Virus record (IMG/VR): IMGVR_UViG_3300050821_007408
Location: 1-41,078 of that record
Strand: one strand, 5' to 3'
From: a virus
Length of the DNA stretch: 41,078 bases
Shown: positions 1 through 41,078 of the stretch, piece by piece
How positions within the stretch are numbered: position 1 is the stretch's first letter
Layout: every line of letters begins with the position of its first letter
Position numbers and translations under genes: made by a program
Notes under the pieces: generated by a model
What the model was told of the DNA's origin: nothing
Database searches by the model: none
Seen by the model: only the letters and a program-made list of their open reading frames with translations

Positions 1-130
1 ACCTTTAGAACTTTTACTGTATAGGCTAATCTTTTATTCATTGCTTTGTCTATTTCTTTGTTATTTGTTTGGTGTTGTTCTTGATTCATTGTTTGTATGC
101 TGTTGTTATTGCAGTGTTTCTACTGTACTC
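1..130. other. AT-rich stretch, candidate origin unwinding element
   Basis: Positions 1-120 are 83/120 A or T by hand count, far above the GC-rich rest of the window. The T-rich strand carries a direct repeat of ATTCATTG (36-43 and 84-91). It lies on the same side of repA as the DnaA-box-like sites and iterons, the usual arrangement of an iteron plasmid origin. The unwinding role is inferred. From here to 811 I see no convincing gene, only origin-type elements. Confidence 0.45.
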
Positions 131-295
131 ACCTTTGCTTTGCCGGGGTCGAAGGGTAGCTGTAAGGGTGTTTTATGGAGGCCTCTGTACTCGATGTGGA
201 ACCATGCTCCAATCGCCTAGAGGTTTAGATAGAGGGAAAGGGTAGGTGTAGTAGCACAGATCGCCTGGAGTCGGTGGTGCAGAGCTGGGAAGGGG

Positions 296-312
296 TTTTC
301 CACCTTTCCACA
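296..312 (+). promoter_or_regulatory. Two tandem DnaA-box-like sites
   Basis: TTTTCCACC (296-304) and CTTTCCACA (304-312) each match the DnaA box TTATCCACA at 7 of 9 positions and touch each other. Another partial match, AGATCCACA, lies just after the last iteron near 604-613. Their position between the AT-rich stretch and the iterons fits an iteron-type origin where host DnaA helps the plasmid initiator. Individual matches are imperfect, so confidence is moderate. Confidence 0.45.
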
Positions 313-372
313 GAATTCGCGGCGCTACTACTACATGGTACTTAACTACATGCCTTAACTAAATGGATAGTT

Positions 373-593
373 GGGGGTACCGTTTCAGCGGTCGAAGGGG
401 GTACCGTTTCAGCGGTCGAAAAAAAACGCTAAACGGCGAGGCATGGCAACGAAAAGGCGAATACTGTAAAAAGAGAAATCACACAAACACCCGCTCTACT
501 CCAAGGTTTTATTGAGGGGGGGGGTACCGTTTCAGCGGTCGGAAATCGTTCGCCTTTTATGCGCTTGAGGGGGGGGGGTACCGTTTCAGCGTG
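373..593 (+). repeat. Iteron array upstream of repA (four copies)
   Basis: A 22-24 bp unit with core GGTACCGTTTCAGCG occurs four times in the same orientation. Copies 1 (373-396) and 2 (397-420) are identical 24-bp tandem repeats. Copy 3 is at 520-541. Copy 4 (574-591) loses the last bases of the unit. Copies 3 and 4 are each preceded by TTGA plus a run of nine or more G. Such same-strand repeats directly upstream of a RepA gene are the binding sites of the initiator and set copy number in iteron plasmids. The truncated copy 4, nearest the gene, could serve repA autoregulation (inference). Confidence 0.85.
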
Positions 594-811
594 GAAAACT
601 TTCTAGATCCACATCGCCCGGTGGAAAAAATATTTTAGGTATAGAAAAAGCGAAAACCCGAACATGCAAAAAAATGCGAATCCTCGCTCCGCTCACCGAC
701 ATCGCCAGAGTCGCCCACCCGACACACCCGTCAAATTCCCTTCGCCATCTCTGCGCTTTGTCAGGTTCCGACCCCAAAAAATATGTAGACAAATTTGGGA
801 AAGGATGTAAG

Positions 812-1849
812 GTGGCTTGTCATAAGGACTTAACACAACGCCGCATGACTGACCTCCCCACTCCCCTAGCAGAGATCGCCGATTCAACGGGCCTAAAAGA
901 AGAAGTTAGGACCGCCGCAGCCGCCAAAGATGCATCTAAAGCGGCGCTCAAACTCATCCAGGGGACCGAGGAAATTAAGGGCGATCCGCTTGGCGAAACA
1001 GCCTTCCTCGCGCGCTTTCTGGTGCAATGTACGCTGCCCCACAAAGACCCCGGCAAGGTGCCAGTGTGGAAGCGCAGGAATGGCGCATACACGCTCATCA
1101 TCCAGCCCGGTTGGGATGACCGCAACGATTGCCCACTCGGTTACCCCTATGGCATCCTGCCCCGCCTGATTCTGATCTGGATGGTCACAGAGGCGAAGCG
1201 TACAGGTGTGCGTAGGCTTCATCTCGGAGGTCGCCTGGCTGACTTCTCGCACGAGCTGGGACTGGACACGACGAAGGGCGGCAAGCGCAGCGACACGGCC
1301 AGAGTCAAAGAGCAATTCGCGCGCCTAATCGGGTCGCACATCAGCTATCGCAGGCGGTACCAAAGCACCGCTTGGGACGGTGACACACTGCAACATGGGG
1401 AGCTGGAATTTACCCGGCAGCAGCCCATCGTCGAAGAGAGCCAGATCGGTTGGTGGGTACCTGGCAAACGCGCCCTATTCGAGAGCTACATCGATCTCAG
1501 CCACGATTTTTTTGCAGCCATCATGGAGAGCGCGATTCCGTTCGATCTTCGAGCAATCAGGGTGTTGAGAAAGTCGCCGCTGGCGCTGGATTTATACCTC
1601 TTCTGCAACTACATCGGCGCGAACCTTACACAGCGCGGGAAGACGAAACACTTGCTCACCTGGCGAATGCTCGGCCAGCAGCTGGGATGTGACTACGCAG
1701 ACCAGAACAACCTCAAGAAAAAAATCAAAACCGCGATGCGTAAAGTGAAACTCGCACACCCAGGACTCAAGGTAGGCTACCCCGCAGCCGGCGGCCTCGC
1801 CATCTACGTCAGCGCCCCGGCGATCGCGCCGCGCACGGTGAGAGCCTAA
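812..1849 (+). CDS. repA: Plasmid replication initiator, RepA_C family
   Basis: The protein matches the plasmid-encoded RepA family (RepA_C): the central stretch around nt 1060-1330 contains YPYGILPRLILIWMVTEA, then LHLGGRLADFSHELG and a KGGKRSDTARVKEQFARL segment, the winged-helix DNA-binding signature of that family. It should bind the iterons at 373-593 and open the origin with host DnaA. The frame is open from 674, but the first ATG there has no ribosome site. GTG at 812 has AAAGGA six bases upstream and is chosen; ATG at 845 is the main alternative. It is followed without a gap by a 44-aa membrane protein and a terminator. A replication initiator of plasmid type inside a genome full of virion genes is the main sign of a phage-plasmid. 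Confidence 0.85.
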   Translation: MACHKDLTQRRMTDLPTPLAEIADSTGLKEEVRTAAAAKDASKAALKLIQGTEEIKGDPLGETAFLARFLVQCTLPHKDPGKVPVWKRRNGAYTLIIQPGWDDRNDCPLGYPYGILPRLILIWMVTEAKRTGVRRLHLGGRLADFSHELGLDTTKGGKRSDTARVKEQFARLIGSHISYRRRYQSTAWDGDTLQHGELEFTRQQPIVEESQIGWWVPGKRALFESYIDLSHDFFAAIMESAIPFDLRAIRVLRKSPLALDLYLFCNYIGANLTQRGKTKHLLTWRMLGQQLGCDYADQNNLKKKIKTAMRKVKLAHPGLKVGYPAAGGLAIYVSAPAIAPRTVRA

Positions 1850-1983
1850 TGCGTTACTTCTTAGCTGGAGGGCTGTACTGCATCGGCGTGCTGATACTCG
1901 TCGATCTCGTGCGTACCCTCAACCGGATCAGGAACGAACGGCGCGCCGCCGCGAAACAACACGTTCCGTACAAGCTCTCCTAA
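1849..1983 (+). CDS. 44-aa single-span membrane protein
   Basis: Start and repA stop share one base (TAATG), so translation is probably coupled to repA. The 44-residue product has a short basic start (MRYF), one hydrophobic segment of about 17 residues (LAGGLYCIGVLILVDLV), and a basic C-terminal tail rich in Arg, predicted cytosolic. No family is recognised. Being between repA and the terminator it is probably made with RepA, so it could link the replicon to the membrane or be a small toxin or lysis-type peptide; nothing in the sequence decides this. Composition matches its neighbours. Confidence 0.6.
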   Translation: MRYFLAGGLYCIGVLILVDLVRTLNRIRNERRAAAKQHVPYKLS

Positions 1984-2005
1984 CCAGAGAGAACCAAGGC
2001 AGATT

Positions 2006-2032
2006 GGCCTCCGGAGACGGAGGCCTTTTTTT
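2006..2032 (+). terminator. Rho-independent terminator of the repA unit
   Basis: GGCCTCCG (2006-2013), loop GAGA, CGGAGGCC (2018-2025), then seven T. It is a perfect 8-bp GC-rich stem with a T-run on the plus strand. It lies 22 bases after the 44-aa gene and its T-run overlaps the stop codon of the convergent RHH gene, insulating the two units. Confidence 0.92.
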
Positions 2033-2357
2033 AGGATTTGCGCAGCAGCCCCAGACAGCTCGCCACGGCGTCGCGAATGAATTCTGCAGGGATGATGCCG
2101 CGCTCACCCCGCAGGCGCTCCAGCTCGGCAATCTGCCCCGCTGGGAGCCGGATGGGATACGGCACCATCCGCTCACGCTTGCCACCTGGCCGCAGGGACG
2201 CGAACCCGTTCAACAGGTCCGATCCATCTGGCGACGGAGGGGCAGATTGCGCCTCGCTGGGAGCCTCTACAGCGTCTCGGCGGTCCCGGATGGAGGTAAG
2301 GGGTACTCGGATGTCTTCGAGAGCGTGTGAGGCGAGGGGAGCGCGTTGCTGAGCCAT
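2031..2357 (-). CDS. Ribbon-helix-helix partition partner of ParA (ParB-type centromere-binding candidate)
   Basis: The 108-residue product has a Pro/Ser-rich flexible N-terminal half and a C-terminal RHH-like domain: a short strand (MVPYPIRLP) followed by two helices (QIAELERLRGERG and PAEFIRDAVASCL). Small RHH proteins encoded after a short ParA are the usual centromere-binding partner in type Ib partition systems, and the disordered N-terminus often stimulates the ParA ATPase. The start is set by AAGGAG seven bases upstream of ATG at 2357. It overlaps the end of parA by 91 bases in another frame, so the two are co-translated. It probably binds the repeats at 3005-3099 and represses the operon. 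Confidence 0.75.
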   Translation of the reverse strand: MAQQRAPLASHALEDIRVPLTSIRDRRDAVEAPSEAQSAPPSPDGSDLLNGFASLRPGGKRERMVPYPIRLPAGQIAELERLRGERGIIPAEFIRDAVASCLGLLRKS

Positions 2358-3004
2358 GCCAAAATCTCCTTCGTGAGGTTGACGTACTCCACCGCTGCGG
2401 TGTGGCGTGGAGCGTAGTCGAAGATGGTTTCACCAGAGCCGGACACTTCTGTAACGGGTGCGCGATCGCCGATGGTGGTAGTGAGCACAACAGCGCCTTC
2501 GATCGGCGCGAACAGAATCGCCGCCTGCTCTTGAGACTGACGGCCAAGCAGCGTGTTTTTACGGGCGTTGATGAGGACCGCGACCTTGGCCTCCGGCAGC
2601 TTCTCTCGCGCGAGGACGCGGACGAAGCTGGCCGCCGCAGAGAAATCGAGCGTCGAAGGACGGAGCGGGACCAGGATGGCGTCGGCACCGTGCAGCACAG
2701 CCCGCGTGAACCTGGCCGCTTCGTCCTGATCGGCGAAGCCAGGAGGACAATCGACCAACACAAGATCCTCTTCAGCGTTCGCCAGGCCTGAGAATCGCCA
2801 CTTGAGCTGACGCGCCGGCCGCACTTCAAAGGGCAGACTTCCCTGCCCTTTCGCCAGACTCCAGACGGTTGCGCTGGCCTGCGGATCGGCATCGACGACC
2901 AGGACCGAATACTTGGCGCGGCAGAGACCGCCTGCGAGGTTCATGGTGGTTGTGGTCTTTCCGCAGCCGCCCTTTTGGTTCGCGATCGCAACGATGATAG
3001 GCAT
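2267..3004 (-). CDS. parA: ParA-family partition ATPase
   Basis: A 245-residue deviant-Walker P-loop ATPase of the ParA/Soj/MinD group. MPIIVAIANQKGGCGKTTTT is at the N-terminus with the signature KGGxGKTT, followed by VVDADPQASA and LVLVDCPPG (Walker B region). Small size without an N-terminal HTH fits type Ib plasmid partition. It moves replicon copies apart by ATP-dependent binding to the nucleoid. The frame is open upstream to 3046, but MPII at 3004 matches the family's usual N-terminus and leaves the repeats outside the gene. It heads an operon with the RHH gene, transcribed away from a TTGACC promoter near 3121. Confidence 0.92.
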   Translation of the reverse strand: MPIIVAIANQKGGCGKTTTTMNLAGGLCRAKYSVLVVDADPQASATVWSLAKGQGSLPFEVRPARQLKWRFSGLANAEEDLVLVDCPPGFADQDEAARFTRAVLHGADAILVPLRPSTLDFSAAASFVRVLAREKLPEAKVAVLINARKNTLLGRQSQEQAAILFAPIEGAVVLTTTIGDRAPVTEVSGSGETIFDYAPRHTAAVEYVNLTKEILAWLSNALPSPHTLSKTSEYPLPPSGTAETL

Positions 3005-3099
3005 GAGATTACTGTATGCCCTACGGTGGAGATTACGGTAGTGCATACAGGGGTTCTACCGTAGAGATTACGGTAAGCTCTACGGTAGAGGTTACACTG
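3005..3099. repeat. Centromere/operator-like repeats upstream of parA
   Basis: Three copies of a 20-bp unit close to CTACGGTAGAGATTACGGTA occur at 3021-3040, 3056-3075 and 3080-3099, with a partial fourth at 3005-3016. Copy 2 contains a perfect inverted repeat, TACCGTA-gagat-TACGGTA (3057-3075). They lie between the parA promoter and the parA start. Plasmid partition operons usually hold the parS site and the autoregulatory operator here, bound by the RHH partner. The role is inferred from position and symmetry. Confidence 0.75.
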
Positions 3100-3126
3100 T
3101 GTAATACAGATGCGCGCGAGGGTCAA
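3098..3126 (-). promoter_or_regulatory. Sigma70-like promoter of the parA operon
   Basis: On the minus strand TTGACC (3126-3121) is separated by exactly 17 bases from TACACA (3103-3098). Transcription would begin inside the third repeat, so protein bound to the repeats would block it, consistent with autoregulation. Confidence 0.5.
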
Positions 3127-3218
3127 AAAGGCGCATATTGGGGTTATGGAAAGGCCTTCCACTAATCCCCCGGCAGACGGCAACGCCGCAGGCTTCGCCC
3201 AGTAAAGGAGTTTCAACG

Positions 3219-3782
3219 ATGGCGCGACCGATTACCTGGCTCCCGCGAGTTCAAGAGATCCGCCGATCGGTGGCCGAATCGGTGCGATCGCACTACACGC
3301 GCCGGGAGTTGGAGGCGCTGTTTCAGATCCAGCAGGGCGCGGCGTCGAGGTTGCTGGAGATCGTACCCACCTTGGCCGTGAACGGGAGCTACCTGGCCGA
3401 GAGAGAAGGCCTGCTGGCGTTTCTGGACCGGGTTTCGGAGACCGAGGACGTAACTACCTTGATGCGCCGGCTAAGAGAGGAGAAGCGCACCCCAACTCGC
3501 CGGTCCGTGCGGAACATGGTGCGCCGCGACACGTCGCCAGTGAGCCTCGCAGGGATACCGGACACCCTGCACCTGAGTCGCGGGCATCTGGACATCAATT
3601 TTCAGACGATGGAGGAGCTGGTTAACACGTTGTACATTCTGGCGCGAATCCTAGATGACGACCTGGAGGAGTTTGCGCGCGAGTACGAGCCAGTTAAACC
3701 GAATGAGATCGACGAAGGCCGCGAAGATGTAAAACGATTGTTCGCCGAACTGGAGGAGCTGGAGGCCACGCGAAGCGCGTAA
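3219..3782 (+). CDS. Hypothetical protein with MARPITWLPR N-terminus
   Basis: A 187-residue, mostly helical and charged protein. AAAGGAG eight bases upstream fixes the ATG at 3219, although the frame is open earlier. The N-terminal part (RVQEIRRSVAESVRSHYTRRELEALFQIQQGAASRLLE) looks like a helix-turn-helix resembling those that read a target and then bind DNA. The C-terminal part has a LILARILDDD-type helix and an acidic end. I recognise it as a recurring hypothetical of Acidobacteriota genomes and elements (recollection, no search done), but know no function. It is divergent from parA and could be a regulator or accessory DNA-binding protein. Confidence 0.75.
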   Translation: MARPITWLPRVQEIRRSVAESVRSHYTRRELEALFQIQQGAASRLLEIVPTLAVNGSYLAEREGLLAFLDRVSETEDVTTLMRRLREEKRTPTRRSVRNMVRRDTSPVSLAGIPDTLHLSRGHLDINFQTMEELVNTLYILARILDDDLEEFAREYEPVKPNEIDEGREDVKRLFAELEELEATRSA

Positions 3783-3815
3783 TCTGTTTAGGCGCACGAT
3801 GAAAGGAGGTTCCCG

Positions 3816-3881
3816 ATGACAGAGCTGATCGCAATCTTAGCGGCTGTGTGGGATTCGCCAATTGATATTGGCGGCGCATAG
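3816..3881 (+). CDS. 21-aa peptide ORF with perfect Shine-Dalgarno
   Basis: AAAGGAGGT ends seven bases before the ATG, the best ribosome site nearby. The 21-residue product (MTELIAILAAVWDSPIDIGG plus A) has a hydrophobic first half. The end of the ORF lies on an inverted repeat CGCCAAT-TGAT-ATTGGCG (3856-3873), so a ribosome would melt this hairpin. This arrangement suggests a leader peptide, but a small structural peptide is equally possible. No homolog is recognised. Confidence 0.4.
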   Translation: MTELIAILAAVWDSPIDIGGA

Positions 3882-3935
3882 TGTCACGATTCTGTGACGG
3901 AATACGCTCATAGGGGGGAGGGGCAAACTCCCCTC
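3856..3935. repeat. Three successive inverted repeats between small ORFs
   Basis: CGCCAAT/ATTGGCG (3856-3873, 4-base loop), GTCAC/GTGAC (3883-3898, 6-base gap) and GAGGGG/CCCCTC (3918-3935, 6-base gap) follow each other in 80 bases. None has a T-run, so they are unlikely to be intrinsic terminators. The middle one has operator-like symmetry. They sit directly before the 47-aa Cys-rich gene at 3952. Confidence 0.45.
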
Positions 3936-3951
3936 TGAGAAAGAGGACGCC

Positions 3952-4095
3952 ATGCAGATCATGCCGGTAGGGATGCCGCAGTGGATGGTAACGAGGTGGT
4001 GTTGGTCGTGTGGGAAGTTCCGGTTCCGCAAAGATGAAACGGTCTGTTCCCGCTGCGAGGCGCAGCAGGCGGATGGGCCGAAGGGCGAAGCCTGA
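3952..4095 (+). CDS. 47-aa zinc-ribbon-like protein
   Basis: The 47-residue product has CWSCG and CSRCE, two CxxC pairs about 15 residues apart, typical of a zinc ribbon. A GAGGA-type ribosome site precedes the ATG. It ends directly next to the stop of the convergent gene at 4096. Small zinc ribbons like this recur through this genome (5176, 8318, 34954, 40059). Function is unknown; nucleic-acid or protein binding is likely from the fold. Confidence 0.6.
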   Translation: MQIMPVGMPQWMVTRWCWSCGKFRFRKDETVCSRCEAQQADGPKGEA

Positions 4096-4320
4096 TTAGA
4101 TGTCGTCGGCGTCTAGAACCTCATCGACCAGGCCCAACTCTTTTTTAGCCGCCGCGATCGCAGCCCGCAGACAGAAGTTATTGCGCGACGCGATGACGTG
4201 ACGGCGCTCAGCATTTTTTTCCGTCGCCTGTTGGATAAGGTCATATTCCGCTTTTGTTGCCCGTAAACCAAGCTCTACATATGAGGGGCTTTTACCTTTC
4301 GGTCTACCCGCCTTCGCCAT
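4096..4320 (-). CDS. Small RHH-like DNA-binding protein, divergent from rusA
   Basis: The 74-residue product begins with a basic AGRPKGKSP arm, followed by ELGLRATKAEYDLIQQAT, a strand-helix pattern like RHH/Arc repressors, and an acidic tail. Two starts are possible. ATG at 4356 coincides with the predicted transcription start, leaving no leader. ATG at 4320 has AAGGA six bases upstream within a 36-base leader and is chosen; the longer form adds a Lys/Arg-rich dozen residues. It is the only minus-strand gene among plus-strand genes on this side and has a strong promoter, features of a phage repressor or other switch regulator (inference). Confidence 0.7.
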   Translation of the reverse strand: MAKAGRPKGKSPSYVELGLRATKAEYDLIQQATEKNAERRHVIASRNNFCLRAAIAAAKKELGLVDEVLDADDI

Positions 4321-4362
4321 CTTCTTCCTTCTAGTAGCTTTTTTCTTAGTCTTCATGCCTGT

Positions 4363-4393
4363 ATTATATGGGCATGAAATTGGTATGTGTCAA
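4363..4393 (-). promoter_or_regulatory. Strong sigma70-like promoter for the small RHH gene
   Basis: On the minus strand TTGACA (4393-4388) and TATAAT (4368-4363) are both perfect consensus hexamers with a 19-base spacer, slightly long. The +1 would fall at about 4356, on an in-frame ATG. It lies in the divergent gap shared with rusA. Confidence 0.65.
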
Positions 4394-4426
4394 ACCCATC
4401 ATAAAACAAAAAAGCAGGGATTCGGA

Positions 4427-4852
4427 ATGAATCGAGAGCCTGAGAAGCTAGTTGAGTTCACGGTGCCGTATCTCACGCCGCCAAGCACGAACCACTACAC
4501 CAAACCCTGCATGTACACCGGCAAAGACGGCTTCTCCCACCGTGGGAAAAAACTAACGAAAGAAGCCAAGGCCTACAAAGATGCGGTGGCGATCTTCGCG
4601 CGAGGCTGCACCGTCGCACCGATCACAGACGTGGAGCGCCGCCGCGTGCAGTACCGGGTCGAAGTCCGCGTCTATCTCGGCCACAAACAAAGACTCGATA
4701 GTGACAACTCTCTCAAGGTGGCGATCGACGCGCTCGTCTACGCCGGCGTCCTGCATTCGGACGCCTATGTCACAGAGTCGAAGGCCGTCATCGTGAAGAA
4801 TGAGCGGCACGATCCACGCACCCACTTCATTGTCGAAAGAATGGAAAATTAA
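4427..4852 (+). CDS. rusA: RusA-family Holliday junction resolvase
   Basis: The 141-residue product matches RusA. The N-terminus has the PPSTNHY motif (family P-x-x-x-N). The catalytic segment RLDSDNSLKVAIDALVYAG (about residues 89-107) has Asp91, Asp93, Lys97 and Asp101, followed by Asp112 in LHSDAYV, matching the acidic residues and lysine of E. coli RusA. It would cut four-way junctions or branched DNA before packaging. AGGGA six bases upstream sets the ATG at 4427. The next gene starts on the base after its stop. Confidence 0.9.
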   Translation: MNREPEKLVEFTVPYLTPPSTNHYTKPCMYTGKDGFSHRGKKLTKEAKAYKDAVAIFARGCTVAPITDVERRRVQYRVEVRVYLGHKQRLDSDNSLKVAIDALVYAGVLHSDAYVTESKAVIVKNERHDPRTHFIVERMEN

Positions 4853-5179
4853 ATGGCGAGAAAAACCTACGACGAAGTAAAAACCCACTGCGTCATCTGC
4901 AAAGATGAAGTTCCCAGAGAGCGTCTGATGCGTGGCGCGATCACCTGCAGCAAGGAACACGCGAAGCTGCGCCGTGCTCAGCTCACCGCCATCACCGACA
5001 AAAAAGAATGCCGCTACTGTCGCCGGCCAAGCACGCCAGAGGAGCGCGAAGCCTACAAGCGATTTCGCACGCTCGAGCGCAGGCGTCCGGACCTGCTCTA
5101 CCCTGAAGCCTTCGAGGACTGGAAGGCCAGCGGCGGCACACCTACAGCCGAGGCCTTCGCGGAGTTCAGAAAAAAATGA
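4853..5179 (+). CDS. Cys-rich hypothetical protein
   Basis: The 108-residue basic protein has HCVIC and ITC near the start (like a treble clef or zinc finger with SKEH) and CRYC around residue 53, suggesting two metal sites. The C-terminal half is charged and helical with PEAFEDWKASGG. The first codon follows the rusA stop immediately, so the genes are coupled. A role in DNA handling with RusA is plausible but unproven. Confidence 0.7.
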   Translation: MARKTYDEVKTHCVICKDEVPRERLMRGAITCSKEHAKLRRAQLTAITDKKECRYCRRPSTPEEREAYKRFRTLERRRPDLLYPEAFEDWKASGGTPTAEAFAEFRKK

Positions 5180-5331
5180 GCGAACCGATCGAACTAAAGG
5201 ACGGCTACTACAACATCGATTGCGCGAGCTGCGGTCGCATGAGAGTAGAGGCGGACGGATTCTGCGAAAAGTGCGGATTCGATAACAACGACTACATCCG
5301 ATCAAGGCAGCACTCGCAGGGCCAGTCATGA
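5176..5331 (+). CDS. 51-aa zinc-ribbon protein
   Basis: It overlaps the previous gene by ATGA. The 51-residue product has CASCG and CEKCG, two CxxC knuckles 14 residues apart, as in rubredoxin-like zinc ribbons. The stop again overlaps the next start (ATGA at 5328-5331), so three genes from 4853 to 5519 are translated as a chain. Function is unknown. Confidence 0.65.
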   Translation: MSEPIELKDGYYNIDCASCGRMRVEADGFCEKCGFDNNDYIRSRQHSQGQS

Positions 5332-5519
5332 AGCCACTCCCGCCTGACGCCGAGGCCTTCCCCCACGTCCTCACTTGGGACCGCGAGGGCCGCAAGGGAC
5401 AGCGCTGCGAGATCATCGGCGTGAGAAACACGATCGGCAATGTGCAGGTGCGCTTTGAAGATGGGTTCACGGCCATCATCAACCGCAAGGCACTGCGAAG
5501 AGCGCAATCAAAAAAATAA
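5328..5519 (+). CDS. 63-aa hypothetical protein
   Basis: The 63-residue product looks like one small beta-barrel: GQRCEIIGVR, NVQVRFEDGFTAIINRKAL. Such QVRFEDG segments occur in KOW/SH3-like barrels, but no family is assigned. It is the last gene of the rusA operon; an 80-base gap follows before the virion genes. Confidence 0.6.
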   Translation: MKPLPPDAEAFPHVLTWDREGRKGQRCEIIGVRNTIGNVQVRFEDGFTAIINRKALRRAQSKK

Positions 5520-5599
5520 TTGATTAGACGAAAAACGGAATCGGAGTAGACTTGCCGAGAATGTCGCAACAAAATGCATCATCCCAAGGAGAGTAAGCA

Positions 5600-6229
5600 A
5601 TGGCTCTGTCAGATAGACCCTATGGCCCGAATTCGGGAGCCGCCAGCGTAGCGAACCAGATCCCTCTTAACCAGCAGGCGACTCAGACCCAGACGCTGGC
5701 CGGCGTATTGCCGGTTTTGTTCACCCTGGCAGCGGTCACCGAGACCATCGCACCCAGCGCGCCGAACGCGGCCGTTCCTCTTTCGATCGCGATCCCGCCC
5801 GATACGCAGATCGAGCAGACAGTCTTCGACCTATGGGTCTCCGGCTACATCAAAACCACGGCCAGCGGCAACGTCACCATCAAGTTGTACGAAGGCAGCA
5901 GCGAGACCATTGGAAGCAACACGCTGTTGGGTTCGAGCGGAGCCATCGCCCAGGCCAGCTTGACGGAGAGCTTCTGGGTACATGCGCGCCTGATCTTTGA
6001 TTCGGTGAGTGGAATACTGGCTGGCGATATTGAGTTTTATGTCAACAAAACCAAAGTAGCTTCAGTGACCCTTTCAAATTTCCCGACTGGATTCCTCAAC
6101 CAGGGCAACCCGTCCGCGAACCCGCCAACGGTGGCGGTCCTGCCGACCTTCACACTTACCTTCACTTCGAGCGGAGCCGCTGGCGGCACGTTGACGACGG
6201 TGAACATTCAGAAGTTCAGCGTCGGATAA
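5600..6229 (+). CDS. Virion decoration or fibre-like protein
   Basis: The 209-residue product is low in charge and rich in Thr, Ser, Ala and Val, with a predicted all-beta pattern (FDLWVSGYIKTTASGNVTIK). No signal peptide is seen. AAGGAG precedes the ATG at 5600. It heads the late block ahead of terL, and its sequence style resembles the gene at 13950, so both may be paralogous capsid decoration or head-fibre proteins. No conserved domain is recognised. Confidence 0.6.
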   Translation: MALSDRPYGPNSGAASVANQIPLNQQATQTQTLAGVLPVLFTLAAVTETIAPSAPNAAVPLSIAIPPDTQIEQTVFDLWVSGYIKTTASGNVTIKLYEGSSETIGSNTLLGSSGAIAQASLTESFWVHARLIFDSVSGILAGDIEFYVNKTKVASVTLSNFPTGFLNQGNPSANPPTVAVLPTFTLTFTSSGAAGGTLTTVNIQKFSVG

Positions 6230-6278
6230 ACCTATCAAACGCGCGGGCCGTAAAGCCGGGACCCAGCACGACCAAAAG

Positions 6279-6299
6279 GGCGGGGGGATAATCCCCGCC
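6279..6299 (+). terminator. Hairpin after the first structural gene
   Basis: GGCGGGG (6279-6285), a 7-base loop, CCCCGCC (6293-6299), followed by AGCACTTTTC. It is a perfect 7-bp GC stem with a weak, delayed T-run. It could terminate part of the transcripts or stabilise the mRNA of the 5600 gene. Confidence 0.5.
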
Positions 6300-6321
6300 A
6301 GCACTTTTCAGGAGAAGGACG

Positions 6322-6627
6322 ATGGCCGAAGAGAAAAAAGACGAAAAACCGAAGAAGAAACATCTGCATGAGATCCGCAGCGAAGAGACCGAAGACGGCC
6401 ACATCATTCATCACCACACCTACAAAGCGAAAAAGGGTGACGATAAAGCCGAGCCTGAGCGCAAAAATATGGCCGTCAGCTCTTCCCCCGACGAGGCCGG
6501 AGAACACGTCGCCGACCAATTCGCGATGAATCAACCCGGACCTGGCGCGGGAGCTGCACCCGATGCGGAGGCAGCACCTGGCGGTGGAGCACCGGACGCA
6601 GCGGCAGAGCCAGCAGCAGGGATGTAA
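6322..6627 (+). CDS. Charged low-complexity protein upstream of terL
   Basis: The 101-residue product begins with a Lys/Glu-rich segment (MAEEKKDEKPKKKHLHEI) and ends in a Gly/Ala/Pro-rich disordered tail. A His cluster (HIIHHH) is near residue 33. GGAGAAGGA precedes the ATG. Its position just before the large terminase subunit is where small terminase subunits lie in many phages, but no HTH is visible, so that identity is not claimed. Confidence 0.6.
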   Translation: MAEEKKDEKPKKKHLHEIRSEETEDGHIIHHHTYKAKKGDDKAEPERKNMAVSSSPDEAGEHVADQFAMNQPGPGAGAAPDAEAAPGGGAPDAAAEPAAGM

Positions 6628-8325
6628 ATGATTGAGCCAGACGATCACGAACGCATCGTGCAGGATGCCGCCTATCGCCAAGATTTGCGGCATCGCTTCA
6701 TCACCGATCCGTTCTTTGCAGGCAGGATGTTAGGGTGGGACTTCCATCCGGACCTGCACAAGCCAGTCGCCGATCTCTATGGCAGGAAAAATCCTCTGCT
6801 CGCGATCGAGGAGCAGCGCAAGAAAAAAAAGCTAATGCACTTCGATCCGCGCTTCACGTACAAAACCACATGGAACCGTGTGGATAAGGTGCAGTGGGTT
6901 GCGGCGTTTCCAAAAGTAATCACGCTGCTTAATCAGACCGCAACGCAGCCACTCGCGAGGAAGATCTCGAAAGGCACCGCGAATTACTTCTATTGCGCGA
7001 AGTACGAGAAGCCCACCCGGTTTCAACTTTGCTTTCCCGAACTGGTCGTAGACAAAGAGCCGTTCAGCAATAACAAGGAAACGTGGAACACACCTAACCA
7101 CGATCGCGATGCGCTCGACGACACGATCGCATTCACTTCACCGCAGACCGAACAGTCAGGCTGGCATCCGTGGCTTCTCAACTGCGACGACATGGTAGCC
7201 ACCAAGAACAGCGGCATTCGCGCCACCGCAGAGGCACGGCAAGGTGTGATTGAAACATTCGACACCAACAAAAACACGCTGGTGCCAGGCGGCTATCTGT
7301 ACCTCGTCGGCACACGATATCACCCGTTCGACCTTTACGGTGTGAGACTCGCGGATATGGACCCCGAAGAGTGGGACGTTCTGATTCGCCACTCGATCGA
7401 GCGCAAAGATGGATCGCGTCTTCTGCCGGGAGAGTTCCCGCCAGAAGACGAAGTGCTTATCCCCTTCGCCGATCTACCGGGCATGACCTACAAGCGGCTG
7501 CGCGGAATGTTCTATGAGAACTACGAGACCTTCATGTGTCAGCAGCAGAACGATCCGCAAGGTGGCCATACGCCGATCTTCGACGAGAAGCTGTATGGAA
7601 CGTGCGAGGCCGATATCGAGCGCATCCCGGCCTATGGCGGTGAGACGTTTGTGTGCTGGCGGTTGCCCTATGGCAGCAAGCCGGCGACGAGCAAGTTTCT
7701 CGAGGGTGCGGCGGCGCGGGTCATCGACGGCAAGGTGTACGTGATCGACTGCTGGCAGATCGGCGGCACGCCCAGCCACCAGGCCGAGAGGATGGTTCGC
7801 ATCCACAAGGAGCTGCAGGCCGATGGAATGATGATTCTGAATACGCCCGGTTGCGACGGATTTACGCCGCACGTGCGCAATGAAGCTGCCCGGCGCAACG
7901 TCAGTCTGCGTATCCAGTGGAACGACTGGGAAGACAATGAAAACCTGCGCAACAACTCGATCAAGCAGATGGAGCCGCTGCTGAAGGTAGGACGGATACT
8001 CTTCGCGCGGGGCATGACCAAAGGGAGCGAATGCAAAAAGCAGTTTGTCCACTTTGGCCTGATTGAAGAGACCGGCATCGTCGAGTGCGTGTCGAAGCTG
8101 GGGAACCTAGTGCCAATGTCACAGATGCGATCTGCGCTGGAGGATGAAGAGATCGAATACCAGCGCAGCCGCAGAGACGATGCCACACTGAACTGGCTTC
8201 TGAATTTGCAGGGCACTCCAATCGTGGATGAGCAGCTGAAGAAAAAGGCGATCGCACACCAGCAGGCGATGGAGGCGACGACGACGTACAGACTACCGCC
8301 GATGCCGGGAGGGTTAGATGGCTGA
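6628..8325 (+). CDS. terL: Terminase large subunit (divergent)
   Basis: The 565-residue product has the order and length of TerL, the ATP-driven DNA-packaging motor and headful nuclease. The Walker A region is FDPRFTYKTT (residues 72-81), where Tyr78 replaces the glycine before the catalytic Lys79. Walker B is WLLNCDDMV (Asp187, Asp188). A coupling-motif-like LVGTRYHPFDLYG follows. In the C-terminal nuclease half, the RRDDATLNWLLN segment is the usual late acidic motif, but the first two nuclease motifs (around VCWRLPYGS and ILNTPGCDG) lack the usual D and E. It starts directly after the 6322 gene's stop and overlaps the next gene by 8 bases. It is flanked by portal and capsid genes. Confidence 0.85.
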   Translation: MIEPDDHERIVQDAAYRQDLRHRFITDPFFAGRMLGWDFHPDLHKPVADLYGRKNPLLAIEEQRKKKKLMHFDPRFTYKTTWNRVDKVQWVAAFPKVITLLNQTATQPLARKISKGTANYFYCAKYEKPTRFQLCFPELVVDKEPFSNNKETWNTPNHDRDALDDTIAFTSPQTEQSGWHPWLLNCDDMVATKNSGIRATAEARQGVIETFDTNKNTLVPGGYLYLVGTRYHPFDLYGVRLADMDPEEWDVLIRHSIERKDGSRLLPGEFPPEDEVLIPFADLPGMTYKRLRGMFYENYETFMCQQQNDPQGGHTPIFDEKLYGTCEADIERIPAYGGETFVCWRLPYGSKPATSKFLEGAAARVIDGKVYVIDCWQIGGTPSHQAERMVRIHKELQADGMMILNTPGCDGFTPHVRNEAARRNVSLRIQWNDWEDNENLRNNSIKQMEPLLKVGRILFARGMTKGSECKKQFVHFGLIEETGIVECVSKLGNLVPMSQMRSALEDEEIEYQRSRRDDATLNWLLNLQGTPIVDEQLKKKAIAHQQAMEATTTYRLPPMPGGLDG

Positions 8326-8521
8326 AGAATTGAAGCTGTGCGATACGACATCCACGCCTCGCGTCGAGGCCCATTGGTGCGTCTGCGTAAAGCGGACGGA
8401 CACGATGGGACCGTGCCTCACATGGGAACAAGGATCGAACGGACGGTGCGTATATTGCGACCACGATCGCTATTGCCACCAAATGCTAAAAGCCGCACGA
8501 GGAGAAAGCTTGGATGGCTGA
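8318..8521 (+). CDS. 67-aa Cys-rich protein between terL and portal
   Basis: The 67-residue product has WCVC, a lone Cys, and CVYCDHDRYC, about six Cys and several His, suggesting a small zinc-binding fold. GGGAGGG lies upstream of the ATG inside terL. It overlaps both neighbours by 8 bases. The first residues MAEEL are also those of the portal protein, and the DNA at the two starts is nearly identical over about 15 bases, hinting at a small duplication. Role unknown. Confidence 0.6.
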   Translation: MAEELKLCDTTSTPRVEAHWCVCVKRTDTMGPCLTWEQGSNGRCVYCDHDRYCHQMLKAARGESLDG

Positions 8522-10730
8522 AGAACTCGACATACCGCGCGAGGGTGATGACGTAGCAGCTCGACCAGGCGGCGATGGAATGCCGCTGGGCAATGAGATG
8601 ACGCCTCGCATCGCGCAGTCGCAGGCCGAGCTGGGCGAAGACGGAGCGACCGAAACCACGTTCGACGATGACGCCGCGGCGACGCTTGTGTGGGAGAACT
8701 ACCAGGCGTGGGTGGGATGGCTGGATGAGAATGCGTGGCTGGCCGAATGGCAGCTGATCGACTACCTGAAGCAAAGCCCTAACTTCGATCGCAACTGGCG
8801 TGGAAGCGACAGCGGCGGAACGGCGCGCATTTCGCGGTTCAACGTGGCCAAGAACTCGAACACGATGGCGACGCAGATCAAGCGAGGCGTCTTTGCCGAT
8901 CAGACTCCGTTTCTGTTGGAGCCGCGCGGACCGCTGGCCGACGACGACGACCAGGAGATCTATATCGACGCCATCACCGAGATCTTCTCCACGCTGAGCG
9001 AACGCGCCGACCTCGAATACAACATGGGCCTATTAGTCGATTGCCAGACGCTGCAGGGCACCGGCATAGGCGACATGGGATACGAGGAGAAGGAATGCGT
9101 GTACACCACACGCAAACGAAAAAAGCAGCCGGAAACGATACAGCTCCCGGTTGGACCTCCGAAGATCGTCAACACGTGGGAGAGCGACGAGTTTGAAACT
9201 GTAACCCAGAAGGTGACAGAGACGTATCCCTACCTTGAATATCGCAAGCTGGGAACGACGCTCTATGATCCAGGCTGGCGCACACCGAACCGTCCGGAGC
9301 TGAGTGCGGGGGGAAAGATCGATGTCGATTACCTGACGCTGCAGGATCTGCAGCGACTGCGCGGCATGGATGTCTACAAAGACATACCCTCCGACGAGGA
9401 CCTAAAAAAGTTCTTTTTCGAGAATCCACTTGGTGATGCGCCGCCGGCCTCGACAACCTCCCAGAGCATGAACTCGAACTCGGCCGTCGTCTTCCATGCC
9501 GAAGGCGAACACGTACAGACCAACGTGGATCCAACTCGGCGGCCGCTCATGCGGCTGAAGTATTCGACCAGCGAGACCATCATCGAAGTGCTGTGCTACA
9601 TGGGGCGTCGCAAGACGATACGCAATGCTCCGCATGAGCTGAAGGACTTCGCGCTGGGCGTCGCCGCGAACTGGTGGAACATCGACAACAGCGGCTATGG
9701 CATGGGCATCGGTCGGCTGAACGCTGGCGATCAGCGCATGGATCAGGGCGTACTCAACGAAGTGCTGAAGATGATCGGCTACTGGACGAACGCTCCGCTC
9801 ATGTACGACAGCTCGAGCGGCAACGAGCCAACGCAAAACATCGTGATGGGGCTGGGCAATCTGTGGGGAGTGAACGTGCCTGGCGGTGACGTGCGCAAGG
9901 CCTTCGCCTATGTGCCGAAACCAGAGATCCCGCCCGAGGCATGGAAGATTTACACGCTGGGCAAAGAGGGCGGCGAAGATCTGGTGGGCGCGAACGCGAC
10001 GACCATGCAGGGCAACACCGGACCTGGATCGACCGCGCTGAAGACGGCAACAGGAGTCAACCGGCTAGGGGGCAAAGCCGATGACAATGTGGCGACACCC
10101 ATCTCGCACATCGAAGGCGTGCTGGTGCGCTGGTACCGCTTTCTGTGGTGGATCGTGCAGACCAAGATGCCGATCGCGGAGATCCGCAGAATCCTTAGCA
10201 AGAAATTTGCTGACACGATCATCAACAAGATCGATCCGGAGAGGCTGGTTAACGCTGAGTTCAACATCAAGATCCTCGCCGGCCAGAAGCTGGCGGCCAA
10301 GGCAGCGATCGCGCAACTGATTCCATTCCTGCTGCAGCTGCTGCAGCAGCCGCAGTTGATGGAATTCATGCACCAAAAAGGAAAGACGATCAACTTCGCT
10401 TCGATCGAGAAAATCTTTATGCGCGTGAGCGAGCTGCAGGGCGCGGAAGACATCATCGTGGATCTGACGCCGCAGGAGCTGCAACAGGTTCAGGCCACGA
10501 ACCCCGCTGCACAGAGAACGAAGACGGCGGCGGCGATCGAACAGTTGCGCGGACAAAACAAAATCCAGGCAATCAACGCCAAGGGTCAGGTGGATACTCA
10601 AGTCGCCGTGGTGAAGGCCGCCGCGGACAAGGCCGCAGAGCGTCTGGAGGGTTCGACGGAGTTCGAGGAAGCCGAGGGACGTTTAGAGCGCAACACGGAC
10701 ATGGGAGAGTTGCAGAATGGCCCAGTCTAA
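8514..10730 (+). CDS. Portal protein (podovirus type)
   Basis: The 738-residue product lies between terL and the capsid gene. Features fit a large podovirus-type portal: an N-terminal helical region with NSNTMATQIKRGVFADQTPF, a central wing/stem part with YGMGIGRLNAGDQRMDQGVLNE and a long helix-rich end (TNPAAQRTKTAAAIEQLRGQ) with coiled-coil character forming the barrel. It would form the dodecameric DNA gate at the capsid vertex and dock TerL. GAGGAGAAA upstream sets the start; the end overlaps the next gene by 14 bases. Confidence 0.8.
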   Translation: MAEELDIPREGDDVAARPGGDGMPLGNEMTPRIAQSQAELGEDGATETTFDDDAAATLVWENYQAWVGWLDENAWLAEWQLIDYLKQSPNFDRNWRGSDSGGTARISRFNVAKNSNTMATQIKRGVFADQTPFLLEPRGPLADDDDQEIYIDAITEIFSTLSERADLEYNMGLLVDCQTLQGTGIGDMGYEEKECVYTTRKRKKQPETIQLPVGPPKIVNTWESDEFETVTQKVTETYPYLEYRKLGTTLYDPGWRTPNRPELSAGGKIDVDYLTLQDLQRLRGMDVYKDIPSDEDLKKFFFENPLGDAPPASTTSQSMNSNSAVVFHAEGEHVQTNVDPTRRPLMRLKYSTSETIIEVLCYMGRRKTIRNAPHELKDFALGVAANWWNIDNSGYGMGIGRLNAGDQRMDQGVLNEVLKMIGYWTNAPLMYDSSSGNEPTQNIVMGLGNLWGVNVPGGDVRKAFAYVPKPEIPPEAWKIYTLGKEGGEDLVGANATTMQGNTGPGSTALKTATGVNRLGGKADDNVATPISHIEGVLVRWYRFLWWIVQTKMPIAEIRRILSKKFADTIINKIDPERLVNAEFNIKILAGQKLAAKAAIAQLIPFLLQLLQQPQLMEFMHQKGKTINFASIEKIFMRVSELQGAEDIIVDLTPQELQQVQATNPAAQRTKTAAAIEQLRGQNKIQAINAKGQVDTQVAVVKAAADKAAERLEGSTEFEEAEGRLERNTDMGELQNGPV

Positions 10731-11121
10731 CCTGAGTACACACGAGAAGTTTTTACGCGGGGAGCCGCTGACCCCGGAGCTGGCCGCTGTACGCGAGGGG
10801 CGAGATCCGGAAGCGAAGCCGAGGCCTGCGCCGGCAGAGCGGCGAGCTCACGACGATCCGGAGCGCGAACTGACGCGGGTGGAACGGCTGGACTTGAAGG
10901 AATTCTGGGAGATGCCGGGGCAGAAGTTGTATCTGCGCATCGCGGAAAAGGCTATTCATTTTCACCAGAAACGTGCTATTAGCTTAAGTCAAGACGATCC
11001 ACTTGCTAACCGGGATGAAGTCGCAAGTGCCTGGGCCTATGTGAAAATGTTTCGTCAAGTCGTAGCGCAACTGGAAGTGGTCGTGAACGCGGAGCTGGCC
11101 GAGTTGGAGAACGAACAATGA
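10717..11121 (+). CDS. Hypothetical head-associated protein
   Basis: The 134-residue product is acidic to neutral with a charged, disordered first half (RGEPLTPELAAVREGRDPEAKPRP) and a helical second half with KLYLRIAEKAIHFHQKRAISLSQDDP and AWAYVKMFRQVVAQLE. It sits in the portal-to-capsid interval and overlaps both neighbours (14 bases with the portal, ATGA with the next). It may take part in head assembly. No family is recognised. Confidence 0.65.
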   Translation: MAQSNLSTHEKFLRGEPLTPELAAVREGRDPEAKPRPAPAERRAHDDPERELTRVERLDLKEFWEMPGQKLYLRIAEKAIHFHQKRAISLSQDDPLANRDEVASAWAYVKMFRQVVAQLEVVVNAELAELENEQ

Positions 11122-11933
11122 GGATGGAATGGGTAACAACGCGCCCAAACGGTAAGCCTGTCGAGCCGGGAACCTTCTGCCGAGTACTCGATATGGAGGA
11201 CGGCACCAATCCGATCTACTACTACGGCAAAACCGAGCAGGAAGTGAACGACAAGATCGCGTTGAACAACATGCACGCGCAGCGCGCCCTGGCCCGACGC
11301 GCGGAAGCTCCACCTGAGAACACAAACCCCTCTCCCATCGCACCGCGCAAGCGTATGACCGCCGACGAGACCATGCAGGCAACCACAGACCTGCAGAACC
11401 CGGCGAAAGCAGCAGAGGCAGTAACCAGGTTGGTACAGGATGCGACTGGAATGGACCTTCGCCAGATGGCGATGGATGCCTTCAAAGCGCGAGCCGACGA
11501 GTGGGTAAGCGAGACCCCGGATTTTTACAACTGCAAGCCGAATCGATCACTGTTGGCGACGCGGTTGGGAGTGCTGGTGAATGGCGATGTGTCGCTCATC
11601 ACGAAAGAGATGATGACGCAAACTTTTCACCAGATGTTGGCAGCCGGCGATCTAGTCGAAGATCCCGGTGAAGCAGCACCGAACGTCACAACGTTTCCTG
11701 ACGAGAATCAGGTCCAGCGTGTCGAGACGAGCCGAGGCGGACGCAATGGAACAGGAACGCGGAGCACCAACTTCCGCGCACCCCAGAGCGCCCAGACAAG
11801 GACACTCAAATACACGCGGGAGCAGATCGACAGGATGAGCCTAGCTAGGACCGAGGCGTTAATTCGCAGCGGTGACAAGGACTATGCGGAGGCCTGTGAG
11901 TTCTACTACCCGGCAGCGAAGGCTACGGCCTGA
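11118..11933 (+). CDS. Candidate capsid scaffold
   Basis: The 271-residue product lies immediately before the major capsid gene, the usual place for a scaffolding protein. It has a small N-terminal beta region (WVTTRPNGKPVEPGTFCRV), an Ala/Gln-rich helical middle and a disordered, basic C-terminal third with TRSTNFRAPQSAQTRTLKY. Low-complexity, flexible ends and helices are common in scaffolds. There is no visible protease motif. ATGA overlaps the previous gene; GGAG lies upstream. Confidence 0.5.
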   Translation: MRMEWVTTRPNGKPVEPGTFCRVLDMEDGTNPIYYYGKTEQEVNDKIALNNMHAQRALARRAEAPPENTNPSPIAPRKRMTADETMQATTDLQNPAKAAEAVTRLVQDATGMDLRQMAMDAFKARADEWVSETPDFYNCKPNRSLLATRLGVLVNGDVSLITKEMMTQTFHQMLAAGDLVEDPGEAAPNVTTFPDENQVQRVETSRGGRNGTGTRSTNFRAPQSAQTRTLKYTREQIDRMSLARTEALIRSGDKDYAEACEFYYPAAKATA

Positions 11934-11950
11934 GCTGAGGGAGCGCAACA

Positions 11951-13213
11951 ATGCGTCAGACACTGACGTACCGGATGTGGAAGCGAAAGAAGCAATGGGT
12001 GAGCGGGACGAGCAGGCAGTTCCGCCCAATCGGGATGCGAACCGGGACTCAGAACGGGATCGCTGCATTTTTGTTCAAATACATTCTGTGGCCTTTGCTG
12101 CAGCTGCTGATCGCCTTTGCGTCGGCGCTTATGGCAACCGGAGCCACAGCGATGGCGATGGGAGCGCAGGCAGCGCGCGCTTCGGCGGTAGCGGAGGGTG
12201 GAGCAACGCAAGCCGCTCAGACCTCCGCCAACATGCCGCAGGCGCGTCTGACGGTTTATTACAACCGCGTCTTCATGCAGTGGCTGTACGCCAAAACCAA
12301 CAAGCTGTTGATGTGTACCCACATGGATCTGCCCGAAAAGAGCGGACAGACCTGGCGCAACTTCATGTCGATTCCGCTGGGACCGGACACCACCCAGCAG
12401 ACCGAGGGCACGCCTGGACCTCCGGAGCAGATCAACGTCAACTTCAAGGACATCGTGGTCGGGCAGTGGGCGAATTTCAATACCATTTCCGACTTTGCCG
12501 CGCTGACCTCGATCTCGGACGATCTGGTCGAGAACAGGCGCATCATGGCCTATCAGCTCGCGCTGACGATCGACGACCTCATCATGTTCCAGATGGACTT
12601 TCTGCGCACGATGGATACGCGGACGGCCAATCAGGACGCGACCACCACGCCCTATGCGTTCACCAAGAACATCATCGAGCAGATGCCGGGTTCGCTCGAA
12701 GGTGCCGAGGTGCCGCAGATGAAGGATGGCTTCTACAACGGAAGCATTCATCCCTTCTTTGTCTCCGACTTGATGCTTGACGACTCCAATAACTCCATCG
12801 TTGACATCTGGAAGCACACCGACGCGGGCCAGTTGAAGCTGGAACCGCTGGATGGTGATGACGGCGAGGCTCCGGTGCGCACGCTCGAGCTGTTCGGCTG
12901 CCACTGGAGAAAGAGCACCAACCAGACCCAGACCGCAAACTGGCAGAGTTCCGGCGAGACCGGGATCAGCACCTACCTTGCCGGCATGGATGGCATGGTG
13001 TTCATTCAGTTCCCTCACGGCAAACTGACCAAGCCCGGCCATAAATGGCAGAATCTCGATCTGTGGGCTGAGAAGTTCACAGCGCGAACCGCCTATGACG
13101 CCAACCAGCTCATCCAGGCGGGAACCGGATACAACTGCGTGCTGGGCATCGGGCCACCGCCCGACATCACCAGTCGTATGCGGATCGCGATCGCCGTTCC
13201 GATGACGACATAA
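11951..13213 (+). CDS. Major capsid protein, N4-gp56-like, with hydrophobic N-terminal extension
   Basis: From about residue 99 the 420-residue protein follows the N4-gp56 major capsid family: LTVYYNRVFMQWLYAKTNKL, then the GQTWRNFMSIPLG/TEGTPGP region, INVNFKDIVVGQWANFNTISDF and a long helix with AYQLALTIDDLIMFQMDF. It would build the HK97-fold shell. The unusual part is residues 1-98: a very basic start (KRKK) and a strong hydrophobic span (about residues 37-60) followed by an Ala-rich linker. GAGGGAG seven bases before ATG 11951 supports this start; in-frame Met61 and Met68 have no ribosome site. A 9-bp hairpin follows the gene. Confidence 0.8.
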   Translation: MRQTLTYRMWKRKKQWVSGTSRQFRPIGMRTGTQNGIAAFLFKYILWPLLQLLIAFASALMATGATAMAMGAQAARASAVAEGGATQAAQTSANMPQARLTVYYNRVFMQWLYAKTNKLLMCTHMDLPEKSGQTWRNFMSIPLGPDTTQQTEGTPGPPEQINVNFKDIVVGQWANFNTISDFAALTSISDDLVENRRIMAYQLALTIDDLIMFQMDFLRTMDTRTANQDATTTPYAFTKNIIEQMPGSLEGAEVPQMKDGFYNGSIHPFFVSDLMLDDSNNSIVDIWKHTDAGQLKLEPLDGDDGEAPVRTLELFGCHWRKSTNQTQTANWQSSGETGISTYLAGMDGMVFIQFPHGKLTKPGHKWQNLDLWAEKFTARTAYDANQLIQAGTGYNCVLGIGPPPDITSRMRIAIAVPMTT

Positions 13214-13243
13214 AACCAACCAAACGGCAACACCCAGCGGCAA

Positions 13244-13272
13244 CCCCGGATGGCCAGTGGAGGCATCCGGGG
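13244..13272 (+). repeat. 9-bp stem-loop directly after the capsid gene
   Basis: CCCCGGATG (13244-13252), an 11-base loop, and CATCCGGGG (13264-13272) form a perfect stem. There is no T-run, so it is not a classical terminator. Downstream of the capsid gene it could block 3' exonucleases or thin out readthrough to tune virion stoichiometry (inference). Confidence 0.6.
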
Positions 13273-13295
13273 CGACGGGCACGAGGAGGATTGGC

Positions 13296-13886
13296 ATGGC
13301 AGAAAAAACGATGCAGGAGCAGCTTGAAGAGATCCAGCTGAAGACCGCGCAGATGAACATGAAGATCGCCGAGCGCGCGCTTCAGACATTCGAGGCGCAG
13401 GAACGATCGAAGTCTGTCCAGAACGCGCAACGTCAAAGTGAGCTGGCCAGCAAGATGCGCGGACGCTGGCAGGTTGCGAAGAATTGTTCTCACAGGCAAG
13501 GTGCCAGCCCCAAGAACATCTACAAAGGCAAGGGCGACACAACGCTGAAGAAGGTCAAGATGATGGATGGCTTCACCCTGCTGATCCACTGCGGGATCTG
13601 CCGGCTCGCCGTCTTCAGCCCGCACCCCTACGATCAGAACCTCGAACCGCAGAGAGACTTCCGCACCGGCAAGATGGAGACCGAAGCGCAAGCCAAGGTG
13701 CGCGTAAGGAAGTGGCACCGGGATACCGAAGCCTTCAAAGTCCTACTGGAAAAGAGCGAGGAGTCGAAGTCGGACGAGTACTCGAGCACGATGGATTGCG
13801 GCAATACCTTCGAGGTGAAAGACGGCAAGGGGATGCCAGTCTATCGGCGTCGGCCGAGCGACTTCTATCCGCAACCAACAGCGTGA
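13296..13886 (+). CDS. Hypothetical protein with N-terminal coiled coil
   Basis: The 196-residue product begins with a long helix rich in Gln and Glu (MAEKTMQEQLEEIQLKTAQ and on to about residue 60), then a basic region with CSHRQG and an HCGICRLAVFSPHP segment (CxxC and His), which may bind metal. GAGGAGG upstream picks ATG 13296 over the earlier in-frame ATG at 13257. It lies just after the capsid and its hairpin. Role unknown; head completion is possible by position. Confidence 0.6.
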   Translation: MAEKTMQEQLEEIQLKTAQMNMKIAERALQTFEAQERSKSVQNAQRQSELASKMRGRWQVAKNCSHRQGASPKNIYKGKGDTTLKKVKMMDGFTLLIHCGICRLAVFSPHPYDQNLEPQRDFRTGKMETEAQAKVRVRKWHRDTEAFKVLLEKSEESKSDEYSSTMDCGNTFEVKDGKGMPVYRRRPSDFYPQPTA

Positions 13887-13949
13887 AATTTTAACCGGCA
13901 ATGTCAGATGATTCGCGTCGCGTGAGCGAGGCAGAGAGAAGAAAAAACA

Positions 13950-14594
13950 ATGGGTGCAGATCGCGTAACTTACGGACCACCGAGCGCCAGCGGAGTGAAT
14001 TCCTTCGACCAGAAGGCCATCGTGCTCGACCAGACCAACGGCGTGATGTATTCGAGCGGGAGCGCCAACAATCGTAAGTTGATGCTGGCAATGGGAGCGC
14101 CCCTGGTGCTGCCCGCGCAGACTGCGCTTACCGCCATCACCACGGCGCAAACGCTGCTGAGTTTCATCTTCGGCGCCGGCGCCCTGAATGTGACCGGACG
14201 AAAGCTGCGAGTCAAGGGTGTGCTGATCTATTCGACGACATCCACCAACGTCGCCACGATCAGCTTCGCTCTCACGCTGGGCGGGGTTACGCTCTGCACG
14301 ATCACGACGGCAGCGACCAACACCGCAGCCAGCGCCAACCTGCCGATTCAATTTGAATTTGAATTGACGGTGGTAACCCTCGGTGCAACCGCCACCATTG
14401 AATCGCATGGACGGGTAGACGCGAATATCGGCACCGCCGCCGCCGCAGCAGCAGCCACCTACCTCGACACCAATACGGCAGTATCGAGCGCAGTCAATCT
14501 GACCGCAGCCGCCACGCTGGGCGTGACCATCGCAGCCAGCGCAGCCATCCCGAGTGCGCAACTGCGTTCGGCAACCGTGATGTACGAAGCCTAA
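13950..14594 (+). CDS. Beta-rich virion protein (decoration-like)
   Basis: The 214-residue product is nearly uncharged and rich in Ala and Thr (ATISFALTLGGVTLCTITTA), with alternating beta strands like a sandwich or jelly roll. The N-terminus has GVMYSSGSANNRKLMLAMGA. Position after the capsid gene fits a decoration or head-fibre protein. Its pattern resembles the 209-aa protein at 5600, although identity is low by eye. The run of seven Ala after GTA near residue 160 is low complexity. Confidence 0.6.
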   Translation: MGADRVTYGPPSASGVNSFDQKAIVLDQTNGVMYSSGSANNRKLMLAMGAPLVLPAQTALTAITTAQTLLSFIFGAGALNVTGRKLRVKGVLIYSTTSTNVATISFALTLGGVTLCTITTAATNTAASANLPIQFEFELTVVTLGATATIESHGRVDANIGTAAAAAAATYLDTNTAVSSAVNLTAAATLGVTIAASAAIPSAQLRSATVMYEA

Positions 14595-14602
14595 AAGGAG
14601 GC

Positions 14603-14782
14603 ATGATGGGAAGAGTCCAATACAAAGAGCCGGCGAAGAAGAGCGATACCGCAGAGCGAATGCGGGAGGCCACGAAGCCGCCAGTGGTGGAGAAAAAGAA
14701 AAAACGGACAAAGCCCCGAAGCCTGGATGAAGTGATTGCGCTGTTGCACAAACATGGAATCCGCTTCGATGACGAGGAGTAA
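14603..14782 (+). CDS. 59-aa basic protein
   Basis: AAAAGGAGG lies four to eight bases before tandem ATGs (14603 and 14606). The product is Lys/Arg/Glu-rich with KKKKRTKPRS in the middle and a short terminal helix (LDEVIALLHKHGIRFDDEE). The GAGGAG at its end is the ribosome site of the next gene. A small nucleic-acid-binding or connector accessory role is possible; no family is recognised. Confidence 0.6.
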   Translation: MMGRVQYKEPAKKSDTAERMREATKPPVVEKKKKRTKPRSLDEVIALLHKHGIRFDDEE

Positions 14783-14785
14783 GAC

Positions 14786-15790
14786 GTGGGTAACTCCACC
14801 ATCAAGCTGAGCAACGTCTTCAATGTCATCGCCGCGAGGGGAATCCCCGATCCCAGGGGAGGACCCAGCGGCTATGGCGACCAGCTGGCGCTCGAGTGCG
14901 CGAACGAAGTGATGGCGGATATCGTCTGCGAACGGTACAACCAGAAATGGAATCGCGCCTTTGCCGCGCCTTTCTACACCAACAGCTTTCAGCAGGACTA
15001 TCCGCAACTCGCGCAGGCGGCCGGCCCGATCGGGTGGGGCGAAGACGGCGACGTGATCGACGTGAACAACACCTACATCCCGAAGCCGATGGACAACATC
15101 AAGTGGAGGCGAGGCCTCAGCCGCACCAATCTGAGTCGATGGTGGCCGCAAAATCTCTGCTGGATGTACAACAACGAGCTGGATATTGCGAGCTGGCCGG
15201 GTGCGGATGTCATCATTTATCCGCTGCTGGGCGCGAGCGCACCCGGTGGCCAGAACCCGATCCTGAACATGAGCGACAAGAACGGGAACATCCTGATCGT
15301 GACGACATTCGGCACAACCGGAAGCGTCGCGCCGTTTCTCTCAGCCGCCGCCGCCGAGGGTCAGACCGTGGACGATGGTTCTGTAGTGTGGACGTGCGTA
15401 AGCCCGACCAGTCAGGGATTCCGCATCGACCGGTTGCCGTCTGCTGCAGGGCCTACGCTCGAAATCCGGCCCTACTACCAGCTCGACCCGCCGCGCTTTA
15501 CTGCCATGAATCAGATGCTCGATCCCATCCCCGACAGCTTCAGCCGATTTTTCTTTCGCGGATTGCAGGCCCAGTGTCTGCTGAACAGCCCCAATCCGAA
15601 CGATGTTAAGCGCGGCGAAGCTCTGACGGAACGAGACCCGGATGGAGAACCGCGATGGATGAAGGAACCCAAGAAGCAAGGCGACCGCGAGCTGAACGTG
15701 TATGCGCTGCTGCCGGCGCAATGCGTCGTCGAGCCGAGGTGGGGCGCGAATGTGCCGCGCACGGCCGATAATCCGTATGGGTGGAACTAA
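14786..15790 (+). CDS. Connector or tail adaptor protein with inserted DGxxW module
   Basis: The 334-residue product starts at GTG 14786, three bases after the previous stop with GAGGAG upstream. The N- and C-terminal parts resemble a head-tail adaptor by position only. Residues about 155-205 (nt 15248-15401) hold a repeat-like module: NGNILIVTTFGTTGSVAP then GQTVDDGSVVWTCV. The same DGxxW signature appears several times in the large tail protein at 16498. Such modules probably decorate the surface or bind sugar (inference). It overlaps the next gene by one base. Confidence 0.6.
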   Translation: MGNSTIKLSNVFNVIAARGIPDPRGGPSGYGDQLALECANEVMADIVCERYNQKWNRAFAAPFYTNSFQQDYPQLAQAAGPIGWGEDGDVIDVNNTYIPKPMDNIKWRRGLSRTNLSRWWPQNLCWMYNNELDIASWPGADVIIYPLLGASAPGGQNPILNMSDKNGNILIVTTFGTTGSVAPFLSAAAAEGQTVDDGSVVWTCVSPTSQGFRIDRLPSAAGPTLEIRPYYQLDPPRFTAMNQMLDPIPDSFSRFFFRGLQAQCLLNSPNPNDVKRGEALTERDPDGEPRWMKEPKKQGDRELNVYALLPAQCVVEPRWGANVPRTADNPYGWN

Positions 15791-16497
15791 TGGGCGTCAC
15801 GCTCAGCGTTCAGGCCTCGATGACCTATGCGCAGACGCTGATCGATAACCAGCGCCTGAACGTGAACAACATGGAACCCGGCGTGACGATGGCGAACACG
15901 GTGCTGGGCACGATGATGGGACCGCCGTTCACCTGGCGGCAGAACCGGAGCAACCTGAGTTTTGCCATCAACACAGCCGGAAAAACAGACTACGTGCAAT
16001 CCGTGCCGACGATGGGATTTATCGAGACGCAATGGCTGACGGATTCCGATGGAAACATTCTCGAGCTGAATGGAGCGACCGCGCTGGCGAAGGTGAGTTT
16101 CCAGAGGACGCCCACGCTGATCGCGCCGCAGTACGACGACAACCAGGGCAACATTACCTTTCGCGTTAACGCTGTGCCCGATGGAGCCTACACCGCATTT
16201 CTCGATTACCAGAATGCCGCGCCGCTCATCACAAGCCCCGCCGATGCGTTCCTCCCATTAAGTGACTACTTTGGTTACTTATTCAACAAGGGCATGTTGA
16301 GCGAGGCCGCGCTGCTGGTGAATGATTCACGCTTCTCCATCTGGCGTTCGGAGTGGATTGCCCAGTGTCTTGCAACGCAGGACGGCCTCGATGCGCAGGC
16401 GAAGGACATGTTCTACAACCAATTTATGAATACGACGCGTACCGTGCAGCGGAGCCAGGACATGGCAAAGACTGGCGGACAGGGACGGACGCGATAG
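15790..16497 (+). CDS. Neck or tail completion protein
   Basis: The 235-residue product starts at ATG 15790, sharing a base with the preceding stop. It has a Met/Asn-rich start, a beta-rich centre (FTWRQNRSNLSFAINTAGK, PTLIAPQYDDNQGN) and a helical, basic end. By position between the adaptor and the large tail protein it is a neck/tail-tube component. Its stop directly precedes the next start. No domain is recognised. Confidence 0.55.
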   Translation: MGVTLSVQASMTYAQTLIDNQRLNVNNMEPGVTMANTVLGTMMGPPFTWRQNRSNLSFAINTAGKTDYVQSVPTMGFIETQWLTDSDGNILELNGATALAKVSFQRTPTLIAPQYDDNQGNITFRVNAVPDGAYTAFLDYQNAAPLITSPADAFLPLSDYFGYLFNKGMLSEAALLVNDSRFSIWRSEWIAQCLATQDGLDAQAKDMFYNQFMNTTRTVQRSQDMAKTGGQGRTR

Positions 16498-19400
16498 ATG
16501 CCGGGACCGATTGCAGCGGCCGGAGCGGTAGCCAACCCGACCAAGTACGCCGCGCTGAGCATGGGCGCGCGCCAGATGACCGGGCTATGGACGCAGCGCA
16601 GCCCCTATCGCGATGCCGCCGTTCCCTACCTGCAGGCGAAGTTCTACGGCGGCAGCCGCTTCGATTCTCTGCTGGACGGCCTGAACCGCGAGATCAGCGT
16701 GGACCTGACGGACAAGCGCAGCCCTGGCTCCATCGTCTTCAATGCCCTGACCTTTCCCGCGATCGAGAGCTGGTATCCGTGGAAGACGCTGCGCAACAAC
16801 GTGGAAGCGATTCGCGTGCTGGGCGACGGAAGCGACGGAACGCTCTACGACGCGACGCCGGGACAAAAGACCGCACTCTTCACCAAGAGCGCGGGAGCCG
16901 GTGTGAACCGGATGCTGGGACTGCCTAACGCGCAGTTCTACGTGGGCAACGGAGTCGATCAGAAGAAGTGGCTCTTTCCCGGTGGATGGCAGGCGAACAA
17001 AGTCGTGACGCCGGGAACGCTGATCAATCAGGGCGCGGAGCCAGGCACGCTCTTCATGGCGCTGGGCGGTATCACGGTGCCGATCGTGGCCACTGCGGTT
17101 TCGGGCGGCGGATCTTCGTGGCAGCATCTCGTATACATCAATCCGGCACAGGTTCCCATCAACTTCGCCAATCTCGTCGGCGTCGAGGTGACATTCTCCG
17201 GACTCACTACAGACGCGGTGCTGAACGGACAGACGCTGCCAGTAGACACTGTGCTGAGTTCCACGCTGGGCATCTTCCAGGTCACCTTCACCAGCGGGAC
17301 CGCTCAGGACTATACGCCCGACACTGGCTCTGCGACGACAGGGAACGGAACTACCGGCGGCAGCTCGCCGACGTTCGACTTCACACGTCTGCATGTGACA
17401 CAGGACAGCGGCCAGCAATGGAAGTGCTACGGTCCAGCGGTCGAAAATACAGGATTGACCGCGCCACTGGTACCGCCGACGCTCACCCCGGTGACGGGAC
17501 GATTCTGGCAGCCCAACACAGCCTTTCCGCAGTTCACCAGCCTGCTTGATTCCAACGGCAACATCGAAGTCGTTGCCTCGACTATGGGAACCGCACGGAG
17601 CGGAACACTCTATCCGGTGTGGGCCGTCTCGCCACCAGCCGCGCAACTGGTGGCGACCAACCTGACGGGAACGCCGGTTCCGAACGCAAACTCTTTCGGC
17701 ACGATCTACCAGAACACAAGCGCGAACGTCGAACTGCACCAGGGCTTCGGAAACGTCGTCGCTGGCGGTGCGATCGCGTGGTTCAAACTACTGGTCGGTC
17801 CTACAAGTCCTCCCACGATGAACACGTGGGGCACGACGTTCACGGCGACCGACAGAGCCGGCACCGGAAGCAACGGCCAACTAGGATTCAACTTCACCGT
17901 ACCGCCCGGATGGTTCTACGAGCTGCAGAGCGGTGGAGACGTAAGCAGCACACCTGGATATTGGGACAGCACCGCTCTCTCGCCTGTAGCAACCGGAATC
18001 GCGACGCCGGGAGGCGCGAATGCTGTCACCAAAGACGGAGGGTTGACCTGGTACAACCTCGGCCAGCCGGGTGTGTGGCAGGCCGACGCCGCCAACGCCG
18101 GCGTGACCGGTTCCTGCCTGATCGACTCAAACAACAACCTGCAGTGGCTCTTCAACGGTGTGGGCGGCACGAGCGGCGTAACCGAGCCGACGTGGGGAAC
18201 CTCGCTAGGCGCTTCGACCACTGACGGCGGCCTGACGTGGATCTGCATCTCGACCGGAGGATCGGGAGTGGCGCTGACCTACAAGACGCTGCAGTACTCC
18301 TACAGCCTGCACGGTGTGGATGGAAGCTTGAGCACCGCAGCTCCGCTGGCGTTCGTCTACGGAGGTGTGCTGGGAACGTCACCCGCAGTGCTCACTCCCA
18401 CGCTCATCGTTGCGGCGACCTCGGCCGGAATGTTCTCCGATCAGCAAATCGATCAGGTGTGGATCTGGCGCACGCCACAGGGCCAGGCGACACTCGTTCT
18501 CGAGGATCAGATACCGGCAGACGGTCTGACAAATTCCTTCAGTTATGGCGAGGCAGGGATCGCGGACACGTCGATCCTTGGCCTCGCTGCGCTCAATCCG
18601 CTGATCCCCGCGCCCATTAACGGCACGAATAACCCGCCGACGCCGACGAGTCTTCCGATGTGCTATGCGTTTCAGCGGCAATGGTGGGCTGACGGCAACC
18701 TGGTGCGCTTCTCCGGAGGACCGGACACGCTCGCCGCGAACGGCAACACGACGCAGCCTCCACTGAACTTCCTTCCATTCCTGGGAATGGTGTATGACAT
18801 TGTGCCGGTGACGGTGCAGGGGGGAGGGTTGATCGTCTTCACCAGCTCCGGGATTCAGATCATTCTGGGAACCGGCACGCCGAGCGATCCTTTTTATCAG
18901 ACGAGCTACTACAACAATGTGAACGTCGCCGGCTACAACTGTGTGTGCATCCAGGGCACGACGATGTTTGTGCTTGAGGTGAATCTAAAGCTCAGCTCGA
19001 TCGCGATCCAATATCCGTTCAACCCCAACACCGGATACACCGAGATCGGATTCCCGATCGGCGACCAGCTGCGCAAGGTGACGACGGGTGGAATCAACAC
19101 ATCGCTCTACAGCTCCGCGACGGCGTTTCTGAGCTGGAATAACCAGAGCACCGACGAGAATGCGTTATATGTGGCCGATGGCGCGGTGGGCTGGTTTCGC
19201 ATGTCCGAGGTATCGCCGCCTGAGAGCGGGTTGATGTGGCACCCGCGCCGCGCGATCGTCGGAGGCACCAGCGCCGTGCAGGCAGTGGAGACCTCACCGG
19301 GCCAGACCCAGCTGCTGATCGGACCGCCTGCAGGAACACCGGGCCCCATCCTCTGCCGCGATGACAGCGGCACGGTGTACAGCGACAACGGAACGGGGTA

Positions 19401-19785
19401 TCCGGGTTGGGATGTTAAAGGCGTCACCCAGCTTTGCACAACCGGCCAGTGGGCCGAGACGGTGCATATCAGCGCGAAGTCGGGGGCTGTGGGCAAGCGC
19501 CCGATCGTGAGTGTGCTGCTGGGCGAGATCAAACCCAGCCTCAAGCGGCCGTACCGCCCGCTGAAGCTCAACGACAAGAGCAACGATCCGGCGCGAACGC
19601 CGAAAAGCCAGAGCGTCTACAGCGACAGGTACGTGCTGAAACAGAGTGGAATTAATACTCTGAGCGATTCTCTCTTGACGAAGTTCGACTATGGGAGCCA
19701 GACGGTGGGAGATGAGCTGCTGGATTGGGGTATCTACGCGCGAGAGCATGACGAGCGCGAAGAACAGGTAGCAAGCACGAAGTAG
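16498..19785 (+). CDS. Large tail protein (nozzle/hub candidate) with repeated DGxxW modules
   Basis: This 1095-residue protein is the largest in the window. The N-terminal 100 residues contain LNREISVDLTDKRSPGSIVF; the C-terminal third (GGGLIVFTSSGIQIILGTG, VFVLEV-like strands, ALYVADGAVGWFRM) resembles the beta-propeller style of podovirus nozzle proteins. Between about residues 300 and 590 lie at least three DGxxW/SGxxW units: SGQQWKCYG (about 305), KDGGLTWYNLG (about 515) and TTDGGLTWICIS (about 578), each preceded by asparagine/glycine-rich loops such as LIDSNNNLQWLFNG. These look like inserted surface domains. It would sit at the tail tip and contact the cell. Confidence 0.6.
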   Translation: MPGPIAAAGAVANPTKYAALSMGARQMTGLWTQRSPYRDAAVPYLQAKFYGGSRFDSLLDGLNREISVDLTDKRSPGSIVFNALTFPAIESWYPWKTLRNNVEAIRVLGDGSDGTLYDATPGQKTALFTKSAGAGVNRMLGLPNAQFYVGNGVDQKKWLFPGGWQANKVVTPGTLINQGAEPGTLFMALGGITVPIVATAVSGGGSSWQHLVYINPAQVPINFANLVGVEVTFSGLTTDAVLNGQTLPVDTVLSSTLGIFQVTFTSGTAQDYTPDTGSATTGNGTTGGSSPTFDFTRLHVTQDSGQQWKCYGPAVENTGLTAPLVPPTLTPVTGRFWQPNTAFPQFTSLLDSNGNIEVVASTMGTARSGTLYPVWAVSPPAAQLVATNLTGTPVPNANSFGTIYQNTSANVELHQGFGNVVAGGAIAWFKLLVGPTSPPTMNTWGTTFTATDRAGTGSNGQLGFNFTVPPGWFYELQSGGDVSSTPGYWDSTALSPVATGIATPGGANAVTKDGGLTWYNLGQPGVWQADAANAGVTGSCLIDSNNNLQWLFNGVGGTSGVTEPTWGTSLGASTTDGGLTWICISTGGSGVALTYKTLQYSYSLHGVDGSLSTAAPLAFVYGGVLGTSPAVLTPTLIVAATSAGMFSDQQIDQVWIWRTPQGQATLVLEDQIPADGLTNSFSYGEAGIADTSILGLAALNPLIPAPINGTNNPPTPTSLPMCYAFQRQWWADGNLVRFSGGPDTLAANGNTTQPPLNFLPFLGMVYDIVPVTVQGGGLIVFTSSGIQIILGTGTPSDPFYQTSYYNNVNVAGYNCVCIQGTTMFVLEVNLKLSSIAIQYPFNPNTGYTEIGFPIGDQLRKVTTGGINTSLYSSATAFLSWNNQSTDENALYVADGAVGWFRMSEVSPPESGLMWHPRRAIVGGTSAVQAVETSPGQTQLLIGPPAGTPGPILCRDDSGTVYSDNGTGYPGWDVKGVTQLCTTGQWAETVHISAKSGAVGKRPIVSVLLGEIKPSLKRPYRPLKLNDKSNDPARTPKSQSVYSDRYVLKQSGINTLSDSLLTKFDYGSQTVGDELLDWGIYAREHDEREEQVASTK

Positions 19786-19803
19786 GGCCATGAGGTACGG
19801 GCT

Positions 19804-20283
19804 ATGACGAGTCTCCCGGTGTATGAGTTCGACGGCTATACGTTTCGCCCCGCGACTCCAGACGATCAGCCTTTGGCGCGGCTGTGGAACCGGATGGACC
19901 CGGATCACAAATGGGAGATGCAATATCCGGACTACTGGATCGAACAAAACAACCAGGTGAACAGCTATGTGCTGAAAGACGCGATCGGCATCCTTTTTTT
20001 CGTGAAGTCGATCCGGCACATGGGCAATGAGATCGAGATCTCGCTGCAGTTCGATCGAGAGTGCGGCATGGTCTCGAAGGGAAGAGTGATGCGGGGGTTG
20101 GAAGTGGGCTTCGCGTGGCTGAAGGTGGCGCTGCCCATGAACGGTTTCAAGGCACTCTATTTCGTGAGCAAGAATCAGGACCTGATACTGTTCACGGAAA
20201 AGAGGCTGGGCTTTGTGAAAGACGGGATGCGGGAGATCTACAGGCTGAAGGACACCGAGACCGAAACCAGACAGGCTTCATAG
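19804..20283 (+). CDS. GNAT-like acetyltransferase-fold protein
   Basis: The 159-residue product begins YEFDGYTFRPATPDDQPLARLW, the usual GNAT N-terminal strand-helix, then a central IEISLQFDRE strand, VSKGRVMRGLEVGFAWLK helix and ends LGFVKDGMREIYRL, the typical GNAT C-terminal strand. The acetyl-CoA R/Q-x-x-G-x-G/A loop is only poorly matched (KGRVMRGL), so catalysis is uncertain. T7 gp13, an internal virion protein, has a GNAT-like fold, and the neighbours here are ejection-type genes, so it may be structural. Confidence 0.6.
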   Translation: MTSLPVYEFDGYTFRPATPDDQPLARLWNRMDPDHKWEMQYPDYWIEQNNQVNSYVLKDAIGILFFVKSIRHMGNEIEISLQFDRECGMVSKGRVMRGLEVGFAWLKVALPMNGFKALYFVSKNQDLILFTEKRLGFVKDGMREIYRLKDTETETRQAS

Positions 20284-20293
20284 AGGAGGCACG

Positions 20294-20557
20294 ATGGCAG
20301 GAAAGTGGATTCAAAAAGCGACTGCGAAGATGAAGAAAAAAGGCACACTGGGTAAGTTTGGCAAAGCCACGCCGGCGAAGATCGCGGCGGGCAAGAGAGC
20401 GGGCGGCGTCAGAAAAAAGGAAGCCGTCTTTGCGCAGAACATGAAGGGCATCGCGAGGCACAAAGACCACGCGGGCAGCGGCGGCAGGCGCGCAGCCAAG
20501 GGCCACGATGCCATCGGCGACCATCCCGGCTATTCCATGATGTCGAAGAAGAGATAG
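20294..20557 (+). CDS. Small very basic protein
   Basis: The 87-residue product is roughly one third Lys/Arg with almost no acidic residues (KATAKMKKKGTLGKFGKATP). It has a Gly/His-rich end (HAGSGGRRAAKGHDAIGDHPG). GGAGG lies upstream of the ATG. It should bind DNA or other polyanions and may be packaged, as basic internal head proteins are. It starts the ejection-protein block. Confidence 0.65.
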   Translation: MAGKWIQKATAKMKKKGTLGKFGKATPAKIAAGKRAGGVRKKEAVFAQNMKGIARHKDHAGSGGRRAAKGHDAIGDHPGYSMMSKKR

Positions 20558-20566
20558 GAGACGCCG

Positions 20567-21184
20567 ATGTCGGGACCGACAGCGCAACAAACCGAGCTTG
20601 GCGACGCCCAGCTCGCGGCCTACCAGCAGGCATCCGATTTAACCAAGCAGCAGTACGCCAATCAGCAGGCCATCTACGGGCCGATGACGCAGCAGTTTCA
20701 ATCGATCTTCGCGAAAGGCCCCGGACAGAAGGGCTTCACCGGAGAAGAGGAATCAGACCTGAACGCGCAGGCCGTCGAAGGCACCGCCGAAAATTACGGC
20801 AACGCCGCGCGTGCTGTAGGCGAGACCACAGCGGCCAGAGGAGGCGGCACCAACCCGCTGCCTACCGGAGCGGACGAGGCGGTCCAGGGGAATATCGCCA
20901 CCAGCGCAGCTCAGGAGGAATCGAGACAGGAGAGCCAGATCGAAGCGGCCGACTACTCGCAGGGCCACAGTGACTGGGAGAATGCGGGAGCGGGACTGGA
21001 AACGATCGCGGCCGGCGACAACCCGCTGGGCTACGAATCGAACGCGACCAGCGCCGGAACGGCAGCCGGGAACACTGCCGGCGAGATCGCCAGCGAAGAC
21101 AATAGCTGGCTCAATGCGACGATCGGAGCTGTTGGAGGTGCCGCAGGCATGGCATCGGGCGCAAGCATCAACAAGTGGGGATAG
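20567..21184 (+). CDS. Internal virion (ejection) protein candidate
   Basis: The 205-residue product is rich in Gln, Ala and Gly, mostly helical (QLAAYQQASDLTKQQYANQQ), with a glycine-zipper-like hydrophobic end (GAVGGAAGMASGAS). Such small Ala/Gly-rich proteins before two large ones match the three-protein ejection set of short-tailed phages, which form a channel across the envelope. AGGAG upstream supports the start. Confidence 0.55.
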   Translation: MSGPTAQQTELGDAQLAAYQQASDLTKQQYANQQAIYGPMTQQFQSIFAKGPGQKGFTGEEESDLNAQAVEGTAENYGNAARAVGETTAARGGGTNPLPTGADEAVQGNIATSAAQEESRQESQIEAADYSQGHSDWENAGAGLETIAAGDNPLGYESNATSAGTAAGNTAGEIASEDNSWLNATIGAVGGAAGMASGASINKWG

Positions 21185-21193
21185 GGAGAGACT

Positions 21194-23128
21194 ATGGGCG
21201 GAACGACATCAGGAGCGCAGGCGGCGAGTCAAATGGAGGCGGCGGGAGCGCCCACAGCCGGTGGATGGGATGCGGCCGCAACGCCTCCACCAACGGCACC
21301 ACAGACCGCGCCAGCGGCCTCACAGACGCCCGGTGGCTCGCAGCCTTCCCAATCCCCTACCGCGACGCCATCGGCAACGCCTGGAGGCCCTGCACCGGGT
21401 TCCACAACTGCACCGCCAGCCCCGCAACCGGTGGTTGTGACCTCGCAGAAGCCTCCGGGGATTTTGGGAGTTGTGGATTCGATCGCCGATGCTCTGGTAG
21501 GTAAGACGAAGCCGGAGATGGGTACCGACGCCCAAGGCAACCAGTACGTGAAACAGCAGACGATGAGCCGTGGCCAGCAGTGGGTACGGATCGGCGCTGG
21601 CTTGGTGGGCGATGCAGCCAAGGGATTCGCGGCGGGAAAGGGACGCAACCCCGGAGCTGCAGCAGCGGCGGGTTTCGCGGGGGGAGAACAGCAGTCGAAA
21701 GATGCGGCCGCGCAGACGCCCGCGCTGCAGAAACAGATCCTCGCCAATGCCAACTATCAGAAGCTGCGCATGGACGCGGCAGAGCAGTCGTGGCACCTGA
21801 CCGCGATGCAGCATGAAGCGACCCAGCACGATGTGGCGTTCGCGCAGGGTCAGGAAGACAGGTTGATGAAGGTGGACGGCGCAACGCTGCTGGGAACCGC
21901 TGCGAACCCCAACGACATCGACAAGATCCTGAAGGTCGAGCCGAACGTGATGAAGGCCATGATTCAGGATCACCAGATCGAGATCCTGCCCCACTACAAC
22001 CCGGACGGCACCAGTGCCGGAATCCGCGTCTTCAAAATGCCGGACAACTACCGCAAGACGATCGAGCCGGCCGGGACTGTCTTCCACACCTTCGACAGCG
22101 CGACGGGCCAGTATGTCGAACACAAGAGCAGCGAACCTCTGACCGCTGGCGAAGTAGACGACTACGAGACCGCAGCCGGCAACGCCGCGCAGAAGTTCAA
22201 GCTGGACCAGGCGAGCATCGCAGAGAAGGCTGCGCAGACCGCAAAGGCGAAGGCAGACGCGGGAGCAACCACGGCGAAGCTGCCCGGTGAGATCTCAAAG
22301 GGCAGAGCAGAGACGGCGAGAGACTATGGCGAAGCCAACGCCGCGAACGCGAGAGCGGCGAAGGACCAAACCGATTCCGGTACCGGCCCCAAGGGAGAGG
22401 CGTTAGTCGATTCGATCGGAAGCGGCAGGATCGCTCTTGATCGGCTGGGATACCTTGCCGCGCGCAACCCGGATCTGCTGGCCGCAGTGCAGCTGAAATA
22501 TCCGGACTTCGACAGCTCGAAAGCGGCACAGTACCCGGCCGTTTACAAAGAGTTCACCAGCACGAAGAAAGGCACTGCTGGCGGCGCGTTGAATGCAGGC
22601 GCAACGGCTTTGAAACATTTGAAGGAGCTGGACGCGCTCAACACCGTAAAGAGCCACATCCCCGGAACGTCGGACTATGTGAAGTATCAGAACAAAGCCG
22701 ACACGCTTGCAACGGAGCTGGCATCGTTCTACGGTGACACCACCATCCCCGCGATCGCGTCGATCAAGAGCACGCTGACAACTCAGGTTCCAGGCGGAAG
22801 AGCTGGCGCGATCAGGACGCAGGCGCAATCGATGGGCGACAAGTTCAACAGCTTCGAGCAGCAGTGGCAGAACGCCGCGCCCAGCAAAGCCTACGAGGCA
22901 CCGATGCCCGGTATCGACAAGGAAGCTACCGAGGCGCGCGCGGCGCTCGATCCGCGATTTCACGCACGCATGGTGGCCGAGCAACAGGGACCGCCAGCTC
23001 TACCACCGAACGCGCCGCCGCCAGCTCAGGGCATGAGCCGTGTCTGGGCTCCCGGATCTCCGACGTGGAAAGACGTACCCACGAATCAGGTTCCTAAAAA
23101 CGTTCCCGGTCTGGTTGTGCGTCAGTGA
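21194..23128 (+). CDS. Internal virion (ejection) protein candidate
   Basis: The 644-residue product has a disordered Pro/Thr/Ala-rich first 80 residues, a short region with GLVGDAAKGFAAGKGRNPGAA, and a long alpha-helical body with many Ala, Lys and Glu (QASIAEKAAQTAKAKADAGA). No enzyme motif is visible. GGGAGAG upstream sets ATG 21194. Its stop overlaps the next start (GTGA). By position and composition it is the second ejection protein. Confidence 0.6.
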   Translation: MGGTTSGAQAASQMEAAGAPTAGGWDAAATPPPTAPQTAPAASQTPGGSQPSQSPTATPSATPGGPAPGSTTAPPAPQPVVVTSQKPPGILGVVDSIADALVGKTKPEMGTDAQGNQYVKQQTMSRGQQWVRIGAGLVGDAAKGFAAGKGRNPGAAAAAGFAGGEQQSKDAAAQTPALQKQILANANYQKLRMDAAEQSWHLTAMQHEATQHDVAFAQGQEDRLMKVDGATLLGTAANPNDIDKILKVEPNVMKAMIQDHQIEILPHYNPDGTSAGIRVFKMPDNYRKTIEPAGTVFHTFDSATGQYVEHKSSEPLTAGEVDDYETAAGNAAQKFKLDQASIAEKAAQTAKAKADAGATTAKLPGEISKGRAETARDYGEANAANARAAKDQTDSGTGPKGEALVDSIGSGRIALDRLGYLAARNPDLLAAVQLKYPDFDSSKAAQYPAVYKEFTSTKKGTAGGALNAGATALKHLKELDALNTVKSHIPGTSDYVKYQNKADTLATELASFYGDTTIPAIASIKSTLTTQVPGGRAGAIRTQAQSMGDKFNSFEQQWQNAAPSKAYEAPMPGIDKEATEARAALDPRFHARMVAEQQGPPALPPNAPPPAQGMSRVWAPGSPTWKDVPTNQVPKNVPGLVVRQ

Positions 23129-26094
23129 GCGCCGCCGCCGATCCCCTAGCCAGCATCGGCGTACCTGTAGGTGCGCCACCGCCAGCAAGCGGCGACCCAC
23201 TGGCAGGACTGGGAGCACCGGTAGGCGCGGCGAACTCCCCTCCCGCACCCGCGCCTACCGCGCCATCCAGTACGCCGCCACCCTCGACTCCCGCTCCAGA
23301 TCCGTCCATGTTTGGGCGGATCAAAGACTACATCTCCCAGACGCGCGCGCAGAATGCAGCAGCCTTCGATCAACACCCGATCCTGAAACAGATCAACGAT
23401 ATTGTGAGCACTCCGCAAAACATGAATCTGGGAGCGATTCGCGGAGCGGCACTCACAGCAGGAGGGCTGGCCCACATCGCGCGCAAGGTAACGGGCACGA
23501 CAGAATCGACAAGCGACGCGGAGAAGGGCGTACAGAGTTTCGGTGAAGGCGGCGACACCGGAGCGGAAGAAGCGGGCAAATGGATCGAGGCAGCAGGCGA
23601 GTTCATGCTGGGCGACGCCGCGCTTAAGGGCTTGAGCTACGTTGACAAACTCCGCCACATCACGCCCATCCTCAAGCTCGCAGAGAAATCGCCGATCCTG
23701 GCGAAGGCGCTGAACGCAGCGATGCAGCAGGGTTTGATTGGCGGCGCACAAGGATACGTAAAGTCGGGTGGAGATGCGACGACCGCAGCCGAAGACGCGG
23801 CGATGGCGGGAGGGACCGGCGCGTTATTGGAAGGTGGAACCGGCGTCGTCAAGAAACTCATCGGGCGATCGCGGCCAGCGGTTGAGAACATCGGCGGCGA
23901 GAACGTGCAGACACTCGCCTCGCAGCGGCCGGGAACCGGACCGCGCGGCAGCGTGACCGCGAACGAGGTTCCCAAGGTGGCAGCAGCGCAGCAGGCAGCA
24001 GCTCCGCGCGTCTTCCAGAATCTTGCGCAGCGCGCGACCCACGATGCGCTCGAGGAGGCCAACCAGGGGCGCGTTGTGGCGGGACAAATCACCGACCCCG
24101 CGCGGATGTTGCCAGCACCCGAAGGCGCTCGGCCTTATCCCTTCACCATCGAAGGACCAGGCGCAACTTCCGAGGACGTGGCCGGTGGAACGGAGCCACG
24201 CAAACGACAGATCGGAACGCAGTACGTCGCCGGAAAAGGCTCAGGCACAGCGCCGAAAACAGAACCGTACAACGAAGGCGCGTTCAAGTACGGCGATAAC
24301 GAACCGTTGCCACCCGTCAACGATCAGGAGCCGTTTCAAGGTCCGACGCACAAAGAGCCAGTGTTTCAATACCTCACCGATCTGAAGCCAGGGCAGGAGG
24401 CAGGAAGCACGAGAGTGACGGGTGGAGGAGATCTCGTCGCAGCAGACCCGGAGACGGCACAGACTCACCTGAGCCGGTTGAACGATCTGGTTGACCATCC
24501 GCCAGAAGGCGCGACACCTGGCCAGATGTCAGCGATCGAGGACGCGCGCGACAGTCTGCAAGAGCAGATGGATGTGTATCACAGCTATCAACGGACACTA
24601 CCGAACTTCAATCCGATCGACTCCGCACGCGCAGCCGAAGGTGTGGGACATTTCGGCGATGCCGCCGACCAGCTGCAGAACGCGGCCCAGCCGATCTATC
24701 AGAAGTTCGACGAGGCCACCGATGGACAGTTCAGCGATCTCAACCGCGCGAGGACCGCAGCCGGCAAGCGCGGCGACTTCACCGCGAAGCACGATTATGA
24801 AAACCAGATCGACCATCTGATCGACGAGACGCCGGGGATCTCGCGACCGGACCGTCTGCAGGCGACGAAGCTGTGGAACAAGTCGAAGGTGCTGGATGGA
24901 CTGAATGACGTGGTGAACCACGCCGCCAACGTTGACGACAAGTACTCCTCGCAGGTTGCCGGTGGCCGCGTGTTGAGTGGCGTGAGAATGCAGAACGGCC
25001 TTCAGCAGCTCATCAAGCGCTACGGTCAGGACCGCCTGGAGAGCGTGATCGGCAAAGACGGCATGGAGAACATGACCCGCATCGCGGACCTGCTGAATAC
25101 GCCGAAGGCCTCGCAGGGCTTGAAGGGCATGAGCATGAGCGTGCTGCACAACATCGCGCACGGCAAGGTGGGAGGATTCGCCGGCGCGTATCTCGGCCAC
25201 CAGATGGGCGGCTATGAGGGAGCGTTAGCGGGAGCGTATGCCGGCGCGAAGGCCGAACGATGGATGCTGCAGATGGCAGCGACCAGCCCACGCATCGGCA
25301 AGCTGCTGGATTACGCGGTAAGAAACGGCGTCTCACCGAAGACGGCGGCAGCGGGGATCTCGGCCGCGATCATTCAGGAGAACCCGCCAGAGAAACAGGA
25401 GGAGCCGAAGCAAAGCGACGAAAAGAAGCCGCTCACCATGCTGGAAGGCGAGGCCGACGACAGCGCACCCGCGAACAACACAAACGTAGACTCGAGCGCA
25501 ACGCCGCAGGCACAGGCCGACGCTGCGATCGAGAACACGCCAGCACCCGTACAGCAGGCCTACCACGCCGTAGACCCAGCAGTCGTGCAGGGCCAGCCGC
25601 TCACCGGCCGCGGCGGCAACGCAGCCGATGCCAGCGTGGACCAGGGCGCGGGCAACAACACGATCGAGATCAACGATCCGGCCAGCTTCCAACGCCACCC
25701 GGCATCGACGACGGCGCACGAGCTTGTCCATACCTGGCAGAACAATCTGCCGCCATCGGTGCAGGCAAAGATCCCTGCGGATGCCGAAGACATGAGCGCG
25801 TTCGACATCAGCGACGCCGACAAACTACGGGCGCAAGGCCACACGCTGGCGACCATCCCACGCGAGAAAGCGGCGACGATCGTACAGAAGTACATCGAAG
25901 ATCCGAAGAAAAACGCGAATCTGAAACCGTGGATTCAGGACATGGGCAACACTGCGCTCTCGAGCACATTGCCGACAGCGCCGAACGCCACAAGGTTGAA
26001 CACGACGCCACGCGCACCCGGAGTGCCAGGCGCGGACGTTGCAGGAATGGAAGCGTACTACACCCCAAGTCACAAAACGAAAGGTAAAAAATGA
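23125..26094 (+). CDS. Large internal virion protein with C-terminal HExxH zincin motif
   Basis: The 989-residue product starts at GTG 23125 overlapping the previous stop. Domains: Pro-rich disordered start (to about residue 55), a helical hydrophobic segment near residues 90-200, a central charged region, a Gly-rich membrane-like stretch around 670-710 (GGFAGAYLGHQMGGYEGALA), and at residues 865-869 HELVH in the context TTAHELVHTWQNN, the signature of DUF4157-like zinc metallopeptidases. There is no obvious third ligand. A peptidase in an ejected virion protein could open peptidoglycan-linked proteins or process other virion proteins (inference). Its end overlaps tad2 by ATGA. Confidence 0.65.
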   Translation: MSAAADPLASIGVPVGAPPPASGDPLAGLGAPVGAANSPPAPAPTAPSSTPPPSTPAPDPSMFGRIKDYISQTRAQNAAAFDQHPILKQINDIVSTPQNMNLGAIRGAALTAGGLAHIARKVTGTTESTSDAEKGVQSFGEGGDTGAEEAGKWIEAAGEFMLGDAALKGLSYVDKLRHITPILKLAEKSPILAKALNAAMQQGLIGGAQGYVKSGGDATTAAEDAAMAGGTGALLEGGTGVVKKLIGRSRPAVENIGGENVQTLASQRPGTGPRGSVTANEVPKVAAAQQAAAPRVFQNLAQRATHDALEEANQGRVVAGQITDPARMLPAPEGARPYPFTIEGPGATSEDVAGGTEPRKRQIGTQYVAGKGSGTAPKTEPYNEGAFKYGDNEPLPPVNDQEPFQGPTHKEPVFQYLTDLKPGQEAGSTRVTGGGDLVAADPETAQTHLSRLNDLVDHPPEGATPGQMSAIEDARDSLQEQMDVYHSYQRTLPNFNPIDSARAAEGVGHFGDAADQLQNAAQPIYQKFDEATDGQFSDLNRARTAAGKRGDFTAKHDYENQIDHLIDETPGISRPDRLQATKLWNKSKVLDGLNDVVNHAANVDDKYSSQVAGGRVLSGVRMQNGLQQLIKRYGQDRLESVIGKDGMENMTRIADLLNTPKASQGLKGMSMSVLHNIAHGKVGGFAGAYLGHQMGGYEGALAGAYAGAKAERWMLQMAATSPRIGKLLDYAVRNGVSPKTAAAGISAAIIQENPPEKQEEPKQSDEKKPLTMLEGEADDSAPANNTNVDSSATPQAQADAAIENTPAPVQQAYHAVDPAVVQGQPLTGRGGNAADASVDQGAGNNTIEINDPASFQRHPASTTAHELVHTWQNNLPPSVQAKIPADAEDMSAFDISDADKLRAQGHTLATIPREKAATIVQKYIEDPKKNANLKPWIQDMGNTALSSTLPTAPNATRLNTTPRAPGVPGADVAGMEAYYTPSHKTKGKK

Positions 26095-26351
26095 ATTTCG
26101 GACAAGCAATCGAAGCGTTGAAGAACGGCTATAAAGTGGCCCGCAGCGGCTGGAACGGAGTAGGGATGTATCTGTACCACGTTCCACCGGGGGAATATCC
26201 CGCACGCACCGCGATCGCGAAAGCGGAGTGGGGCGAAGAGGGCTTGGTTCCCTACCAGGCTTACATCGCCATGAAGACCGTACAGGGAACCGTGGTGCCG
26301 TGGCTGGCCTCACAGACCGATATGCTGGCCGAAGATTGGAAGGTGCTATGA
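26091..26351 (+). CDS. tad2: Tad2-family (DUF2829) anti-Thoeris protein
   Basis: The 86-residue product matches DUF2829/Tad2: MNFGQAIEALKNGYKVARSG at the start, WNGVGMYLYHVPPG, a central YQAYIAMKTVQGTVVPWLAS and the closing QTDMLAEDWKVL, all hallmark segments of the family. Phage Tad2 proteins form multimers that sequester the signalling cyclic ADP-ribose isomer made by Thoeris, and some bind CBASS cyclic dinucleotides (established for family members). Here the activity is inferred. The start overlaps the stop of the ejection-protein gene, and the stop overlaps the next gene, so it is co-translated with virion proteins. Confidence 0.88.
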   Translation: MNFGQAIEALKNGYKVARSGWNGVGMYLYHVPPGEYPARTAIAKAEWGEEGLVPYQAYIAMKTVQGTVVPWLASQTDMLAEDWKVL

Positions 26352-26569
26352 GAGCGGAAGACATCGACAACTGGTTTCAATATCACCAGCCGACGCAGAC
26401 GCAGCTCACCAAATACTTCGACTTGCGCAACTCGGCCAAGGCCTTCGCGGAGCTGTTCGACAAGAGCGTGCCGGACTGCGCGGACAAGACGGCCGCAATG
26501 CGTCATCTGCGCGAAACCGTGATGGCGATGAATCTGGCGATCGCGTGCAACCCCGAGGAGAAGGTATGA
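26348..26569 (+). CDS. acb2: Acb2/Tad1-hairpin-family nucleotide sponge
   Basis: The 73-residue product has the family pattern: FQYHQPTQTQLTKYFDLRN, AKAFAELFDKSVPD, and ETVMAMNLAIACNPEE, close to the F-x-Y-H-x-P, Y-x-x-I/L-R, VP-D and V-M-x-N-x-A-I-A positions of Acb2-type proteins. Acb2 sequesters CBASS cyclic oligonucleotides and some members the Thoeris signal; here this is inferred from sequence. The usual ANAAIAR end is altered to MNLAIAC. ATGA overlaps both neighbours. Direct linkage to tad2 makes a two-gene anti-defence pair. Confidence 0.78.
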   Translation: MRAEDIDNWFQYHQPTQTQLTKYFDLRNSAKAFAELFDKSVPDCADKTAAMRHLRETVMAMNLAIACNPEEKV

Positions 26570-27636
26570 GCCGGAAATCTATTACGCCAGCGGTACACAT
26601 CGCACGCCGTCACCAGAGCGCGCCGCGAGCTCACCCGGCCGAGGCCGAGATCCGCAAGGCCGCCGAGGAGATCGACGCCGGCCGCTACGTGCCCGACACC
26701 CGCGCGAGTGACGAGCAGGCGCTGGATGGGCTTGGCCTGGCGCTGGGCATGGGCATCAACGGCGTGGCGGTAGGCGATGCGCCGAGCTTCGACGACTGGC
26801 ACAAGGAAGAACAGGCCACCCGGCAGATGAACGAGCTGGGCCGACACCCGCGGGTGCTGGAGGCGATGGCGCGAATGGAGCGGGAGATCGAAGACGTGAA
26901 GACGCCGGAGCAGGAGCTGGAGTTGCGCTGGAGAATTCACGAGCTGCTGTCGGCCGAGCAGGAGCGCAACAAGTGGAAGGGACAGGAGCGATGGGAGGGC
27001 CGCGAGAACGAAGAGATGCGGCGCGGCGAGGTGCTGAGTCCCTGGCAGTTCCACGAGCGGCTGTGCGTGGCGCTGGGACGCAGGGATCGGGTACTCCTGA
27101 AAGACGACCGCATCGTGAAGATGAGCAGCACCGGAAAGAGCGGCCTACTTGCGCTGGTGATACGCAACCCGATGTGGAACGGCCAGACCGCCATCCAGCA
27201 CGACTACGCCCAGGTGAAGGCCGGCGAGATGAAGCAAGCGGCCGAGGGAGAGCTGGTGAAGGCGAAGCGGCTGCGCAAGGCGAAGCACAACCCCGAAGCC
27301 GACAGGAGCTTTCACCTGGCCGGCGACATGATCCAGACCGCGACCGAGATCCTGCTCGAGCGCGAGGCCTACGAGACCGAGGTTCCGGAGTTCCTGCGAG
27401 TAGGCACCCTGCAGGCCCCGCTGGGTACCGAGTGGATGATTATGGGTTTCGACGAGTTCGGCGTGCCCACGTCGGCAAAGTATGTGGGCTGGCGAACGGC
27501 GCTGATGACGATGATTCGCGCGCGGGCGATCACCGAGGAAGAGGCGCACCGAGCGTTTCCGCTAGGCACCGGGCCGGCGGCGGACTGGTACCAGCAGCAG
27601 CTTTTCATGTGGCGGAACGGAGAGACGGTGAACTAA
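26566..27636 (+). CDS. Hypothetical protein in the anti-defence cassette
   Basis: The 356-residue product is highly charged and mostly helical, with segments such as EEIDAGRYVPDTRASDEQ, LHELSAEQER-type helices (true text: HELLSAEQERNKWKGQERWE), MSSTGKSGLLALVIRNPMWN and VPEFLRVGTLQAPLGTEW. There is no transmembrane span, Cys cluster or signal peptide. TGKSGL around residue 190 is Walker-like but without the full P-loop spacing. Start ATG 26566 overlaps acb2 by ATGA with GAGGAGAAGG upstream; an earlier ATG at 26545 is less likely. Coupling to tad2 and acb2 makes it a candidate new anti-defence or host-takeover factor. Confidence 0.65.
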   Translation: MSRKSITPAVHIARRHQSAPRAHPAEAEIRKAAEEIDAGRYVPDTRASDEQALDGLGLALGMGINGVAVGDAPSFDDWHKEEQATRQMNELGRHPRVLEAMARMEREIEDVKTPEQELELRWRIHELLSAEQERNKWKGQERWEGRENEEMRRGEVLSPWQFHERLCVALGRRDRVLLKDDRIVKMSSTGKSGLLALVIRNPMWNGQTAIQHDYAQVKAGEMKQAAEGELVKAKRLRKAKHNPEADRSFHLAGDMIQTATEILLEREAYETEVPEFLRVGTLQAPLGTEWMIMGFDEFGVPTSAKYVGWRTALMTMIRARAITEEEAHRAFPLGTGPAADWYQQQLFMWRNGETVN

Positions 27637-27887
27637 TGGCATCCTTCGAGGAAGAAGAGAGAAAGATTCAGGCGCGCGCGGATAAGGCGAGAGACGAGCA
27701 GAGAGAGGCGCTGTGGCGGACACAGTGCCTGCCGAGGTTTTCCAACGCAGGGCTGACCCCGCAGCAGATCGAGGTAGCGAAGAGCACATTTTGCGCCGGG
27801 TTCGATGCTGGATGGGAGAGCCACCAGGCGTTTTTGATGAATGAATTCATTCGTGAGAATCAGAAACAAAAGGTGCATCTGGCATGA
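27636..27887 (+). CDS. 83-aa charged helical protein
   Basis: It shares one base with the preceding stop (TAATG). The 83-residue product is a long charged helix (ASFEEEERKIQARADKARDE) followed by LTPQQIEVAKSTFCAGFDAG and a short amphipathic end. No family is recognised. It may partner the 356-aa protein upstream or the hydrolase candidate downstream, with which it overlaps by ATGA. Confidence 0.6.
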   Translation: MASFEEEERKIQARADKARDEQREALWRTQCLPRFSNAGLTPQQIEVAKSTFCAGFDAGWESHQAFLMNEFIRENQKQKVHLA

Positions 27888-28327
27888 CACAGAAAGACGT
27901 TGACCGCGTGATGCTGGTGCGCTACGCCGCGTTCGAGGCTGGGCCGCGCGGGAGCCTCGAAGAGATGAAGGCCATCTGCTACTGTCTGCGCAATCGCGTG
28001 CGCGCGGGGTGGGGCGAGTGGATGGATGTGATCGAGACTGCCGACGAACACCGCGCCAACGAACCGAACGAGCTGATACGCATCGACCACAACAGCCGCG
28101 CCTACCAGAGATTGCTGCACGAGGTGGACGATATCTATTTCGGCCACAGCTCCAACTACGGCGACGGCCCGACGCTCGAAGACACTCTGTGCGAGAAACA
28201 GCGCCCCTGCTTCTACTGGATGTATCTCAACCGGCCGATCCGGCAATGGTTCAAGGACACCATCGCCACCGACAAACAAAACCACCCCAGCAACGCGACG
28301 ATGGGGCTTATGATGTTTTTTGAATAA
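27884..28327 (+). CDS. SleB-like cell-wall hydrolase (endolysin) candidate
   Basis: The 147-residue product begins VMLVRYAAFEAGPRGSLEEM and continues KAICYCLRNRVRAGWGEWMD, a pattern like the SleB/hydrolase_2 fold (acidic residue in A-x-x-E-A, then a helix ending in N-R-V-R). The rest has FYWMYLNRPIRQWFKDT and HPSNATMGLMMFF, where SleB proteins have HxxG-type aromatic ends. If right, it would be the lytic transglycosylase/endolysin. No holin with an obvious span lies next to it, and no signal peptide is present. Other assignments are possible. Confidence 0.45.
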   Translation: MTQKDVDRVMLVRYAAFEAGPRGSLEEMKAICYCLRNRVRAGWGEWMDVIETADEHRANEPNELIRIDHNSRAYQRLLHEVDDIYFGHSSNYGDGPTLEDTLCEKQRPCFYWMYLNRPIRQWFKDTIATDKQNHPSNATMGLMMFFE

Positions 28328-28335
28328 CCCTCCCC

Positions 28336-29109
28336 ATGCCCCTATCTCCTCAGATCACATTAACCGCGACGCTGCAAGATGTCAGCGGCAACACGGCCGG
28401 AACCACAGCAAGCCCTGCGGTGCTGCGAGTCGCGCTGTGCGGGTTCGGGCTGACGCTGCCTTGCATCCCAGGAACCTCGAACGTCGTGCAGGTAGGCCCC
28501 GAAGATTTTTATGACGACGGGAGCGGCATCAGCATCAAGCTGTGGGGAAACGATGTCATCTTTCCCGCTGGCACCTACTACGCCATCACACTGCTTGACG
28601 GCGACGGCAACATTCTGCAGTGCGGCGCGTACCGGTTTACCGGCGCACAGACCATCGACCTGAGTAACGCTCCGCAGATTTATCCGATACCGCCAACTCC
28701 CGCACCAGGCATCCCTGTACTGACAAACCCACCGGGAGCCGCACTCCAGACGATCGACGGATCAATCACGATCGACGGCAACCTGATTGTGACGGGAAGC
28801 ATTAACGGCGGCGGGTTGGTGATTGTTCCGATCGTTGCAGGAGTGGCCGAGTTCGACGGAACCCACGGAAGCAGCCAGAGCCTCACTCTGACCGAGAATG
28901 TAACTTCGACCGCTGCAAATTTCGTCGCCGGCGCAACAATCATGACGTTGATCAAACAGGACGGCACCGGAGGTTGGACGATGACCTGGCCGGCGAACTT
29001 CATCAACGTTCCGGCGATCAACCCCGCTCCGAATGGAGCGACCGCGCAGATATGGATGAAGGACGAAGCTGCAAACTACTATCCCTTTGGAGGCGCAACA
29101 TGGAGCTGA
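28336..29109 (+). CDS. Fibre/tailspike-type protein
   Basis: The 257-residue product starts PLSPQITLTATLQDVSGNTA and includes NGxxLxVTGSIN-type repeats (GNLIVTGSINGGGLVIVP) and Gly/Thr-rich beta strands typical of phage fibre shafts. It has no clear ribosome site; the start lies 8 bases after the hydrolase gene, so translation is probably coupled. Position among adsorption genes fits a fibre or collar protein. It overlaps the signal-peptide protein at 29100. Confidence 0.55.
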   Translation: MPLSPQITLTATLQDVSGNTAGTTASPAVLRVALCGFGLTLPCIPGTSNVVQVGPEDFYDDGSGISIKLWGNDVIFPAGTYYAITLLDGDGNILQCGAYRFTGAQTIDLSNAPQIYPIPPTPAPGIPVLTNPPGAALQTIDGSITIDGNLIVTGSINGGGLVIVPIVAGVAEFDGTHGSSQSLTLTENVTSTAANFVAGATIMTLIKQDGTGGWTMTWPANFINVPAINPAPNGATAQIWMKDEAANYYPFGGATWS

Positions 29110-29414
29110 GAAAGAAAAACTTTTGGGCAATCGCATTTTTAACAATCGCAACCTCGTTATTTGCGCAGCCTAGCGCAGCAGTATCTTCCAACTCGAAATC
29201 GCCCGCAACCGTAACCCATCTCACGGCTGCCGAACAAGCGAAACTCGATCACGCGCGCGCGATTGCGGCCACGTCAGAGGATGTGAGGCCAGTACAAGCG
29301 GAGATCGACGCCATCGTAAAGGCCCACCCCGGATATCACTGGGAAGATCACGGAATTCTCAGCTACAACAGCGGTTTGGTGGCGAATACCAAAAAGGGAG
29401 GTAAGCCGCAGTGA
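29100..29414 (+). CDS. Secreted 104-aa protein with signal peptide
   Basis: GGAGG precedes ATG 29100. The N-terminus is MELRKKNFWAIAFLTIAT followed by SLFAQPSAA, a basic region, a hydrophobic core and a signal-peptidase-like A-Q boundary: a Sec signal peptide. The mature part (about 80 residues) is helical with DHARAIAATSEDVRPV and ends GGKPQ. It would go to the envelope or periplasm. In the fibre gene cluster this is unusual; a superinfection-exclusion or lysis accessory role is possible. Confidence 0.6.
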   Translation: MELRKKNFWAIAFLTIATSLFAQPSAAVSSNSKSPATVTHLTAAEQAKLDHARAIAATSEDVRPVQAEIDAIVKAHPGYHWEDHGILSYNSGLVANTKKGGKPQ

Positions 29415-31906
29415 GAAAGAAAAACCTTTGGCTTGCCCTGGCGCTACTGAGCGTCCAATGCTTCGCACAGCAGACGATCGCGCCATTCAAGACGCAGCAG
29501 GCGAACACGGTTTTCTACGTCAACATGGGCGCGGGCACGACGCTGACCACGATTCAGAAGACCGTCACCGCCGCGTGCGCGTATTCGACCGCGACGGTGG
29601 TAGACATCCTGCCTGGCTCGAATCCCAGCGACACGATCGCAGGCCTAACCAGCGCATGTACCAACACAAGGATCTTCGACCAGCGAGTCAGTCCCGCCGA
29701 CAATTACTCCTGCACGTCGGGCGGCTGCACGCTTGTGCCATATTCGGGACCAACCTCGGCAGTCACCGATAACATCCTGATCAATTCGCCATCGACCGGA
29801 CTCTATTTTGCGAACACGGATTCGATCGGCTTGCTGGTTGTGGGCGGGTTCCCCGAACTCCTCGCAGGCCAATTGGGTATCCCCACAGGCAATCGGCATA
29901 TCAACGCGATCGGGAGCGCGTCTCTGGCCGACATGCTCAGCTGCAATACACCCGGAACCGGCAACTGCACCCAGAACGGCACATGGCCGCTTACTTTTCC
30001 TTTGGGAGTGACCAGTAATTCCAAGGCACTGTTAGAGGCTGCGTACAACGATGTTTCCAATATCGGGGGCGCCCCCAACGCAGCCCAAAGCAGCTATTAC
30101 GGAGGGGGACTCAAGGCGTGGATGCTGGAGTTCGGCATTCCCGACAGCCAGAAACTTGCCGCCAACTCCTCGATCTGCACGACGACGGGAACGTGGACCA
30201 CGGTTAGCGCTGTGCCCGGAACGTCATCCGGCGTATTTCCGGCCGGAACTCTCCAGACCCTCACCCCTGGCGCGACGATCACATGCACCACGCGCAACGC
30301 CACCGATGCCGGTTTCATCGGATACAAATCCACCGGCAGCACCACGGCGACGATGACGATCAGCGCGGTCAACGCCGGCGTCACCTACAACATCGTGGAC
30401 CCGTACACCGGCAGCACGACGCTCAATCAAAACGCGCCGTACACGTCATTTTGGGGAGGCACGGCGAACCTCTACGCGGTTGGACAAGCGGGCATGGCAG
30501 GCGGATATACGACCATCACGTTGACCGCTGCGAACAATTCGAGCGATCCGGTAATCGTGTCTGGCGTGTACTTTCTTTCCCCATCGAGCAGCCTGCAGAA
30601 TTACCCCGCAGTTGAAATGATGCTCGAATCCCGCGCGGGATGTAACGGAGCCTGCAGCAGCGTAGCCGGCCCGCAGCACGATGACGCCAACACGAATGTG
30701 ATGCGAGGGATACAGATCGCGACTGTGAACGAGCTGCGATCGAATGGCCTCAACATCAGCTACTACGATCCGAACGCGACCCCACCGGGATACAACTCAT
30801 CCGATCCGGCACAAACGGCGGACGGCACTCACCCCAACGGCATCAGCTCGCCCTTCCTCGCGAATGTCGGGTTTGTGAATCTTAACTCCGCAGCAACGAC
30901 ACAGGATCACTTTCTGCCAGTGGTGGCCGGCAACAACGTAACCGTGCCGACGACGCCGAATTTTCTGAATGCGCCATCGGGGATTTTAACCGCGGTTCAG
31001 AATATCTTCCCCGTAGTCGTGGGCGGCGGAAATAGTTTCAATGGAATCGGAATCCAGGGCGGAACAGGACTAACGAGCTATCTAGGAACCGTCGCGCAAC
31101 AACAACAGGCCAGCACGCTCAACACGTTTTTCAACGGCGCAAACTGGCCTTACACGCAAAATGGGATCTTGGCAGCTTTCCGCATTTTAAACAGTTCGGG
31201 ATCTGATTCCGCTTTTCAGGTTAGCGTATGTCCCACTGGCACGGCGGGATCAAATAGCAACATGGATACAATCTGCGTTGCTCAGTACACGAAGTCGGGA
31301 ACGAGCAACAACCAAACCTGGTTCAATTCGCGAGCCGGCAATCCGACCTTTCCCACAAACGCCGCCCTGTGCCTCAACCCTTCCTGCAATTGGATGACGG
31401 ATTTTAGCGGGAATGAAACAGCCGCCAGCGTTACGACGCCCAGCGCTTCGGTGCAGAATACGACCGTGGCCGGCGACGTGACCACTTTCGACAACACCAC
31501 CGGGCATCTGCACGACAGCGGCATCCCCTCGAGCACACTGGCATCCACCGCACTCACGAATTCATGGCCAGCGGCGCAGGATTTTTCGACGATCGCCGCG
31601 ACTGTATCAATCAACAATGAGCCGGGATTGCAGATTGTCTCCGTCGCCGGCTGCGCGATCGCCGCAGGAACCATCGGCACGTTTTGCGCGGCGACCATCA
31701 CAATGTCCACGCCAGAGCCGGATACGGGCTACGAAGTTTCGGGGTGTTCGTTCACCGAAGGGACCGGATCGACCGGGCCATTGAGCATGGGGAGCGTCTT
31801 CAACAAGACCACCACAACTTTCGAGGTAAGCCTTGTAGCGCCAACCACGGCATCCGCCAACACCGCCAGCGCCGGCGCGATCATCTGTATGGTGACTCAC
31901 CCATAA
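29411..31906 (+). CDS. Tail-fibre/adhesin with signal peptide and SGNH-esterase-like region
   Basis: The 831-residue product starts at GTG 29411 (GGGAGG upstream; stop-start overlap). It has a Sec-like signal (MRKKNLWLALALLSVQ CFAQQT). The body is beta-rich with many Thr, Asn and Ser. About residues 460-500 contain SYYDPN and later DGTHPNG, resembling the C-terminal D-x-x-H block of SGNH/GDSL esterases; a GDS-type nucleophile is not clear (SASLADML at about residue 170 is the best candidate). The end has TTGHLHDSG, common in fibre tips. It probably deacetylates surface glycan during adsorption (inference). Confidence 0.6.
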   Translation: MRKKNLWLALALLSVQCFAQQTIAPFKTQQANTVFYVNMGAGTTLTTIQKTVTAACAYSTATVVDILPGSNPSDTIAGLTSACTNTRIFDQRVSPADNYSCTSGGCTLVPYSGPTSAVTDNILINSPSTGLYFANTDSIGLLVVGGFPELLAGQLGIPTGNRHINAIGSASLADMLSCNTPGTGNCTQNGTWPLTFPLGVTSNSKALLEAAYNDVSNIGGAPNAAQSSYYGGGLKAWMLEFGIPDSQKLAANSSICTTTGTWTTVSAVPGTSSGVFPAGTLQTLTPGATITCTTRNATDAGFIGYKSTGSTTATMTISAVNAGVTYNIVDPYTGSTTLNQNAPYTSFWGGTANLYAVGQAGMAGGYTTITLTAANNSSDPVIVSGVYFLSPSSSLQNYPAVEMMLESRAGCNGACSSVAGPQHDDANTNVMRGIQIATVNELRSNGLNISYYDPNATPPGYNSSDPAQTADGTHPNGISSPFLANVGFVNLNSAATTQDHFLPVVAGNNVTVPTTPNFLNAPSGILTAVQNIFPVVVGGGNSFNGIGIQGGTGLTSYLGTVAQQQQASTLNTFFNGANWPYTQNGILAAFRILNSSGSDSAFQVSVCPTGTAGSNSNMDTICVAQYTKSGTSNNQTWFNSRAGNPTFPTNAALCLNPSCNWMTDFSGNETAASVTTPSASVQNTTVAGDVTTFDNTTGHLHDSGIPSSTLASTALTNSWPAAQDFSTIAATVSINNEPGLQIVSVAGCAIAAGTIGTFCAATITMSTPEPDTGYEVSGCSFTEGTGSTGPLSMGSVFNKTTTTFEVSLVAPTTASANTASAGAIICMVTHP

Positions 31907-31908
31907 CG

Positions 31909-32004
31909 CTAGAAGCTGTAGGGACGCCACTCGTCCAGCTCATCATCGCTGGCCCAGCCGAGGCGTTTCCGATAGGCCTTCCATAGTCTCTTGAGCAGCT
32001 TCAT
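31909..32004 (-). CDS. 31-aa basic peptide ORF, convergent
   Basis: The minus-strand ORF MKLLKRLWKAYRKRLGWASD plus DELDEWRPYSF is basic at the start and acidic/aromatic at the end. AGGAT lies 11 bases upstream, a weak ribosome site. It occupies the gap between the fibre gene and the promoter at 32022, ending 3 bases from the fibre stop. Length and composition fit a real micro-ORF but could be chance. Confidence 0.35.
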   Translation of the reverse strand: MKLLKRLWKAYRKRLGWASDDELDEWRPYSF

Positions 32005-32021
32005 CGCGCCAGTCTATCCTT

Positions 32022-32050
32022 TTGACTATCTCTGGTACAATACCTATATT
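32022..32050 (+). promoter_or_regulatory. Sigma70-like promoter for the second plus-strand operon
   Basis: TTGACT (32022-32027), a 17-base spacer and TATATT (32045-32050). It lies 40 bases upstream of the SMC-like gene in the only clear intergenic gap between late and right-hand genes. AAAAGGAGCGG follows as the ribosome site of the 32090 gene. It probably drives the chain of overlapping genes to 36545. Confidence 0.65.
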
Positions 32051-32089
32051 GTCTTGGTATGAATTAGAGGGGTCAAAAGGAGCGGTCAC

Positions 32090-33508
32090 ATGGCAAGGAT
32101 TCCCAAGGAAGAACGTCACGCCCAGGTGGACGCGATCGTAGAAGCCAGCAGCGACAACATGCACATCATCGAGATGCGCATCGAGAATATCAAGCGGGTG
32201 AAGCTGGCCCACATCAAGCCCAAAAATAATCTAATCGTCGTCGCCGGCAAGAACGGCGAAGGTAAAAGCTCCGTCCTCGACTCGATGAGCTGGGCGCTGA
32301 CAGGAACCTCGACGGTGCCGCGCTACCCCATCCGCAGGGGCCAGCGCACCGGCAGCGTGAAGGTGGACATCGGCGACTTTGTTGTCACGCGGTACTTCAC
32401 TCACGTGGACGAGGAGAAGAGTGCCGAGGGGCGGACCTACATGTCGAAGCTGGTAGTCACCGGCAAGCGCGGCGAGGCCTTTCCCAGCCCACAGGTGCTA
32501 CTCGACAAACTTCTGGGCAAGATCAGCTTTGACCCGATGGCCTTCATGCGAAAAGACCCAGATGCCCAAGTCGAGGAGCTGCGCAGCCTCGTCACGTTCG
32601 ACGTGGATATCGACGCGCTCGAGGCCGAGCAGAAAGCCGACTATGACGCGCGGCGCGAGGCTGGCCGGGTGGCCGAGTCGCTGAAGAATCGAGTTGCTGC
32701 GATGCCCGTTCCTGCCCCGGATCTGCCACTGGAAGCGATCGACGTGGCCGCGTTGACCTTGAAGCTGCAGAACGCGGCCCAGCACAACAGCGGAGTGGCT
32801 GCACAGCAGCAACGGAAGACCCTACTACTGGAGCGGGCTGAGCGCGTAGCGGCGACGGCGAAGAAGATGCGCGAAGACGCCCATGCTTTGTTGAACGAGG
32901 CCGCAAAACTGGATGGTCTACACGTGGATCGGGCAGAGGGTGTAATCCGGGATGATGGCGAACTTCAGAAGCTACTGGCCGAGGCCCAGGCGATGACGAT
33001 TGGCGAGCCGATCGACACTGCCGACGTTGCGGCCGAGCTGACCAAAGGGAACGAGACCAACGCGGCCATCCAGCGCGCGGCCAACTATCGCCAGCTGGTG
33101 AAGGACCGGGAGGCCGCAGATGCGGCATGGACGGAGATCGATGCGCGGATGAAGAAGCGGGAGGCCGAGCGGGAGGCCGCGATCGCGCGGGCGAAGATGC
33201 CGATCGAAAAACTCTCGATCGCAAACGGCGAGGTAGTCTACGACGGGTTCCCCCTCAACCAGGCGTCGAACGCCGCGCAGATCCGCGTGAGCATGGCGAT
33301 CGGCATGGCCACCAACCCCAAGCTGCGCGTACTGCGCATCAGCGACGGGAGCCTGCTGGACGACGACAGCCTGCAGCTCGTGGCCGACGAGGCCAAGGCG
33401 AAGGACTTTCAGGTGTGGATCGAGCGCGTGGAGACAGACGGTAAGGTGAGCGTGGTGATGGAGGACGGCAACGCGACGGGCGAGGATGTGGAGGTTGAGA
33501 AAAAATGA
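32090..33508 (+). CDS. SMC/RecF-like ABC-type ATPase
   Basis: The 472-residue product has LIVVAGKNGEGKSSVLDSMS (Walker A GKNGEGKS at residues 53-60) as in the head of RecF/SbcC/Rad50-type proteins, a coiled-coil-like central part (about residues 180-380, e.g. LLLERAERVAATAKKMREDA) and a C-terminal LRVLRISDGSLLDDDSLQLV segment acting as Walker B/D-loop. It is smaller than Rad50/SbcC. It would tether or repair DNA ends, or help recombination. AAAGGAG upstream of ATG. A tail of very small genes follows. Confidence 0.75.
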   Translation: MARIPKEERHAQVDAIVEASSDNMHIIEMRIENIKRVKLAHIKPKNNLIVVAGKNGEGKSSVLDSMSWALTGTSTVPRYPIRRGQRTGSVKVDIGDFVVTRYFTHVDEEKSAEGRTYMSKLVVTGKRGEAFPSPQVLLDKLLGKISFDPMAFMRKDPDAQVEELRSLVTFDVDIDALEAEQKADYDARREAGRVAESLKNRVAAMPVPAPDLPLEAIDVAALTLKLQNAAQHNSGVAAQQQRKTLLLERAERVAATAKKMREDAHALLNEAAKLDGLHVDRAEGVIRDDGELQKLLAEAQAMTIGEPIDTADVAAELTKGNETNAAIQRAANYRQLVKDREAADAAWTEIDARMKKREAEREAAIARAKMPIEKLSIANGEVVYDGFPLNQASNAAQIRVSMAIGMATNPKLRVLRISDGSLLDDDSLQLVADEAKAKDFQVWIERVETDGKVSVVMEDGNATGEDVEVEKK

Positions 33509-33669
33509 CGAACGACGAAATTATCGACGAGATATACGCAGTGTCCAGCTTCCTAGTGGGGAACGGAGATGTCTGCGAAATAGCGGCCCGCCGCCTACGC
33601 GGGTTGGCAGCCAAAATTGAGGACGTTCCGGACAAGCGACGCGCGAGTGCGGTCGAAGAGGAAATGTAA
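33505..33669 (+). CDS. 54-aa hypothetical protein
   Basis: ATGA overlaps the SMC-like gene. The 54-residue acidic, helical product (MTNDEIIDEIYAVSSFLVGN) has no Cys pairs or span. It ends one base before the next start, so it belongs to the same chain. Function unknown. Confidence 0.55.
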   Translation: MTNDEIIDEIYAVSSFLVGNGDVCEIAARRLRGLAAKIEDVPDKRRASAVEEEM

Positions 33670-33834
33670 ATGGCGCGCACATGCGATCCAAGATGCTACG
33701 ACCTGGCCGAGCTGTTTCTGGAGGGCGAAGGGATCAAAACTCCTCAGACTATCTACGAGCTGGCGTGCGACATTCAGGAGACGATCGAGGATTTTATCGA
33801 AGTCGCGAAGCGCGAACTCGAGGAGGGAAAGTGA
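33670..33834 (+). CDS. 54-aa hypothetical protein
   Basis: It begins right after the previous stop (TAAATG). MARTCDPRCYDLAELFLEGE contains two Cys; the rest is an acidic helix (IQETIEDFIEVAKRELEEGK). GTGA overlaps the next gene. It is similar in length and acidity to its neighbour, but they are not obvious duplicates. Confidence 0.55.
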   Translation: MARTCDPRCYDLAELFLEGEGIKTPQTIYELACDIQETIEDFIEVAKRELEEGK

Positions 33835-34166
33835 ACGAGGACATCCTGCTTCACGCGCCAGAACGCGAACCGATCAATCGGATCGCATATAAGCGGTGGC
33901 GCGTGTATTACAACTGCCGCGAACATTTTCCCCACCTGGCCGCAGTCGATAACGGCACCGTGCAGAGCCAGATCCGCGTGCAGCACGTGCTTATGAGGGA
34001 TTGCGTAGAGATCTTCGGCAACTCTGACATGGGTAAACCTCGATCGGCGTCCCAGGAGATCGACTCACGCAAAGGGAAGCCGAATGAGCCTACGTGGTGG
34101 ATCGAGCTGTACGCGTTCGCCGTTTTTGAGAATGGCGGCGTCATCTTCCACGGAGGCGATCGGTGA
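33831..34166 (+). CDS. 111-aa hypothetical protein
   Basis: Start GTG 33831 overlaps the previous stop, with GAGGAGGG upstream. The product mixes beta and helix and has an aromatic-rich core (YKRWRVYYNCREHFPHLAAV, PTWWIELYAFAVFENGGVIF). A His/Cys pair near residue 30 could bind metal but is not a motif. No family recognised. It overlaps the next gene by GTGA. Confidence 0.55.
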   Translation: MNEDILLHAPEREPINRIAYKRWRVYYNCREHFPHLAAVDNGTVQSQIRVQHVLMRDCVEIFGNSDMGKPRSASQEIDSRKGKPNEPTWWIELYAFAVFENGGVIFHGGDR

Positions 34167-34411
34167 AGAACCTGCGGATGCGCGAGAAGCTGGATCTGGG
34201 CGAGTGCGTCGATGTGAACAAGGTAGGCCGTTCGATCGGACACGGCCTATTTGTTCTTACGACCTACGAAGACGGCGTGGACTACTGCGACGCAGCGAAC
34301 GATCAGTGGATCTGGAGTATCGGCAAAGACCTGGCCAGCGGCGAGATCATCGCCGCGACCGACACGCGGTTTTATCAGCACCCGGATTACGAATGCCTTT
34401 GGTTGAGGTAG
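34163..34411 (+). CDS. 82-aa hypothetical protein
   Basis: GTG start overlaps the previous stop. The 82-residue product ends with LASGEIIAATDTRFYQHPDY and ECLWLR; it contains DYCDAANDQWIWSIGKDL. The look is of a small beta-rich domain, perhaps of the type that binds or mimics another protein. No motif is recognised. Confidence 0.5.
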   Translation: MKNLRMREKLDLGECVDVNKVGRSIGHGLFVLTTYEDGVDYCDAANDQWIWSIGKDLASGEIIAATDTRFYQHPDYECLWLR

Positions 34412-34415
34412 AGCG

Positions 34416-34643
34416 ATGAGAGAGTTTACGCAGGAAGAGCGGAAAGCTGCAGCGCGAAGAGTTCTCGACGCAGGCACGTCACAAGCGACCGAACTACGCG
34501 TACGCGAGACAACGCAAGAGTTGATTGCGGAGGCCTGGGTCGGGGGAGAAGTGACTTACTGTGTGTCGAACCAATACGCCATGTATCTAGTGCTGACATT
34601 GGCTGAAACTAAAAAGGAACTGGAAGAGGCGCGGCGACCATGA
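34416..34643 (+). CDS. 75-aa hypothetical protein
   Basis: It starts 4 bases after the preceding stop with GAGGTAGAG upstream. The product is charged and helical (REFTQEERKAAARRVLDAGT) with a hydrophobic strand near the end (YAMYLVLTLAETKKEL). The stop overlaps the next start. Function unknown. Confidence 0.5.
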   Translation: MREFTQEERKAAARRVLDAGTSQATELRVRETTQELIAEAWVGGEVTYCVSNQYAMYLVLTLAETKKELEEARRP

Positions 34644-34954
34644 CGCGAGAGATTGCGGTTTTCATGCCCGATGAGATCGAGGCCTCGCTGGATAGAAACC
34701 TTCCGAATGGGTTGCGCCAGCTTGCCGACGCGCTCGAGGCCGGCACGATCGAGGGGCGCTGCATCGATTGCCGAGGGCATGGATTCACGCCGAAGGATGA
34801 TCCTCGCGCTCACCTGTTACTGCGGATCGACCTCGCCGCGCCGGTAATGCGGGTTTTAGAAGGCGAATCGCGGGAGGAGTTTGAACGCGATCGCATGGGG
34901 CAAACCGGAGAAGACAACGCGCGCAAAATGTTTGGAGACAAGGGAAAAAGCTAA
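34640..34954 (+). CDS. 104-aa hypothetical protein
   Basis: ATGA overlaps the previous gene. The product has IAVFMPDEIEASLDRNLPNG and a small Cys pair (CIDCRGHGF), like the CxxC-His of a ferredoxin- or DnaJ-type turn, but only one pair is present. It ends one base into the next start (TAATG). Function unknown. Confidence 0.5.
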   Translation: MTREIAVFMPDEIEASLDRNLPNGLRQLADALEAGTIEGRCIDCRGHGFTPKDDPRAHLLLRIDLAAPVMRVLEGESREEFERDRMGQTGEDNARKMFGDKGKS

Positions 34955-35448
34955 TGGCAGACCAGGAGAAACCCGCCAGCGGAGAGCTGATCGTTGCGTT
35001 AACACCCGATGGCCAGAACATCGTCATCAATCACCCGGATCTCAAACCCGACGCCGAAGGGTGCGGCCACATTATTTTCTCGCCCGACCAGGCGATGCGT
35101 CTGGCAACCCTGCTGTGGAAGAAGGCCTGTATCGCGCGCGGCATCGTCTGCGCACACTGCGGAGATTTCATTACCGAGGAGGGCGGCTGGGCGACGGCGC
35201 AATTCAGGTATTGCTTCAAGGAAGAGTGCCAGCAGGAATTTTACAAAGAGGCACAGGCGATGATTCGCGCGGTAGATCCGGAGACCGCCGATCGGCTGGC
35301 AGCGGCGACTAGAAAGCCAATGGCGACGGCGAGCTTCAAGTGCCCGAAATGCAGGAGGGTGAGCTACAACCCGAATGATATCGCGCAGAAATATTGTGGA
35401 TCGTGCCACCTGTTTTTCGGTGAACTCGAGATAGGACTACACCTATGA
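34954..35448 (+). CDS. 164-aa zinc-ribbon protein
   Basis: The product has two metal-binding clusters: CAHCGDF (about residue 67) with RYCFKEEC (about 87), and KCPKCRRV (about 130) with YCGSCHLFF (about 148), so two treble-clef or ribbon sites. The N-terminal part is a beta-rich domain (SGELIVALTPDGQNIVINHP). It shares a base with the previous stop and overlaps a 12-codon ORF by ATGA. Probably a DNA- or protein-binding accessory. Confidence 0.55.
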   Translation: MADQEKPASGELIVALTPDGQNIVINHPDLKPDAEGCGHIIFSPDQAMRLATLLWKKACIARGIVCAHCGDFITEEGGWATAQFRYCFKEECQQEFYKEAQAMIRAVDPETADRLAAATRKPMATASFKCPKCRRVSYNPNDIAQKYCGSCHLFFGELEIGLHL

Positions 35449-35483
35449 AAGTTTGGACCGATGCCGAGAAAAAAAGTCTATAG
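35445..35483 (+). CDS. 12-codon coupled ORF
   Basis: ATGA overlaps the previous stop; the ORF codes MKVWTDAEKKSL and ends within the 72-aa gene. It is in a different frame from both neighbours. Such a mini-ORF could carry terminating ribosomes to the weakly initiated gene at 35461. It may also have no function. Confidence 0.25.
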   Translation: MKVWTDAEKKSL

Positions 35484-35679
35484 CTATCGTCGCGAAGTAG
35501 TTGAGTGCCGAGGGTGCGGCGCGCGCGGGGTGCTGGGCGAACGCGCACCGGCTTACGTTCAGATCAGCAAATGGTTTGCGACGCAGTTCAAAACTCCCCA
35601 ACCGATGCCGGGAATCTATTGCAGCTTCGATTGCGCGATCGACGCAGCGCGGCGGGAAGGCAGCCTATGCCGATCCTGA
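35461..35679 (+). CDS. 72-aa Cys-containing hypothetical protein
   Basis: The product begins MPRKKVYSYRREVVECRGCG (one CxxC), with a later IYCSFDCAIDAA (CxxxC), together four possible zinc ligands. The ribosome site is weak, so initiation may depend on the overlapping mini-ORF. It overlaps the HNH gene by 13 bases. The fold is probably a small zinc finger like those of TRASH/FYVE-type, but this is only inferred. Confidence 0.5.
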   Translation: MPRKKVYSYRREVVECRGCGARGVLGERAPAYVQISKWFATQFKTPQPMPGIYCSFDCAIDAARREGSLCRS

Positions 35680-35999
35680 AGGAGAACAAACCGAAGTATC
35701 CGAAGGACTGGCCAGCGATCAGCGATCGCATCCGGTTCGATCGCGCGGACTACCGCTGCGAGATGGAGACGTATGATGGCGAACGCTGCACCGCCAGGCA
35801 CGGCCAGCGCCACCCATACACCGGAGTGATCGTGGTGTTGACCGTGGCGCACCTGAACCACAAGCCGGAAGATTGCCGGGACGAGAATCTAAAGGCAGCG
35901 TGCCAGCTCTGCCATAACCGCTACGACCTGGCGCACCGGATGCGCAGCCGACAGCGAAGGTTGCGAAGTGAGAGACAGACGATGGAGCTATTCCAATGA
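35667..35999 (+). CDS. HNH endonuclease
   Basis: The 110-residue product has the HNH signature: Cys31 and Cys41, LTVAHLNHKPEDC (His62, Asn64, His65), DENL (Asn74) and CQLCHNRYD (Cys79, Cys82, His83). Such small nucleases nick or cut DNA and, in tailed phages, often assist packaging or recombination; here it is far from terL and in an early-type operon, so DNA processing or host DNA attack is also possible. ATG 35667 is chosen because it is preceded by GGAAGG; longer upstream reading frames look spurious. Confidence 0.8.
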   Translation: MPILKENKPKYPKDWPAISDRIRFDRADYRCEMETYDGERCTARHGQRHPYTGVIVVLTVAHLNHKPEDCRDENLKAACQLCHNRYDLAHRMRSRQRRLRSERQTMELFQ

Positions 36000-36208
36000 G
36001 CGATGACCCACGCATCAGGATTCACGCCGATGAGATCTCGATCATAAAAGAGGCCTGGCAGATGATCGAAACGCACAACCTGGCCTGTAGCTGTGCCATC
36101 TGTACGGCCTACGTCAAGGGCAGCACGCCCAACGACGGGATCATGCAGGCGGCGGATGCTCTGCGCCACCTGCGCGGAGCTGGGCAGTTTGACAAGTTGC
36201 CGAACTAA
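35996..36208 (+). CDS. 70-aa hypothetical protein
   Basis: ATGA overlaps the HNH gene. The product has ISIIKEAWQMIETHNLACSC followed by AIC, so two Cys two residues apart and one later. It ends with LRHLRGAGQFDKLPN. The overall pattern is a short helical protein, possibly with a metal site. Unknown. Confidence 0.5.
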   Translation: MSDDPRIRIHADEISIIKEAWQMIETHNLACSCAICTAYVKGSTPNDGIMQAADALRHLRGAGQFDKLPN

Positions 36209-36212
36209 GCCC

Positions 36213-36545
36213 ATGCGCGAACCCGGTAAATTACCCACTGGCGAGGAGTGCGTTTGCCAGTTCCGCACCACCGTAGACGGCCCGACGCACCACTACCAAG
36301 GCTGGGCGCGCGTGGCGATCTACGCCAGCGGGATCTGGATGCAGTGGGAGGGTGACGCCAACTGGTACGCCGTGACCTGGTGGGAGATGGCCCACTACGC
36401 CCACGCGACGCCGCCCAAGCTACGCGACGAGCTGGAGTGGGAGCGGGACCAGGCGAGGCAGAAAGGGTTGCAGGAGGCCATCGCAGACGCCAAGGCACAC
36501 CCAGAGCTGTGGATGCCAACAGAAACCCGCCAGCGGCGACGCTGA
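36213..36545 (+). CDS. 110-aa hypothetical protein, last gene of the operon
   Basis: The product begins MREPGKLPTGEECVCQFRTT, has a compact aromatic core (WARVAIYASGIWMQWEGDAN, WYAVTWWEMAHYAH) and an Arg/Glu helical end. The Trp content is high. No ribosome site is strong; it starts 4 bases after the previous stop. Its stop is 4 bases from the stop of the convergent small membrane gene, with no room for a terminator. Confidence 0.5.
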   Translation: MREPGKLPTGEECVCQFRTTVDGPTHHYQGWARVAIYASGIWMQWEGDANWYAVTWWEMAHYAHATPPKLRDELEWERDQARQKGLQEAIADAKAHPELWMPTETRQRRR

Positions 36546-36549
36546 TCGA

Positions 36550-36663
36550 TCAAGGGGTTTCCCGCTTCCGTCGTGAAGAGTAGATGTGCGTTCCCCATCC
36601 CACCAGAAACCCTATGGCAAATTCCAGCATCATTCCCGATACCGCCGCCATGCGTGTCACCAT
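36550..36663 (-). CDS. 37-aa single-span membrane protein
   Basis: The minus-strand ORF encodes MVTRMAAVSGMMLEFAIGFL followed by VGWGTHIYSSRRKRETP. One hydrophobic span (about residues 5-25) and a basic C-terminal tail (SSRRKR) give an Nout/Cin topology. AGGAGG exactly seven bases before the ATG is a perfect Shine-Dalgarno. A promoter-operator and a hairpin leader lie upstream (36733-36809). Size and topology are like pinholins or small hydrophobic toxins, which cannot be distinguished from sequence alone. Confidence 0.65.
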   Translation of the reverse strand: MVTRMAAVSGMMLEFAIGFLVGWGTHIYSSRRKRETP

Positions 36664-36732
36664 CGGTCATCCTCCTGATTTCTTCCGCGATTGTAATCCC
36701 TTTTGATAAAATCCCCGGCAGACCTGGAGAAC

Positions 36733-36773
36733 CCTGCGAGAGACTAGAGGGAAATAATTTGCGCTCTCGCAGG
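36733..36773. repeat. Long inverted repeat in the leader of the 37-aa membrane gene
   Basis: CCTGCGAGAG (36733-36742) and CTCTCGCAGG (36764-36773) are perfect 10-bp inverted arms around a 21-base AT-rich loop. It lies near the 5' end of the predicted minus-strand transcript and has no T-run, so it is more likely a leader structure or protein site than a terminator. Confidence 0.6.
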
Positions 36774-36781
36774 TGACTGCG

Positions 36782-36809
36782 TGTATACCGCGAACTGGCC
36801 CAGTTCAAA
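36782..36809 (-). promoter_or_regulatory. Promoter with palindromic operator for the 37-aa membrane gene
   Basis: On the minus strand TTTGAA (36809-36804) and TATACA (36787-36782) are separated by 16 bases. The spacer is filled by a perfect 15-bp palindrome, GAACTGG-G-CCAGTTC (36792-36806), which overlaps the -35 end. A dimeric repressor would fit this site. CCCAG/CTGGG (36799-36817) also forms a short hairpin. The assignment is by pattern only. Confidence 0.5.
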
Positions 36810-36826
36810 GAGCTGGGTCGTTTTGT

Positions 36827-37018
36827 CTACTCCATTCGGACGATGAAGATCTCGCCGGACCAACTGCTTTTGCCGGGGTTGTCCTTGCGGTAAGCGGCGC
36901 TCAGCTCGTTGCGCTGCGCATCAGCCACAGGCCAGCTCAGCCCAGAGGCCACCACCGTTTCGATCTCATCGGTGCCGTAACGCATATTGCGGATGATGCT
37001 GTAGGTTTTGCCTTCCAT
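36827..37018 (-). CDS. 63-aa hypothetical protein
   Basis: ATG 37018 begins MEGKTYSIIRNMRYGTDEIE, preceded by GGGGGA; an in-frame ATG at 37066 lies inside the upstream gene and is less likely. The product is a small mixed domain ending SGEIFIVRME. It starts two bases after the upstream gene's stop. It is the last member of the minus-strand operon before the separate membrane gene. Unknown. Confidence 0.5.
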   Translation of the reverse strand: MEGKTYSIIRNMRYGTDEIETVVASGLSWPVADAQRNELSAAYRKDNPGKSSWSGEIFIVRME

Positions 37019-37019
37019 T

Positions 37020-37325
37020 TTAAATTCCCCCGTCTTTGCGTGGTTTCCACGGCGCGACCGACGCACCGCGCAGAGACGAAGGCATGATGCCGATGGGCGA
37101 GTTTGGATCAGCGGCGGGAACGTGTTTCAGAATGTCCACAGGCCCCGCGTCGTCGTCATCATCCTCCATGACTTGCAGGTAGGCGCGAGGGTGCATGACG
37201 CCACCAGCAAAGACGACCATCGTTCCCTCTGCGCTGGTGTCAAGGTAAGTTGTGGCGGGACCGTCTTCGATGTACTGCCGAATGCGGTCCCACTCTTCGG
37301 TGGTGATGATGGGCGAATTGTTCAT
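37020..37325 (-). CDS. 101-aa acidic hypothetical protein
   Basis: AAGGGGG precedes the ATG at 37325. The product has ITTEEWDRIRQYIEDGPATT, AEGTMVVFAGGVMHPRAYLQ and a run of five Asp (EDDDDDAG, about residues 54-60), giving strong negative charge; acidic small proteins sometimes mimic DNA. It shares one base with the upstream gene's stop. No family is recognised. Confidence 0.5.
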   Translation of the reverse strand: MNNSPIITTEEWDRIRQYIEDGPATTYLDTSAEGTMVVFAGGVMHPRAYLQVMEDDDDDAGPVDILKHVPAADPNSPIGIMPSSLRGASVAPWKPRKDGGI

Positions 37326-37660
37326 TAAATCCCCCTTCGGTCTGGGATGTGATTGTTGAGCGCGGCCGCGATCCGCTTCGCCAGCGTGTTGCTGACAGCG
37401 GTGCAGATGGCGCGATCGGAGAACATGACGCGCAAGCCTAGAGCGACGTACTGCGCACGAAGCGGCAGCCGCACACCAGCGAAGCGGAAGACCTCGCGCC
37501 AGCTCTCGCCCTGACAGATAACTCCTAAAGGTTTAGTTTCCTTGCGGAGTAGGCAGGGCGCGGCGCTAAGCGGAAGGACGCTCGCCTTCCAATCTGGCCC
37601 AAGAAAATAACGGGCCAGATCGTTCGCCTGGGCGACGGTGAAATCTTCATGTACCGCCAT
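37325..37660 (-). CDS. 111-aa hypothetical protein
   Basis: Starts MAVHEDFTVAQANDLARYFL, with GGAG ten bases upstream, overlapping the previous gene by 14 bases. It contains several Cys (PCLLRKET, VICQGE, AICTAV) but no CxxC. The C-terminal part is helical (NTLAKRIAAALNNHIPDRRG). Function unknown. Confidence 0.5.
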   Translation of the reverse strand: MAVHEDFTVAQANDLARYFLGPDWKASVLPLSAAPCLLRKETKPLGVICQGESWREVFRFAGVRLPLRAQYVALGLRVMFSDRAICTAVSNTLAKRIAAALNNHIPDRRGI

Positions 37661-37958
37661 TGGCTTTTTTCTCCAGTTGCTCGATTTTCGCACCACACTC
37701 TTTGCAGTAGTCGCGGTCCTCACTCCAGCTATCGGCCATTGCGTGTTCCTTGTTGCAGTCGGGACACGTAGCGGAGATCTGTTCGGCCTCGACTTCCCAA
37801 TCGGTGATGTAGCCTTTTTCTACCTGAAAATCTTCAGGCGTCTTCTCGCGCCAGAGCTTCAGAGCGCAGTCTTCGGCCTGATCTTCGTTATCAGTGTCCA
37901 GCTCGACTTCGTACTCACACATCGCTGTGATGCTCACTTTGACCTTGAATTTGCTCAC
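37647..37958 (-). CDS. 103-aa zinc-ribbon-tailed protein
   Basis: The first 70 residues (from GTG 37958) start MSKFKVKVSITAMCEYEVEL and are beta-rich with acidic patches. The end has CPDCNKEH and YCKECGAKI, a classic four-Cys zinc ribbon. GTGA overlaps the previous gene. An N-terminal extension to 38000 is open but overlaps that gene completely, so the GTG is chosen. Probably a nucleic-acid- or protein-interacting accessory. Confidence 0.55.
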   Translation of the reverse strand: MSKFKVKVSITAMCEYEVELDTDNEDQAEDCALKLWREKTPEDFQVEKGYITDWEVEAEQISATCPDCNKEHAMADSWSEDRDYCKECGAKIEQLEKKANGGT

Positions 37959-38128
37959 GATTGGCCCCCATTCTCTGCGTATTGCGTATCCATTTTGCAC
38001 GACTCATAGAGGTAGGTGTGGGCGAGTTCAAAGGAACCATTGTTCGCGAATTTAATAACGGAGTGAGGACGGCGGAAGGTGCGCGCGGTCGCAAGCGCGC
38101 GTGCGTGGCGTTCGATGGCTTCAAACAT
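37955..38128 (-). CDS. 57-aa hypothetical protein
   Basis: GGAGGT seven bases upstream of ATG 38128 supports it. The product MFEAIERHARALATARTFRR is basic at the start, then has HSVIKFANNGSFELAHTYLY and an acidic end. It lies one base from the previous gene's stop (TAAATG) and ends in GTGA overlap. Not recognised. Confidence 0.55.
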   Translation of the reverse strand: MFEAIERHARALATARTFRRPHSVIKFANNGSFELAHTYLYESCKMDTQYAENGGQS

Positions 38129-38365
38129 TTAGCGGACCTCCTTGCCGGCCATCTTCGATTCGAGGCGGATAATCTGCTGTGCCAGGTCAAGCATGACGAG
38201 GGTGAGCATGCTTTCCCGCTTGGTCTGGCGACTCAGATCGGTCGCCAGATAGTAGCCAATGCGCGTGACTTTGTTGTAGGCCGCTTGGTGGCTCAGCGGT
38301 GGCTCTGCGCACTCGTTACAGAGCGCGGGAGCGACGGTGGGAGCTGCTGTGGTGTGGAGGTTCAT
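38129..38365 (-). CDS. 78-aa hypothetical protein
   Basis: The ATG at 38365 follows the repeated leader element (AAAGGA ten bases upstream). The product starts MNLHTTAAPTVAPALCNECA (one CxxC), then RIGYYLATDLSRQTKRESML and TLVMLDLAQQIIRLESKMAG, a helical end. The single CxxC could pair with His residues near 30. Unknown role. Confidence 0.55.
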   Translation of the reverse strand: MNLHTTAAPTVAPALCNECAEPPLSHQAAYNKVTRIGYYLATDLSRQTKRESMLTLVMLDLAQQIIRLESKMAGKEVR

Positions 38366-38375
38366 CGGTGTTGTG

Positions 38376-38402
38376 TCCTTTCGGTGCTGGGCAGATGGCC
38401 CA
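38376..38402 (-). promoter_or_regulatory. Repeated leader element, copy A
   Basis: Minus strand: TGGGC-CATCT-GCCCA hairpin, then CAGCACCGAAAGGA, with the ATG of the 38365 gene ten bases after AAAGGA. It shares the 16-mer CCCAGCACCGAAAGGA with copies at 40023-40048 and 40942-40966. It looks like a structured ribosome-binding leader acting on mRNA, or a protein site. Confidence 0.7.
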
Positions 38403-38420
38403 CGCGGTTGATGTTGAGGT

Positions 38421-38621
38421 TTAGATAGGTTCGTTGCGTTTGAGTAGGGAGGCGACGGTCTCATTTTCGAGATCGAGTGTGGTGTTAACCGCGCAGCCCA
38501 GAATCTCTTCCAGCTCCCGCGCTCTATCCCAAAGCTGTGTTTGCGCCGTGGCGCACATGCCCAAAAGGATTACAGCGCGGAAACTGTCTGCGGAATTGAG
38601 CTTCTTATTTTTCATCGTCAT
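38421..38621 (-). CDS. 66-aa hypothetical protein
   Basis: ATG 38621 (MTMKNKKLNSADSFRAVILL) has GGAG seven bases upstream, inside the end of the previous gene. It has a hydrophobic centre (FRAVILLGMCATAQTQLW) and a helical, acidic end (LDLENETVASLLKRNEPI). Without clear membrane spans it may be a small helical binding protein. Confidence 0.5.
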   Translation of the reverse strand: MTMKNKKLNSADSFRAVILLGMCATAQTQLWDRARELEEILGCAVNTTLDLENETVASLLKRNEPI

Positions 38622-39159
38622 TGTCTTGCTCCTCTTCGTCTTCTTCGTTGCATACTGCACAATTGGAACCAGCTTCCAGCTCCGCGCCGCAGTCCGGGCA
38701 GAGACCATCGCACAACTCCTCCTCTTCTTCGTCGTCTGCGTCATCGGCGAAGAGAGGGGCGATGTCATCACCAGCAACCGTCTGCGGTGGCCCACAGAGG
38801 ACGTAGGTTGACCCGCCGCTCTTGACCGTCATGCCGTGATAGAACCCGTCCGGGTCGTTCCGCGCGTAGTCTCCCGCATACTCATCCCCTTCGTTCACGA
38901 TGGAGATTTTTTCGCGGTAGGTTGTAGGCTCACCATCAAATTCAGCGAGTGAAACGAGGCGATAGAGCTGGGCATTGCGACGGGCACCGCAACCACTCCC
39001 GCCCGTCGAAACCCAGAGATCACCGCCACACGAAACGGGTTTGCGCACGCGGCCATGTTCTGCGATGACATCGGCGCTGTAAGAGGCGAAGGCTTTGGCG
39101 AGATCGATATTCTCCACCGTGGGCGCTGCGGGTGCGAAGAGTCCTAACTGGCTATTCAT
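38605..39159 (-). CDS. 184-aa protein with C-terminal zinc ribbon
   Basis: The start MNSQLGLFAPAAPTVENIDL overlaps ardC by ATGA with GAGGTGG upstream. The body is beta-rich (LYRLVSLAEFDGEPTTYREK, GGSTYVLCGPPQTVAGD). The C-terminus has CPDCGAELEAGSNCAVC, a four-Cys ribbon, between two acidic runs. The fold is like ssDNA- or protein-binding accessory proteins of plasmids next to ArdC. Unknown. Confidence 0.55.
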   Translation of the reverse strand: MNSQLGLFAPAAPTVENIDLAKAFASYSADVIAEHGRVRKPVSCGGDLWVSTGGSGCGARRNAQLYRLVSLAEFDGEPTTYREKISIVNEGDEYAGDYARNDPDGFYHGMTVKSGGSTYVLCGPPQTVAGDDIAPLFADDADDEEEEELCDGLCPDCGAELEAGSNCAVCNEEDEEEQDNDDEK

Positions 39160-40016
39160 GCGGCCACCTCTTCGAGCTGGGCCACGGTGCGGCCAAGGAT
39201 GTAGTCTGCGGCCTTCTGCGCACGCTGCGCAGCGAACACAGCGATGCGCGAATCGCCCTTGAGCACCTTCAGCCATGACGCGAGATAGGCCGCGTTATGC
39301 GCATCGGTATCGTCGGAGCTGATGCCGGATTCAGCCAGCAAAAACGCGGCGGTAAACTCTGCTGTCAACTCCTCTTGCGAATACGCGGGGGTGCCGAACT
39401 TGCCGGATAGATCGCGCTTGAGTCGTGACGGGTGCGCGGTGCTGTGGCCCAGCTCATGAAAGAGAGTGTCATAGTACAGCTCACGTTTGGAGAATTGCGC
39501 GCCGTCTGGCATGTGGACGGTATCGCTGGATTGCGAGTAGCACGCGCTGGAACCGCCATGCAGCAAGCGTGGATGCGATGCAGCGGAGAGATACCCGTCT
39601 ACGATGGTTTGCGCTTCAGCAATGGCATCGAAGGCAGGAACGTCAAAGGGAATTTCGGGCTGGATTCCGTCGATCTGATCGAGATTGAAGACGGTAAAAT
39701 TCTTGCTCCAAGCGGTCTTTTTCTTCGTCTCCGCTTCTTCGCCAAACTGCCAGAACACAACAGGTGTGCCACGTTCGCCCTTGCGAACCTGACCGCCCAG
39801 CGATTGCGCTTGTTTATAGGTCATCCACTGGCGAGTAGGGAACCCGCTGGATAGCAGCATGATCGTATTGATGCCGTGGTAGCTGCGGCCTGTCGCGAAG
39901 TTACAAGGCAGGTACGCTCCGCGCGAAGTATTTTTCCAAGGTTGACGCCACGGGATGACGCCAGACTCCAGTTTTTCTATCAGTCTATTTGTAACCACTT
40001 CGTATACATTTGCCAT
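39156..40016 (-). CDS. ardC: ArdC-type antirestriction protein
   Basis: The 286-residue product has both ArdC parts. The N-terminal ssDNA-binding domain matches in MANVYEVVTNRLIEKLESGV IPWRQPW, YHGINTIML and TYKQAQSLGGQVRKGE. The C-terminal zincin-like domain has HELGHSTAH (His187, Glu188, His191) and an extra E-rich helix (EELTAEFTAAFLL). ArdC proteins, common on conjugative plasmids, protect incoming single-stranded DNA from restriction (known for the family). In a phage-plasmid it would shield entering DNA. ATG 40016 follows copy B of the leader element. Confidence 0.88.
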   Translation of the reverse strand: MANVYEVVTNRLIEKLESGVIPWRQPWKNTSRGAYLPCNFATGRSYHGINTIMLLSSGFPTRQWMTYKQAQSLGGQVRKGERGTPVVFWQFGEEAETKKKTAWSKNFTVFNLDQIDGIQPEIPFDVPAFDAIAEAQTIVDGYLSAASHPRLLHGGSSACYSQSSDTVHMPDGAQFSKRELYYDTLFHELGHSTAHPSRLKRDLSGKFGTPAYSQEELTAEFTAAFLLAESGISSDDTDAHNAAYLASWLKVLKGDSRIAVFAAQRAQKAADYILGRTVAQLEEVAA

Positions 40017-40022
40017 CGTGAT

Positions 40023-40048
40023 TCCTTTCGGTGCTGGGGCGATGCCCA
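40023..40048 (-). promoter_or_regulatory. Repeated leader element, copy B
   Basis: Minus strand: TGGGCATCGCCCCA hairpin, then CAGCACCGAAAGGA, six bases before the ardC ATG. It is the version with GCCCC instead of GCCC. The AAAGGA doubles as the Shine-Dalgarno. Confidence 0.7.
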
Positions 40049-40058
40049 ATGGGTTGAG

Positions 40059-40247
40059 TTAGCGGGTGTGGTTTATCGGGTAGCAGACTGCGCCGCAATT
40101 TGAATCGGGACACTGGCCCCACGGCATTGTTTCTCCCGGTGCGACGCGCTCTAATACGTCGTCTATCGCGTCCAGCTCATCTTCGCGGTACAGCGTGGAA
40201 CAGTTTTGACACATGATGTTTTTGGGAGCTGCGGTCTTTTTCGGCAT
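40059..40247 (-). CDS. 62-aa zinc-ribbon protein
   Basis: TAGGAG precedes ATG 40247. The product starts MPKKTAAPKNIMCQNCSTLY (CxxC) and has WGQCPDSNCGAVCYP, four to five Cys in a zinc ribbon. The middle is acidic (REDELDAIDDVLERVAPGET). It sits between the clamp-loader-like gene and ardC. Function unknown. Confidence 0.6.
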   Translation of the reverse strand: MPKKTAAPKNIMCQNCSTLYREDELDAIDDVLERVAPGETMPWGQCPDSNCGAVCYPINHTR

Positions 40248-40276
40248 ATCGATTTTCTCCTATGGGTTAAGTTGAG

Positions 40277-40933
40277 TTAGTCAGCCAGAAGTAACTCTGT
40301 CTGCAATTGCATGAGTGACGCGCGAACGTTGGAACATGCCTCTTTGACAATCCGCGCAAAGTTGGGACGGGTTGCGCCTTGCGGTGCTTCTGCATCCCAC
40401 ACGCGCTCTAAAAGCTGCGCAGTTTGGGCGGATTGACCGTGTGATGAGAATTGAACCGGGATGCATCGCGACAGTAGCCGCTCATGCAATTTATCGGTGT
40501 TGTTTGCCGTGAGGATAAAGAGCGTGTCTGGTGGTGGTGCGGTGCTATCCAAGATTGACAGCATGTAGAGCTGTGCCGCCGCGCTCATCTGATCGGCTTC
40601 GTCAATCAAAACGAGATGTCGTTTGTATCCCGCGCTGGGTACGTAATGGCAATTGGAGACGACTTGCCGTAACCGTTCGACGTTGCAATCCTGCGATGCG
40701 ACGTGATGCAGCTCCGCAGGCATCTCCGCTGCGAGTGCGAGTGCGAGTGTGGTTTTGCCGATGCCGGGTTCGCCCAGAAACAAGAGGCCAGCGGAGCGCG
40801 GCGGATTAGCCGCCAACTTCGCAGCGATGCGACGTGGTTTGTCTAGGCCGATGAATCCGGAGATGGTTTGCGGCCTGTATTTTTCGGTGAGAATGTCTGC
40901 GGTGGGAGCGGTTGCGGCGAAGAGTGATTCCAT
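40277..40933 (-). CDS. AAA+ clamp-loader-like ATPase
   Basis: The 218-residue product matches the clamp loader/RuvB-like branch of AAA+: LTEKYRPQTISGFIG at the start, Walker A GEPGIGKT (residues 54-61), Walker B LVLIDEADQM (Asp111), sensor 1 LFILTANN, and the SRC arginine-finger motif in LLSRCIPVQF. The C-terminal collar is short. Alone, without a polymerase or sliding clamp nearby, it may work with host replication or as a phage-specific loader. ATG 40933 follows leader copy C and the promoter at 40986. Confidence 0.8.
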   Translation of the reverse strand: MESLFAATAPTADILTEKYRPQTISGFIGLDKPRRIAAKLAANPPRSAGLLFLGEPGIGKTTLALALAAEMPAELHHVASQDCNVERLRQVVSNCHYVPSAGYKRHLVLIDEADQMSAAAQLYMLSILDSTAPPPDTLFILTANNTDKLHERLLSRCIPVQFSSHGQSAQTAQLLERVWDAEAPQGATRPNFARIVKEACSNVRASLMQLQTELLLAD

Positions 40934-40941
40934 GTGATACG

Positions 40942-40966
40942 TCCTTTCGGTGCTGGGCATCGCCCA
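40942..40966 (-). promoter_or_regulatory. Repeated leader element, copy C
   Basis: Minus strand: TGGGC-GAT-GCCCA hairpin, then CAGCACCGAAAGGA, eight bases before the clamp-loader-like ATG. Best-formed hairpin of the three. Confidence 0.7.
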
Positions 40967-40985
40967 AGTGCTGACTGCGGACTAC

Positions 40986-41015
40986 AAGGTAACCTAACCC
41001 CTCACATCCTGTCAA
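40986..41015 (-). promoter_or_regulatory. Putative promoter of the minus-strand operon
   Basis: TTGACA (41015-41010) with an 18-base spacer to TACCTT (40991-40986). It lies about 50 bases before the clamp-loader-like start and is the only obvious promoter ahead of the genes running to 36827. The -10 is poor, so control by a factor is possible. The last 60 bases of the window hold no gene I can support. Confidence 0.5.
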
Positions 41016-41078
41016 GAACTATTTGGAACCAGCTTCCACACGCGGGAATCGATGGGTGCGAATTGGGCGCGGAATGGG

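Follow-up and report, generated by a model that had tools for sequence, protein, structure and literature searches.

The IMG/VR virus record IMGVR_UViG_3300050821_007408, analyzed here as a window of 41,078 bases, carries two adjacent small genes, tad2 and acb2, which most likely encode late-made nucleotide sponges of known families, placed in a variable slot of the late operon and buffering the signals of the Thoeris and CBASS defenses. The analysis establishes to which families the two genes belong, the predicted fold of their products, their synteny, that each has come and gone independently of the other, and that both are under purifying selection; their ligands, their late timing and the protection they would confer are inferred. 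Both protein families are already known, and it is the setting that is useful: in a small phage group, probably of acidobacteria, one junction of the virion operon can be compared in its different states (empty, with tad2, with acb2, with both, with unknown small genes). Position thus singles out a few candidate anti-defense genes, and the question of whether sponges against capsid-triggered defenses are made late can be put directly.

The first gene, tad2 (26091-26351, + strand), encodes an 86-aa Tad2-like predicted sponge protein. Its product matches PF11195 with 98.1 bits (cut-off 25; E 4e-28) over profile positions 1-72 of 73, and a sequence search of the PDB returned ModTad2 (E 7e-25) as well as HgmTad2/AcrIIA7, SptTad2 and SPO1 Tad2. 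The AF2 model (pLDDT 95.5) has as its top Foldseek match the ModTad2-HisADPR entry 9eib (E 1.8e-10), and in the VIA comparison it reaches Z scores of 11.8-13.0 to ten Tad2 entries, the next unrelated chain standing at 5.8. A whole-domain profile match above the curated cut-off and a predicted Tad2 fold thus place the product in the Tad2 family, confirming the identity proposed in the first-pass annotation. The full-length fold is shared with ModTad2 from a Myroides odoratus prophage (PDB 8v3e, and 9eib with His-ADPR) and with SPO1 Tad2 (8smf), at 42-52% identity in structural alignments; unlike these two genes, the window tad2 sits in a late structural operon beside acb2. Residues R18, W21, W71, S74, D77, D82 and W83 are invariant across divergent relatives. 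Tad2 proteins form tetramers that sequester the Thoeris nucleotide signal, and their ligands vary among relatives (gcADPR, His-ADPR, cyclic dinucleotides), so that homology does not fix the ligand of the window protein. In the PDB alignment the window Tad2, like ModTad2 and SPO1 Tad2, has no long insertion such as is found in HgmTad2/AcrIIA7, so that an ADPR-type ligand would be likelier than a cyclic dinucleotide.

The second gene, acb2 (26348-26569, + strand), encodes a 73-aa Acb2-like predicted sponge protein; a mechanical open reading frame call begins at an upstream GTG (26228), and the starts of the relatives correspond to the ATG at 26348. The product matches PF24729 (Acb2/Tad1 hairpin) with 43 bits (cut-off 27) over profile positions 2-58 of 58. 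Its AF2 model (pLDDT 93.2) consists of a short helix (H3-9) and a helical hairpin (H17-40 and H45-67), the architecture of Acb2 of phage T4 (Vs.4, PDB 7uq2) and of the solved Acb2 structures 8h2x and 8h2j, although the sequence is only 13-21% identical to the solved Acb2 chains. The structural match of the model is specific in its ranking and weak in its score: T4 Vs.4 with cGAMP occupies Foldseek PDB ranks 1-3 (prob 0.84-0.95, E 0.3-0.7), and the VIA Z scores of 6.0-6.3 are level with those of unrelated helical hairpins (8h2x, Z 6.3, rmsd 2.6 over 60 residues). In sequence searches of the PDB, phmmer with the single product found nothing at E 0.1 and an 8-row profile gave no relevant match, and only a profile of 49 sequences reached the family, ranking an Acb2 homologue first (E 0.005), followed by Tad1 chains and Vs.4. 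The hairpin motif is preserved across divergent relatives, and the agreement of profile, predicted fold and motif supports the Acb2 assignment made earlier. The window protein belongs to a distinct environmental subgroup with the motif DNWFxYH...ADKTAAMRHLRETVMAMN, outside of which T4 and the solved Acb2 proteins fall; PADLOC and NCBIfam searches gave no useful match. Acb2 proteins are homohexamers that bind cyclic di- and trinucleotides and thereby block CBASS. Tad1, a longer protein (solved chains of 123-138 aa) with an N-terminal domain ahead of the shared hairpin, was ruled out as the identity of the product, as its 73 aa make up the hairpin only.

By gene order, both genes lie in the predicted late region. 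They share the + strand with TerL (6628-8325, phrog_38), a portal/head-tail gene (8514-10730, phrog_332) and the major head protein (11951-13213, phrog_1357), and this strand also carries large genes downstream of the major head protein, up to about 31.9 kb. The pair is flanked by a large virion-type gene on one side and by the lysis/tail-fiber region on the other. A scan of the + strand from 20000 to 32000, based on the sigma-70 consensus only, found no sigma-70-like promoter or terminator-like site.

The upstream border of the slot is a gene for a 989-aa protein (23125-26094, + strand), kept in six relatives in which the slot is in view. The first-pass annotation had tad2 overlapping an ejection-protein gene; the overlap is there, and the protein is probably of the internal virion or ejection type, as suggested by gene order and by a homologue in a cultured phage. 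Its residues 632-974 align at 40% identity with gp25 of Tunturiibacter phage Tunturi_3, encoded downstream of the tail genes and ahead of an endolysin; the ORF itself has no family match above cut-off, and a weak glycine-zipper match falls below it. The last part of the protein (25600-26094) contains an HELVH motif, which may mark a zinc peptidase; residues 836-974 share 73% identity with Tunturi_3 gp25 and are absent from most close relatives. The downstream border is a conserved 356-aa protein (26566-27636, + strand). Five of six close relatives encode it at 87-90% identity and the other one at 75%, and its C-terminus matches a gene of the Tunturi_3 structural region (38% identity, 89 aa).

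We compared the window with seven relatives at the equivalent junction, between the large late gene and the 356-aa gene. Both genes are present in three of these eight genomes, acb2 alone in one, tad2 alone in two and neither in two. In the window, tad2 is followed by acb2; L009 has tad2, a C-terminally extended acb2 and a gene for a CxxC protein, and L004 has tad2, acb2 and a further 63-aa gene. L003 carries acb2 only, L011 tad2 only and L012 tad2 with the CxxC gene, while the slot of L013 is empty and that of the distant L019 holds two other small genes. The absent gene was not found elsewhere in the single-gene and empty contigs (L019 excepted), which may be incomplete. Single-gene and empty states at one and the same junction indicate that tad2 and acb2 were gained or lost independently. 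The extended Acb2 of L009 (11260-11661) has 62 additional C-terminal residues without a Pfam match, and the CxxC protein, which follows acb2 in L009 (11658-11852) and tad2 in L012 (10366-10536), has no family match.

Purifying selection is strong on tad2 (omega 0.06-0.20) and less strong on acb2 (0.10-0.30). Together with profile scores well above the cut-offs and conservation in independent IMG/VR contigs, this indicates that the two genes are not chance open reading frames. At dS 0.9-2.6, the tad2 alleles have diverged further than the 356-aa border gene (0.40-0.52), suggesting that they are exchanged or replaced more quickly; this is not so for acb2 (0.24-0.53 within the group).

The side-by-side arrangement with ATGA overlaps that had been described is seen at all three + strand junctions of the slot: between the stop of the 989-aa gene and the start of tad2 (26091-26094), between tad2 and acb2 (26348-26351), and between the stop of acb2 and the start of the 356-aa gene (26566-26569). 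A special translational coupling to the virion protein had been read from these overlaps. However, 12 of the 37 gene junctions examined across the window have 4-base overlaps, so that the ATGA overlap is no evidence of such a link. Across the related genomes, 16 of 19 slot junctions have 4-base overlaps, compared with 9 of the 34 junctions elsewhere in the window (Fisher p 1e-4, a descriptive value only, as the genomes are related). Almost all slot genes start with ATGA, their first bases being the stop of the preceding gene. The genes can be called fused into the late operon, as they had been, but in the window this does not extend to a protein fusion.

Late placement of anti-defense genes had been regarded as unexpected, a view that our comparison does not bear out, since a late-region location of acb2 or tad2 is itself common. 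One terminase family is matched by 11 of 82 large neighbors of acb2, others match further terminase and portal families, and in L005 acb2 abuts TerL. In Gordonia phage UBSmoodge, unrelated to the window phage, gp25 (annotated as hypothetical, acb2-like by tblastn) overlaps the end of the portal gene in the late operon, there without an adjoining tad2. An Alcaligenes phage has tad2 two genes ahead of the small terminase. Counter-examples are Tunturiibacter phage Tunturi_1, with an acb2-like gene among small genes with RNase H, and an uncultured myovirus with tad2 near the DNA polymerase. Close acb2 homologues, 67-77% identical, stand upstream of terminase-type genes in the unrelated phages L005, L006 and L008.

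In the most likely mechanism, tad2 and acb2 are plugged consecutively into a variable slot leading from the large virion-type gene to a conserved late gene, and are probably transcribed and translated along with the virion proteins. Tad2 would bind ADP-ribose-type Thoeris signals (His-ADPR or gcADPR isomers), and Acb2 the cyclic di- and trinucleotides that CBASS produces, which would hold off the effectors of both systems until lysis. Known triggers include the major capsid protein, which activates staphylococcal Thoeris, and a prohead protease, which activates a CBASS cyclase (PMC11312562); phages with acb2 deleted acquire capsid mutations (PMC10419184). Late synthesis of the sponges makes sense because capsid and prohead-protease products trigger several such sensors; made with the virion proteins, the sponges would appear as the signals do.

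An earlier description of Thoeris and CBASS inhibitors paired in one cassette stands as to the families, whereas a fixed cassette is contradicted by the single-gene states in L003, L011 and L012. That tad2 and acb2 form one co-selected dual-inhibitor unit, retained since hosts carry both Thoeris and CBASS, is unlikely, even though three members of the phage group have the two genes side by side, overlapping by ATGA or GTGA. The best 80 Tad2 loci include one locus of this group with acb2 and a single locus outside it, L186, with a weak Acb2-like hairpin ORF directly 5' of tad2 (profile E 1.4e-4); this ORF lacks a Pfam match, and L186 was rejected as a second acb2-tad2 pair. In IMG/VR, tad2 lies within 4 kb of acb2 at 2 of 75 Acb2 loci, both from the window's phage group, and on none of the 39 other acb2 contigs. 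Among phage and plasmid records, none covered both parts of a concatenated Tad2+Acb2 query, which would miss distant acb2 genes. The pairing thus appears confined to the window's small phage group, and even there each gene is found without the other in sister genomes and the two differ in dS.

It is very improbable that the folds have been kept while the role drifted to another small-molecule or structural function. Such a drift would be compatible with the low score of the Acb2 structural match and with the missing HgmTad2-type insertion; the invariant Tad2 residues, the preserved Acb2 hairpin motif, the purifying selection and a patchy presence typical of accessory counter-defense genes all argue against it. 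Packaging of the two proteins into the virion, which had also been raised, or their ejection with the upstream protein, either of which would let them act as soon as the next infection begins, is exceedingly improbable. The genes do lie directly 3' of a probable ejection-type protein gene, but we found nothing else in support: no virion-protein fusion is present in the window, the slot may be empty or take unrelated small genes, and characterized sponges of the two families are described as acting on signals within the infected cell (PMC12043709).

The reading as late-made sponges in a variable slot invites a more tentative extension. The junction after the large virion gene may conceivably be a dedicated counter-defense slot of this phage group, in which genes starting at ATGA come and go while the operon stays intact, late expression fitting the supply of sponges to capsid-triggered defenses; we regard this as possible but doubtful. 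If it were true, the CxxC protein, the 63-aa protein and the extended Acb2 would be undiscovered anti-defense proteins. Inhibitors of different defenses also stand close together in anti-defense clusters such as the Acr loci and the T-even dmd/61.2 region (PMC10286901, PMC7648647), as in the window; unlike these clusters, the slot described here is embedded in a virion operon, and its genes were gained singly and independently.

The window phage comes from soil, and an acidobacterial host is plausible, as Tunturi_3 is a phage of Tunturiibacter (Acidobacteriota). Tunturi_3 is the only database phage that matches the large late protein, a 1095-aa protein and the portal, and its late genes are largely collinear with the window; in Tunturi_3, an endolysin comes straight after the counterpart of the large late protein, and the slot genes are absent. 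Bacterial and archaeal genomes gave no match when searched with the large late protein. The Acb2 profile found one locus, on a short contig assigned to a Methanoregulaceae MAG, which was discarded as a basis for a host.

Downstream of the 356-aa gene, the junctions flanking an 84-aa gene (27636-27887) are variable as well, with extra small genes in several relatives (window 27636-28327; L003, L004, L009, L011 and L012), and further slots may lie there. The 147-aa protein encoded at 27884-28327 is weakly similar (27%, E 4e-4) to a Tunturi_3 gene annotated as endolysin in the equivalent place, and its gene is probably a lysis gene. Farther along, at 32090-33508, the window encodes an SbcC/RecF-like ATPase (phrog_1499, E 6e-88) that is kept across the phage group.

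Follow-up and report, generated by a model that had tools for sequence, protein, structure and literature searches.

In the 41-kb viral contig analysed here (41,078 nucleotides; hereafter the window) and in its relatives, a short hairpin precedes the start codons of most early-operon genes that are not translationally coupled to an upstream gene. This hairpin probably acts as RNA, on the mRNA, a reading to which we give a probability of roughly 60% on the basis of sequence comparison; that a lineage-specific factor reads it is less secure. The element has a GC-rich stem (4 to 10 bp), a small loop and G-poor flanks, and it lies about 21 nt 5' of the start codon, which is where the 5' edge of an initiating 30S subunit is expected. 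Comparison between phages establishes its position, its strand, its restriction to one operon, its link to uncoupled starts, the retention of pairing and the concerted sequence of the copies within a genome.

The window is an IMG/VR virus record in which CCCAGCACCGAAAGGA occurs as three exact copies across the whole contig, all on the minus strand (40942-40957, 40023-40038 and 38376-38391). Every copy continues from a GGGC/GCCC stem, and the spacing from CCCAGCACCGAAAGGA to the ATG is 8 nt at the gene for an AAA ATPase, 6 nt at ardC and 10 nt at a gene for a 78-aa protein. The original prediction, that the same 16-mer follows a GGGC/GCCC hairpin 6 to 10 nt from the ATG of three genes, is thus confirmed with exact copies. 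Start hairpin 1 (40942..40967, minus strand) has the stem TTGGGC/GCCCAG, the loop GAT and the tail CACCGAAAGGA; start hairpin 2 (40023..40048, minus strand) has the stem GGGC/GCCC, the loop ATC and one extra C, together with the tail; and start hairpin 3 (38376..38402, minus strand) has the stem TGGGC/GCCCA and the loop CATCT, again followed by the tail. No fourth copy was found in the contig on either strand with up to 2 mismatches, a result that also led us to reject a separate antisense RNA locus, and at up to 3 mismatches there are 4 matches compared with 0.60 expected from dinucleotide shuffles of the contig. Taken singly, none of the three leaders has an exceptional folding energy against shuffled sequences (z = -0.35, +0.28 and -1.09), so the case for structure is a comparative one. 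Rfam gave no match in the window, and the start hairpins themselves match no curated RNA family in the relatives.

The three leaders belong to an early operon on the minus strand. Its first gene, behind start hairpin 1, encodes a clamp-loader-like AAA ATPase resembling T4 gp44 (40277..40933; PHROG 168, 8e-32; PF13177), and start hairpin 2 precedes ardC, which encodes an anti-restriction protein (39156..40016; PF08401, 4e-34; PF18818, 8.5e-37; PHROG 7245). Two genes have no hairpin: a 62-aa gene between the AAA gene and ardC (40059..40247; 29-nt gap) and a 184-aa gene (38605..39159) that overlaps the ardC stop codon and is presumably translationally coupled to ardC. Start hairpin 3 stands before the gene for the 78-aa protein (38129..38365), for which no family match was found and whose one homologue, in the close relative G001, also has a leader. 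A conserved gene of about 104 to 112 aa, F01 (37325..37660), lies close to where the leader-bearing stretch ends on its downstream side. Upstream of the AAA gene, a promoter-like TTGACA - 18 nt - TACCTT (40986..41015, minus strand; a consensus match only) has a -10 box that ends 18 nt before start hairpin 1. Elsewhere the window encodes a RepA_C replication initiator (PF04796, 2e-19; 674-1849, plus strand) and a ParA-like partition protein (PHROG 164; 2267-3046, minus strand), and the position of these genes next to phage packaging and head genes suggests a phage-plasmid; RepA_C is present in 9 of the 21 records (the window and 8 of 20 relatives). Near the contig end (41030-41078) are iteron-like direct repeats, about 11 or 22 bp long; such repeats also lie upstream of the AAA gene in the relatives L019, L020, L023 and L024, and in L019 and L023 they recur in operon gaps, before start hairpins.

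A search of viral contigs for the pattern GGGC-N2-7-GCCCAGCACCGAAAGGA recovered the identical element from seven other IMG/VR contigs; these are about 40 kb long and have one to four copies each, always before start codons. The six analysed genomes of this window group contain 18 copies, in which the stem, the T that precedes it and the 13-nt tail are nearly invariant, whereas the copies differ in loop (10 kinds), in 5' flank and in distance to the ATG. The AAA genes of the group are only 73-85% identical in DNA to that of the window, so conservation is stronger in the element than in the adjoining coding sequence. Within this close clade the element stays with the genes, and its loss from relatives that keep them, the outcome named beforehand as refuting the original prediction, was not observed; some distant AAA genes stand without a hairpin. 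The GenBank phage collection held no DNA similar to the window, and its AAA matches were below 60% identity and, among the matches listed, were clamp-loader subunits, mostly of T4-like phages. In L016, a member of the window group, two genes (2266 and 2619) have a further repeated start hairpin, GGGCGGCGCGTCAGCCGCCC, immediately 5' of their Shine-Dalgarno sequences; this phage has the common element as well.

Homologues of the AAA protein also turned up in other viral contigs and in bacterial assemblies, where eleven contigs carried them; ten of these are labelled Acidobacteria and the eleventh comes from an uncultured unclassified single cell. The hosts of these uncultured soil viruses are probably Acidobacteria, an assignment of phylum that follows from the homologues lying in Acidobacteria bins. 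Many of these contigs carry their own lineage-specific repeated start hairpin at the equivalent place, for example GGGGC-AAT-GCCCC-ACACC, GCGGG-TTCG-CCCGC-ACC, GGGC-TCCG-GCCC-TCAACC (7 copies), GGGC-GARA-GCCC-CCAAC (5 copies) and GGCC-CATAGC-GGCC-CCAAAC (5 copies); in L051/G019 the stems range from 4 to 10 bp beside a constant ATAACC tail. Twenty genomes were read as two 20-kb pieces each, which in the larger ones covers all but a central stretch of up to 7 kb, and both strands were scanned with each phage's own motif. In the regions read from the 21 phages, motif copies are confined to the AAA-led operon and to its strand, with the exception of a few weak matches of short motifs away from starts in G010 and G019. 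The cleaned catalogue, compiled partly by looking for hairpins, holds 82 start hairpins from 21 phages, and the distance from the 3' base of the hairpin to the start codon has a median of 21 nt (interquartile range 19-24). When AAA genes are taken more broadly, a hairpin falls between -52 and -11 in 49 of 70, compared with 24.6 expected.

The pairing of the two arms is kept as their sequence changes. Arms pair in 100% of the 82 leaders and in 59% when 3' arms are swapped between phages, a test that is partly circular because many leaders were found as hairpins. Two controls help against this circularity. The covariation score over fourteen distinct tetraloop versions is 0.665, compared with 0.114 when shuffled and 0.06-0.20 when slid, and a repeat-first search near starts, made without regard to folding, gave sites of which 100 of 174 on the operon strand have a hairpin (52.2 expected), compared with 7 of 30 on the opposite strand (6.0 expected). 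Stems thus covary across the 14 flavours in the kind of covariance comparison that had been proposed for related phages, as expected of an RNA hairpin element. Two-sided changes also occur within single genomes, from GGGC/GCCC to GGGT/ACCC in G008 and from GGGGC/GCCCC to GGGGA/TCCCC in G009. Retention in relatives, restriction to the translation starts of one operon and these compensatory stem changes give strong support to the original prediction of a selected element. That prediction had left RNA and DNA side by side, and here the compensatory changes and the variable loop lengths favour RNA over a double-stranded DNA site. An intrinsic terminator was rejected, as the hairpins are followed by an A/C-rich linker and a Shine-Dalgarno sequence and not by a T-run. 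Insulation of the Shine-Dalgarno sequence by the hairpin was rejected as well (predicted accessibility 0.467 native and 0.466 scrambled, p = 0.35), as was its masking by the C-rich linker (pairing 0.177 compared with 0.152, p = 0.05; accessibility no different).

The presence of a leader follows the spacing of genes. An upstream gap of at least 30 nt precedes 57 of the 59 leader genes compared with 31 of 96 genes without a leader (Fisher p = 4e-17; ORFs were called by a simple script, so some starts may be wrong), and overlapping genes, presumably translationally coupled, have no leader. Gene content between the AAA gene and the downstream conserved gene of about 104 aa is highly variable across relatives; one leader-tagged gene of about 209 aa in L013 (2765-3394; family F07, with homologues in L016 and L017) has by eye the look of a GGDEF-type diguanylate cyclase, with a GGEEF motif. 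The first leader is preceded by a TTGACA-type site in 18 of the 21 phages, with the -10 box ending a median of 20 nt upstream of the hairpin, compared with 4 of 61 internal leaders that have a promoter-like site within 60 nt, and an internal promoter at each copy was rejected on this count.

Comparison of the copies indicates that hairpin sequence tracks the genome rather than the gene that it precedes. Leader similarity is 0.62 within a phage; between phages it is 0.15 for leaders of one gene family, and 0.09 once the window group is set aside. For 60 of 64 leader copies the nearest neighbour lies in the same phage. On the AAA tree the 14 flavours need 13 changes. In the sister phages G020 and G022 the AAA proteins are about 90% identical, yet the stems differ at all copies, including four orthologous starts. 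Genes of their replication locus differ too (23% identity, with RepA_C found in one only), and because many other genes also differ, no partner can be named from this pair.

Self-cleaving ribozymes lie close to the leaders in some relatives. Type-P5 twisters above the Rfam gathering score were found in early-operon gaps of L030 (2324-2387 and 3082-3144), L067 (1830-1893), L076 (2087-2151) and L055 (3011-3068), and a hammerhead II just below threshold lies in L024 (947-1018; 35.1 compared with 37 bits, E = 0.001). The ribozymes of L030, L067, L076 and L024 end 12-18 nt before a leader, and the twister of L055 ends about 20 nt before the start codon, where the hairpin would be. All hammerhead core bases can be read by hand in the sequence preceding a leader in L051, a further record (G032) has two twisters in Rfam, and Rfam found no ribozyme in the window. 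In some relatives, upstream self-cleavage would release messages with the hairpin near the new 5' end. Together with the proximity of the hairpin to the predicted 5' end of the first transcript, this arrangement downstream of ribozymes in four relatives is what might be expected if the hairpin were a passive stabiliser or processing boundary, shielding the 5' ends of primary or ribozyme-processed messages from nucleases with no specific partner. The freedom of stem sequence and length in G019 and of loops in the window group fits such a role too. We regard it as rather unlikely, since it leaves unexplained why stem and tail are near-identical within a genome and change together, and why the distance to the start codon is narrow at internal genes that have no mapped processing sites.

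A DNA operator, in which a phage repressor would bind the inverted repeat in the manner of the stoperators of Cluster A mycobacteriophages, would account for inverted repeats in a single orientation relative to transcription and for their lineage-specific sequence, as operator and repressor pairs would show. It is improbable, because a rigid dimer site would not accommodate loops that range from 3 to 7 nt or stems that range from 4 to 10 bp, and because the position is tied to the start codon and not to a promoter. Similarly improbable is a recombination linker, where short identity at gene boundaries would aid the exchange of accessory cassettes and recombination would keep the copies alike; the very variable gene content between leaders and the likeness of copies within a genome agree with it, but the 5' flanks and spacers differ between copies, one gene family carries different leaders in different phages, and neither conserved pairing nor fixed start-codon spacing is needed for such a function. 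Hairpin promoters of the type used by the phage N4 virion RNA polymerase, which are read on single-stranded DNA, resemble the window group in its stem of about 5 bp and 3-nt loop repeated before early genes, but are a very improbable match since the loops are not conserved and the first gene in most phages has a TTGACA promoter of host type in front of it. PF00940 (phage RNA polymerase) had no match in the 21 records, nor in the controls.

The preferred reading, an RNA hairpin at the start, would have the element act on the mRNA, either at translation initiation or at the mRNA 5' end. The original suggestion of a translational operator that coordinates the operon is consistent with the data, and such an operator remains putative. 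A less secure part of this reading is a trans-acting factor, differing from one phage lineage to the next, that would recognise the stem together with the 3' tail; the tagged genes would then respond together and their leaders would evolve in concert, and the lineage specificity of the factor would explain why sequence follows genome. No trans-acting binding factor was identified in the 21 phages. CsrA and Hfq were rejected as partners, being absent from the phages, as was RepA as a universal partner given the partial distribution of RepA_C; the AAA protein is the sole family present in all 21 phages by simple clustering. Loops are often the recognised part in RNA operators, and their free variation in the window group counts against specific recognition. 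A more elaborate scheme is tentative: each lineage's own RNA tag (hairpin and 3' tail) may be read by a diverging phage-encoded factor, so that gained accessory and anti-restriction genes join one post-transcriptional regulon, with ribozymes in some lineages cutting the operon into tagged messages.

The nearest known kind of element is the start-associated sequence (SAS) of Cluster K mycobacteriophages, where an extended form (ESAS) also occurs, and of Cluster EF Microbacterium phages (PMC3203893, PMC7302621). Like SAS, the leaders are short, strongly conserved repeats within a few nucleotides of starts, covering the ribosome binding site of several non-structural genes, nearly all in one orientation and behind a sizeable upstream gap; Cluster K SAS share the preference for genes with large upstream gaps, and the ESAS consensus likewise differs between subclusters. 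SAS differ in their 13-bp consensus (GGGATAGGAGCCC or GGGAAAGGACCCC), which the hairpin sequences here do not match, and in holding the Shine-Dalgarno sequence inside the repeat, whereas here the hairpin precedes it and the stem covaries. In the SAS papers (PMC3203893, PMC7302621), hairpins were judged poorly supported for ESAS, and an interpretation as DNA-binding sites was favoured. In the open-licence literature we found nothing of the same kind beyond the SAS papers. Hammerhead ribozymes that flank single prophage genes, ardA among them, have been known since 2011 (PMC3088659); there too, self-cleaving ribozymes lie among early or anti-restriction genes (here near ardC or other operon genes). 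By analogy, ribozymes between genes suggest processing into single-gene messages, but most gaps here have no ribozyme and the constant feature is a non-ribozyme start hairpin. The T4 gene 43 RNA operator (PMC3014915) is a single autoregulatory operator about 40 bases upstream with important loop bases, whereas here many genes per genome are tagged, loops are free in the window group and a binder is only postulated. The 17-bp palindromic repeats of Cluster O mycobacteriophages (PMC4351075) are also many inverted-repeat copies with a short variable centre, but their placement follows neither start codons nor orientation, and roughly one third of them fall within genes.

Start-associated repeats of actinobacterial phages have been known since 2011 without a mechanism. 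The present set adds phages of probable acidobacterial hosts, in which such repeats have a testable RNA structure and come in many natural flavours. Sister phages that differ at every copy make it possible to ask which phage gene changes with the hairpin. Another question is whether early genes, once acquired, are given a lineage-specific RNA tag by the phage. Most gaps in L028 (about 1519-4330) and L068 (about 825-1923) contain, ahead of the start hairpin, another hairpin that is longer: GGGCGGGCCTCCGGGCCCGCTCTCAACC in L028 and, in three gaps of L068, a CCGGCCTCGG-type palindrome. This layout recalls the extended SAS arrangement. Gaps in L067, L076, L051 and L028 also contain a second short repeat, TATAGTTATAGTTATT or parts of it, which in several gaps comes after the upstream stop codon.
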